A DNA stretch of 64,000 bases from Coptis chinensis (Eukaryota; Streptophyta; Magnoliopsida; Ranunculales; Ranunculaceae): assembly GCA_015680905.1 (NCBI GenBank), contig CM027377.1, positions 18,872,501-18,936,500 on the forward strand, written 5' to 3'. The position numbers and the translations under genes are program-made. Position 1 is the first letter of the stretch. The number at the start of each line of letters is the position of its first letter. The notes beneath the pieces are model-generated. The model was not told the origin of the DNA. It saw only the letters and a list, made by a program, of their open reading frames with translations, and made no database searches. Shown in pieces: positions 1 to 64,000 of the stretch.

Positions 1-3000
1 GGGTTTCAAACCCAAGTATATATTCAGTATTGTTACGGAGAATAGGTTTCTTGGAGAATAAAAATAGTAAAATGGAGGCAGAGCTAAACTTCGTTTGCTT
101 CGGCGTCGAAATATGAGCCTTGACGACTTCGGACTCTGAGGAATTCGTAGGAGGCATTAATCTGGTGAAGTCGTTATGTTGTTTTTTCATCGAACATATA
201 TTTTAGTTTTACGGGTATACAAACATTTTTGTTTGTTAAATGTTTCCGTCCATTGTTATTGTTCATTCTCTGGTTATTTTCGGCGTCGCGTCGTATTATT
301 AGATTAAACTCTATTGAGACTCGGAAACTCGACATTTAACTGTCGAAGCTGATAAGCCGTTAATGGCGTCACCTGTCCAGACCTTTTCGATTTGAACCCT
401 TGTCTTTAGTTTTTTTTACTTTGTGGATTTGAGGTTGGTTATTGATATTGGGGTTGGACTGTTGAAGCTCGGAATAGGGGTTACTGGAGACGCGAGCTCA
501 TACTATTTTCTTTAACTTACCTTTGTTGTTGTGTTGTTTTTGTTGGGTTGTTATTGATTGAATTGTGGTTAGGAAAGGGGGATCGAGTGGTTGGTTTACG
601 GTGCTGCCAAAGCTTGGAGGCGTTAATGGCTGGCCATTGGTTTGAAATGCTTTTTGGTTTAATTGGTTGTTGTCAGGTTTTGTGGTGATGTGTTGTGATG
701 TTGGTTAGTGGTGTTTGAGTGGGGTGAGCCCGGGCGAATAGGGTCATTGGAAGCCTCGATGAAGTTAATGGCGGCATGAAGATTCCAGATCCAGTTTTGG
801 TTGAGGATTTTAAATTTAAGGAATTGAGGTTTATGCCTTAATTAAAGTTATAGGGTTTTTGCTTATGAGTCAAACCGATGTGATGAAGTTGGAGGAGGAG
901 GAGGACTGGTGGTGGCCGATTTGGGTGGTTGCTGGAGGAAGAAGATGGTTGTTTTGGGCTTGGACCTTGGGCCCGGGTTTGGATTAGATTGGTTGGGCCA
1001 AAAACCTTATTTTGTTTGGGCCTTTTCTAATTAGTTTTCTTTGGGCCGAACCAAGTTAAGTTTTGGGCCAGTTTTCTTTGTTTTGTTTTGGGGCCGAAAT
1101 CTAGTAGTGTGTTGAGCCAGTTCCAGATTAAGTTGTGGATCAGTTTTGGTTTAGTTTGGGCCCAGTTTAGGTTAAGTTGTTTGGGCTAAAACTAATTGCT
1201 TTTCTTTGGACCAGTTTCAAGTTAGTTTTGGGGCCGGTCCATATAACTTAAAATGGATCTAATTGGGTTTTTAAATGTTCAGACTTTCGGGTTCTAAGGT
1301 TTGGGCTTGGCCAGTTGGGTCCGAACCATTACCTTGGTCATGAGCCCATGAGCCATGCACCTTTGACCTTAGCCATGAACCATGGCTATGACCATGAACC
1401 TATTGAACATAGAAATGACAGGTTGACTTTGACAATGACAGTTTGACTTCGACCATGATGTGTTGACTTTGACTTTGACCGTTGACTGTAGAATGTTGAC
1501 TTTTTCAAGTTTTTCACATATTTAAGAATATGGAAAAATATAGTAATAAAATATTGTCGAAAACTATATAACGTTGTTTTTCATTATCTAATTAAGATTT
1601 GACGTGAGTAGTGTGTAAAACATATATATATATATATATTGGGCTTTGATTGTGGATTGTGGACTGTGGACTGTTTAATTGTGCTACGTTTTATGTTGTA
1701 AATTGTATGGACAAATCAAATGCTAAAATGCTGTGGAAGCTTGTATAAATTTGGTGGTCATTATCTAATTAAGATTTGACGTTGATATTGTGACCTTATA
1801 TAATATGTTGGGATATATATATTATATGCAAAGGTTTTGGAGACATAAATGTATAAACGCTCCATTATAGTATATGTGAGATGCTACTATGAGGTAGTAT
1901 AATATGTGTGGATATTTTCCCACGGGATTGTGGCTTAGTGCAATAATATATTGGCACGTGACAGAATGAAAGTGGTTATGAGATATAATTAAGATATTTC
2001 TAAATATTGTGGCATAGTGCAATAAGGTATTTGACCTGCACGTGATATAATGGAATTTTTATGAGTCATAAATGTATGACACCGGAATAAATTACGTAAC
2101 GAAAATCCTAGAACCTAACTACCACAACTCATGTGATTTGCCCTGTGTGGGAGTATGTGATATGATTGGCCCTTCTGGCGTTTCAGTGAATCTGAATGGC
2201 CTTCGGGCGTAAGTAATGTGATTGGCCCTTCTGGCATTTCAGTGAATCTAAATGGCCCTTCTGGCGTAGCCGAATAATGGCTTGATTATTCCGTTTGCAA
2301 AATAGAACGAGACGTGCGATATTTTATGCCGAATAGTGGCAGTACTTGCATAATGGCTTCCATGTGAGGGGGTTACACGGTGTCGCGGCAACCCGGCGGG
2401 GTAGGTAGTTACGCACCCGAGTGGTTCATTATGTGGGGAGGCATGTGGATGTACATGTTCGGCGTCAAAGGGAAGCGATTGTGGTAGCCAGGGAAACTAG
2501 GTAAGACATAGATACGACGTGATTTTAGGGACACACAAAGAAAGTCTTAAATAATATAATTATGGTAATATGTTGGTTAATGATATATCTTTAGATAGAT
2601 GATTGTATATGCTTGGCTGTTTATAGTTTAGTTAGAACCTAAGGCGCCTCGTGGAGGAACTAAATGCCTTTTTATTATGCGTATGGTATGTTGTATTAGT
2701 TGTTGGAAGTTAAGACGCCTCAGTGGAGGAACTACCTGCCTTACCTATTGTAGTTAAGAATGTTGTATTAGTTGTTGAAAGTTAAGGCGCCTCGGTGGAG
2801 GAACTAACTGCCTTATGGATTGTGTATGTATATGTATAAGTACATATTGTATTTTAGAGCTACTCACACCAGCATTTTTATAATGCTGACCCGATTTGCA
2901 TGTTTGCTTATGGGTGTGTTCATTAAATGAACATAGTTGATAAGTCTTGACAGGTTTAGTGTTGAAGAAGATTTGTTGCTGCTTGTGGATTGCGTTAGCG

Positions 3001-3260
3001 TCGCACTTCAAGATAGGCTTTGTTTTCCTTTGAGGTGATATAGATTTTCAGTTGAGATAAAGTTATTTGCATTTTCATTTGTTAATTTTTGTAATGAAAA
3101 GGACTTTTGTTTAAGTTAAAATTTTATTGGTTTTTAATTATCCGCATATTTAAAACTGTTTATGGGTTTTTGGAAGTGGAGAGTGCGTCACACCTCGGAG
3201 ATCGAAGAGTCCGGAACAAATAATGTTTTTCCGAAGTCTGTCGAAATTCGGGATGTGACA
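1..3260 (-). repeat. Long LTR (probably solo), truncated by the window start
   Basis: Read on the minus strand it begins at 3260 with TGTCACATCCCGAATTTCG and runs off the window edge. It matches the complete copy at 41036-44690 block for block: the opening text on CCCAAGTATATATT, the GGCCCTTCTGGCG subrepeats, the GCATGTGGATGTACATGTTCGGC block, and the aligned GGCGCC/GAGGAACTA blocks near 2640-2820. No gag, pol, PBS or polypurine tract lies next to it, so it is most likely a solo LTR of a long-LTR Ty3/gypsy family. The lineage (perhaps Tekay/Del-like) is guessed from LTR length and ends only. Strand is relative to the copies beginning TGTCACA at their left end. Confidence 0.75.
2166..2273. repeat. 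56-bp tandem subrepeat inside the LTR
   Basis: Two tandem copies, period about 56 bp, starting near 2168 and 2224. Each carries GGCCCTTCTGGC followed by TTTCAGTGAATCT. The same pair recurs in the copy at 41036-44690 (about 43350-43455) and, inverted, in the copy at 30179-32922 (about 31205-31265), so the duplication predates the spread of the family. Confidence 0.8.
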
Positions 3261-3664
3261 ATGTACCTATTGAAACTTCAAAAATCGTCTAACAATTCTG
3301 TTAATGAAGTTACCAGCGAAATAAATATGATTGTTTTTCCATGGGTTTGGTAGATCGCGAGATGACAGAGAAAGATTCACTCGATCAGTCCCACAAACAA
3401 CATGGAGATCACATAGACTCTTCACCTTAGACCATGGCGAAATAGGTTCATTAGCATCCAACTTGAATACATCAAACTTATTAGTGTTGTAGCTTTTGCT
3501 ACTTGATTCAATATCCTGATCAACCATCAACAACTAATCTAGAATTGTTGGCCTCGGAAAGATGGTTGCCTTTGGACAAGTAACCCAAACTTCCTCATCA
3601 CATATAATGATCGACACCCTTCCTGTGTAGTTTAGGCCATAAAACTTTCCGTCCAAGTGTATGA

Positions 3665-3815
3665 TGTCCGTTTGAGATATATAAGTTCTAGTATGTGGTT
3701 TAGTTCTACATTGGGTAGTAGTAGTAAGTATGCGCTTCTCTCCTTATTTAAGGAGAGTTAGTTCCTATGTAATGACATATAAGCATAATAATATTTTTGC
3801 TTTATAGAATTCTAC
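3665..3815 (+). repeat. 5' LTR of the copia-like element
   Basis: About 150 bp, with GAGATATATAAGTTCTAG near the start, a TTATTTAAGGAGAG promoter-like stretch, and TAGAATTCTAC at the end. It matches the LTR at 5496-6071 once the MITE there is removed. The terminal bases have decayed from TG...CA, so both borders are good to a few bases. Confidence 0.7.
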
Positions 3816-4928
3816 TTGGTATTGGAGCCAGAGGATTCAGACCTAGGCTTCACATTTTCTGGTCACCAGTGGCCGGATTCTGGCAATTTTTTTTTTCTCT
3901 CCCCAAGTCAGTTTACTAGTTTTTCTTTTCTTGTTTTGGTAGTATATTATTGTTTTTGGGGTTCATCCAAGTTTTGTTAAAAAGTTAAGTGTTTGATCAA
4001 AACCCTAGCCACAATGGTTAGTGCATTGTCCTCCATGTTGCAATTGCGTCCACAGAAGTACTGTTCATAGAAATATTGTTCATGTACTGTTCATGTTGAA
4101 ATTGAGTTTTGCTGATTATTGAGGTTATTGTTGGTGGTTTTTCTGTTAGTTGGAGCATGTTGTCGTTTGTTATTGTTTGAAGCTTCAATATGCTTGGGTT
4201 TGAGGTATGGATCGTATATTTGTTCGTTAACATCTTCTAGTTTGTGGCTTCACTTTCTATTTGAGGGCACGAGATGTTTGGTAATGAGTTAGATTTGGAT
4301 ACTTTGGTTTGCTTATGAGTTGGTTTCTTACACCAACTATTTGATAAGATGCCTCATTGAAATCGAGATATTTGTTGGCTCAAATTTCAGAGTAGTATAT
4401 CATAGTCTTAGCCCGTGTTCGTCGCAGTTCAACTATCAGTTTTTAATATGTTTGTTATGTGATCTTCCCCTCTTCTCAAATTGTACTATTTGGTCAGACT
4501 CCCCTGATTATTGGTTGGTTGATAAGCACTTGTATTTGTAAGGGTTTGATGTACTCTCTTTTTATGGTTCAGCTTGTAAGGGTTTGACTCCTAGTGCCGA
4601 GTTCTTTGGTGTTTCACAATTTTTTTGTTTTTATCCCTCTTATTGATGAGTTTATCGTATGCCGCTGTCATTGATGGTTCAGCTTTTCAGGGTTTGATTC
4701 CTTTTTATGCCGTAGTGGCGCCGAGTACTCAAGTGTTTCATTGACTCTTACTATCTCTTGTTGAGGTAATTCGTTGTTTTTTTTTATGCTGCCATTATTT
4801 GTTGTGATAAGATGTTTATAAGGAGTTACTTGAGTTATATGTCTTTGGATTTGAGGGGGAGTATTGGAAGTATTTGATTGTGCATTATCTATCAAGTGAT
4901 GTTGGAAGTTTTGGTATAAGGTGCTCAT

Positions 4929-5058
4929 GGATGAGATTGTTATTTTGGTTTTTGGATGAAGTTCTTTCTAGTTGGTTTGGTTGCATCTCCCTTGGATGAG
5001 ATTGTTATTTTGGTTTTTGGATGAAATTCTTTCTAGTATGTTTGGTTGCATCTTAGTT
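4929..5058. repeat. 65-bp tandem duplication
   Basis: Two adjacent copies starting GGATGAGATTGTTATTTTGG at about 4929 and 4994, nearly identical, inside the non-coding interior of the copia-like element. Confidence 0.85.
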
Positions 5059-5495
5059 GTTTATAAGTTGTTTGGATACATCACCCTTAATGCTATGATT
5101 GGTCTTTATTATTGATTATTGGATCCAACTTAATTAGCCTTTTCTCTTGTTGGTCAAGCTCTTCCATTGTTTGATAATGCACCCCATTCTTGAGCTACCT
5201 CTACACGAGAAGCAGTTGTTATTGGAGTTTCCTTAGCATGTGCCTGGAGCATTTTAGAGCTACCAAGTCCCAAATGTCCAGAGCTTTTGTTTTTGTTTGT
5301 TGATGTTGTTACGGGTGCTTGTTCGAGGATGAAACTTGCGGTTGGAGCTTGGATGTTTATATCTTTGTATTTGGAAGGGATATTTTATGTGATATCTTTG
5401 TATATGGGGGATGAGAGGAATGTTATCTATTGATTACTAATTGTACTTGCAAGCTTGAAATATAAATAGTACGTATATTTCAGTTTGAGAGGGAG

Positions 5496-6071
5496 TGTTA
5501 AGATATATAAGTTCTAGCATAGTACAAAATATCATGATATATCGCGATATTTGGGGATATCTATCCAGATTTCAGAGAAAGATATATAAATATCACGATA
5601 TGTTCAGAGATATATACGACTGTAAATATCGGTGATATTTTGATGATATTTGTGATATTTGGGGATATTTTGGGATATTTGGTGATATTTTGTGTATATA
5701 ACAATTTTATTTAATATTTACCATTATATTTCAAATAAATAAAAATAATGTATCATGATATATCAAGAAATATCCACAATATCCATGATATTTGTCGATA
5801 TTTTGGATATATCCACGATATTTACATGTGAAACAATATCAAATATCCCCAAAGAAGGAGATATATCCACGATCCATATCCAGAAATTGAATATCGATAA
5901 ATACCCATATCCTGATATTTTGTACTATGAGTTCTAGTATGTGGTTTAGTATGTGGTTTAGTTACACATTGAGTATGTGGTTTAAGTATGTGTTCTCGCT
6001 TTATTTAAGGAAATTCAATTCCTATGTAATCACATCTAACCATAATAATATTCCGCTTTACAGAATTCTAC
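5496..6071 (+). repeat. 3' LTR of the copia-like element, split by a MITE
   Basis: It begins TGTTAAGATATATAAG after the purine tract and resumes after the MITE (5518-5929) with TATGTGGTTTAG. It ends with CAGAATTCTAC at 6071. The repeat of TATGTGGTTTAG within it is not in the 5' LTR, so the two LTRs have diverged noticeably. Confidence 0.7.
5518..5929. mobile_element. hAT-type MITE rich in GATAT
   Basis: A 412-bp element with matching inverted ends (CATAGTACAAAATATCA at the left, its complement at the right) and an exact 8-bp target duplication AGTTCTAG at 5510-5517 and 5930-5937. The 8-bp duplication points to the hAT superfamily. The interior is dominated by GATATTT/ATATC words and can fold on itself. 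It has no coding capacity. Confidence 0.88.
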
Positions 6072-6295
6072 TATGCCATTAATAAAACACCATCCTCCTT
6101 CAACAGTTTTCATCTCTCATCTCCAATTCTACACCAAGCCAACCTGTCCGAAACTCCATATATATTCATGGACAAGGACCGATAGATAACACCAACTTTT
6201 TAATAAAAAAGTGCTTCATCTGAACCAAACTAAAAACCTACCGCCCCGTAGACATGGCCATAACTGAATATTCCATACCAATTCTCTCTGGGATG

Positions 6296-6428
6296 CAGGG
6301 GCGGATCCGGGGGTGGGATGCAGCACACCCAACTTTTCAGTTATAATAGTGTATAATTCAGCCCAAAAAAAATATGTGCAGTGAATGTTAGTTGTAGCAG
6401 CCCAGTGGCAATCCTGGATCCGCCTCTG
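6296..6428. mobile_element. 133-bp hAT-type MITE
   Basis: The ends are inverted repeats: CAGGGGCGGATCCGGGG at the left, and CAGAGGCGGATCCAGGA read from the right. Flanks CTGGGATG (6288-6295) and CTGTGATG (6429-6436) form an 8-bp target duplication with one mismatch. It lies inside the DUF295 pseudogene. Confidence 0.85.
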
Positions 6429-6870
6429 CTGTGATGTACTCCAACACCTCTGGAAATGCTGCCCTCCAACACCTCTGGAAATGTGGGCAGTGGTGGAAGG
6501 TGCATTCAAGTACTTGTTAGCGGATTTATTAGATCAGTGGAAGATCTATTTTCTAATTGTACCAGCCATCCTTTTGACCCTTTCCACAACCTATCTTCAG
6601 CCTTGGGTAGTTTCATATTGTGAACCTCTCCTGCTGCCAAAAAAAGATTGAAAGCATCAAAATCAGTATCCGTCTTATGGTCGCAATGGAGCATAAACCT
6701 GGTAATCTGATAGGAAGATTTCTTGGTATCTTTGGCAGAAGAAGTCTCCAAACAGGGCAAACTGCGGGAAGTCACACGTAGTACAGAAGAATGAAGGTGC
6801 GAAACGATCTTGCCTAACAGATCCTCATTGATAATCTCAGACCAATCTATCGATCTAGCGATCCAATTAC

Positions 6871-7260
6871 TTCAGAAATAAATAAATATCTTCCGATCTC
6901 TATTGGTCTAAAACCAGGACATGTATTATTTCTTGCTGGTTTGGTACTTTTTCTAAGTTGAGTCCTAAGTGGTTTAGGAAACCATATTAGACAGGGTAAA
7001 AGTAGAAAAGGCCGGACTTGGTTTTAAATAGAAGGACGTGGTAATACCATAAAGGAAACGTGTTCTGATTTTCATCTTCAGCAAAGTTATTGGAACAGAG
7101 AAGACTACTTGTTGAATCCTACAATTGTTCATCTACTTCTTTGTTTATTTTTCCACTTTTTTTATTTCGAAAGCTCATATTGAATTGGTTTTTTGTTGTA
7201 TGGAGATCGCAACAATGCCTAAGGTCAAGAGGTACATTAATCGTCGCAAAAGAATCTGCA
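6871..7260 (+). promoter_or_regulatory. Upstream region of the intact F-box gene
   Basis: No gene is seen here. A TATA-like stretch TTTTAAATAGAAGG lies near 7021-7034. An upstream ATG at 7215 reads MPKVKR, which is also how the paralogue at 49250-50484 begins. Here that frame shifts and ends at a TGA before it can join the F-box frame. Confidence 0.4.
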
Positions 7261-8403
7261 ATGGAAATCTCAAGAAAAAAATCAAGGAAAGTTGCTGAAG
7301 AAGAAGATCAAGGGAAGGTATTTAACACGCCTTATGTTAACAAATATGTTGTCGAGAACATCTTGTATAGAATTCCAGCTGACATTCTTCATAGAAAATT
7401 CAGGTATCAATGTAAAGAATGGCACGACATTATATCTGAACCAGATTTTATTGATGCCAACCACCTGCACTCTAATAAGCCTGGTATACTCTTTGTAGGC
7501 AATCACACTGAAGTGAAAGTTGCGATGGGATTCATGGAGTTCAACGGATTGGAGTTGAAGATACGAGAATTGAACATGATTAGTGCAAATTTGAAAATCT
7601 TGTCTTCATGTAATGGTCTAATTTTGGTAAGAGAAGAGGTACTGTCTCCTGATTCTGTTACCATTATGAATCCTTCGACTAAGGCGAGCGTTAAAGTACC
7701 TCAATGTGCCCATGACTGTTGTTGGTGCGATTTAGTATTTGTTCCTTCTACTAAAGAGTATAAAATAATAGACATGTTCTACGAAATTTCTTTTTCTGGT
7801 CCAGTATTTCACGTAAGAAGCTTAGATGGTTCTTGGAAGGAGTCATACTGTCGTAGCGAGTCATCGAGACGTATTAAGAAAACTGGCAATTCGCGATTGG
7901 ATAACAGATTTTTGAATCCTCGAATTTCTATTGATGGAATCTTGTATTGCTACTTTAATAAGTATAGGCGGATAGTGTCCTTTGATGTATGCAACGAAAA
8001 GATTCAAGTGCTACGAGTCCCCAGTTCACGGACAGTTCGACTCATAGAGCAAGGTGGTTTTCTATGCATTATAGACTCCATTGGAGGAGGTAATGGCGAT
8101 GGTTTTCCATTAGATGTATGGATTCTAAAGGATTTAAACACAGGACGCTGGGAAAGAACATTCAGAATTGATGATTTGCCTAGGAAGATTGGCCAAGATT
8201 TAAGTTCTAAGTTGATATCCTTTCGTTGGTATAATTTTGTTGGGACTCTTAATTATGGAGAAGTAATAGTCTTTGCAGAAGGAAGTACCCTCTTTGCGTA
8301 TGACATAAAAACCAGACAGTGGAAGGTGACTATTTTGAAATCAAATTATGCGCGTGTCCAGTATTGTTGTGTTCATGCCAATAACCTTGTATCTGTGACG
8401 TAA
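7261..8403 (+). CDS. F-box protein with F-box-associated (FBA-type) domain
   Basis: A 380-residue protein from ATG 7261 to TAA 8401-8403 in one exon. After a basic start (MEISRKKSRK) comes an F-box at residues about 25-65 (VVENILYRIPADILHRKF, then QCKEWHDII). The remainder has FBA hallmarks: LKILSSCNGLILV, IMNPSTKASVKVP, DLVFVPSTKEYKI, FHVRSLDGSW, then DGILYCY and DVWILKDL. Such proteins bind SKP1 through the F-box and a substrate through the C-terminal region, in the nucleus or cytosol. The open frame runs back to 7090, but the paralogue's start (MPKVKR) lies in another frame here because of a 1-base difference near 7251. I therefore start at 7261. Either the N-terminus was shortened or the gene is newly damaged. 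It is single-copy intact in this window. Confidence 0.85.
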   Translation: MEISRKKSRKVAEEEDQGKVFNTPYVNKYVVENILYRIPADILHRKFRYQCKEWHDIISEPDFIDANHLHSNKPGILFVGNHTEVKVAMGFMEFNGLELKIRELNMISANLKILSSCNGLILVREEVLSPDSVTIMNPSTKASVKVPQCAHDCCWCDLVFVPSTKEYKIIDMFYEISFSGPVFHVRSLDGSWKESYCRSESSRRIKKTGNSRLDNRFLNPRISIDGILYCYFNKYRRIVSFDVCNEKIQVLRVPSSRTVRLIEQGGFLCIIDSIGGGNGDGFPLDVWILKDLNTGRWERTFRIDDLPRKIGQDLSSKLISFRWYNFVGTLNYGEVIVFAEGSTLFAYDIKTRQWKVTILKSNYARVQYCCVHANNLVSVT

Positions 8404-8460
8404 TTGTGTTTCTTTTTAAGACAAAAAAAAAAAAGAAAAAAGAAGAAAGAAACACAATTA
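8401..8460. repeat. Perfect 15-bp hairpin at the F-box stop codon
   Basis: TAATTGTGTTTCTTT at 8401 is answered by AAAGAAACACAATTA ending at 8460, with an A-rich loop. The stop codon is the first three bases of the stem. It could be a fold in the 3' UTR or the trace of a small inverted duplication. Confidence 0.7.
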
Positions 8461-8791
8461 CTTCTTCTTTAAGATTATTCTCGGAAAAAAAAAGTGTTTC
8501 TTCTTTAAGACTGTTTCTTTGATTTTTTTTATGATATCGGGGGTTTTGCATCCAACACATTCATAGATGCTATCGGAGCTAAGTGGATACAGCGGAAGCA
8601 GATAAACAAGCCACCAAGATGCTATCGGAGCTAAATGGGAGTTTAGATCGAGACTACAAAGCTGCATTAGAAGGGATATTTTATTTTTCTTTTAGAACCG
8701 CTTCTGTAACAGGGAATGCGTGGGTTAAGTGGGTTATGGTCCACAGAATTTTTATATGTACTGCCCCGAGGCTATTTACATGCTTTAATAA
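8461..8791. other. Gene-free stretch with a short coding-like patch
   Basis: Follows the F-box gene. GATGCTATCGGAGCTAA occurs twice, near 8566 and 8619. The second lies in a frame that reads DTAEADKQATKMLSELNG then LDRDYKAALEG (8586-8675), which looks like a short piece of a coding exon from an unrecognised gene. Nothing else supports a gene here. Confidence 0.4.
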
Positions 8792-9044
8792 TATTAGAAT
8801 ATGTCCTATATGTAAAGTCCTACATTTCTATAAGTGTGGACATCTATATCTAGTAGTTTCCATTCTCATGTTTTGGGTTACTTCATACCCAAGGTAGGTT
8901 AGTATAAATATGTAACTCTGGGTAGAGAACAATAACTAACTCAAATCACTCTAACCTCCAATCTCTCAATCCATTGTTCTTCTTCTCAATCAATATATCA
9001 ATGTCACAACTCTCCTAGCATCACCACTAACATGCAATTTAACA
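8792..9044 (+). repeat. 5' LTR of the second copia-like element
   Basis: 253 bp. It carries AGTATAAATATGTAACTC, a good TATA-type promoter, near 8900. It is very similar to the LTR at 13191-13446. Confidence 0.85.
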
Positions 9045-9224
9045 TGATATCAGAACGTCAGGCTCAAATCAAAGTTTAGTAGTATGTTAGGAGAGGAATA
9101 CCTCACCATCAATCAAAATCAAAATCAATTTTTTTCAATTTTCAGTATTCAATTCAAATTTCAATCTTTCTCACAAGAAGAAGTTCTTCTATCTCAATTC
9201 AAGTTTCAATCTTTCTTTGGATAG

Positions 9225-9345
9225 ATTTACTGTTCACCGGCACTATTCATCGTTCATGTTCACTGGTACTGTTCATCGCTCTTGTTCACGGTACTGTTCA
9301 TAACTGCTATTCATCATTACTGTTCGTTGGTACTGTTCATCATCA
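9225..9345. repeat. Degenerate TACTGTTCATCG repeats
   Basis: At least six spaced copies of an (A/T)CTGTTCA(T/C) word follow the primer site region. Similar words occur near 4060-4095 in the first copia-like element. Confidence 0.6.
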
Positions 9346-9985
9346 TGTTCAAGGTTCCCCAATCTCTGTCTCATTATTATCCATGGTTCGAAAGCCAGGT
9401 AATGGCAATGCGTCCTCAGATTGATTGATCAACGCAGCGCTCAAGATTGTCTTCGCATACGTAATCGCATGCCCTCATCTCTATATCTCGTAGTTGTTGT
9501 CATTATTCTCCATAGGCACCTCGCGCCCACTTTACGCTATCTCAGAGCGCACCCGCGCCCTGACTTCAAGTAGCCTAAGTTTGTGATTTCTTCAGTTCAA
9601 AGTATTTGTTATATGTTTCAAGTTGTTTGTTTGAAGTATTATAGGGGCACACGTCTTCTATCTCACGAGGAATTATTCTTTCTATCTTCCTCTGTTCATC
9701 GCATTGTTCATTGGTACTGTTCACAGCAGTTTCTTCTCGTATCAACTAATATGATTTGATAGAATTCCTGATTATTGTTTGGTTGATAAGTTCTTTCCTT
9801 TATAAGGGTTTGACTCTCTTTCATGTCATGGTTCTGAGTTCTATGGTGTTTCACTGGATTTCTGTTTTCGCCTTCTTATTGAGGAGCTTCTCATATGCTG
9901 TCGTTGATGGTTCAGCTTTTCAGGTTTTGATTCCTTTTATCCCACAGTGGTGCCAGGTACTCAGTCTCTCAGGTTGCAGTCACAT

Positions 9986-12914
9986 TGTCACAACCCGAAT
10001 TTCTAAACAATTACAAAGTGAATATTTGAAATATAAATATCTCAAACATCACTATGTTCAATTGTCTAAAAACCAGGATATGATGGGGGATACAACACAT
10101 GCCAAAACCTAAAACCCAAATCATAAAAGAATAAACCCAAGAATTTCCACCATCACTTTATTAAGCTATCTTCCGTCCAAACAAAACATCAAACAAACTC
10201 TAAGAATAAAAGTCTTCAATATCTTATTCTCATGTCATGTTGAAAAATGTAAACTACGTTATTATATTCTTCCAAGAAGAATCAGACCTAATAAAAGAAC
10301 TAATTGACTGCTCCAGGCAAGAATCCAAATCACCCGCCGCGGTTCCACTACCGTCCACCTATGTTCCCAAGAACACACCCACGTTGTCAAAACAAAGCAA
10401 ACATGGGTCAACAAAATGGAATTTGTTGGTATGAGTAGACTAACCACATATAAACATTTCCAGCCTTTACTTATCAAACTAACACTTTAAATATATCATA
10501 ACTTAAACATTCTCAGCTTGGAAGACAGGTAGTTTCGTCATTTCAACCGGCATAGTTTCTTCCCAAGCAAGACTTCCATTTTATTAACTCATTATAATGA
10601 CTTGTTTTAATAGCTAAGGAATTGAATTAAACTTACCAATATCCACTGCTGTATAAGGGTAGGACCGTGTCCCTGAACAAAATATTATTAAGTCCTACCC
10701 TCCTGTAAAAGAAAGTTAGAAATTTTATATAACATATGTAGATATTCTATAGGTATTCAAATGTAAGCCCAAACACACTCGCATAATCAAATCAATTTCT
10801 CTTATTAATTAATCAATTACTTTTCTTATACACCCACCCTTTAGTACCCACTCCACGATTTGCACTCCACATATTTGCCAAATCACACATTTCTGTGTGC
10901 CTCTCTCCCACCGAATACTATAATATCATAGCCATCTCTGGGCTTTCATACACATATTTCACAGCCTCTTCGGGCACAAAAACTCAGGTCATTCATAGCA
11001 CATTCAATGAATACCTTAGGTTATTCCCGCCACATTCAAGGAATACCTATCATATTACTAACGGGCCATTCATGGCACATTCAATGAATGCCCTGGGTCA
11101 TTCCCGCCACATTCAAGGAATACCCAACCCTACATTCCCGTACACTCAAGGAATACAACTAACCCGCAAGGCGAATACCTTAGTTCCTCTCTAGGGCAGT
11201 CCAAACAATCTAGTCATTCATGACACATTCAATGAATACCTGGGCCATTCATGGCACATTCAATGAATACCCATTTATAACGCTAACGGGACATTTATGA
11301 CACATTCAGTAAATGCCCACCTAACATATGACATCATCAGTCATAAAACTCATTTCCAAAACTTGAGGTATGGAGAGTTCTAAAAGGGTGCGGTAAATTT
11401 GTTGATGCATTATTAAACTTTATTGCATATATTATTTCAAAGAACGAAGGAGTATCTTGTTGCATGTATTTTTGGTTTACGCGTTATTAATTATATAGAT
11501 GTCTAAGCGTCATAACATTGTATATCATAAAAGGCTGAAATATCACATAGTAGTTAATACACGTACACATGTATATATCGAAAAGTCTTAGCCTAAATCT
11601 AAGCATGCTAATAGCCCTAGACCTATCCTAATAGCCCAAATCATAATTTGAGCTAAACGTCAAACTGGGTCAACTGGTCAAAGTCAACTCTGGTCAACAG
11701 TCAAAGTTAACCTGCCAAGGGTCAACAACAGTCAACCAGACCTAAACTCCTCTAACCCAAAAGCCCAAAGACTAAGGCCCAAAGTCTAAAACTTATGTCA
11801 AAAATGAAAATCTAAAATTTAAAAACACATAAGCCCACCTACTAATTTGGCCCAAGCCCAATCAAAATTCACTGTTCACCTTCTTCTTCCTCACAACACC
11901 TCTCCTCCACCTCCAGCCACCACCGGCCATCTAACAAGACTCGTTGGTTTTACCCAAACAACAATATGAGTGGTTCGGCCCAATCTCAAACCCAACCAAG
12001 GGTCGTCTCCCTCACCAGCGCCATCAGCTCTCTCCACCGATTAGCCACCAACAATTCTCATCCACCCACACTTCTAACCTACCCGAAATTAACCCAAATC
12101 AAAACCCCTACGACTTTAATTAACACACAAACTCAATTCATTGATTCCCCAATTCCTCCTTCAAAACTGGATCTATATTTCGACCTCCATTAACGCCCTA
12201 TTCCCAAGCTTCAACTTCACACTCTCCAGCGCACAATCAAACATCAACAATTAATTTCAAACTAACAGTATAACATCACAACAAAATTCCAACAAAACAA
12301 TTCATTCAACCAACACAAAACAGGACGATTTGGTTCTTTTGGGCGAAAGCGCGTAGCCAATACATAAATCGACCAAATTGGTTTACAGCAACCATGATTG
12401 ATTTATTACCCTCGTTCGTTGTATCACTGGATATAGACAAGTTTTTCCAGAGACAGCCGGTTCTTCAACGATAGTCAAGTTGTATATGCAGTTAACACTA
12501 AATAGTATACAATACTGAATAAATAAAGCATCATGTGAACAGTACCTCGTATCATAAAATCTACAGTAAACGAGAAATCTAAAAACCGTAAAATATCTAC
12601 TCACCCGTATTGCGTTCCGACTATCCGCTAGCTAACAGAAAATCTTACTTTTCTTATGTCAGTAAAACTCCATTTTTTTTCTTTCCTCTGTATAAAACTC
12701 TTGCTGTGTTTTTCCCTCAAAAACTCTACGTGAGAAACCCATTTTTTTTAGTTTTTAAAACCTCCCCGAAAAACAAGGATGAAACTTATCTATTTACCTA
12801 CGGGGCTTTTATCATTAACTGATAGTTATCATATATTTAGTTTAACCTATTATCATAATTATTATTCTTATTCTTATTATTATAGGAAAATAAAAGAAAA
12901 GACGGGGTGTTATA
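9986..12914 (+). repeat. Solo LTR of the long-LTR family, nested in the copia-like element
   Basis: It begins TGTCACAACCCGAATTTC and ends GGGGTGTTATA (terminal CA changed to TA), 2929 bp. The exact target duplication CACAT lies at 9981-9985 and 12915-12919. There are no internal genes. Near 10990-11330 it holds several diverged copies of a CACATTCAATGAATACC unit, an expansion not seen in the other copies of the family. ORFs inside it have no recognisable content. Confidence 0.85.
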
Positions 12915-13190
12915 CACATCATCACTGCACTATTCAGATTTATCTCTCAGGTTGCAGTCATCACACAGTTGTTCTGTTTCCAGTTTGTGCTTGTGGTACA
13001 AATTCAGTTTTCAGGTTAGGCCATTGTCTACACTGACAGTTTCACTTTCCAAAATGTCTCGTCTTAACAATTGTTTGAGTTATTCAACTAAAGGCAATTC
13101 TATACGAAAGGGGGAGCTGTATTATTATATTTTCTTTTTGCCATTCAAGTTGTAATTTGCAAGTTTGCGGCATTACAGCTTGAGGGGGAG

Positions 13191-13446
13191 TATTAGAATA
13201 TGTCCTATATGTAAAGTCCCACATTTCTATAAGTGTGGACATCCATATCTAGTAGTTTCCATTCCCATGTTTTAGGTTACTTCACACCCAAGGTAGGTTA
13301 GTATAAATATGTAACTCTGGGTAGAGAACAATAACTAACTCAAATCACTCTAACTTCCAACCTCCTAATCCATTGTTCTTCTTGGTTTCTCTCAATATAT
13401 CAATGTCACAACTCTTTTAGTATCACCACTAACATGCAATTTAACA
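13191..13446 (+). repeat. 3' LTR of the second copia-like element
   Basis: 256 bp, directly after the GAGGGGGAG tract. It differs from the 5' LTR by scattered substitutions and a few bases of indel near 13385. Confidence 0.85.
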
Positions 13447-13451
13447 AATAA

Positions 13452-14255
13452 AATGTTTACATATTTTATATTAAAAAAAACACATTCATAGAATAGAACA
13501 AAGTATTTTCGTACCTAGTGTTGGCAAATTAAGGTTTGGCAAGTCGATTTTGGTAGTTAGGCGATATTTCATGGAATTTACAATAAGTAGGGTAGCACTA
13601 GCAACTAGCAATGTCAATCCGCATTGTCTAAAACTCTACTCCGCAAAAGAAAGTGTTTGAAAACTCGTTGAGTTGACCCAAATTCAACCGAGTCAACTCA
13701 ACTCAATTACATTTCGATGAAACTCGTTGCCGCAAATTGTTTTACAGTACTCACCGAGTCCACCCAATTAACTTGCGAGTCTAACGATTCAAACACAAAA
13801 CCGAATCAAACTGATTAACTCGCACAAGTTCAAATGTTTGACCTAAAATGCCGATAACTCTTAAGAAAAGCCAACGTACCACTCCAACCACTTTTCTGTG
13901 ATGATATGTGTTGAATTTCTTTTTGATTTAGTTGACATACTTTGAATACAAAAACTTAAATATGATATTATTAAGGTTTATGTATATATTAATTCACCGA
14001 GTCGACTCCCGAATTTTGATCCAACTCAACTCAATGCAATTTTGACTTCGATCGAGTTTCGAGCTTAAGTAGCATGTGGTGAAGTTTAGTGGAGTGCATG
14101 AGATAACACAAAGTCTTCGTTCCAAATGATTGAATGAACATTGGGTATTTTGTAGATTGAATTGAACATTACAAGTCGAGGGTTTTTTGTCGATTCAAGT
14201 TTGAGGCTCCGTTCTAACTTCTAAAGAGAGAATATATTTGCATGTTTACATGATT
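13452..14255. other. No gene seen
   Basis: An AT-rich stretch between two elements. GAGT(C/T)GA and CAACTCAACTCAA words cluster at 13660-13850 and 13995-14065 in both orientations and may be the worn ends of an old inverted-repeat element. I found no target duplication. Confidence 0.5.
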
Positions 14256-14258
14256 TAA

Positions 14259-14777
14259 TAACTATTTAGTACCACGAACTTTCATTTTTTGTTTCCTAAT
14301 TGGTACTTGAACTTTTTTTCTCGCCTATCAATACCATGAACTTCCAATTTTTTACGAATTGGTACTTTTAGACGATTTGATACTTTTATCTGACCATATA
14401 TATATATATGGTCATCTTCATCTTCATATAATTTGTAACTAAGTGCATCATCTTCATCCACCTTTTCCACCACCTCCACCCCCGTCACCACCAACCAAAA
14501 CTTTTTTTTATCTAAAAGAAGGTAGAGTGGTGGATGAAGAAGATATATAATCACCATCAGATTCATGGATTCATTCTATTAGGATGAGTTAGATAACTAT
14601 AGTAACTTAAGTGATGAAGTGACAATTTGGAAATTAAAGATATAAAGACATTTTTGTCAAATAAATGTATGAAGTACCAAATTGTAAAAAATTGGAAGTT
14701 CGTGGTACTGATAGGTGAGAAAAAAATTCAGGTACCATTTAGATAAAAAAATGAAAGTATGTGGTACTAAATAGTTA
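14259..14777. mobile_element. MITE with long inverted ends (TAA target site)
   Basis: 519 bp. The outer 15 bases TAACTATTTAGTACC are perfectly inverted at the right end, and imperfect pairing continues for about 110 bp. TAA flanks both sides (14256-14258, 14778-14780), which fits a PIF/Harbinger-type 3-bp target. The 94-residue minus-strand frame inside is a by-product of the fold, not a gene. Confidence 0.75.
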
Positions 14778-14946
14778 TAAACTCTTCCACGTACAGGGTG
14801 AAATTGAAAGTAATTAGATTCTAATGATGCGTGAATTAGAGTACTACTTGACTTGTATAAGTTTTTTTTAAGCTTTGAATAGGAAGGAGAAGAAGGAAAA
14901 AAAGCGTGGAAATCGACATATTTGCAAATAAGAATGAAATGTACTA

Positions 14947-15400
14947 TGTAAGTACCCTCCGTTCTGCATTACAACACACGTGTCCACACACCAGGTCGTA
15001 CCAATCCATTAGCTCGTACCTATCCATCATAACGTACCAACGACCCAAACCCAAGTCGTCCCCAGCATCAGTTACAGTCATTTATGGAAGTAAATCAACT
15101 AGCACAATCCTGGAGCACAGTCAATGCAACAATCAAGGCGACATTTACTTTGTAACATCAGAATAATGGCGAATCATCAAGATAGCACACAAGGTGGATC
15201 TACACTTCATAATGGCCTGGAGCAAATAAGGAAAGTCAGCTCAAACATCTATAAGTAGAGAGAGATGAACTACATAAGGATTGATTTAGGTTTACCCTAA
15301 GAAACTTGATACGTAGGCAACTCTTATCCCAAGAAGAGTGCAGCCATTCCCTATCAAACAAACCATCAGGTCGTTGTCCCCTAAACACCAAACCTCTATA
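14947..15400 (+). repeat. LTR-A of the Tat complex
   Basis: 454 bp. It begins TGTAAGTACCCTCC and ends CTCTATA (CA lost). ATCTATAAGTAGAGAGAG near 15247 is a likely TATA region. It is closely similar to LTR-B and LTR-C. Confidence 0.88.
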
Positions 15401-15420
15401 TTGGCACTGTCTGCCGGTTC
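15401..15420 (+). other. Primer binding site of internal A
   Basis: TTGGCACTGTCTGCCGG, directly after LTR-A. The first bases resemble TGGCGCCGTTGCCGG, the complement of the plant tRNA-Asp 3' end, with changes. Confidence 0.55.
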
Positions 15421-15484
15421 GTTTCCTTAAGAAAAGAACACACACTCTTTTCTCAAGCCCACGAAGCTGGTCAGAAAAACCACC

Positions 15485-16760
15485 ATGGACCCCTCACTTT
15501 AGATGTTAGCAGACCAGATGAAGACACTCTAGGAGGCCTTCATCACATTACAACAAGAAAATCAAACAATGTGTGAGCAAGCCACCTCCAACGCCAACAA
15601 TGGCACTCCAGACGCAGTGGAGAACGGCACCGTCACAGCCTTCACCACCACCACCAATCAAAGGTTAGAAGACATCGCACAAAGGTTGGAGAAGTCGAAC
15701 AACAAGACTTGGATGATCTAGATCACTCAAAAGATACTCCAGACGTACAAGGCGTCACCATTCACAAGTGAAATCAGGGACAAACAACCTCCTATAAAGT
15801 TTATCCAACCAAAGTTCTCGTTGTACGACGGTAGCTCGTGTCCAGGTCATCACGTAGCTCATTTAAGCTAGACTCTCACACTCTACAACACTCCAGAGTA
15901 TGATTACTTGAAGTGCAAGCTCTTCTAGCCATCCTGAAGGACAGAGCTTTAGAATGGTTCTACACACTCACTCCTAACTCAATCAGCAACTTCAACAAGC
16001 TAGCTGAAACGTTCGCAGCAGAGTTCATTTACAACAGAAAGAAGCAAGCCGACCTGGACTCCTTGTTCCAACTAAAGCAAGCACATGGCGAGACGATCTG
16101 GTTTTCCTAGGACATTTCAAAAAGGAGCTCCTCTCAATGGAACCAGGCTTAAAGGATAGCTTTGCAACTTCTGCATTCACCAATGCTCTCCCGGATGACT
16201 CCGACCTCTCAAGATCTCTGATGCACAACAAACCAGAACGCTTAGACGACCTGTATCACAGAATTGACAAGTACATCAAGTCCGAAGAATGGCTGGCCCA
16301 GCGCAAGGGCAAAGAAGTTCTCGCAGTAAGCGACAAGCGAGAACCCCAAAGAAAACAATCACTACTTGGGCATCAACAACAACAATAACAACAACAACAA
16401 CAACAACAACAAATGCTCTAGCTCCCACAAGCCCTCTTACACAAAAAGGGAATTTTTCAACTTCTCCAAGATGCCGAGCCAAATCCTGAAGAAGATATAT
16501 ACAACACCATACTTCAAACCCAACATCAACAAAGTGATCGCCATACCAGAACGTCTATACTGCCATTTTCACAAGCTCCACCACCATGACACCAATAAAT
16601 GTTGGATCCTCAAGCACTAACTCCAAGACTTACTCGAGGAGGGCAAATTGAAAGAGTTCCTGCCAGAAAGCGACCTCAGGAATAAGCTGGATGCCAAATG
16701 CCACGAAGCGAGAGCCGCCATGACCATGAAGCGACCTACCAACAATGTAGAGGGGGAACA
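15485..16760 (+). pseudogene. gag of internal A (decayed)
   Basis: The capsid/nucleocapsid polyprotein gene, starting at MDPSL and hitting a TAG at codon six. The Retrotrans_gag core is readable at 15930-16110 (LKDRALEWFYTLTP, then FNKLAETFAAEF and RKKQADLDSLFQL). At 16555-16617 a Tat-style zinc knuckle reads CHFHKLHHHDTNKCWILK. A run of AAC/CAA triplets (16372-16412) gives a poly-Asn or poly-Gln tract depending on frame. At least four stops or frameshifts break it. Confidence 0.8.
16372..16412. repeat. (AAC)n microsatellite in gag A
   Basis: About 13 near-perfect AAC units. Copy B has a much shorter run at 21261-21275, so the tract has expanded or contracted since the copies diverged. Confidence 0.9.
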
Positions 16761-16843
16761 TCCGACAATCTAAATCTTTAGATCGGTCGAGGCACAAAAG
16801 GAGACAACACTCCTCCGACCACGATGAGGAAAAGGTAATAAAC

Positions 16844-18450
16844 ATGATTACAGACACCTTCAATGATGAAACCTCAGGTACGCTACAAGAATTCTACCAC
16901 CTCTCTCACCAAGTTGAAGTCATCACTCCTACCAGATTTCAGTCAACGACCTCCATATCATTCACGGAGGACGATCTAGACAAGGTATGCCTACCCCACA
17001 ATGATGCCCTGGTAGTGCACGTCAAAATCAATGGGTGGACAATCAAAAAGTCTTCTGTTTTCAATAAAGATGTTTTTGTTTGGTTGTATATCGATATGCC
17101 AGGAATCGATCCTCAGGTCGCTTGCCACAAATTGAATGTCAATCCAAATGTAAAGCCGTCCATCAAACAATGACCTAGGAAGCTAGCACTCAAATTTCAA
17201 AAAGCCATCAATGAAGAGATAGAAAAGCTAAAAAATGTTGGATTCATCAGGGAAGTCGAATACCCGACCTGGCTAGCTAACATCGTAGCCATTCCCAAGA
17301 AGAACGACTAGGTACGACTCCGCATAGACTTTACCAATGTCAACAAGCACTGCCCCAAAGATAGTTTTCCCCTGCCAAGAATTGACATACTAGTAGATCA
17401 AACTTGCGGTCACGAACTCCTATCGTTCATGGACGCATATAGTGGATGCAATCAAATACCACTTGCAGAAGACGACCAGAAAAAGACGTCCTTCATAACC
17501 GAACAAAGTCCTACCATTCGGCTTGAAGAATGCAGGCGCGACCTACCAAAGACTGGTCACAAAGATGTTCAAAGACTTGTTGGGCAACACTATGGAAGTC
17601 TACATAGATGATATGGTAGTCAAAAGCTAAAAGGCTAAGATCACATTTCTCACCTACAGGAAGCCTTTGAAAGACTATGCCAAAACAAAATGAAGCTCAA
17701 TCCAGAAAAATGTGTATTTGGGGTAGCTTCAGGGAAATTCCTAGGATACCTCGTTTCACAAAGGCGCATCGAAGCAAACCCAGAACCGATACGAGCTCTC
17801 CTTGAGATGCCAGAACCAACTTCCAAGCAACAAATCTACAAGTTATATGGCATGGTCTCACCCCTCAACAGATTCATCTCACGAGCATCTGACAAGTGCA
17901 GACCATTCCTGCAAATACTAAAGAAGGGCGCAACATTCACATGGACAGATGAATGCCACAAAGCTTTCAACGACTTGAAAGCTTACCTGTCAACTCCGCC
18001 CATCCTATCCAAACCAACTGAAGGAGAGACACTGGGGCATTACCTTGCAACCACTGACTTCGCTATCAGCTCAGTTCTCTTTTGCGAACACGAAGGAATC
18101 GTAAAACCAATCTACTTCACCAGCAAGATGTTAGCAAATTTAGAAAAGCATTACTCTCCAATAGAGAAAATGATGTTGTCCTTGTTGTACTCAGCTCAAA
18201 AGTTATGACCTTACTTCTAAACTCACATCATCAAGGTCATCATAGATGTACCAATCAAACAGGTCTTGAGTTATAGCAATAAAATAGCCCACATGGCCAA
18301 ATGGGCTGAAGAACTCGGAGAACACCATATCGACTTTGTTCTTAGAACGTCTCTCAAAGGACAGGTCGTTGCTGATTTTTTGGCAGACTTCCCCGTCAAA
18401 GATGTCAACTGGAAACCCGAGCCAATCACTTCATTTCATCAACCAACCAC
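16844..18450 (+). pseudogene. Protease remnant, reverse transcriptase and RNase H of internal A
   Basis: The frame starts MITDTFNDETSG and reaches VHVKINGWTIKK, where the protease should begin. It then jumps straight to SSVFNKDVFVWLYIDMPG, the start of RT, so the protease core is missing. RT motifs follow: NKHCPKDSFPLPRID, LLSFMDAYSGCNQI and the catalytic YIDD at 17601-17612. A gap of about 17 bases against copy B (near 17506) removes GTFYYN and shifts the frame. RNase H is readable at 17935-18205 (FTWTDECHKAFNDLK, then HYLATTDFAISSVL, then FTSKML). Confidence 0.85.
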
Positions 18451-18459
18451 CCAAGACAC

Positions 18460-18845
18460 ATGACACTTTTACATAGATGAAGCATGCAACAATAGCGGTA
18501 GTGGACTGGGGGTTGTGTTAACTTTACCAGAAGGAACACAGCTACAAAAGTCAATCAGGATCAACTTCACAACATCCAACAATGAAGTGGAGTACGAAGC
18601 ATTAATCACAGGCCTCCGCATGGCACAACAGCTACAAGTCCAGAAGCTCAAAGCTCAAAGCTCACAGTGACTCACAACTAATCGTCAAGTAGATCACCAA
18701 AGAGTATGTAACAAGCGGAGCAAATCTGGCCAAATACACTCAGGTCGTCAATAACATCATCAGCTCGTTCAAAACATTCTCCTTGGAACACATTCTTCAA
18801 GGGGATAACAGGCATGCAGACAGCCTGACTTTCTTAGCCTCGAAG
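18460..18845 (+). pseudogene. Archaeal-type RNase H (aRNH) of internal A
   Basis: The second RNase H domain that marks Tat-type plant retrotransposons. FYIDEACNNSGSG carries the first catalytic Asp, and TSNNEVEYEALITGLRMA carries the Glu. The match to copy B's HSDSQLIVKQITKEY is shifted out of frame by a short duplication of AAGCTCAAAG near 18650. Stops at 18461 and 18668 split the reading frame. Confidence 0.8.
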
Positions 18846-19826
18846 ACCCAAGAGACATGTCCAACCACAGTCTACATTGACATCCTAGAGAGACCTGCAT
18901 ACAAGCAAGAAATTGTCAACAGTCTCATAGACTTTCAGCCCTCATCCGAAGAAGAGATCACTCAATCTTGGATAGGCCCATTTATGAAATTTCTCTTACA
19001 TGGTGAGCTCCTAACAGAAGCAAATACCACTCGTGCGATAAAATTCAGAGCTCCCAGATACACCGTTATCAATGGACGATTATCCTGTAAATCCGCAGGA
19101 GGACCCCACCTAAGGTGTATAACTCCACGTGAAGGCCAACTCATTTTCGATAAAATTTACAATGGTGAATGTGGCAACCATGCAGGAGCAAGATCTCTGG
19201 CTCATAAAGCAATCGCCCAAGGGTATTATTGGCTAGGCATGCACATTGAGGCCAAGAAGTACGTTCTCAGATGCCACCAATGTCAAACATTTGGACACAA
19301 CCATCTAAGTCCGGCATGAGAATTGATCAACATAGCCAGCCTATGGCCTTTTCATATGATGGGGCTAGACATCATGGGACTATTCATCCCACAAAAGAAA
19401 ACATGACTCAAATACGTCCTAGCAGCCACAAATTACATCACCAAATGGGTTGAAGCAATCCTACTAGTTCAAGTGAAAGAAACCCACGTCATCAACTTTA
19501 TATGGACCAATATCATCACAAGATTTGGTCTCACACCCTTGTCATGGACAATGAAAATCAATTTGCTGGCTCACAGGTCAAGACATTTCTACAAAAATGG
19601 CGCATCATTCAAGCATTTTCTACACCTAGATATGCACAAAACAATGGTCAAGTAGAGGCTACCAACAAAATAATTAAGGAAAATCTCCAAAAAAGTTGGA
19701 GAGCAAGAAAAGCCAATGGCCAGAACAACTTGAGAACATTCTATGGGCATACAGAATAATAGCCAAAGCCAGTACCAATGAGTCTCCTTTCACACTTTGC
19801 TTCAAAATAGAAGCAGTCATACCATC
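18845..19826 (+). pseudogene. Integrase of internal A, truncated at LTR-B
   Basis: A zinc-binding HHCC region is visible (GNHAGARSLAHKAIAQGYYW, then CHQCQ) at 19170-19285. The core has lost frame: MGLDIMGLF and LKYVLAATNYITKWVEA, then a distorted D-D-E stretch (copy B keeps VMDNGTQF). The gene ends at IEAVIPS, where the next base starts LTR-B. The C-terminal domain and everything down to the polypurine tract are absent. Confidence 0.82.
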
Positions 19827-20279
19827 TGTAAGTACCCTCCGTTCTACACTACAACACACGTGTCCACACACCAGGTCGTACCAATCATCAGCTCGTACCT
19901 ATCCATCAAAACGTACCAACGACCCAAACCCAAGTCGTCCCCAGCATCAGTTACAATCATTTATGGAAGTAAATCAACTAGCGCAATCTTGGAGCTCAGT
20001 CAACCCAACAATCAAGGAGACATTTACTTTGTAACATCAGAATAATGGCGAATCATCAAGATAGCACACAAGGTGAATCTACACTTCATAACAGCCTGGA
20101 TCAAATAAGGAAAGTCAGCTCAAACATCTATAAGTAGAGAGAGATAAACTACGTAAGGCTTGATTCAGGTTTATACCAAGAAACTTGATACGTAGGTAAT
20201 TCTTATCCCAAGAAGAGTGCAACCATTCCCTATCAAACAAATCCTCAGGTCGTTGTCCCATAAACACCAAATCTCTACA
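19827..20279 (+). repeat. LTR-B of the Tat complex
   Basis: 453 bp, from TGTAAGTACCCTCC to ATCTCTACA. Its left flank (CCATC) is integrase sequence of internal A and shows no target duplication. LTR-B therefore did not insert independently; it is shared by the two internal regions. Confidence 0.88.
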
Positions 20280-20363
20280 TTAGCGCCGTTTGCCAGTTCG
20301 TTTCCTTAAGAAAAGAACACACACCCTTTTCTCAATCCCATGAAGCTGGTCAGAAAATCCACT

Positions 20364-21500
20364 ATGGACCCCTCACTTCAGATGTTAGCAGATCAGATGA
20401 AGACACTCCAGGAGGCCTTCATCACAATACAACAAGAAAATCAAACAATGCGTGGGCAAGCCACCTCCAACACTAACAACGGCACTCTAGACGCAGTGGA
20501 GAACAACGCCATCACAACCCTCATCACCACCACCACCAATCAAAGATTAGAAGACTTCACACAAAGGTTGGAGAAGTTGAACGACAAGACAAGCGCGATC
20601 CAGATCACTCAAAAGATACTTTAGACGTATAAGGCATCACCATTCACAACTGAAATTAGGGACAAGCAACCTCCTTCAGAGTTTATCCAACCAAAGTTCC
20701 CGCTGTACGACGGTAGCTCATGTCTAGGCCAGCACGTAGCTCGTTTCAGCCAGACTCTCACACTCTACAACGCTACAGAGTATGACTACCTTAAGTGCAA
20801 ACTCTTTCTAGCCAGCCTGAAGGACAGAGCTTTAGAATGGTTCTACACGCTCACTCCTGAATCAATCAGCAACTTCGACAAGCTAGCTGAGACGTTCACA
20901 ACAAAGTTTGTCCACAACAGAAAGAAGCAAGCCGACCTGGACTCTTTGTTTCAACTAAATCAAGCACATGGTGAGACAATCCGCGTTTTCCTAGGATGTT
21001 TCAAAAAGGAGCTCCTCTCAATAGAGCTAGGCTTAAATGATAGCTTTGTAATTAACTTATGCATTCACCAACGCTCTCCTGGATGACTCCAACCTAGCAG
21101 GATCTCTGATGCGCAACAAACCAGAATGCTTGGATAACCTATATCACATAATTGACAAGTATATCAATTATGAAGAATGGTTGGCCCAGCGCAAGGGTAA
21201 AGAAGTTCTCGCTGGAAGCGACAAGCGAGAAAAAAAATAAAACAATCACTACTCGGGCAGCAACAACAACAACAAGGGCTCTAGCTCCTACAAGCCCTCT
21301 TACATAAAAAAGGAATTCTCCAACTTCTCCAGGATGCCAAGCTAGATCCTGAAGAAGATATATACAACACCATATTTCAAACCCAACATCAATAAGGTGA
21401 TTGCCATACTAGAATGTCCATACTGCCATTTTTACAAGCTCCACCACCATAACACCAATGAATGTTGGAGCCTCAAGCACTACCTCTAAGATTTAGTTGA
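20364..21500 (+). pseudogene. gag of internal B (decayed)
   Basis: From MDPSLQMLADQMKTLQEA, open to a TAG at 20622. The gag core continues in the next frame block at 20800-21040 (KDRALEWFYTLTPESIS, then RKKQADLDSLFQL). A zinc-knuckle-like CHFYKLHHHNTNECWSLK sits at about 21423-21480. A small insertion of AATT near 21048 disturbs the frame. Slightly better preserved at its start than gag A. Confidence 0.8.
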
Positions 21501-21619
21501 GGAGGGCAAATTGAAAGAGTTCCCGCCGTAACCTCGACCTCGTGCATAAGCCGGATACAAAGCCACGTAGGCGGGAGCCGCGACCATAAACGACCTACTA
21601 ACAAAAGCGGAGCGAAGCG

Positions 21620-22515
21620 ATCGATGATCTAAATCTTCAGGTCGGTCGAGGTACAATAGGAGACAACACTCATCCGACCACGACAAGGAAAAGGTAATCA
21701 ACATGATTACAGACACCTATAATGACGAAACCTCAGGTCGGGAAAAGCGTAGACGAGTAGGCACGCTACAAGAAATCTATCACCTCTCCCACAAAGCTGA
21801 AGTCATCACTCCTACCCACCTCTCGGCAACCTCTACAACATTCACAGAGGATGATCTAGACAAGGTGTGCCTACCCCACAATGATGCCCTGGTAGTGCAC
21901 CTCAAAATCAAAGGGTGGACAGTCAAAAAAGTCCTCATCAATCCAGGTAGCTCTTGCAACATACACTTCTATCAAACATACAAGGACATGCACCTACAGA
22001 CTCGGTGCTGATAGAATCAAATGCACCGCTCTATGGGTTCAAATGAGATCGCACAGATGTCATTGGAGACGTCAGTCATCCTTCCAGTCTCCATTGGAGA
22101 AAAAGAGGACATGGTCAAAACTTTAATACTTTTTAGTGTGATCGATATCAAGTCGTCCTACACTGGCATCCTAGGGCGCAGGTGGATTCACAAGATCTAA
22201 GCAGTCCGACGATCTAAATCTCCAGGTCGGTCGAGGCATAACAGGTGACAGCACTCATCCGACCACGATGATGAAAGGGTAATCAACATGATTACAGACA
22301 CCTCCAATGACGAAACCCTAGGTCGGTAAAAGCACAGACGGGTAGGCGCGCTATAAGAAATCTACCACTTCTCCCACAAAGTTGAAGTCACCAATCCTAC
22401 CAGCTCTCAGTCAACGACCTCAATAGCATTCACAGAGGACGATCTAGACAAGGTGCGCCCACCCCACAATGATGCCCTAGTAGTGCACGTCAAAATCAAT
22501 GGTTGGACAGCCAAA
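21620..22515 (+). pseudogene. Protease region of internal B between two direct repeats
   Basis: A linker repeat at about 21620-21930 (reading MITDTYNDETSG and FTEDDLDKVCLPHNDALVVH) leads into KVLINPGSSCNI, the pepsin-like active-site motif with the catalytic Asp replaced by Asn. The protease tail VIDIKSSYTGILGRRWIHKI ends near 22198. The linker is then repeated at about 22209-22515. The second copy joins RT by the same shortened junction as internal A. The missing Asp and internal stops make this protease inactive. Confidence 0.75.
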
Positions 22516-23945
22516 AGAGTCTTCAGTTTTCAATAAAGATGTTTTTGCTTGGTTATATATCGATATGTTAGGAATCGACCCTCAGGTCGCTTGCCACAAA
22601 TTGAATGTCAATCCAAATGTAAATCCCATCAAACAACGACCTAGGAAGCTAGCACTCAAATTTCAAAAGGCCATCAATGAAGAGATAGAAAAGCTCAAAA
22701 ATGTTGGATTCAACAGAAAAGTCGAATACTTAACTTAGCTAGGTAACATCGTAGCCATTCCCAGAAGAACGGCCAGGTACGACTCTGCATATATAGACTT
22801 TACCAACGTCAACAAGCACTGCCCTAAAGACAGCTTCCCCCTGCCAAGAATTGACATACTAGTAGATCAAACTTGCGGTCACGAACTCCTATCGTTCATG
22901 GGAGCATACAGTAGATACAATCAAATACCACTTGTAGAGGAAGACCAGGAAAAGACGTCTTTAATAACCGAACAGGGAACGTTCTACTACAATGTCCTAC
23001 CATTCAGCTTGAAGAACGCAGGCGCGACCTACTAAAGACTGGTCACAAAGATGTTCAAAGACTTGCTGGGTGACACTATAGAAGTCTACATAGACGACAT
23101 GGTAGTCAAAAGCAAAAATGTTAAAGATCATATTTCTCACTTACAGGAAGCCTTTGAAAGATTGCGCCAAACAAAATGAAGCTTAACCCAGCAAAATGTG
23201 TATTTGGGGTAGCTTCAGGGAAATTCCTAGGATACCTCGTTTCACAAAGGCGCATCGAAGAAAACCCAGAACCGATACGAGCTCTCCTTCAGATGCCAGA
23301 ACCAACTTCCAAGCAACAAATCTACAAGTTATCTGGCATGGTCTCAGCCCTCAACAAATTCATCTCACGTGCATCTGACAAGTGCAGACCATTCCTGCAA
23401 ATACTAAAGAAGGGCACAACATTCACATGGATAGACAAATGACACAAAGCTTTCAACGACCTGAAAGCTTACCTGTCAACTCCGGCCGTCTTGTCCAAAC
23501 CAATAGAAGGAGAGACACTGGGGCATTACCTTGCAACTACCGACTTCGCTATCAGCTCGATTCTCTTTCGCGAACACGAAAGTATCGAAAAGCTAGTCTA
23601 CTTCACCAGCAAGACGTTAGCAGATTCAGAAAAGCATTACTTTCCAATAGAGAAAACGATGCTGTCTTTGCTATACTCAGCTTGAAAGTTTTGACCTTAC
23701 TTCCAAACTCACAACATCAAAGTCATCACAGATGTACCAATCAAACAGGTGTTGAGTTCTAGCAACAAAATAGCCCGCATGGCCAAATGGGCTAAAGAAC
23801 TCAGAGAGCACCACATCCACTTTGTTCCCAGGACGTATCACAAAGGACAGGTCATTGCTGATTTCTTAGCAGACTTCCCCATCGAATATATCAACTGGGA
23901 ACCCGAGCCAATCACTTCATTTCATCAACCAACCACCCCAGACAC
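22515..23945 (+). pseudogene. Reverse transcriptase and RNase H of internal B
   Basis: RT opens with SSVFNKDVFAWLYIDMLGID and is followed by NKHCPKDSFPLPRID, GTFYYNVLPFSLKNAGATY and the catalytic YIDD at 23087-23098. An in-frame TAA at about 23177 and others break it. RNase H runs from about 23410 (FTWIDK*HKAFNDLK) through LGHYLATTDFAISSILF. A tether segment with MAKWAKELREHHIHFVPR lies at 23779-23835. It matches internal A closely except for the region A lost. Confidence 0.85.
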
Positions 23946-23947
23946 AT

Positions 23948-24330
23948 GACACCTCTACATAGATGGAGCATACAATAATAGTGGTAGTGGACTGGGGGCT
24001 GTGTTAACTTCACCAGAAGGAACACAGCTACAAAAGTCAATCAAGATCGACTTCGCAACATCCAACAATGAAGCAGAGTACGAAGCATAAATCACAGGCT
24101 TCCGGATGACACAGCAGCTACAAGTCCAGAAGCTCAAAGCTCACAGTGACTCACAGCTAATCGTCAAGCAAATCACCAAAGAGTATGTAACAAATGGAGC
24201 AAATCTGGCCAAATACGCTCAGGTCGTCAATAACATCATCAGCTCGTTCAAAACATTCTCCTTGGAGCACATTCCTCGAGAGGATAACAGGCATGCAGAC
24301 GACCTAGCTTTCTTAGCCTTGAAGACCTAA
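23948..24330 (+). pseudogene. Archaeal-type RNase H (aRNH) of internal B
   Basis: HLYIDGAYNNSGSGLGAV, then TSNNEAEYEA*ITGFRM, then AHSDSQLIVKQITKEY: the D, E and D catalytic positions are all visible. A single TAA at 24088-24090 interrupts the frame. The end, EDNRHADDLAFLALKT, is the typical link to integrase. Confidence 0.82.
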
Positions 24331-25675
24331 GAAACATGTCCAACCACAATCTACATTGACATCCTGGAGAAACCCGTATACCAGCAAGAAAGTGTCAACA
24401 ATCTCATAGACTTTCAGCCCTCATCCAAAGAAGAGATCACTCAATCTTGGATAGGCCAATTTATGAAATTTATCTTACATGGTGAGCTCCCAGCAGAAGC
24501 AAAGACCGCTTGTGCGATAAAATTTTGAGCTCCTAAATACACCGTAATTAACGGACGATTGTTCTGTAAATCCGTAGGAGGACCCCACCTAAGGTGTATA
24601 GCTCCACACGAAGGCCAACTCATCTTAGACGAAATTCACAAAAGTGAATGTGGCAACCATGCAGGAGCAAGATCTTTGGCTCATAAAACAATCACCCAAG
24701 GGTATTATTGGCTAGGCATGCACATCGAGGCCAAGAAGTACATTCTCAGATGCCACTAATGTCAAACATTTGGACACAACCATCTAAGTCCGGCACGAGA
24801 ATTGATTAACATAGCCAGCCCATGGCCCTTTTATATGTGGGGGCTAGACATCATGGGACAATTCATCCCACAAAAGAAAACAGGACTCAAATACGTCCTA
24901 GCAGCCACATATTACTTCACCAATGGGTTGAAGCAATTCCACTAGTTCAAATCAAAGAAGTCCACGTCATCAACTTCATATGGACTAATATCATCATAAG
25001 ATTTGGTCTACCCCACACCCTTTGTGTCATGGACAACGGAACTCAATTTGCTGGTTCACAGGTCAAGGCATTTCTACAAAAATGGTGTATCATTCAAACA
25101 TTTTCTACACCTATATATGCACAAAGCAATGGTCAAGTAGAGACTACCAACAAAGCAATAAATGAAAATCTCCAAAAGAAGTTAGAGAGCAAGAAAAGCC
25201 AATGGCCAAAACAACTCGAGAACATTCTATGGGCATACAGAACAATAGCCAGAGCCAGTACCAATGAGTCTCTTTTCACACTTTGCTTCGGAATAGAAGC
25301 AGTCATACCATCAGAACTCACAATCGCAACTACACGTTATGACATCGTCGAATCAGGAGAAAATGACAACATCTTGGCAAAAGAAGTCGATCTCCTAGAA
25401 GAGTGAAGGGAAACAACTACAATATCCCTAGCTCGGTACCACTAAACAATTCAACAATCTTACAACAAGAAGGTCATCCCAAGATCTTTCCAAGCTGGCG
25501 ACCTAGTCCTCAAGGAGACAGTAGCTCCAACCAAGCTCGACCTAACATGGGAAGGCCCTTACATTGTTGACAAAGTCGTTGGAAATGGAGAATACTGGAT
25601 CAAAATGCAGCTCGGTGATATGCTTCCCCAGCCTTGGAATACAACTCTCCTCAAGCATTTTTATCAATTAGTTAT
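24330..25675 (+). pseudogene. Integrase of internal B with C-terminal domain
   Basis: Zinc finger ECGNHAGARSLAHKTITQGYYW and a CH-x2-C pair with one Cys changed to a stop (about 24757). Core D-D-E stretch with LDIMGQFIPQ, CVMDNGTQFAGSQVKAF and NGQVETTNKAINENL. The C-terminal block continues FQAGDLVLKETVAP, LTWEGPYIVDKVVGNGEYW and NTTLLKHFYQ at 25490-25665. Longer than in internal A, which stops at IEAVIPS. Several single-base stops remain. Confidence 0.85.
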
Positions 25676-25869
25676 CTCCAGATGTATCAGTCAATATGAA
25701 TACAATTTCATCAGCATTTCGCGTACAAATGTCATATTTACATTACATGAGTACCACACATCTTGCAATAGCTACCTAATTTGGGACAAAAAACGTTAGG
25801 TCGGACACCAAAGACGGAGTCAAGAGCAACTCACCTGCAATTACCACGCATTGGTTAATTACTAATCAA

Positions 25870-26110
25870 ATCCAGCCCAAGGTCCCCCAAAAGGACCCTA
25901 AATCAACTTAACACCAACGCCAGGGTTAAGCATAATTCAAGTGTAAATTCCATGCAATTATCAATCAAATACAAACATTTGGGACCCCAAAAGGACCCAA
26001 AGTCAACTTAACCCTTTGAACAGGGTTAAGCTTGGTTCAACTATAACTACCACTCAAAGGCTAGTTATCAGTCAATAGGAGTTCCCCCAAAAGGAACAAC
26101 CCAATCAAAC
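25870..26110. repeat. Diverged tandem repeats after integrase
   Basis: Units of about 100 bp carry CCCCAAAAGGACCC(T/A)AA, TCAACTTAA and CAGGGTTAAGC. Two clear copies (25885-25945, 25990-26045) and a partial third follow. Variable repeats after integrase are common in Tat-type elements. No coding signal. Confidence 0.7.
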
Positions 26111-28179
26111 ACACACAAGGAGACCTAGGTGACGACTAAGCTTATCTAGTCAGGTCGTGAACCAAACGATTACGATCTTCGCACATTAGACGATCTATCA
26201 TAGTCCAACAAATCGTCAAGACTGCCACTACACATCACAGGTCGTCATACAATCACATTCAAACAAAATTCAAAGACAATATCAATGAAGAATAGGTAAG
26301 TAATTTAACTATTTTACTACTTACACAATTTGGTTAGATGCTAAGGCCCCTAGGTTATCCTGAGAAAATGACCTCAGTACCCCTATCAAAAATCAAAAGT
26401 CATCAATATCAGTATCAGTATCAACTATAACAAGAAATAGAATATTGTTCAAACATTTCATCCATCATCAAAACGGCTGACAAAGACAAGAGGATCAATT
26501 AACACAAGAAAGATTATCCACATTCAAGGGCTCCAGTAGTCCACCCTCTTCACCAACAGGGCCACCAGCTAGATCACCACTTGCATTTACAACTTTCGTA
26601 GATACCTCTTCAGTTGGCTGAACGGCTGGAGCAGCACCAAGGTCGGACGGTAGATCAGGTTGTCTACTAACATCTGTAACAACACTATCTACAGCTACTA
26701 TTGCAGCCCCACTTTCAACCGACCTCTTTTTGTACTTACGTTCTAGATCCAAGAAGTCATCCACCAGAACGTAAGTATCCCCGCTCTCTACTAAGTCAAC
26801 CAGATTATTATATTCAGCTTGGGCTCGTTCATCAACGCCTTACGCTTTCTTACATTCACCGACCCCTAGTGCTGAACCTCCAGCTTTGAAGCATCAAGAG
26901 AAGGTTGCAATAGGGCCACATTCCCAGCCAACTCGTGCACCTGAACCCTTAAGCCTACAACTTTAGCCCTCTCCACCTGTTGCACAACCCAGAAGCTTGT
27001 CATAGGCCTCTTTGGCAGCATCCAGCTCCTTCTTGTATAGGTCGGAGATAAGGGCCATCTCTTTTAGCTTCCTATACATAGCCAAGACTTGATAACAAGC
27101 AAATCAGAAAGCAGTAACATCAAAGAACAAAACAAAGATCAGATCAGAGAGACACTTACAAAGCACAAGGAGCGATCCATATCTTTCAGGTTCACTCCTA
27201 AGTCTTTCCCGTGCTCTAGCTAGTGTCTATCTCCATCTAAGGCAATACTCTTTAGCAGCCCTCCAACAACTAATGAGGAGTTGAAACTACAGTCCCCATT
27301 CTTCACAAACTTCCTTAACCCACTCACTGGGTCCTCATAGGTGACAATCCTATCCAGAATGTCATCACCACTCTTGTCACTTGGGGCCGCACTCCCCGAA
27401 CCCTTCAACCTCTGGGCAGCTAGCTCATTCCCAATATCCTTCTTCTTACCCCGGGTTTCAGCAACCCCCACATCAACATCAAGCTCCTTCAAATTCATCA
27501 TCTTCAAAGGAGCCCGACCTGATGAAGCACAACCTTCCCCAGCACTAGGTCGCTCCTCAGACTCAGTTCGGGACTTCTTCGCCCCCTCAGTCTCAACCAC
27601 CTCAGAGTGCCTCTTCAGCTAAGACCTCCAGAAAAGAACATCAGCACTCCCACTAGCACTATGACCAGCTTGGTCACCATTGCCTCTCTCAGAACGTCTA
27701 GGAGCAGAACGGCTATCAGCAGCTCCTCCAACCGTTCTCACTCCAGAAATAGGTCGTACCTTCTGGCTCTCCCTCTCCATCTTAGCATTCGAGCTAGAAT
27801 AAGAGATATCAAGAACAAACTTACGAGCCCTTTTCTTCTTCTCAGCTTTCTTCTTGTTAATCTTCATACGACCATGCTTCTTAAAGTAGTGGGCAACCTC
27901 CCCCAAGATAGCTTGTTTCTCCTCCCAACTCAAATAAGCAAACTTTTCTATAACGTCAAGCTGAGGATGGCCCCAAATGGAAATCTCTGCACAAAAGGAA
28001 ACAAAAATATCAAAACGCACAACATATCAAACACAATACTTACATACTTACCCACAAAATAGCTACCTACCCCCCAACTTTTTACAGAGGGTATTCAGCT
28101 CACACTTCGGAGAGGGTGTAATTACCCATAACCAACAATGAATCGCCCCATTCCTCCTTACTCACCCCACAATCACAAC

Positions 28180-28657
28180 TAAGGCTGTTAACAGGCCAGA
28201 CCTGAATAAGACACACCTAGGTCCAAGCCCGCCCAAATCATATTTGATATCTTGAGTCCAAGCCCGGCCTAAGTCCTATTGGGCAAGTTCGATTCGGGCG
28301 GGCCTAGGTCAGATTAGCAATACATGGAAGCTGTTATTTTTGTCTAAAAATTTAATCAAATTTGTAAGTGGGAAGAATCGAACCCACAACTCTTTGTGTG
28401 GCGTGCACAATACTAACCAATATGGCTTCTAATTTTCTATGTCAACTTCCAATAAATATAATAGATATATTAATAATATTAAATATAAAACACATAAACT
28501 ATTATAAATTTTGGGCCGGGCCATTATCGGATTGGACATAGGTATGTCTAGACCTGGCCCAATAATCTTATTGGGCTAAATTTAAAGTCTAAGTCCTTAT
28601 CTTATCGGCTTGGATTCAATCGGGCTTCGGGCTTGTCCCGGCCCATTGACAGCCCTA
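28180..28657. mobile_element. hAT-type MITE inside the antisense gene
   Basis: 478 bp. Ends are TAAGGCTGTTAACAGGCC and, read from the right, TAGGGCTGTCAATGGGCC. The exact 8-bp target duplication ATCACAAC lies at 28172-28179 and 28658-28665. GC-rich ends (GGCCCGGGC words) pair over about 100 bp. The interior includes a tRNA-like patch described separately. Confidence 0.92.
28365..28430 (-). ncRNA. tRNA-like patch with A and B boxes inside the MITE
   Basis: On the minus strand, TGGTTAGTATTGTG (A-box-like) is followed about 25 bases later by GGGTTCGATTC (B box, 28375-28385). The spacing and order match an RNA polymerase III internal promoter. GTGGG/CCCAC-type pairing around the B box resembles a T arm. 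No full cloverleaf is convincing, so this is a tRNA-derived relic and not a working tRNA gene. Confidence 0.5.
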
Positions 28658-29055
28658 ATCACAACAGACTTCCCCCTTACTACCTGCAAACTAAAATTTA
28701 GTGCAGATGATCTTTTCACAGAAAAATGCTCTAGCACTTCTCCTAAGTGGATGTTATAACCCTTCTCATTCAACAAATCCAACATATAGAACACCCTCCA
28801 ACTATTTCCTACGAACTGACAAGGGGCCTTTCCATAAAAATTCAAAACCTCCACAGTAAGACGGGAAAATGGCAACCTCATCCCAGCCTTCAACTGCCCA
28901 TAATAAACCACTACTCCCCCATCCAGAGGAACATAGTCACTGTTATACAACCTCTTTTCTCCACTCAGGTCGTACATGGCCAGGTCGGCATTTACCCAAC
29001 CAAACTCCTCCTTCAAATTAGTATAAAGCGACCTAGGACCCAACTCCTCAGCCAT

Positions 29056-29570
29056 CGTCTCCGTTAAAGAAGATTATGAAGCCCTAACTCCACTACGAGT
29101 TCTAACCTCATCATCCCCATCACTTACCGTTCACTCTCTCCATTGATCTACCTCCACTTTCCCACTCAAACTATCACTGGTCATAGACATTATGAAATAA
29201 AAAAGAAACAAAGATCAAGTTTTGCAAAGAAACGCACCTGGAAAACAAAAAGACGAGAAAGGTTGGTTGGTTTTTCCTTTTTTTCTCTCTGCTTTTTCTT
29301 TACGTGAATTAGTAGAATAAAGAACTGAAAAGCCTTTCCCACACGAAAACCCTTTGTCTGCACAAACCTCGAGAAAAACAAACCTTTTCGTATTCCCACA
29401 AATACAATGATAACTCGCCCACAAACCACCGCAATTTTGGGCTCACGAATCCAACCTAACAGTTCCCGCACATTTTTCAAAAGCCAATTAAACCAACCAG
29501 CTGTCCGACGCATGTTTTAAAGCTTTATTTTACCATTCCTTTTTTCACACCACAGCTGTCCAAAGAATGG
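29056..29570. other. Region between the antisense gene start and the polypurine tract
   Basis: Probably the 5' part and promoter region of the antisense gene. A minus-strand frame at 29190-29513 is Lys- and Phe-rich from homopolymer runs and has no recognisable content. CTTTTTTCTCTC pyrimidine runs lie at 29270-29300. Confidence 0.4.
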
Positions 29571-29571
29571 A

Positions 29572-29588
29572 TAAAATAAAGGGGGCTG
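29572..29588 (+). other. Polypurine tract of the Tat element
   Basis: ATAAAATAAAGGGGGCT directly before LTR-C, the usual primer for plus-strand DNA synthesis. No such tract precedes LTR-B. Confidence 0.8.
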
Positions 29589-30011
29589 TGTAAGTACCCT
29601 CTATTTTGCACTACAACACACGTGTCCACACACCAGGTTGTACCAATCCATCAGAACGTACCAACAACCCAAACCCAGGTCATCCCCAGCATTAGTTACA
29701 GTCATTTATGGAAGTAAATCAACTAGTGCAATCCTGGAGCTCAGTCAACGTAACATTACTTTGTAACATCAGAATAATGGCGAATCATCAAGATAGCACA
29801 CAAGGTGGATTTACACTTCATAATGGCCTGGAGCAAATAAGGAAAGTCAGCTCAAACATCTATAAGTAGAGAGAGATGAACTACGTATGGCTTGATTCAG
29901 GTTTACCCCAAGAAACTTGATACGTAGGCAACTCTTATCCCAAGAAGAGTGCAGCCATTCCCTATCAAACAAATCATCAAGTCGTTATCCCCTAAACACC
30001 AAACCTCTACA
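29589..30011 (+). repeat. LTR-C of the Tat complex
   Basis: 423 bp, from TGTAAGTACCCTC to CCTCTACA. Two short gaps against LTR-A and LTR-B (near 29650 and 29750) account for the shorter length. Confidence 0.88.
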
Positions 30012-30178
30012 TACTGTATGTATTTTCTATTCGCTCCTTATTTTTATTTTTGTTTGTGTTTATTATCCGGTTTGAATTCTACATCATCACCTGCATGGCT
30101 AATGTATTAAAGTCTTTCTTGAGACTAGTATGTGTGTGTATGCATCTCGCCACGTTACATAAAAAATCACCGATTTTG

Positions 30179-32922
30179 TGTCACACCCCGAATTTCGATA
30201 AATCAGATAATAATAATTATATCCGACTCCTCGATATCCGAGATGTGACAACAACCTCACAACCCAATCTATATCATAACCCTAATGAATAATAACACAT
30301 GCGGAAAACTAAACCATAAAATACTCAAAACAATCCACTCATCATTAAGAAAACTTGTGATCAAAAAATTAAGTTACAAACTTCTTCACTTAAGAATTTG
30401 GAAAAATAAATTAAACATATGTCCCCAACAAATTCCACTACATCTCTGAGGAAAAATGAAACGACATCTTATTAAAAATAAATGCTAACATCAATCACGA
30501 GCAGCACGCCATCTTCTCGAACATCAGCTAACCCTGTCCAGGCTGATCGACTATGTTCATATAAGAACACACCCGATTAGCAAGCATGCAAATCGGGTCA
30601 GCATTATAAATAATGTTGGTATGAGTAGCCTTAGTAAAACCATTTAGACATACATAATATTTCATTCTTTACATGGCAGGTAGTTCCTCCACTAAGGCGC
30701 CTTAGCTTAAGGTAGTTAGTTCCTTCATAAAGGAACCTTAACTTCTAACTAAAAGTAAATAACTTATGTCAGCCTAGTACTTACCTTTATGCATGCTCTA
30801 TCGCAGAGTGGGTCCTCTCTGCAAGAATAATTAGTTTAACCCACTCTCCTGCAAGCAATTTGTAATAATCATAACAAAAATGAAACTTAACTTGAAAGTC
30901 TTAAATCAATAACCACACCTGAGGAAAATATCATGGCAGTAACATTTATCAAGTGTCCCTAGTAACCCGTCGTCTCTATGTTTTACCTAGTTTTCCTAGC
31001 TACCACAATTGCTATCCAACGCCGAACATGTACATCCACATGCCTCCCCTTACATAATGTACCACTCCGTGCATAACTACCTTGGCGGATGCGCGACACA
31101 GGGTAACCCTCACACCTAAAGCCATTATGTAAGTAATGCCACTATTCGGCATAAAAAAGTAATGGCGTCTCGCTCTAAAGTTTTTAACGAGAGAATCAAG
31201 CCATTATTCGGCTATGCCAGAAGGGCCATTCAGATTTACTGAAACGCCTGAAGGGCCAATCAAATTGCACACGCCCACACAGGGCAAATCACCTGAGTTA
31301 TGGTAGCTAGGTTCTAGGATTTTCGTTACATAATTTATTCAAATGTATATATCTATGCATCTTAAAATTTCCCTATCTTCACGTGTCAATATTCACACAA
31401 GATCAACGTCAAATCTATATTAGATACTGACAAACAAGTTTATACAAGTGTCACCCACATCCTATCATCGGATTGGTCCATAAATTCAATCTATAACATT
31501 TTTGGAAAAAGTCAACAGTCAACGGGTCAATAGTCAACCCAATAGTTAATGGGCCTAACCGGTGGTCATTCCACCCGGTCCTCACCCAAACCCATATTTA
31601 AAAAGAGTTCAAACCCTGGTCCTAAGCGACTGGCTAAACTGACCCAGTTTAACCCGGCCCATAAACTGATTTGGCCCAACTTGAAAATTTCAAAACTAAA
31701 TAGTTCTCATGCGACCCACTTAAAATTTTAGGGACCAGCCCACATATACATATTAAACTGGCCCAAAATAAAAGACTAAAAGAATTGGCCCAAAACAAAA
31801 CTGATGTGGTCCAGCCCAAGGTAACCCAACTAGTGTGGTCCGACCCAACTAAAATAGTACCCAAACAAAACATCGGGAATAGTGGCCGATCCTTTCATCT
31901 TCTCAAGCTCCAACCTAATTTCCGGCCACCCAAAAGCCTTCACACACCACCCAAAAACTAACCAACCGAAATTGGTTAGGGTGAAAACCCCAAAACTTTA
32001 ATTCCTCAAGAAACCCCAAATTCCCAATTTTGAAATCGCTCTCCAATCACGGATCCGACCGCCATTAACGTTCTTGAAGCTTTCAACCACTCTCAAACTT
32101 TCCCCCTACCACCATTCATTCAACCAACAACCCGCAATACAAAAAAATAGTTTAAACACGAAAATAAATACAAATATCAAATCCCTCAGTATCACAATAA
32201 TGGTTTTTTTTACAGGGGAGGAGGTTTGGGGGATCGCGCCTCCCTTTACCACCACCTAATGGTGTTGACAGTCCTAACAAATCTACTAAGTTTTAAACAT
32301 TTACAGGAAGAGTAATGGTTGAAGAGAACAGAGAAGAAAAATGATAAAATGAACGAAACAAGGTTCTACAAGAAAGTGGTCTGTGGGTCTAGATAACGAG
32401 AAAAATAAAGAATAAACCACTCACCTCCCTGTTATCGTGAAAAGAAAACTATCGAAGAAAATAATGTGAGAACTAATCCCAGCTAGCTCATGAAATCAGC
32501 GTTCTTCTCCATTTTGCTTTGTGTGTGTTGTTTGTGGTTTTAGGAAAACTAGTTTCTCGGAAACACCCTATATTCTGCTTAACTTCCAATTTTTACTAAA
32601 TATTCTTACATCATAACTATGGAAATATTATTTCTATTAAAAGTATTATATATATTATGTTCCTTAGGTTAATATCTTGTTTCCTTTTTATTTAAAGCTT
32701 TCCAAAAAAATTAAAGATAAACTATACCCAACATTCAAAATTCAAATATTATTTCCCTATATTAACATTATTCGAAATTACTATTTGGTATTCCCTCCTT
32801 TCTCTTTCTATCAAAAGTCAAACCTACATATTAGCACGTTGACCAAAAAAATACAATCAAATACAGACATACTAAATATTGTTACGAAAAAAATAATGTA
32901 AATAGAAAATAGGGGTCTTACA
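30179..32922 (+). repeat. Solo LTR of the long-LTR family
   Basis: 2744 bp, from TGTCACACCCCGAATTTCG to AGGGGTCTTACA, with the exact target duplication TTTTG at 30174-30178 and 32923-32927. It shares blocks with the other copies: the GTTCCTCCACTAAGGCGCC stretch near 30690, GCCGAACATGTACATCCAC near 31022, and AGAAGGGCCATTCAG near 31210. It has no coding content. Confidence 0.92.
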
Positions 32923-32927
32923 TTTTG

Positions 32928-34275
32928 CTTACAAACAAAAAAATTATTATGGAGCCATTATGTGTCCGCCCAATATGAATTTTAGTCTTCCATGTTTGTT
33001 TGATTTTGCATGTAGTTTCATAAGTGTGGCATGTATAGTTTACCAGTAGAGCTCTTTTTTAGGTGAAAAAAAGGAAACAATATAGAATTGCGAAATTTGG
33101 CATGACTTATAAGGGGTAATGATATACAGACCTACTAATCGTAATTATTGATTTACATAGGAATATGTGTCCGTGTGTATTGCAATGCATACCAACGTTA
33201 TCCAATAATGAGTAGCAATAGTAGGTCTAAAAAGTAGGTCCATGTAGCACTACTCTTTTATAAGTAGTATAGATGTGAGATGAGAATATTGACCACTGGA
33301 TATTTGGCAAGGGTACGTAATTGTCCTTGGGGCTAACTTATCGGAATCGTTTCACATAAGTAATTTTTGTTGAGCAACAATAATCGATCTGATGAGTATG
33401 ATCATGAGGATTTATCCCTTACGACCCCCACTATCTGATGGTCCAGATTCTTTTGGGAATATGGAAGGCAAGTTGTAATAAAAAAACAAAAAGAATTAAA
33501 ATATATCATATAGAAGAAACAAAGCCAATCAAAAGCAAATTGTAAACAAAATTCCAACATGAATGTGACCTTGTTTCAGTTCTAATTTATTAATAACCTT
33601 TCACAGTTCTTTCCCATTAGTATAATCGGGTAGCAGTGCAGTTACACTACTCCATAGTTATAAATGGAAGTAATAGTTGCTTAATTGAGCTTGACCTTAG
33701 AGAGTGCAATCTGTTGCCTCTCTAAACACCTTATCGGTAAACAACCCCCAATTCAAATACATTGAAAAAAAACACATGATCAACCTAATTTGTTTGTTTG
33801 TTTGTTATTTTTTTTTTGTACTCTGGGGAAAGACCCTAATTTCCCATCTAGTGGGGGTGTAATACTAGTTAACCCTTTTTTATTTTCTCCTTTTTAATAC
33901 AATTTAAGTTACCTAGCAAAAAAAAAAAAAGTAGTAGTACGTGCAGTTGGCTATCTCACTTCTTACAATGTTATTGAAGGTGACTAATTAATAGGTGGGG
34001 TACAATCTATGACGCTTTAAAACCATTTAAAGAGTGGGGACACAACGTCATGAAAAAAAAAAATTGGGGTTACCGATCTTTACAAAAACTTACTTAACCT
34101 AATGAATAAATAATAGTATAGAGGCAAGTAAAAGTATCAATCCACGTCTAAAATGCTACTTTAACTCAATAGAAATATGAACACAAATTACATTAAGTAA
34201 AAAGAAGATATATATAATGTGCTAAGTATAAATTTATAGGATATGGAATTGCTTATTAAACTATATACCAAAATA
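32928..34275. other. No gene seen
   Basis: AT-rich, without recognisable coding or inverted-repeat ends. About 33990-34065 (CTTTAAAACCATTTAAAGAG, then GGGGACACAACGTCA) resembles 49015-49060, so the two places share an old repeat or duplicated flank. Confidence 0.5.
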
Positions 34276-34344
34276 CACTACTACTGTAAAAGCTCATATA
34301 CCAATTTGTTATTTACAGTGGTAAAAAGCCTTTAGCCATCAAGT

Positions 34345-34670
34345 TTTCATACAGTGGTAACAACCACCGCGTGACAAATACTTCTAACAAAACCGTGGGG
34401 AAAAGTATCTCTATATACCACGGTTTTGATACAAACCGTGGTATTAGGGATTTACAAACCGTGGTTAATAGTCCGAAAAGTTCACTCTTATATTTACAAA
34501 CCGTGGGAAATAGTGATGATATATACGACGGTTGGATACAAACCGTGTGTTATATAAACTAATTATACCTCGGTTCTTATCAAACCGTGGTGTATAGTCA
34601 TTACAAACCGTGGGTTATATAAACTGCTTATACCTCGGTTCTTATCAAACCGTGGTTTATAGTCTTTTTT
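34345..34670. repeat. Left subterminal repeats of the CACTA element
   Basis: At least ten copies of AAACCGTGG or its complement, several in TATACC(A/T)CGGTT context. The right end (39825-40090) has the matching set. Such arrays are where CACTA accessory proteins bind. Confidence 0.85.
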
Positions 34671-35046
34671 TTTTAAAATAAAACCCCTAATTATTTGATT
34701 CTAATCATATTCATTCAACCTGCAACCTGCCCATTTTCACCATATATATCCACACTGGATTTAAAAACACATTGCTCAAATAAACAATTCATAGTGCAAC
34801 ACAAACAAAAGAAATAAATTTACACATCCAACACAAAGACATTGAATTGCTAAAAGAATTTTGAACTTTTTTGAGTCATCAATAATGAAAGAAACATCCA
34901 AATTTACTTGTTATATCAAAATAATAATGACCTAACTTGTTGCATCAATAAAAAAAACAATATATTTGTTCTATCTAAAATATCAAAAAAAAAAAAAAAT
35001 GGTGAGACCAAGCACCACACCTTAACTAGAAAGGGTCAAAACCTAG

Positions 35047-35348
35047 CTAACACTCGACGCTTGGCTCGAACGCTCCATTATGCTGGATGAATCTAAGAAT
35101 TTCAAGTCGAACAACATCAAGTTCCTCTTGTGTGTATGTATCTTTGAGGGATAGATTTGTCATCTGCACGATCAAAAATAAAAAAGTATATAATAACTAA
35201 ATAATGGAATAACACAAGATAGGTAATGCTAGTGTATGACGAATTATACCTTATTTTCAAAAGAATTATCTGAACAAGCTTCCATTATTTCTCTCATAAA
35301 CTTCATTACGTAATACCCACACTCTTTACTATCTTGTTGGTACGGGCC
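35047..35348 (-). pseudogene. C-terminal exons of a C48 (Ulp1-like) protease gene
   Basis: An exon at 35250-35348 reads GPYQQDSKECGYYVMKFM, matching the Gln and catalytic Cys neighbourhood of Ulp1-type peptidases that many plant CACTA elements encode beside the transposase. After an intron with a GTATAA donor and a GTGCAG acceptor, a last exon at 35047-35163 reads MTNLSLKDTYTQEELDVVRL and ends at TAG. The catalytic His and Asp exons are not seen, so it is a remnant. It is probably native to the element and not captured. Confidence 0.6.
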
Positions 35349-36119
35349 CTAAGTACAAACATGGAAAATATTCATAAGCATATATTTTTCCAAACACACA
35401 GTATGTATGCACAAGAATTTGTTTATTACCATAATCTTCTCAAACAAATTAACAAAGTGCCTACGATGTATGTATATAAATGTCGAGACAGCACAATGTA
35501 CTCACCAATTGTTCTCTAATATCAAGAAATCCCGCCTTGCCTCGTCTCCGTGGTTATACACTTTACACCTATTCACACCACACAACTATTTATACATTAT
35601 ATAGTTTATTTATAAATAGTTTATTTACCATTAATCATAAACACTATGGCATCAAGATAAAATCTTCTATCTATATGTCTGCCAGATACAGATTACACAC
35701 TTATTCAATCGGTGGAGGCCACGAAAGTGAAAGTGGATTATATTGAAAAACCTCCCCTTTCTGGATCGGGTCGATTGGTTTACATTAGATAACAATGCGT
35801 GACCAATTTTTTTAATTCCTCTTAGTAAAGGGTGGATTGACACCAATCGGTTTTATATTCTCAAACAAGAGATTTTCAAAATTCGGCATCAATGCATGGT
35901 TCTAGTGACGCTTTTACATGACAAACACTTTCCGAGGATCAAATTAATTCAAGTTGCTACTGAAGTTGATCTTAGAAGTTGACCAACCAATAGTTTCTAA
36001 ACAGCGAATGCTTATTAATCTAATTCTAGACATGAGTAGAAGTTTCCAATCCTAATATCACTGAAATAGTTCAACCTTATACATGGAATTAGACAAAATA
36101 CAATAAACAGAAGATATAT

Positions 36120-36390
36120 GTATGACAAACCTACAGAGCGGTTACAAGAACAGCAAAGCCATTGTTTAAGTAATGATAGCTATACAGCTTCAGATAATTT
36201 TCCCCCTTTAAAACCCTCTTCAATAAAGAATCATGAACTCGATTCAGATAAGAGCCCTGGCCTGATTTGGAAATGTTCATGTTTCTTAAGAAAATGCAAA
36301 GCAAGTGTCTCAGAAAACAATCCAAACTCCACAAAGTTTTGGAAATTGAGTATTGATGACCTAAGATTCATGTATTTCTAACACATTAAA
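36120..36390 (-). pseudogene. Unassigned exon-like fragment in the CACTA element
   Basis: A minus-strand frame reads FVEFGLFSETLALHFLKKHE and HFQIRPGLLSES before a stop. Its composition looks like true exon sequence. I do not recognise the gene. It lies downstream of the BRO1-like exons and could come from another captured locus. Confidence 0.35.
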
Positions 36391-36689
36391 ATTGCCACTA
36401 GAAAACAAAAGTTAACTAATTCTACAAACTTAGAAACCTCATAATACTTAAACGAATTAAAACCAATGCCTGAATGTCTATTTGAAAACAAAAAGTATGT
36501 AAGTCAAATTCTCACACTTACACACAGCATGAATGAGTACATTTATCCCCAAATACAAATTTGTAATTTATCTTATTTTTGCTTTTTCATACGCATTAAG
36601 GGACTGATTAATGAAAAAGACCATTTTTCAGAAATTGCATTGACAATTAAATAAGGTCAAAATACTAGATAAAATGAAAAAAGTACCTC

Positions 36690-37740
36690 TCCTAGTGCTT
36701 GTATGGAAAGAGCCTCTAAAACGCCCTCCTGACAATCCTTCGGCAACTTATTCCTAGGAATGTAAATTTCAATTTCAATCATCAGCTGGAAAGGAAGCTA
36801 AGGTACTACATAAACTGAAAGGCTCAACAAACATACTTAATATCCGGTGGAAGACAAATCAGTATATCCCGAAAGTAGAACTCCAAGTATCCTACTGCCT
36901 TAATAAACAAATCAATAGCATCCTTCTTGGAATCTGCCAAATGTATGTTTACTGTCCAACGGTTAACACGCAGTTCACTAAACCAACATATAACACAAAT
37001 TCAAGATCAATATGTATACTAAACACAAACCCTCTGATACAGTCCTCTTGCTTGCATCCATGGGATTATTAGGAAGAAGCAATGAGTTAGCCTCTAATAG
37101 TGATAGAATTGCCATCATATATACAACACATAGCACTTCAAACCATGAGCTTACTATACATGTTTCCTATTTGTGAAATTCAAATTCTAAAATCAGATGA
37201 CATATCAATTTGAAACAATATGATTGACTATACTATGAACTATCTATCTAGTCTTTTAAAGTTCTTACTTGCTGTGTGTCTTGTAAGTTCTTCCATCTGA
37301 ATTCCACCTTGTCCTCAATACTATATACTGTTCAATCACAAAACAGCATAAACATAAAAAATGTTCTTTTATGAAGTAAGGCATGAAGCTAAGGTGATTT
37401 CTCAAACCTTTTTTGGTTAATCCAAGGACAACAGGCAAGTATCTTTCAAGAGCTCCATTCAGTTGAGTATAAGCAGATCCACCTGCAAGCAAGTTAGCCT
37501 TAAAGTTCCTCGAATATTTGAAAAGAAAGATTTATTCAGTTGTAATAAGGACATACCAGTATCTTCTGCAAGTAACGAAATTTGACTCCTAAGTGTCGAT
37601 AGCTTATCAACAAGATCTCGAGGAATAATTCCTTTGAGAGCTCTTTGAAGATCAGTATCAACCAGAATTCTCATTGTCGGAACAAACACTATGACTTCGG
37701 GTATAAGACTGTTCAGCAACAGCACTGGATCTAAAATCAA
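36690..37740 (-). pseudogene. Captured exons of a plant BRO1-like domain gene
   Basis: Six consecutive exons with introns in place. Exon 1 (37557-about 37735) has PEVIVFVPTMRILVDTDLQ, then ALKGIIPRDLVDKLSTLRSQ. Exon 2 (37408-37482) has SAYTQLNGALERYLPVVLGL. Exon 3 (37269-37313) has DKVEFRWKNLQD. Exon 4 (about 37037-37119) has MMAILSLLEANSLLLPNN. Exon 5 (about 36839-36945) has KDAIDLFIKAVGYLEF and LPPDIK. Exon 6 (36690-36757) has LPKDCQEGVLEALSIQALG. From memory of the family, this matches plant endosomal-targeting BRO1-like proteins in order and spacing. The gene's end is absent. Splice borders look usable (for example GTATGT at 37551-37556 and CTTGCAG at 37483-37489). Confidence 0.7.
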
Positions 37741-37999
37741 TAGTAGCTTCTTCTAGCAATGCTGATTTTTCATCTTCGTTACACTGTTCTACGCACATTT
37801 ACTGCAGCATACTATACATATTCCACTCCCTTCTCAAACTTTGACCGGTTATCAATTGGAACTCATGCATCACATAACAAAGAAAAATCAGATTAAAAAT
37901 ATGAAAGACCAAAAATATAGTTGAAATAAAAGTCCGCCTACTTATTCAAATAAATGAGTCAAGCCAGACTACGATTCTTGGAGACTGAATGAGAGAAGT

Positions 38000-38190
38000 T
38001 CTAACCTTAGAAGTCTTCAGCCTTCCAAAATCAGTTTCAATTCTTAAACCAGAAGTCTTATTAGAGCTACAACTAGGCGCCTGATTGTCAGTTGGAAATG
38101 CAGCCCCATCATGAGCATTGAGAATTACACAATAGCATTGATTGTCAGTTGGAAATGCAGCCCCATCATAGACAGTCTTTACAACCTACA
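38000..38190 (-). pseudogene. Unassigned exon-like fragment with internal duplication
   Basis: A minus-strand frame reads VYDGAAFPTDNQCYCVILNA, then DGAAFPTDNQAPSCSS, then NKTSGLRIETDFGRLKTSKV. A 30-base segment repeats at 38083-38112 and 38140-38169 with a 57-base period, keeping frame. It may be the 5' part of the BRO1-like gene or a separate capture. I cannot tell. Confidence 0.4.
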
Positions 38191-38497
38191 GTATATAAAA
38201 CAAGATCATCTGCATGCTGCAATCTTGTTGATCAACTAGCAACTAGGTACTTAATGGATACTGCAACAGTTCTATAATTGGAGCTACTAGAAACTCTGAA
38301 AGAGAATAAGATAGGAGTATACTTAGGCCATTTACACTTGTTAGTAGGAACTTTGTAAATCTAGCAATTGTAAAAAACATTTTTTTTCCTTTCTTAGTTG
38401 GATTTTCAAGATTTAAGAAAGAAGCTTAAAAAATAAAATGATCATAACCTCTCATAAATATTACTTAGGTAATCTTTTAGTAGCTAAGAATTAGTAC

Positions 38498-38883
38498 CTT
38501 GCTTTTGTTGTAAACAAAACTACCATCAACTGCTTTAAAGTTCAGATATTTAGTAACATCAGTATGAATGAGAACACGAACCAAAGCAACATTGGCCATC
38601 ATAAATTGCAATACCACAGAGAAAATTACATTAGAACCAAATCAGGACTAAGTAGAGCCTTTTTAAATGACATTGATTCCTCTGTTGCAATTGCAAAGAC
38701 TTGTGAATGTTTTCTTCTGGATTTAACAGCAGTGATCATTAACAGCTAAAATAATACCTTAGGTATCATATCGACATTGTATTCCTTGCTGGAGCCCAGC
38801 TGCTCTGGAGGCTTGTTATCACCCCTAAATCTCTTCCACAGCTACAAGCAATAAGTAGCAAAAAATAATGATTAACACAAGGC

Positions 38884-38936
<53 letters not shown>

Positions 38937-39050
38937 TGATTCTTGAAAAATAAATGCACTTCCTCAAAAGTATTACTACATTCATACCTGAACAAGATTA
39001 AGCGAGGATGACTCTCCTCCATAATAGTCATTTCTATCCATATGCAATAC
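38498..39050 (-). pseudogene. Captured exons of a Rab GDP-dissociation inhibitor (GDI) gene
   Basis: Three exons in genomic order. Exon 38988-39050 reads VLHMDRNDYYGGESSSLNLV. Exon 38758-38841 reads LWKRFRGDNKPPEQLGSS, then KEYNVDMIPK. Exon 38498 to about 38605 reads FMMANVALVRVLIHTDVTKY, then LNFKAVDGSFVYNK. These are N-terminal segments of Rab GDI, the cytosolic protein that extracts GDP-bound Rab GTPases from membranes. DRNDYYGGE is the dinucleotide-fold signature, and the next segment belongs to the Rab-binding platform. The acceptor before the third exon reads CAA where CAG is expected, so normal splicing is doubtful. The first exon and the C-terminal half are missing. Reading frames are otherwise intact. 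Confidence 0.85.
38887..38934. repeat. (TA)n microsatellite in a captured GDI intron
   Basis: About 23 TA units, in the intron between the first two GDI exons. Confidence 0.95.
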
Positions 39051-39327
39051 CTGTTTCCCAGAGGAAAGGATGAGTATTTATGTATCGCCCAGCTGAGGAA
39101 TACAAATTATGACATGGGCAATATGAATTGCCTAACATATATATATGGGCAAACTCCCTAAGATATGAAGCAGAAAGACTCTATTGTCTTGCGTATGTGG
39201 AGGCATCTTTACCTGATCAATAGTCAATCTAAGGTCATTTTAATTAACAATGTTCCCAAAATAGATAGGAGGAACTTTTTTTATCTGAGTACCTAGAGAG
39301 TGGATGGGGTTATGTATTATTACCTAG

Positions 39328-39720
39328 TATGGTGCATCCAGCAGCTCCAGGACAATATCATCCATAGTAGGTCTCTGTTCTGGTATCATAGCACAGCACC
39401 TCATAGCCAGACGAAATAACATTTCAAATTGTTGCCTGTTGATCTGCTTGAGTACACTCTCCGATCTCCCAGCTGCGTAAGGTTCCAGGACTGTTCATCC
39501 CTTTGAATTTTCGGTCAAGGGTTTGTTCATCTACGATATTCATCTTTCCATCCTCTCCTAGAATGATTTCTAGGATGACTATTCCAGAGAAAAGACCAAC
39601 CTTGCATCTGTATCCAGAGAAAGATAGATCAACCTTGTCCGAAATGAAGAACGCAACTTGAAGAAATCTAAGATGGAGATAGAGCAGAAACCCTTTTAAC
39701 AATTGAAAAGAGGGAGTTTC
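39328..39720 (-). pseudogene. Captured fragment of a protein-kinase-like gene
   Basis: The minus strand reads SGYRCKVGLFSGIVILEIIL, a worn form of the kinase subdomain IX region (usual pattern DVFSFGIVLLEI). NIVDEQTLDRKFKGM follows. After a one-base shift near 39420 it reads MLFRLAMRCCAMIPEQRPTM, the subdomain XI Arg block, then DDIVLELLDAPY and a stop. It resembles the C-lobe of a plant receptor-like kinase. The catalytic loop and ATP site are absent. Confidence 0.6.
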
Positions 39721-40108
39721 ATCGCATAGAATTTCTTTCAAATATTGACATAGTTTCAATATTTATTTTCAATCGTTTTTGCCCTATTTTCAGTTTTGTG
39801 TTTCTAGCGAGTGGTTTTGGAAACCCTTTTATCCACGGTAGGTTTGATTTTACGAAAACATAAACCACCTTTTTCGAAAAACAGTGGGGTATATGAATAC
39901 CCAAAACAAACTACCGATATTAGGTGATTACCGTGGTATATGGCATATTAAATACCACTGTATACTGTAAATAGTGGTATTTGCTTGCACCTAAATTGGG
40001 AATGCAAACTGTACCGTGGTAAATGACTATTAGCCACCGTTATTGGAAAAACAGTGGTATATACCATTTAACCAACCGTGGTTAATGACCATTTTTGTAG
40101 TAGTGATA

Positions 40109-41030
40109 ATAATATAATAATATGAATCAAGAGAAAGAATATCTTGGGAGAGATCAATAAATCCACTAAATTCTTAGAATTAGTTTAATAATCAATCAAT
40201 TATGTTTAATATAAATCAACAATAGAAACTCACCATACCTACAAACCTTATACTCATAACCATAACGATAGTATTTGGATTTCAACGTGCTTTTTACCTT
40301 ACACCTCAACGTGCTTCTTCAATTTCCAATGCTATCTTCTATCTAACCAAATTGTGCTTTAAGTGACATTCAATGTACAACTTTAGGTGACATAAAAAAT
40401 CCACACGTGGCATTAACCATACAACTAATTGAGGTGTCATAAAGAATCCAATCATCATACTAAAACATTAAAAATTAGAAGAAAAGAATCTAAGGTTTGT
40501 GGTATTTGGCTATACACAATCATGGATTACCTTAAGACCTCCTAACCTCCGCTAGGAGTGTTAGATCAATGGATGAATAAGAAGAAGCTAAATGGGGAAT
40601 TTAAACTAAAACATGATAGAAAAAGAACTAATAAGCTAAAACATAAGAAAAATTATTCATCTCCCATCCTAAGATAAGGGAGATTAGCCCCTCATACTAT
40701 GTTATGAACACAATATGAAAATGAATAATCTTTATTGATAGTAATGGTGAAAAAAGTCTAAACTTTCTTATCTCCTAATTTTCAATCTAATATGCAAACA
40801 CTAATTTCCTAGATGATGTCAAACTAAGGTTTTTGTGCCTTAAATATTGGCTTACACGTTCTTTCTGTATAGAGATGTGAATCATACATTTATTCTGTGT
40901 CCAACTATCTGGAATCGTTCTAGAAGCAATCCTGGAAAAGTTGAATTTGGTTGCACAAAAGTCGGGGCGTGGTCCACTTTTTTGCAAGCTATTTTATTTT
41001 CGCGACTTCTAACAACTTTTAGCTAGTTTC
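40109..41030. other. No gene seen
   Basis: AT-rich sequence between the CACTA element and the next solo LTR. A minus-strand frame at 40787-40987 has no recognisable features. Confidence 0.5.
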
Positions 41031-41035
41031 CTAAT

Positions 41036-44000
41036 TGTAATGCCCGTTATTTGTAATTTGTATTTATTTATTTAATAATTAATTTGTATTTTTTAAATTT
41101 GGTTGGATTGGATTTGGGATATGTGTGATTTGATTCGAAGTCGTGCGTGTTGGGCTTAGATTTCAAACCCAAGTATATATTTATATTTTTCTAGAGAATA
41201 GGTTTTGGATAAAAAAAAAAAATAAAATAGAAGCTGACTTCGCTTGCTAGAGAGTTGGAGCGCAACGATTCGGACTATGAGGGATTCGTGGAGCTTTTAA
41301 TTAATGTGAGTAGATTAGTTTTCTATTTCACGTCTAACTTTACTGTTCAAGGTTTCCGTTCATGTTTTCGGCTCATTCTTCTGTCATTGTTTTCTATTTC
41401 ACGTCTAACTTTACTGTTCAAGGTTTCCGTTCATGTTTTCGGCTCATTATTCTGTCATTATTATTCGTCCTGTCGTTGTTAAAACTGGTTAAATTGTCGT
41501 TGTTAAAACTTGTTAAACTCTGTTGAAACTCAGAAATCGACATTGAACTGTCGAAGCTTGATTGGGCCCGTTAATGGCGGCGCGAGCCCAAACAAACATT
41601 TTGTCCTGTATATTGTTTGAAACCGTTATCTTGTGTTGTTGTGTGGGTTGATTTTGGATTGGTGGTTAAACCCGGGGTGTATGGGAAAGTGGTGTTGTTG
41701 TTGAATTGGGTTTGGGGAATGAAGATTGGATTGTGTAGTGGAATGGGTCTTTGTGTGAAGCTTTGGAAGAGGCGTTAATGGCATCGCCAAAGCCAAAGGA
41801 ACAAATGAATCCGATGGATTTGTTTGAACTTTTTTTTTTTTTTAATTTTTATATTGTGATGTTAAATTGTTGGTTGTTGATGTATGATTGAATGTTGGAT
41901 TGGGTGTGGGCTGTCGAAGCTTGTAGAAGCCATTAATGGAGGTAGAAAATTTCGGATCTGGGTTTGGAGGAGTGAGATCGAGGTAGCGAATCGAGTGGGG
42001 GCTTTATTAAAGTTGTGGGGGTTTTGGTTGTGAGTATTTTTCGGTTAGGTTGGAGTGTTGGATTTGGCGGAGACTTCGTGGTGGTTGGTGGTGGAGGGAG
42101 CTGCTGGTGAGGGAGACGACTTGGTTGGGCTTGGGTCGGAACTAAGTGGGTTGGTTTTGTTTGGGCCAGCATTTCATTTGTTTCTATGGGCCAGTTTCTT
42201 TTGTTTGGTTTTGTTGTTAGGTCAGTTTTAGTTTCATTTTGTTTTTGGGCCTAAGTTTATTAGTTGTTGTTGGGTCCGAACCATGACCTTAGCCATGAGC
42301 CCATGAGCCGTACACTTTTACCTTAGCCATGACATGAACTATGACCTTAGCTATGAACCATGGCTATGACCATGAACCTATTGAACATGGAAATGACATG
42401 TTGACTTTGACCTTGACAGTTGACCATTGACGGTGGAATGTTGACTTTTTCCAGATTTTCACATATTTAATTTTGTGAACAAATGTAGTAATAAAATGTT
42501 GTCGAATATGGTATAACCTTGTTTGTCATTATCTAATTAAGATTTGACGTGAGTAGTGTGTAAAGAATATAAATATTGGCACGTAACAAGAGGGGAATTC
42601 TTGTAAGACTTAGATATATACGTTTCTATGAGAATTACACTACATACGAACTCATATTCATGGACTTTAGTATTGGGCTTTTGACGGTAGATCAGTTTGA
42701 CTTGACTTGTGATTTGGACTCGAATAATTATGCGTGATATTTGGACTTGAGTTGTTCTTTCTTTTTTTAAAGTCGTTTCATTTTGACATTGGTAGAATGG
42801 ACATATATTTTGATTATTTATTTACTATTTATATTGTGCACAAATGGAAATAATGCGTGCCTTTGATGGTGAATTGAGTTCACATAAATATATTGAGCAA
42901 ATACATTACATGATTGATTACTATTATGAGTTGGTACTTGAATAAATTGTAGCATTTATGAAGGCTTGAGATATTCTATATGGTGTAGTGTAATACATGA
43001 TTGGCACGTGAAATAATAAGTTTTGAGATTTGATATAAACGCTCCATTATTATATATGTGAGATGCTACTATGAGGTAGTATAGTATTTGTGGATATTTT
43101 CCCATGGGATTGTGGCTTAGTACAATAATATATTGGCATGTGAAAGAATGAAAGTTGTTATGAGATGTATTGAGATAATTCTAAATATATTTGGCTTAGT
43201 GCAATAATGTATTTGACATGCACGTGATATAGTGAAATGATTATGAGATATATATGTATGACACCTGAATAAATTACGTAACGAAAAATCCTAGAACCTA
43301 GCTACCACAACTCATGTGATTTGGCCCTTGTGATGGGCGTATGTGATATGATTGGCCATTCTGGCATTTCAGTGAATTTGAATGGCCCTTCAGGCGTAAG
43401 TAATTTGGTTGGCCCTTCTGGCGATTCAGTGAATCTGAATGGCCCTTCTAGCGTAGCCGAATAGTGGCTTGATTATTCCGTTCATAAAATTAGAACGAGA
43501 CACGAGATATTTTATGCCGAATAGTGGCAGTACTCACATAATAACGTTCGTGTGGGGGTTACCTGGTATGCGATATCTCGCTTAGGGTAACTACGCGCGG
43601 AGTGGTTCATTATGTGAGGGGAGGCATGTGGATGTACATGTTCGGCGTTGGGAAGCAATTGTGGTAGCCAGGGAAACTAGGTAAAACATAGAGACGACGT
43701 GATTTTAGAGACATTTAAAGAAACTCTAAACAATAATTGTCACGATATATCGAAGCGTACGTTAAATCGATAATAAATGATTTATGGTGGTTGTGAAATT
43801 GGTCTTTGAGATGGTTCTTGTTGGTTCAAATGAGATGTTTGGAATTAGGTATATGATATGCTTATTCTATTGTAATTTAGGTTACATTCACAAGGTTTTG
43901 CAGAGGGGTGGGTTGAATTGATTAGTTATGCAGGTGTGACCTACTCTGTGATTTGACCTATACCAGTGTAAGTAAAAAGTAAGTTTATATTTGTTATTTG

Positions 44001-44690
44001 ATTATTAGATATGGTTGATCTAGTACGGTTTGAAGCTAAGGCGCCTTGGTGGAGGAACTAAATACCTTACTATTAATGAATTGGAAGCTAAGACGCCTCA
44101 GTGGAGGAACTACCTGCCTTAATTAGTATATATAAGAATGTTGTATTAGTCGATTTGGAAGTTAAAGGCCTTGGGGAGGAACTAACTGGTTTATGGATTG
44201 TGTATATATATGTATAAGTATAATTTGTATTTTTGGACTACTCACACCAGCATTGTTTATAATGCTGACCCGATTTGCATGTTTGCTTATCGGGTGTGTT
44301 CATTAAATGAACATAGTTGATAAGTCTTGACAGGTTTAATGTTGAAGAAGGTTGATTGCTGCTTGTGGTTTGCGTTAGCGTCGCATTTCATGATATGTTT
44401 TGTTTTCCCTTAAGGTGAAATAGATTTCCAGTTGAGACAATGTTTTTGTATTTTCATTTGTAATTATAATTAAAGAGTTATTGAAAGGAGATTTGTAATT
44501 TAATCATATTTGTGAATTTTTGTAATGAAAAGGACTTTTGTTTAATTTGAAAATTTTATTGGTTTTTAATTATTCGCGTATTTAAACTGATTATGGATTT
44601 TTGGGAGTTGGGAGTGCATCACACCTCGAAAATCGAAGAGTCGGGAACAAATATTATAATTCCGATTTTGTCGAAATTCGGGGTGTGACA
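41036..44690 (-). repeat. Solo LTR of the long-LTR family
   Basis: 3655 bp, from TGTAATGCCCGTTATTTG to GGGGTGTGACA. Flanks CTAAT (41031-41035) and TTAAT (44691-44695) form a 5-bp target duplication with one mismatch. It aligns with 1-3260 throughout and with the GGCCCTTCTGGCG subrepeat pair. A direct duplication of about 68 bp (TTTCTATTTCACGTCTAAC) lies near 41320 and 41390. No PBS, gag or pol. Confidence 0.88.
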
Positions 44691-44695
44691 TTAAT

Positions 44696-45117
44696 TCTTA
44701 TGAAACTTTGATTATTTTCCATATTGATCTCTTCTTCCCATGAATTAGGAATTAAGGCTATGAGATTAGGATTTAAGACTCTTCTAACTCAATTATTATC
44801 CTCTTTTAGAGTCTCATTAGACTTAAACTTTTTGAGACGAATATGACTCTTTTGCCCTAGGCCTTTAGATGTAATTCCCAATGACTCCTTTTTGACTTGT
44901 TTGACTTTTTTTCCCTCCATATATATTTCACATTTAGGTTTTTTGACATGCAAAAACTCAAATTGCATCATATTAGAACATTTAAATATAAAATTGAGAC
45001 TAACATACACATAATTGGGGATAGAAATCATTAATTTTGAGCACTTATCAAGATCATGCAGCACAGTGCAAGCATTTTCCAAGGTTTAAATACATGCATG
45101 ATCATGTACGTGACATT
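44696..45117. other. No recognised gene; a Lys-rich minus-strand frame
   Basis: A 97-residue frame at 44789-45082 (-) begins MENACTVLHDLDKC and becomes Lys-rich (KKVKQVKKES). It matches nothing I know. Because it abuts the retroposed fragment, it may be retroelement debris. Confidence 0.3.
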
Positions 45118-45610
45118 TTATATGATGCGGTCTAGCATGCTGGTATACAAGTAAAGAATAAGGCTCATGTCAACTTCCTCACTAACCCTAGAGCCTTGCA
45201 GATATCCTGATATATAATTGGGCTAGATGGAAATCATGCATGTATGGATGTCACAGGAGTATCTCCTTTTGTTGGTTTTGGTAATAGAGTTTCTGGAGTA
45301 GGACAAACAACTATTAGTGCAGCTACAACGAAGGTAGAGAAACATGAAAGAGCATGCATGGCTAATCAACATTGTTTTGTCTCGTTTGCATTTGAAACAT
45401 TTGGTTTTTTGGCGCCAAATGCGGTTGGGTTGCTTAGGAGGGTGCAGAAAGTGTTAGACAACAATGTGATGACAGTTGGTTCTCATGAATATGTGCTTAA
45501 GAGGATTGGGTTTGTTATTGAGGAAGGGGCTAGTAAGCAATTTTATGCCAGCTTGACCTCTAAATCATTTGTTTGATTTATTTTTCATATCAATAAATAT
45601 TTTTTTTATT
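45118..45610 (+). pseudogene. Retroposed C-terminal fragment of a plant reverse-transcriptase-type ORF
   Basis: The readable part from about 45125 (HAGIQVKNKAHVNFLTNP) runs into GNHACMDVTGVSPFVGFGN. It then continues with VGQTTISAATTKVEKHERAC, NQHCFVSFAFETFGFLAPNA and VLKRIGFVIEEGASKQFYA, stopping at a TGA at 45574-45576. In other plants this block (usually VDLTGVSPLVG, FAFDTFGFLAPEAV) ends a long retroelement ORF that has RT upstream. Here it is 5'-truncated and followed by AATAAA-like sequence and an A-run near 45601-45620, the signature of retroposition. An internal stop lies near 45211. Confidence 0.65.
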
Positions 45611-45865
45611 AAAAAAAAAACGGTTAGGTAATTCCATGGAAAAACAGTTTAGGCAATTCCATGAAAAAAAAAATGACATTATTGAAAATAAAATACAATG
45701 TTGTACATGGAAAATCTCTTAGCTTGCGCATCTCAAGAACCATTTCGAGACATTATCAAAAAAATAAAATAATAATAATAATAAGCATTTTGAGACAAAG
45801 TAAATCCTGAGGAGTCATCTCGGACTAGCCCACGTAAAATAAAATAGCGATGCTGAAACTAAAAG

Positions 45866-46277
45866 CAATGTTTTGAAAACCGAACCGGTGATTGAACTGA
45901 TTTTTTGTTAAAATGGTTCAACTATGGTTCGACTCAGTCGGACTGATTGATGTTTATTTAGCAAATTTTTTTAATAATTACAATAATAAAATGAATAAAT
46001 ACATGTTTTAATTCAATATTAATTGGTATTATATATCAAAACAAATTTCTTATACAAGAAACACATAGTAGCATGTTGACCCGGTTAACAATAATAAATA
46101 AAGGTGACCCGGTTTAGAGTTGAACCGGTTCAACCAGTTCGCTAGTTCAACCACGGTTTAAACTTAAATCGATGGTCTAACCAAAATCTCAAATTATACC
46201 TGACCCGAACTGAAAATTCACCAGTTCCGATCGAACCCCGGTTCAACCACCGGTCCGGTCCGGTTTTCTAAACACTG
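45866..46277. mobile_element. hAT-type MITE with (A)CCGGTT repeats
   Basis: 412 bp. Ends are CAATGTTTTGAAAACCG and, read from the right, CAGTGTTTAGAAAACCG. The exact 8-bp target duplication ACTAAAAG lies at 45858-45865 and 46278-46285. Interior words such as GAACCGGTTCAACC pair across the element. Confidence 0.9.
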
Positions 46278-46300
46278 ACTAAAAGTGAGGAAGAAAAAAG

Positions 46301-46404
46301 GTGCAACTTACAATTAACTTAAGTGGAACTTTTTGTATTTTCTTCTCTATTTGGTGCAACGTACAATTAACTTAAGTGGAACTTTTTGTATTTTCTTTTC
46401 TATT
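46301..46404. repeat. 52-bp tandem duplication
   Basis: Two nearly identical copies beginning GGTGCAAC at 46301 and 46353, just right of the MITE. Confidence 0.9.
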
Positions 46405-46627
46405 TTATACTTCATTGTGAATCCATCACTTACAAATTTCAGTACTTCTATTCTTCTACAAGCTTCTAATTCAGATTTGAAAATAATGAAAATAATAGGT
46501 TCCACAATACCCACAATCCAAAACCCTTACATTATAATTAAGCTCATAAACGATATTCATATTCAACTTCAACTTCGCCAAAACTAATTAATTTATTATT
46601 AATTGAGAACATGGAGTAGTTGAGATT

Positions 46628-47382
46628 AGTGTAGTCAAGGTGCAAAGAGGCCGCCTAAAGGGATTTGTGATGAGAGGCCTGACTTTAGTGCATCGCCTCA
46701 ACCAAAGTAGTGCAAACATAAGGTTTGTGCCTTTTGTTAAAATATAAAGTAGCTATATCACCATTTGCAGTTTTTCTTGTTTTTTGTACACTTTTGACTA
46801 TATGTGACACATTTACACTTGATCCAATAGGTCAATGGTACAAGAAATTATACAATTTTTATAAGTTTTATATTAGGGTATATTCTAAATTTGGAATTTT
46901 ACAAGTTTTTGTTAAGTTGAATGGATTGAGAGAAAGATCTGAGATGAATTAAATTAAGTTTTATGGGTTTCCAAAATTTGAATAATGTGTTTTATTTCGT
47001 GAAGTCCATTTGGCTCAATTCAATTTGTTTGCTCCTTTAGTTTATTGAAGTTGAGCTAAATTGTTTTGAGAAATACAATTTTCATTTTGCTATTTAATAG
47101 TTACGTTTTTTTTTTTTTTTTTTAAGTGATTACTACCTAAACGATTAAGTGATTTTTATGGGTGTTGCTCAATGGTTGACATGTTTACAATCTTATAGAA
47201 CTGATTTTATTGTTTAGTTATATATGCAAATTAGTAATAATTTATGTCATATTTTATTTTATTTATTTTTATTTTTTTAATTACTGTGCGCCTCACTTTA
47301 ATAAGGCGCGAGCCGCACCCACACCTTGCGCCTAAGGCACAAAGTTAAGAGAGTGATGCGCCTTAATGCCTTGAATACACTG
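46628..47382. mobile_element. Mutator-like MITE
   Basis: About 755 bp. Ends read AGTGTAGTCAAGG at the left and, from the right, AGTGTATTCAAGG. Subterminal AAGGCGC-type words lie at both sides. The 9-bp target duplication GTTGAGATT (46619-46627, 47383-47391) is typical of Mutator-like elements. The right border may be off by one base. Confidence 0.8.
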
Positions 47383-47535
47383 GTTGAGATTGCATAATGT
47401 TGCACCATTCGATAATTGGCGCTTGAGGGATAAGTTCTCATGCTAACCTTTCTGAATCATGACTCCAATGAGCGGGTAGAATCCTTGAGGCGGTGACTTA
47501 CTTTGAGAACTGCGTAGTGAGCGGATAGAATTCAT

Positions 47536-48856
47536 TAGGGATGTGCAAAAAACCGACCGAATCGGCCGATTTTAGTCGGTTTTTATATACGGCCGGTTCA
47601 GTTCAGGTTGGGTAAGTTCAAAACCGACAAGTACGTTTCGGTCACAGGTTATTAACATTTTAAACCTGTGAGAATCAGACCAACCCGACTTTCTAATGTT
47701 ATATGTTTTAATTTAACTTTTTATGGTAGCCATTGTTGCAAAATCAAATGGTTATGGACACAAAATATAACTAACACCTCACCTAATCCTAAACACACTT
47801 TCTCACCCATCACTAGCCGCCTCTCTCTCTCCTACAATTAAAATCTCCATATTTTCTTGTTTTTTTCTCTCTACTCAACCATTAACACTAATTTTCTCTC
47901 TCTCTCTCTCAATATATATATAACATTTTTTTACTTATCTTCTTATTTCAATTGGGTTTTATTTTGGAAAATTCTTGTTTTCTAAAAAAATTTATTGGAT
48001 TATGTGAGGGACTAATATACATAACTAATATATATTATATACGTGTCCAGCACAACTCATCACAGAACTATATCAAGACCCCAGCCAGGTTGCTAATATC
48101 AAGACGTCAACCAGGTCGCTTATATAAGACCTTAGTCAGGTCCTATAACGCTAAAAAGTGGAAGTTCGGGACAGCCGTTACAACAATTCTGTAACAACAA
48201 TCATGCACTCATTTATCCTACATTTAAGCTCATTCAAGTCCTACATTAAAAACTATGGACCAAATGTCATATACTATAAATCACAAGGGAATTACCAAAG
48301 GAAGAGGAGAATGCTAGGCATCTTGTCCAGTCTCCATCTTCTCTATTTCTCCATCGACCATTCGATTATACAAATCTAATAAGGAACTACATATGACTTG
48401 ATTCAAATCCACTGGAAGACTTGATATATATGCAGTTCGCGGTAACCCGAGCTCAGTCGAAACACTATTTTCCACCACTTTTCCCCATTTTCTTATATTT
48501 GTAAGGTTCTACATAAAACGAGCCTTTACAGATTATATGTTGAATAAAAATAAAATAAAGTGGGTTTAGCCATTTTTTTTTCTTCTAAAGGTTTAGCTTT
48601 TATTTCAAATAATTATTCTAAAGAATCAAAATTTAATTGAATTAAATTTGTTTGTATACCAAACATTGGAGATTTATTTAGATCTATTGTAAAACTGAAA
48701 AAAAACAGACGAACTGAACCGAATTTTTTGGGTCAGTTCAGATCGGTTTCAATTAAAGGTCGGGTTGGGTCGGTTCTCTTATTGTCAACCAATTGGGTTG
48801 GTTCGGTGATCGGTTTCACTCTAAACCCAACCCGAACTGACCCGTGCACATCTCTA
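47536..48856. mobile_element. Inverted-repeat DNA element (hAT-like ends)
   Basis: Ends TAGGGATGTGCA and, from the right, TAGAGATGTGCA. GGTTCGGTC/GACCCAACC-type sequence pairs over 150 bp on each side. I see no convincing target duplication, so superfamily is tentative. Without the nested solo LTR it is about 790 bp and has no ORF. Confidence 0.65.
48003..48530 (+). repeat. Short solo LTR nested in the inverted-repeat element
   Basis: 528 bp, from TGTGAGGGACTAATATAC to GAGCCTTTACA, flanked by exact GATTA (47998-48002, 48531-48535). A stretch near 48385-48440 (GGAACTACATATGACTTGAT) resembles the Tat LTRs at 15265-15310 and 29880-29925, so it is probably from a related but distinct gypsy family. 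Confidence 0.85.
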
Positions 48857-49249
48857 GAAAACGAACATTACCCCCACTTAGATGAGCCAATTAGGATTTC
48901 TCTCTCCCCACACCACTAGATGGGAAATTAGAATTTCTCCCCAAATACACACAAAAAAAACACGGTCAACCCAAATCCCTAAACCCTAAATCCTAGTTAA
49001 CCCAATCTAGAATCTATGGTGCCTAAAACCACTCAGAGAGGGGACACAGCGTCAAAGAAAAAAAAATAAAAATAACAGCTAGGCAATTCCATACAATGAT
49101 GTACATGCATGGAAACGATACTTGAGATATGAAACGAAAAATGTTGTACCATTCGATAAGTCCTCAATGCTAACCTTTCTGAATCATTACTCCAATGTAC
49201 ACGATTATATTCTTTCAAAAATTGATCTCACTGAAAATACCGATGCACC
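48857..49249. other. 3' flank of the F-box pseudogene, partly duplicated elsewhere
   Basis: No gene. CCCTAAACCCTAAA at about 48978 is two telomere-type units only. The stretch 49140-49200 (GTACCATTCGATAAGTCCTC, then GCTAACCTTTCTGAATCATT) recurs at 47404-47470, and 49075-49110 resembles 45640-45700. Confidence 0.55.
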
Positions 49250-50484
49250 TTAACGGCAACATCGTTGCAGCCTTGCAGGGAATTGTTCCCTCAGCCCGAA
49301 TTTTTTTCCTTTTTGGGTAATCGATACAAAGCTATTGGTATGAGCACGAAGACAATATTGAACACGTACACAATCTGATTTCAAAATAGTTACCCTCCAC
49401 TTTCTGGTTTTTACGTCATAAGCAAAGACAGTATTTCCTCTTGCAAACACTATTACTTCTCCATCATTGAAGACCCCAACAATAGTAGACCAACAGAAGG
49501 ATATGAACTTAGAAGCTACAATTTTACGAAGCTTCTCTGGCAAATCATGGATTCTAAATTGTTTTTTCCATTGTCCTGTTTTTAAATCCTCCAGAATCCA
49601 TACGTATAATGGAAAACCATCTTCATTACCTCCTCCAGCGCATTCTAGAATGCATAGAGAACCACCTTGATCTATGAGTCGAACTCTTCGTGAACTAGGG
49701 AGTTGTAGCACTTGAATCCTTTGTCAGACACTATCTGGTCAGTCAAACCAATGTAGCAATACAAAACCCCATCAATAGAAATTCGTTGATTCGAGAAGTT
49801 GTCATTCAACGCGGAATTGTTATAATCGCATGTTATCTTTATACCATTCAACTCACTATAACAGTATGACTCTATCCAAGAACCACCTAAGCTTCTTACG
49901 TGAAATGCTGGAACAGAATAATTTTCTAACATGTCTACAATTTTGTACTCTTGAGTAGATGGAACAAATACTAAATCGTGACAAAGACAATTATGATCAC
50001 ATCGAGGAACTATAGCACATGCCTTAGTCAAAGGATTCATAACCATAATAGAAATTGGATTATGTGACCCTTCCCTTACCAAAATTAGACCATTGCAAGA
50101 AGACAATACTTTCAAATAACTTGCATTGAACAAGTTTAATTTTCTTGGCTGATCTCAATCCGTTGGGCTCCATCCATGAATGTAATTGGAACTTTCTCAT
50201 GTGCGCCATTGTCTACAAAGAGTATGCCAGGCTTATTAGAGTGCCGGAATTTAAAATCTGGTTTGGAGATAATGTTGTTCCATTCTTTACATTGATACTT
50301 GAATTTGTTAAGAAGAATGTCAGCTGGGATTCTTAGCAATATGTTCTCGACGATCTCTTTGGGAAGGTAAGGCATGTTAAGTAACTTTCCTTGATTTTCT
50401 TCTTCATCAACTTTCCTTGGTTTCTTTCTTGAGGTTTCCACTGCAGATTTTTTGCGATGATTAATGTCCCTCTTGACCTTTGGC
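49250..50484 (-). pseudogene. F-box/FBA pseudogene, paralogue of the intact gene at 7261
   Basis: From ATG at 50484 (MPKVKR) it reads EIVENILLRIPADILLNKF (F-box), then QCKEWNNII. The first frame ends at about 50136 after a one-base indel near 50140. A second frame carries YLKVLSSCNGLILVREG, DLVFVPSTQEYKIVDML and FHVRSLGGSWIESYC. Near 49728 a 13-base deletion against the intact paralogue shifts frame again. The tail has VRLIDQGGSLCILE, VWILEDLKTGQW and VFAYDVKTRKWRVTILKSD. Two frameshifts make it a pseudogene. It keeps the MPKVKR start that the intact copy lost. Confidence 0.88.
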
Positions 50485-50646
50485 ATTGTTGCAACAAAAC
50501 AAAACACCTATTCAGTATGAGCTTTTATATTGAAAGAAAAATAGAAGAACAAGCGAAGGAATTTCCCTGTACTTGGAACGTGCCGTCACACTCAATTATG
50601 GTCTGTCTATTTATAACAAAATTTCCTAACCTTTTACCTATCTATC

Positions 50647-51939
50647 GAGTCCGAATTTGTTCACCAGCATTTTTGCTGGTCAAATCTATCAGCGCGTAGC
50701 CCACGTGTCCAAAAACAGATATCACTAATTTCCTCTTTTCTTTTTTCTCTTTTTAACAAATAATTGAAATAAAAGAAAATCAATATTTCCCAAGATTCTC
50801 CCAAAACCTCTGTTTTGGCTTCTCTTACATGTCTTTCAGACACTTCTTTCTCTCTCTCCAGTCATCTTTCTCTAAAAAAAAAAAGCTAAAAGTTTTCTTG
50901 CAACAATGAGTGGTGGAGAAAAAAAGCTTTCACTGAATACTAGCTAGCATATAAACAGGGCGTAGAAGTCATCTTAAAACTGTATCATTTTTGTCTTTTG
51001 AGATCCATCTTGTACACTCACAAGTGATTAAGTAAGAGGATTTGAGCTTCTCAAATTTGGAATTAGGATTGGGATCATTAGGGCCTTTGGTTGTATGCAA
51101 TTTTTGGCTTTTGATCTATAGATACGTTTGAACTTTGAACCAGATTTTGACGATTAAGGAATCTTACACATTGAGTTTATCTAATCTGCTTGATCGAACT
51201 TTGAGTATGTTGATTAAAAGCGGTTAACATTCAAGTCATTTGTCACTAGTCTCGAAACAATGTAATTTGCAATGCATTGAAGTTTTACACCGTAATGGGG
51301 CATCCCTAATAAATCAACAACCTTTGGGTGATGATACAGAGGAAGATGGGGCTCAAATCCCATGATGTCAAAGAATTATTGATCTCATTTAAAACAAACT
51401 TGCCAATCAAAAAAAAAACAAACTATGTAAGTGTTAGAGTTGGAAACAAAGCACCCGGAAGTTAGAGTTTTCCACTTCTTGAAGTATTGTATTTTTGTTT
51501 ACCACTTGCTAATCTTATTAACTATGTCCAAAATCAAATTTCGTGCAAGTTAGAGTTTTCATTATTTGTTGCCTACTATTATTTTAGGTTGTTCTTATCT
51601 TTTATTATTAGATGAGATCGATTGAAGAATAGGCAAACACGCATTTGTTTCTATAGAGACCATTTGTCGCCTTCTTTTGTCATATCTCATGGAAAGAAAT
51701 ATAAGCCAAAGAAGAGGAAAGAGAGAGAAAGAAGTGCGTGAAAGAGAAGAAGGAGAAAAAAGAGAAGTTTTGTAGAGAGAATCTTGGGAAAAAATGATTT
51801 TCTTTTATTCAATTATTAACTAATTGATTTACTTAAAAAAAAAAAAAATCAATTATATTGTTGTTCGGACACGTGGGCTACTAGGGGTGCTAGTAGTTTC
51901 TACCCGACAAAAGTGGGTCAGTGAACAAATTCGGATTCT
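50647..51939. mobile_element. Long inverted repeat, possible Mutator-like element
   Basis: The left arm (50647 to about 50870) and right arm (about 51690 to 51939) are inverted copies. GAGTCCGAATTTGTTCA pairs with the end TGAACAAATTCGGATTC, AGCCCACGTGTCC with GGACACGTGGGCT, and GAAATAAAAGAAAATC with its complement near 51797. Arms of about 225-250 bp round an 800-bp core without ORFs fit a Mutator-like foldback element, but I found no 9-bp target duplication. The left arm ends about 160 bp upstream of the F-box pseudogene start. Confidence 0.65.
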
Positions 51940-52228
51940 CTAACTTGGTTTCTTAAACCATTTAGAACTATTGCTTACTTGGAAACATTAACAAAAGTTC
52001 TAAATAATCCAAACCAAACTTCAATTCCAATTTCTCAATTTGACAAATTCAGTTCCCAAAGAAGAAATAATAAGTGTCCAATGCCTCAAAATTGGTGGTT
52101 TGACACCAAAGTGTGAAAATATAACTAGCACGCAGAGTTGTATGTAGGTAGATCACAAGCAAGCTGTTATTGTGAGAACATAAATTTAAATAACACAAAT
52201 TGATGTTCCTTGAAAACACTCGAATGAT

Positions 52229-52562
52229 ACCCCACATTTGTCACCGGTTTATAATAAACCCCCATCATTTGTAAATATCGATTTCCTCTTAGCCGTCGAT
52301 TTCCATCCTAGTTCCGTTGGTATTTCACCTAATACCAAAATTACTCCTGAACCAAGGGTATAACGAGTATTTAATAATAGCTATTTTTCAAATGTAAATA
52401 GGAAAAAAAATGTAATGACAACTCTTTTTGAGGGGTAATTTTGGAATACTAACGGAATTAGGATGGAAATCAGATGGCACGGGAGGGCAGGGGGATCATG
52501 ATGTTTACAAATCCCTACAAATATAGGGGGTTTATTATAAACTGGTAACAAATATGGGGGGT
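52229..52562. mobile_element. MITE with long inverted ends
   Basis: 334 bp. At the left are ACCCCACATTTGTCACC and GGTTTATAATAAACCCCC. At the right, inverted, are ACCCCCCATATTTGTTACC and AGTTTATAATAAACCCCC. About 45 bases pair at each end. The target duplication is not clear. Confidence 0.75.
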
Positions 52563-52726
52563 TTAGACAAATTAACCCTTCTTTCAAAAATCTCCATGCA
52601 CTTTAACTGCTCGATGAACACTACTACAGATCAAGGAGCTGATCTCCAATATTATATCATAACTCAGAAACCTTGAAGAATTAAGAACAAATTACATCAC
52701 AAATACAAGACTATATATATATTTTT

Positions 52727-52795
52727 TGGGTAGATGGGTAGAGGCTGTTGTTGGCATGAGCATCAATACAATATTGAACGTGTAGATGTTGTGGT
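52727..52795 (-). pseudogene. Relic of a third F-box/FBA C-terminus
   Basis: The minus strand reads VQYCIDAHANNSLYPSTQK, matching the ends of the two F-box copies (VQYCCVHANNLVSV and VQYCLRAHTNSFVSITQK). Nothing further upstream is recognisable. It suggests that a tandem or dispersed F-box copy once lay here. Confidence 0.55.
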
Positions 52796-52799
52796 TTCA

Positions 52800-54236
52800 G
52801 TTGAAGTAGATCAAAAGATATTACTAGCGGTAGTAGCACACCATACATATTTCAGTATTTACACGGCAACACATTAGGCGTGCAAAATCAAAATCCTAAG
52901 GTGAACCTTTTGTGAGGATTTGTCAATAATCAATATCACCAGGGTAAGTATACTCTGAATCCCTGATCAATCAAATACCACTCTAACAATAGAAAATAAT
53001 GTTAATGCGAATGGGTATTAAGAGATTGAGATTAAGGGCGAGCTTGTTAAATTTTCCCACTTAAAAATTTACTGGCAAACTACCTAGCAGGAAAATCGAG
53101 TCTTGCCGCTACTTGTTTCGTCAACAGGCAAATGTTGGCAAATGTCATTTGCCAGGTTTACTAGTGCTTGATATCCCAAAAAATTTGCCATCGGCAAATT
53201 CGGCAAATAATTTTCTTCCCTAACCCTAGTTGCAACTATTTCGCTTCTCTCAGTCTCTCTCTCTTAAGGTTAGAAGGTTAGCCGCTCATCTCTCTCTCTC
53301 CCTCTCTCTTTAATTTTTTTTTTCATATATATATATTTCACACTATTTCATCTGTTAAACAAACAAGGAAACAATCATATCCGTCAAGCATTTATTATTT
53401 AGGAATAGATACAAAGATGGTAAGTTATCTCAACCGCATCAATCATGATTCATGAAGATAACGCTTTAGTTGAGAGAAAACAATGAGAAGATGAAGTTTC
53501 TTGTTGTTTAATTCACATCTGATTAGAAATATCGTTGAGGCTTCTTTTGATAAAGAATCCTTTTGTATGGATGTTTTTTTTTAATAGACAAACACAATAG
53601 AAATTTGTTTGAGAATGATGATCATAAGAGCTTCTCATCAACGAATGAATTCATAATTTTCATGGCACAAACTCTTTCATTGATGAATTGAAGAATTTGC
53701 GGGAAAAGGAGGAGTTTCTTAATGGACAAACCGATGGTTAGAGGCCTAAACATATGACTAGATGAGATTTCCTCGTGTAATTCTTCATTTTGTGACACAG
53801 TTCTGATAACAGATTTTATAGTTCATTTGAATAATTCAGACCTCTTCAATAAGGTTGTCTATGAAGAAAAAATATCATTAAGTCATAAGGTAGTTAGTAA
53901 GTCATATGAATTGATTAGTAAGGATTTCATCACTTCTATGACTCAGATTTCCTTGTAAACCAGGTGTAGTCGATTTTTTGAATTAAGTTAAGCGTTAGCG
54001 CTTTGGTTTGATAAGTAGTAGGATTTATTTTACTTGCATAACTAGCTGGTGTGGATCAAAGAGGAATTTTGATAGTTCTTTTTACTGTTTAATTATGTTA
54101 ACAGATTGGTGGAGAGATATCAACGACACATTCTTTCTTCTTTTTCTTATGATCGAGCTAATATAGGAGTTGTCATCAACAAGCAAACTCTTTCTACAAG
54201 GTGAGTTCAGTGATCATCTTCTTCTTCGTATTCGTT
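52800..54236. other. No gene seen
   Basis: AT-rich. A GGCAAAT/ATTTGCC cluster lies at 53120-53210 and a CT-rich run (CTCTCTCTC) near 53290. No coding signal. Confidence 0.5.
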
Positions 54237-57053
54237 CACTACAAGAAAATGGGCCTTTAGCCACGGATGACCCGGAACATTTGCCACGGCTCCAAGCTGT
54301 AGAATCATTTCCTACAGTTGGTAGCTGTTGGTATACTTATAATAGTTGTAGGACGACGTGACACTATTTGGCTACGTTTCCCCACAGTCATAGCCGTTGG
54401 TATTCCTACAGGTTTGAACCGTCGGATCAGATCTTGATAGTATGTGATAGGCGTGGATTTTAACCCACGGCAATAATTCGACGGGTTAGCTGGAAAATTA
54501 TTTGGAGAGGTTTGGGCGCGTACGTAGCTTTAAAATTTCCTTCTCTCAGCAAAATCAGAAAAGGAAAAACCCATAACAATAAATTTATCTAAACAAACCT
54601 CTTCCACCGCCTCTCTCACCTTCTTTCTTATCGGCTTCTCTGTCCACCAACACCAGCACCACCTTTCAAACAGCTCGTCACCATCACCTCTCTCTCAATC
54701 TCTCTCTCTCTCTCTCATCAAAGGTAATATTGTTTAAAGTTTTATTTTTTAAGTTTTTGTTTAATTAAAGGTTGGTTATTTTTTTTGTTTTGGATGGAAA
54801 TTGAGTAAATCCACATTGCAAGAATATCTAATGGTACAAAATGAGACCTCGTACACTATTATGGCGTTAGGTATCTCCAGTGAAACTTGTAAGTTTGATT
54901 TAAAGTTTGTGCAAAAGCAATCAATATCACTAAGCTAAGATCATTTACACTGGTATACCACTATATAGCCCCTACATGTATCAGGTCTAGCAACCAGGGC
55001 CGGCTCAACCCAAGTGAGGCCTTAAAAAAAATAAAAAAGCCTTGAACAATCTAAATGAGACTTCTTCTATAAGAAGATTCTTATAGAATTACTTACTATG
55101 AATGCCTAATTTATAGGATTCTATGTAGATTATACACCAGAAGATGTTTAAGAGTGATTATTTGAATTAGAGAGGCCTATTTATCGGGGAGAGTTTAGTT
55201 GAATGATTGAAATTAAAGTCCATGTTTTTCAGGAATTTAAGGCTTTTGTGTGAATCAAACTCCTATTTTCTAGGAAATTTCTTTTTGATAGTGCGTAATT
55301 ATACACATACCAAACTTTTACTGAGGCCTTTTCGAGAGTGTGGCCTTAAGCGGTCGCCTATTTCACCTTAAGGATGAGCGCATCTTTGCTAGCAACATCA
55401 TACTCCGCTTTAAATGTAACTTCAGCAGAAGTAGATGAAGAGTTGGTTTCAAGTTCTGTGGTTCCTTTTTTGTTGTTTCGGACTTCTTGGCAATTCAAAA
55501 AGGCGTTTGAGTAGGCGAACTCTTCAGTATTCATTACCTTCGATCATCTTCATCGCCAAACTACGGTAATCAAAATCAAATTCACTCTCCAACCTTTTTT
55601 ACGTGAAATTTAATTAATAATTTTGCTTCCATATAGATTCCAACTGGGATTCTTTTTGTCTTTGTAACTTTGTAGAGTTATTTTGTTATGTACTGCTCAC
55701 CTTAGCACCTTAAGAGGTAATGAAGATTGGCCAAGAGTGGCCGACCTAGTCTGGAACTTAGGATATCGGTTCCATCCATATACTATCTTTAGTATTTCTC
55801 CTCTCCATTTATTAAATAATATTGTACGGACAACAAGAAGCTTCAACTTTTAAGTGTTAGTGTGTTACAACTGGTGCTCATGTGAGAGCTTAAACCCGGT
55901 CAATAGTCTGGTTTCACTTGAAGAGGTATGGCTGATCTTTAACATGTGACAATTTTTAATACTCCACGAAGGTTGACAAAGTGTTTGTTGATAGTTAAGC
56001 TTGAGTATTATAAAATATCTAAGGAGGATGCCATTTCCAAAACACAACAAACTATTATTAGAACTTTAAATAACATTAATTTTCTATCTCAACTTTAAAT
56101 AGGATTTTCCATCGCCAAACTATTATCCTTGGTTCTTTCTCTTTGGTTTTAACCTATTATCCTTTAATTTTATTATTTTTCTATTTTGGAAAAATCAATT
56201 TTTAATAGTTGTATATGCTTTACAAAACATTATTTCTTTGGGTTTGAGGGGATGAGTTTCACTATGAATTCAATTGGAGGTTCAATTTGTGTGTTTTGAA
56301 ATTGGGAGTATCGGCAATATTTTTTATTGTGTTTGTATTGTTGTCATTGGTGAATTTGTATATGCCAAAACACAAATTTTGCTTGGTTTGCCACTTACTT
56401 TTTTGGTTTGAACTTTGAACTGTATAGTCATAATATATAACTATTAAAATACAAATTCTTTGTTGCTTTGAAATATATTGCTAGAAGCATATTTATTTGT
56501 TACGCTTTTTTTCAGCTCAAGAAGGTGACGCCGGTGCTCATAGGGTTCTCTTGTAGGTGTTTTACTTACTACGGAGGTGAGTTGTCAAATTCTTAAATGT
56601 ATTTTGTTATTGGTTGTATGTGTGAATAAAACAACTATGTAAAATGGATTTATTTAATTTCAATATAGCTCATTTGGATATGCTCTCTTAATATATATTT
56701 GTTTTCAATCAATGTGACCTCCCTAGATGGTGAGTTTTAGTTTTCTTAGTTGGAGCATATATATTGCACACATATTCCTTTAAAAAATGGATTTATATTG
56801 ATTTTTAATTTGTTTTGTTAGTCTCCTTTGCTTTATCATTTACAAATATTTTTTTTTTTTCATTACAATTATTGCTTAGGTTTTAAATATAGATTTATGT
56901 CCAAAAATAATTCATGTTTAGAGATTTTGTTAATTTGGTAAGACATTTTTGCTTGAGATGAGGCTTGGGATAAGTGTATTCATGAATGAATCATGCTATT
57001 TAGTTTGTATATAGTTTGAACTTGTGTGATTCTTGTTTATTTGTAGATACATC

Positions 57054-60000
57054 ATGGAGGGTTTTTCTCCAAATGATAGAAGTAGTTGGGTGAATTTAGA
57101 CTGCCATGACACCCGCTTTATAAATGGGGTAAACTATTTTATGGACTTTGTGGTAAAAAACTACCGTAATAAGCTCTTAATGCCGTGTCCTTGTCGTGTG
57201 TGTAAAAATGGAGGGAAAGCAAAAACCTACGAACTCGTGAGGTATCATATTTATAAAAACCGGTTCGACCCAACATATTTAAACTGGATATTTCATGGTG
57301 AAGAAAGACATGATCCGAATGTGGAGTCCCATGGGAACTCTAATTTGCATGAGATGAATATAAATGATGCATTTACTACTGTGGTTGAAGAATTTGGTGG
57401 TGAAGAGTTAGATTCATTTCTTGGAGGTCTCGGAGTTGATAATGGAGAGGCACCGGGCATTGATGATGCTGAATCGATATTGTCAGATAAGAACTTTGAA
57501 GAGGCCATGAGTGCTTTATACCCTGGTTGCAAGAATTTCACTGTCTTAAGGTTTGTCATAAAAAGCTGTTTTGAATCAAAGTTACACGTGGGTGGTCGAC
57601 ATAAGTTTTACCGAAGTTTAGCCGGTTATTTAACTTAAGGCGTTACGGCGGATAATAAAGTTCGAAGACACGTGATCGATCTGAAAAAATTAGTTAAAGA
57701 GTTGGGGCTAACTTATGAGAAGATCGATGCATGCCCAAATGATTGTATTTTATATTGGGGAAGAAAAATGAATTGTTGCAAGAATGTCCTACTTGTAAGG
57801 TGTCGAGATATAAAATTGCAACAATTGAGGAGAGAAAAACCGTGTAAGACTACCTGGCGATTCGGTACTTTCCAATTGGGGATAGGTTGAAGAGAAATGC
57901 GGTGTCGGTTGGGTAGCTAAAGCCATGTGTTGGCATTCTACAAATAGATTGGGGGATGGTGAGTTGGGTCACCCGGTTGACTCATCATCTTGGAAACACA
58001 TTGATAGGACATACCCAAGTTTTCTTCGAACCACGTAATGTTGATTGGGCCTTGCCAGCGATGGGTTCAACCCCTTTGGAATGCAAAGCACATTGTATAG
58101 TTCTTGGCCGGTGATGTGTGTCACATATAACCTCCCTCCCGGCTATGTATGAAACCCAATTCACTATGCTAGCAATCGCTCATTGAGGGACGACGACAAC
58201 ACAGGAATGATATAGATATTTATTTACAGCCGTTGGTCCATGAATTGCAATCCTTGTGGGATAAAGGAGTGCTAGTCAAAGATGCTAATAGGGGTGATGT
58301 GTTCAATATATCGTGCAGTTCTCTTATGGACAATTCCACGACTTCCGGCTTTTTGGGAACATCTCCGGATGTAGGACTAAGGGGAGATATGCATGTCCCC
58401 TTGTGGTCTAAATACATCTTGTGAGACTTGTTCATGGGAGAAAAAAATGTTTATCTTGGTCATAGGCGATTTTTGCCTCAATTAGATCCAAATAGACTTG
58501 ATGTGAGAGAATCTACTTTCAACAAGGAAGAAGAACTTCAGTCACAACCCTGCGTTTGTCAGGGGAGAAGGTTAAAGAGTTAACTTCGAGAATCTCAAAG
58601 TGAAATGGGGAAAGTGCAAGAAAAGGAAAGCGGGGAGGTGGTGACTCGAGGGATGAAGAAGATGTGGATGGGGAAGATGTGGGCCGGTGATTCTAGTTTT
58701 TCAGGCGGTCAATATTTTCTAAACTTCTTCCATATTGGGAAGAACTCCACATTCCTCATAACATTGATGTGATGCACACCGAGAAGAGCATTATGTGAAA
58801 TTCTTATTGCTTTGATGTTGGACACGAAAAAAACTAAAGATGATCTCAATGCACGCAAAGACTTGAAACTTTTGGGGATAAAGAAGAAGTATTGGGTGAC
58901 AGACAATAATCGTAAAAAGCGTGGAGTGTTTTGTCTTACACCTGCCGAGAAGTCTTTGTTTTTTACCACCTTAAGAAACATGCGCGTACCTGTTGGTTTT
59001 AGTAGCAATTGGAGGATTATTGTCAAGGAGGGGTCCATGGAACTCAAAGGGATGAAGTCTCATGACTATCACATTCTAATGCAACATCTACTTCCTGTAT
59101 TGATCCAACACGCATATAAAGATCGGAAGGAGGCCCGGGCTGTTATATTGAGTTTTTGTACTTTTTTCCGTGCTTTATGCTCGAGGAGAATTGATGTTGA
59201 TTCTTTGGTTATACTTGAGATGGGCATGGCCAGAACCTTATGTGAGCTTGAGAAGATGTGTCCTCCGTCGCTTTTTGTCATAATGATGCATCTTCCCATT
59301 CATTTAGCCTATGAGGCCCGCGTGTTAGGACCAGTGTTCTATCGATGGATGTATGTCTTTGAAAGGTATACTTAGATCAAAAACTTTTACATGATTATTT
59401 GGTTTTATTTTCGTACTTTCTATTTAAGTTTTGTTATTTAAAGGTTAATGAAGCGATACAAAGGATTATGTTACAAAAAAAGCACGCATGAGAAGGTTGC
59501 ATTCTTTGGCGATACTTGAAGGAGGAGACAATGATATCTTGTGGAGGATATGAAGGAGGGGTGGCCTCCTTCAAAAGCTAGAAGAGTGCACCGAGAGTTT
59601 TGAGGTAACAATGCCTCTGGTTTGCTTTCGATGAAGTTGATGAAGTAGGTCCTCTTGGTCCAAGTAAAGCGTTACCTTTTAGAGGGTGTTGAGTGGGAGC
59701 AAGCACGTAAGTGGATATTGAAAAGTCATCCAAAGTATGAAATGTGGGAGAAGTAAGTCTATTGTAGTTTACGTGTATGTATTTTTCAATTACCAAAGTG
59801 ACATTTTTATATTATTTATTGTGCTTTTATTAATGATATTGAGCGAGAGAGTACAATAACTTCCTCGAGTCTGCAAGAGAAACACGGGAAGAAAGTCCGC
59901 CAATTCAAAGTACACGAAAAGGCGAGTTCATGCCATGGTTAAGGAGACAACTTGATGTTCAAAACCGAAAGATGGCGAGCTTATAGAAATAGCAAGGGGA

Positions 60001-60491
60001 CCAAAGACGTTTTGCTATAACATATGAGAAGTATGCAGTCAATGGTTTTTATTTGTCACCAAAGATTATGAGTTGACTAGAAGAAACCAAAACGATGGAG
60101 TTTGTACCAAGTGCCCAACTACCTTTTATTTCGAGTGCTAAGGATAAAAATCCTATAGAAGCATCTGGCTGAATACTATGGTGTTCTTAGGAAAATTGTT
60201 CAATTGGAGTACCCAAATACGATTACAAACCCGGTGTTATTCAAGTGTGATTGGGTTAAGCTCCCCAAACGGTGTAAAAGGTGGATAACGAGTCAAAAGT
60301 TGTTGTTGGTCAATCTATCCAATATGCTTGGTTCATCTCAAATGAATGGCGAGCCATTCATTCTTCTTGAGCATGTATCCCAGGTCTTTTACTCTAAAGA
60401 CCCAGTCAATCTTGATTGGCATGTGGTTATTGAGGTTCAAGAAAGGTTTATTCGATATGGACTCAACAAGAGTAGTGTCGAGAAAATATAG
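57054..60491 (+). pseudogene. TNP2-type CACTA transposase (TnpD-like)
   Basis: Starts at MEGFSPNDRSSW just after a TTGTAG acceptor. Domains in order: transposase-associated domain (FMDFVVKNYRNKLLMPCPCR with its Cys pairs) at 57054-57330; remnants of the TNP2 catalytic region at 57672-58560 (LGLTYEKIDACPNDCILYW, DIDIYLQPLVHELQSLWDKG-like text, YLGHRRFLPQLDPNR); DUF4218 at 58812-59375 (MKSHDYHILMQHLLPVLI, LGPVFYRWMYVFERY); DUF4216 near 60204-60491 (PVLFKCDWVKLPKR, EPFILLEHVSQVFY). In-frame stops and shifts at 57638, 57888, 58422 and several later sites make it inactive. These proteins bind and cut CACTA ends. Confidence 0.85.
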
Positions 60492-60992
60492 TTGTGGATG
60501 AATGGATTCGCGAGGCCTATCATTCGAGCATTATGGAGGATGAGTTGATCTTTAATGAAGAGAATATGGTTCTTCTTTGTTGAGGTTATCAACCCGAAGA
60601 AAAAGACCTAGAAAGAAATGAGATGTTATATGAAGTCTTTTTGTTCGAAATTACATATTTAAACTGTTTTCTTTGTTTTTTCTGAATTCATATTTAAATT
60701 AGTGGTTCACGTTTTTAAATTAGTGTTTCACATTTTGACTAATTTATGAATTCATTTTTGGTTATTTGTACATTGATCTTTATTGTATTGATTATTAACT
60801 TAACTGTATATGCAAGTGCTTGTTTAATTTCGCGAGTTTAGTTATCGCTTTGTACTATGGCTACTAGCACATCCCAGATTCAGCTCACCCACTAGAGGAC
60901 TCCCCAACACTATCTTGGTAATTAGTTAATAATTCATGATTATCCGATTAAGTTAATTATTTCCATTTCATCCTTGTATAACATCATCGGTT

Positions 60993-61770
60993 TTGCATTA
61001 TCGGTGGAATTACGCTACTTCGCGACGCTCGGATAACACTAGAGGTCCTACTCTACCTATATCCGATCATTTGGAAGAGGGGCAAAGAATTGAACTTTGG
61101 CTTAATATCTATAACCGACCTGATTTTCTGAAGAAGGTGTCGGCCAGGCTATCTAGTGAAAGCTCGCCTTGCATGGACCGTGAGATCCCATGCTTCTATA
61201 AGGATTGGCCAACTATGATGAAACTTAGTAAAGGAACTCACTATAATGAGAATCATTAAAAGCTTGAGCGACACTTTTGTATTTGTTAATGGTGACGAAG
61301 ACAAGGGGTAGACTGTAAGTATGTTAGGGATAAAATCATGGCCGCATGGAGGAGCCACAAGGGTGAACTGAAAAAGAAATATGTTCTTTGGTAAGGATTC
61401 AGAAATTGTGAAAATGAAGGCACTGCCGGAATCCCTTTGGAGGATTGGAAAGCTTTTGTGAATCATTGTCATTCGGATGAATTTAAAAGGCTTGTCTTAG
61501 ACATTCTAACGATATACTATATGATATGCTTGTCCTTACTAGCTTATAAGATACAAAGCAAATTGTAACTTAATTTGTGTATGTTATGTAGGCATTAAGT
61601 CGCGAGAAATATTCAGAACCGTGCAATGCAAATTGAACCAAAGCGTGGGGGAGGACACAAAGCACAAGTTTATCGCCGTAAAATTGCAAAGAAACAAGGT
61701 GTGTCGATTGGAAGAAGTTGATCGGGGTGATATATGCGTAGAAATGCACACACTTAAAAACTGGTACACA
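60993..61770 (+). pseudogene. Second CACTA ORF (Transposase_24-like, TnpA position)
   Basis: NTRGPTLPISDHLEEGQRIE at 61040-61100 is followed by ESSPCMDREIPCFYKDWPTM, resembling Pfam PF03004 (plant transposase, En/Spm-type). In shifted frames it continues AWRSHKGELKKKYV, IPLEDWKAFVNHCHS (to 61480), and KYSEPCNA, TKAWGRTQS after an intron-like gap (61592-61660). Several stops. Confidence 0.65.
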
Positions 61771-61836
61771 TGACGAGTTTGGCGAAGAAGTCTTTATTTT
61801 ATATGTTTTTTTCTTGGATGCTTAGTCAATGCATCA

Positions 61837-61840
<4 letters not shown>

Positions 61841-61886
<46 letters not shown>
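61841..61886. repeat. (TA)n microsatellite
   Basis: About 23 TA units, followed by GGGGGAGGGATAGAGCCCGC. Confidence 0.95.
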
Positions 61887-61889
<3 letters not shown>

Positions 61890-62199
61890 GGGAGGGATAG
61901 AGCCCGCATGTAATTGTAGCCACATTATAGGCAATGTGAATCCGACTCTCCATCTTTTTAATCTAAGGGTCATGATGAAAAGTGTAATCGTCCCGGTTTT
62001 CACTTAGAAATAAAAGGAGGGTATTTTCGGAAAGAAAAATTTACCAAATCCCAAAACCCATTTTCTCTCCAAATCAGTTCGACCTTCTTCTCTCCAAAAT
62101 TTGGTTCGATCAATTTCTCTAAAACCCTTCTTCACTGAAACGTCGACTCCTCTCTCTCCAAAGTCAGACGCCTCATGTAGGTAAATCTAGAGGTGTTCA

Positions 62200-63800
62200 G
62201 GCTCTTCCAGCTCAGAGTCAAGTACCTGCCACACATATTAGGGCAAGACCAAATTTTATTTCCATTAGTGGTGCTTATCGGACTCTGGTTTGCCACCTAC
62301 GGATGTTAATGGTGAATCTGAAAAGAGCAAACAACAATTTCCCCAATCTCGTCTTAACTCCCCTTACGCTCGACATGGGTTCTTATTCGTGCCGCAGTTG
62401 GTTTCTTCATATTACGTCACTCACTTGGGGCACATGCCTGGTTACTATAGCATGAAGGCAGGGGTTTAAGCTAACTTAAAATGTTCTAGGGCAAATAAAA
62501 GATATAAACTGCAATTTCTATTTGAATATTTTCCAACAATAGCAACAGTTATAGACTTATAGGTTTGTCATGAAATGGTGCGGCCATACATTCCAGCACC
62601 TCGGTAAGGAGATGTTCCACATGGGAACTTGCATAATCTTTGATAAGCGTGGGTTTTGCTAACATGACAAGTTGTTGAATATTTATTTTTACTTTAATTC
62701 TTATTTAGAACAAGATATGAATTTGAGAACTGTAGGAAGTATGCAAGTTTAACAACTCATATGGTAATGGAGCTTAACTTGAGTTTAAGTTCATATGCTT
62801 TTTTATTTGGCTTAATATTTGGTTAGTTCTACTTTAATTCATGTTAGAAATAAGTAACTGGTTGTGCTTCTCTTTACGATGTGTGATATGCTTGTCTTGC
62901 ATTAATAAGGTAGGATTACTTTAGTTACAGGGTTACACCCACATTTAGAACCTCGCAACATAAGAGCACATCTTTTCACATTTGATACATGTACTGACAC
63001 TACGTTTTAAAAGAGTCAAATCTGGTGGACCAATTTAACTTCTTTTGTCCTAAATCTTATGCTTTCATCCGTTAATAAAGTTACTAGTTCTGTATATCTT
63101 TTCCGAACGCTTCTGCTTTCGGTTTACCTATGTTCTGGCAGAATTGGGATCATCAAGGCCGCCCATACATTCAAGTCCATTGCAACGGGTTGTTGGGCTT
63201 CCGGCAAGAACAAGTCAAGTTCAGTTCCTACAGAGGTTCTTCGGGCTTCCGCCACCGCCAGCAGTACAAACATCTTCTCATTATCATCCCCCCAAGTTCA
63301 CAAGGAGGACCACTAGTCTTGGTGGTCGGGAAGTGGGAGGTGCAAGTAACTTGCATAATCGTCTTAGAGCCGCGACTAACCGTTCGTCCGGGTTGCAAGA
63401 TCACCACCAGCCGTGCTGTTCAACTCCAAGCACACGGATCATCTTTTCCAATGATTGTCGACGGGCATAGGGGGATAAATACAGCACATGTTGCAAGATC
63501 TAATGTCTTGAACGAATTGCCATCGAGAGCGAGGCCTGGAGGCTCCGGGTCGAATGAGAGGAGCTCTATCTGGTGGGGCTTATTCTGGTTGCTCTTAGCC
63601 GGTATATGGTTCAAACCAACTCAATCGGTTCAAGCTGCATCACCACCACCCACTACAACGCCGCCTTTATAGTGTTTCTCGGCAACTCGGATACTCATCT
63701 CCAACAACATTAATTCCCATGGACCTTCACAGCAGGCTCAAACAAAATTTGGAGGTCTTTGCTGCCGGACGGGGGCATCATCCCTAGTCATCCTCTAGCT
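62200..63800 (+). pseudogene. Host-gene-like fragment (at least two exons) downstream of the CACTA genes
   Basis: Exon-like text at about 62270-62465 (WCLSDSGLPPTDVNGESEKS, then FPQSRLNSPYARHGFLFVPQ) and, after an intron ending CTGGCAG near 63140, at 63141-63672. There one frame reads NWDHQGRPYIQVH and RQEQVKFSSYRGSSGF. A shifted frame reads REVGGASNLHNRLRAATNRS, and the first frame resumes with RARPGGSGSNERSS and TPPL before TAG. It is rich in Gly, Ser, Gln and Pro, and higher in GC than its surroundings. It looks like the disordered C-terminal part of a plant regulatory protein. I cannot name the gene. At least one frameshift separates the two frames. Confidence 0.5.
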
Positions 63801-64000
63801 GTAGTCCTTTGTATGGATGTGCAAATTTTTGTCAGCTGTAGATTGTAGGATCAATTCAGTTAACAGCTTGTAAAGTTTTTGGATTTGGAGGTAGTGATTA
63901 GTCTAGTGGTAGATTTGATGTATACACAGTTGCAACATTTCATACGGACGTAGTTTCCACTTCCGTCATCTGCTTCATGTTTTTATGTTACTTGAAATAG

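Follow-up and report, generated by a model that had tools for sequence, protein, structure and literature searches.

The window, a 64,000-nucleotide stretch of the Coptis chinensis genome (C1:18872501-18936500 in a 936-Mb genome of 116 contigs), contains a CACTA element of 5,830 bp at positions 34276-40105 that begins with CACTACTAC and ends with GTAGTAGTG. The trinucleotide ATA is present as a target site duplication immediately to its left (34273-34275) and right (40106-40108), and AACCGTGG-type subterminal repeats lie near both ends. With a terminal inverted repeat (TIR) starting CACTA, a 3-bp target duplication, subterminal repeats, and several copies with the same ends, it has the features that define a CACTA element. 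We searched the whole genome with the element and obtained at least 53 matches; 40 of 1,289 candidates were scored, so the counts given here are lower bounds. The only other full-length match among those listed was L010 (C2:30663847-30669678), which is flanked by TAA/TAA, whereas an older relative, C9b (C9:33501758-33506807), ends at matching bases and is flanked by TTA/TTA; many further matches were partial. The first-pass annotation of this DNA had placed the ends at 34276 and 40105 and called for a search for further copies, and these ends proved exact and pair in both L010 and C9b, each with its own duplication. The second full copy, with a target duplication different from that of the window copy (TAA versus ATA), shows that the loaded element has moved. 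No CACTA transposase was found in a six-frame Pfam scan of 34900-39701, an insensitive scan that detected only Rab GDI (minus strand; E≤0.01) and did not pick up the Ulp1, subtilase, BRO1-like, and kinase pieces described below. Judged from its sequence, the element is non-autonomous, as expected of Pack elements, and is a Pack-CACTA, a kind already known and shared with Tgm-Express1 of soybean.

Elsewhere in the window, a second CACTA-like region was seen on the plus strand at 54237-60491; CACTACAAGAAAA is present at 54237, and the stretch 57030-60491 includes Transpos_assoc, DUF4218, and DUF4216 domains. Gypsy-type retrotransposon pieces occupy 16000-29100 (RT_RNaseH at 17639-18208 and Transposase_28 at 28597-29073). 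Two F-box-associated (FBA_3) genes lie at 7069-8403 (plus strand) and 49250-50507 (minus strand), the first of which also gave a KIB1-type match; a KIB1-type fragment is also found inside another CACTA element, C8.

The left end of the element (34276-35441), here called A-type, carries the TIR CACTACTAC, the AACCGTGG repeats, and the last exons of a gene of its own, and it matches 17 listed places at 91-96% identity up to e1149-1166 (e coordinates are window coordinates minus 34275). When joined, two minus-strand exons at 35250-35348 and 35047-35165, the latter being the last and including the stop, matched the Ulp1 (C48) protease family (Pfam PF02902, E=1.4e-4). Of 32 loci searched, 28 had a Ulp1 piece, always on the same strand, a number that includes the overlapping pair L016 and L043 as well as L009, which is the window itself. 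In the usual A-type body (L019), minus-strand open reading frames (ORFs) continue upstream of these exons, and PMC8978399 describes C48 as a component of CACTA elements. On this sequence evidence, the two exons are the end of the element's own Ulp1 C48 protease gene and not host cargo. The first-pass annotation had listed unassigned exons on the minus strand; that strand stands, but two of them belong to the element itself, as indicated by the Pfam match and the recurrence across loci. From 35442 to 36602 follows a B-type CACTA body, 90-93% identical to L029, L033, L034, and L036, and a possible minus-strand exon in it (35510-35570) has no identity. The left end is also B-type in three of these four loci, the read of L034 not reaching that far. 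The right end with its TIR (39589-40105) is likewise B-type, being 94% identical to C9:33506282 and C8:71813683, and it is 75-80% identical to the right ends downstream of the A-type elements L018, L016, and L027.

Cargo begins, marginally, with a minus-strand piece at 36131-36367 that resembles a subtilase propeptide (Inhibitor_I9, Pfam PF05922, E=4.5e-4, scoring 21.3 bits with the cut-off at 21.2) and that had no match in a PDB search. BRO1-like exons with their introns occupy 36603-37706 (minus strand) and are 96.6% identical to C2:22370902-22372011. The joined exons had no Pfam match; an intronless BRO1-like paralogue reached 29.1 bits for Pfam BRO1 (E=5.9e-7), below the cut-off of 35.1. 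The exons correspond to part of a longer C2 gene that reaches C2:22365711, and a query of 331 residues, the last 114 of them tentative, is covered by the listed pieces of this locus at residues 1-95, 114-217, 216-254, and 279-331; from its sequence, the C2 locus looks like a complete gene. High-identity BRO1 fragments outside this gene were found in four places, namely, the window element, L010, C8, and C9b.

The rest of the cargo (37703-39596, minus strand) corresponds to part of a different CACTA element, X9 (C9:66787604-66794306), which it matches at 99.5% over 410 bp and 96.0% over 1,460 columns, both stretches adjoining each other in X9. X9 has inverted CACTA ends that differ from those of the window element, is flanked by the target duplication CAA, and holds kinase, GDI, and RBM25-like exons. 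A Helitron origin of this C9 GDI locus was considered and is ruled out by the inverted CACTA ends and the 3-bp duplication. Two exons at 37703-38110 (minus strand), one of them cut at the BRO1 junction, are putatively RBM25-like; Pfam and PDB searches with this piece gave no name, and pieces in the same order occur at other loci, for example, C7:70997893-70998766 and C2:83277978-83278849. A 31-bp direct repeat with a 26-bp filler at 38082-38169 is single copy in X9. Three minus-strand exons, a (38988-39050), b (38758-38841), and c (38500-38605), are derived from Rab GDI, since when joined they gave a Pfam E value of 9e-40 and a best PDB match to Rab GDI at 1.3e-28. The genome has two intron-bearing Rab GDI genes, on C6 and C4, and several copies with long uninterrupted matches, likely retrocopies, at C8:2253507, C6:45926154, C1:38308974, C7:8370638, C6:77585714, C3:2579417, and other places. 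Finally, a receptor-kinase-like C-terminal fragment in two frames lies at 39324-39587 (minus strand); this piece alone reached only E=0.19 in Pfam and E=0.39 in PDB, and the X9 version with its two reading frames joined reached E=1.6e-5 in Pfam. The subtilase, kinase, and RBM25-like names are less secure than that of GDI.

The element thus draws on four, probably five, host sources (BRO1-like, RBM25-like, Rab GDI, kinase, and, marginally, a subtilase propeptide) rather than the three host genes originally proposed. Donor loci for the BRO1-like, GDI, and RBM25-like pieces lie elsewhere in the genome, and the exons come from separate loci, not from one continuous native gene, the alternative that the first-pass annotation had itself raised. 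Its description, a CACTA element whose captured host exons share a single orientation, was borne out by the ends, the copies, and these separate donors. Since the GDI and BRO1 introns align to native loci, capture took place at the DNA level, as it had also proposed. A link of the cargo to membrane traffic found no support, related elements holding pieces of ribosomal protein, enolase, chaperonin, and F-box genes.

Exons a and b of the GDI block keep their splice sites and frame. Exon c has the acceptor CAA in place of CAG in both the window copy and L010, and in L010 it is also frameshifted. The GDI exons therefore look non-coding, with a pattern suggestive of decay rather than of selection as protein. 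It is hardly credible that the fragments were retained for making a chimeric protein, as the intact exons a and b might be taken to indicate, because the acceptor of exon c is lost in both full copies, L010 carries the frameshift, and the kinase piece needs two frames. A chimeric transcript from the element is possible despite the lost acceptor. For the plant, the likeliest effect would be none, or else a role as an exon trap or a source of small RNA.

Related loci allowed us to examine how the element was put together. L029, L033, L034, and L036 share e1166-2327 with it and then continue into other sequence, whereas C9b, C8, L010, and the window copy continue into BRO1 at this point. C9b has a B-type left end, BRO1, and a right end 94% like that of the window element but no X9 piece, and the A-type left end extends up to e1166 in C8, L012, L014, L010, and the window copy. 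Blunt joins are seen at e1166 and at e2327, the left side of BRO1; a 4-bp overlap at the latter, taken from BLAST ends, was ruled out by the bases themselves. At e3431, between BRO1 and the X9 piece, ATAA is common to both sides, and near e5314, between the X9 piece and the right end, GAAAA is shared nearby, blurred by adjacent small differences. Microhomology is not general among the joins, since two are blunt and the X9/right-end join is blurred.

These data suggest, with a probability of about 0.9 by our estimate, that the element is a non-autonomous Pack-CACTA built stepwise, including a transfer of cargo from an X9-type element. C9b, the B-type loci, and the elements with A-type left ends point to uptake of BRO1 first, then a swap of the left end, and then addition of the X9 piece. 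A B-type CACTA would have captured 1.19 kb of the BRO1-like gene in the sense of its own Ulp1 gene, and an A-type left end would have replaced the B-type one. A 1.9-kb piece of X9 or a close sister, already with its kinase, GDI, and RBM25-like exons, would then have been joined between BRO1 and the right end, and the product would have moved, presumably by transposase made elsewhere, to give the two full copies found, on C1 (window) and C2. It is parsimony that places BRO1 before the left-end swap; the sources, junctions, and intermediates can be read from the assembled sequences. Joining may have proceeded by end joining, by template switching in excision-gap repair, or by merger of neighboring elements. 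Because GDI and kinase came with the RBM25-like exons as one X9-type piece, BRO1 and GDI were not acquired in one act, and the GDI exons, judged by sequence, are second-hand, having passed from the C6 gene to an X-type CACTA and from there to the window element. X9 has private changes and would therefore be the donor's sister, not the actual donor.

The first-pass annotation had instead read the locus as direct capture of three separate host genes by one element. The three gene identities are indeed present, but the 1.9 kb of contiguity with X9 disfavors this reading and makes it very improbable. We also considered whether the hybrid arose by merger of two neighboring CACTA insertions with complementary end deletions rather than by gap repair, a model for Arabidopsis Pack-CACTA that is described in the review PMC13317346. 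The A-type left end, the B-type body and right end, and the blunt join at e1166 fit such a merger, which we regard as possible while leaning against it; by itself, it leaves unexplained the BRO1 and X9 pieces inside B-type sequence, the ATAA microhomology, and the 31-bp repeat with its filler. The two full copies also differ unevenly, at 47 of 2,300 aligned bases left of e2327 versus 2 of 3,477 to its right. In a wider alignment, 59 left-side differences comprised 24 private to L010, 10 private to the window copy, 19 with both states elsewhere, 5 with neither, and 1 with too few copies. As many of these are clustered, an assembly error in this many-copy stretch is as likely an explanation as gene conversion.

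All seven captures noted so far lie on the Ulp1 strand: subtilase (marginal), BRO1, the X9 block, ribosomal L14/L23 (L034, L036, and L029, taken as one event), enolase (L012), TCP-1 (L043), and a KIB1-type F-box (C8, counted as one element, its duplication being unclear). This corresponds to a two-sided p=0.016 in a partial, insensitive, and non-random survey. Scans that covered both strands account for only five of the seven (p=0.06); outside this set are the BRO1 block, known from the start, and the subtilase piece, from a hand-picked minus-strand ORF. In 12 loci chosen from 24 for distinct bodies, a Pfam scan of the Ulp1 strand found four families (C48 in three frames, enolase in two, and ribosomal L14 and TCP-1 in one each, the TCP-1 match being at E=0.0056 and not traced to a locus). 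The antisense scan of the same loci found no family in 36 frames, and plus-strand scans were likewise empty for the window element, L043, and the tail of C8. In X9, whatever the orientation of its own genes, GDI and AIR9 matches are on one strand and none on the other. That the arrangement is due to chance or to detection is a serious contender, somewhat short of an even bet, given at most seven events in a non-random sample, only five of them from two-strand scans, and a Pfam scan that overlooks the majority of short exons, those on the sense strand included; the 36 empty antisense frames against four families on the Ulp1 strand, and the empty plus strands, speak against it. More doubtful is a one-way exon trap, in which fragments would be kept only in the Ulp1 sense, before its last exons, and loaded pieces would pass between CACTA families. 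Were it true, exons would travel through the genome by relay.

Gene pick-up by CACTA elements has mostly been argued from end products, whereas this one genome still contains intermediates: B-type loci lacking BRO1, a BRO1-only element, the final mosaic, and a second element supplying the GDI block. The order of captures, the junctions, and the strand bias are therefore directly testable, and a captured fragment need not derive directly from the gene that it resembles. Such elements are themselves known; what merits following up is the passing of cargo from one element to another and the location of the pieces on one strand. For cargo transfer between elements or strand bias, we found no match in titles or abstract starts, which does not prove absence from print.

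The closest parallel is the soybean CACTA element Tgm-Express1, which, according to PMC1947982, is 5.7 kb long and carries five unrelated host gene fragments with introns that are spliced into chimeric transcripts. The window element likewise belongs to the CACTA superfamily and holds several unrelated host fragments with introns; unlike Tgm-Express1, as described there, it has no known transcript, part of its cargo came from another CACTA, and capture intermediates were found. PMC8903248 reports Pack-CACTA elements that combine coding DNA of several loci, with those of maize holding the most distinct loci. Compared with the Pack-CACTA and Pack-TYPE elements outlined there, the window element has A/B hybrid ends and second-hand cargo, and the captures here are so far on the strand of its own Ulp1 gene. 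It resembles the Chenopodium CACTA elements of PMC8978399 in having the C48 domain as a CACTA part and host fragments inside, but captures there occupy the 5′ region, ahead of the coding sequence, whereas in the window element they replace the front part of the Ulp1 gene.
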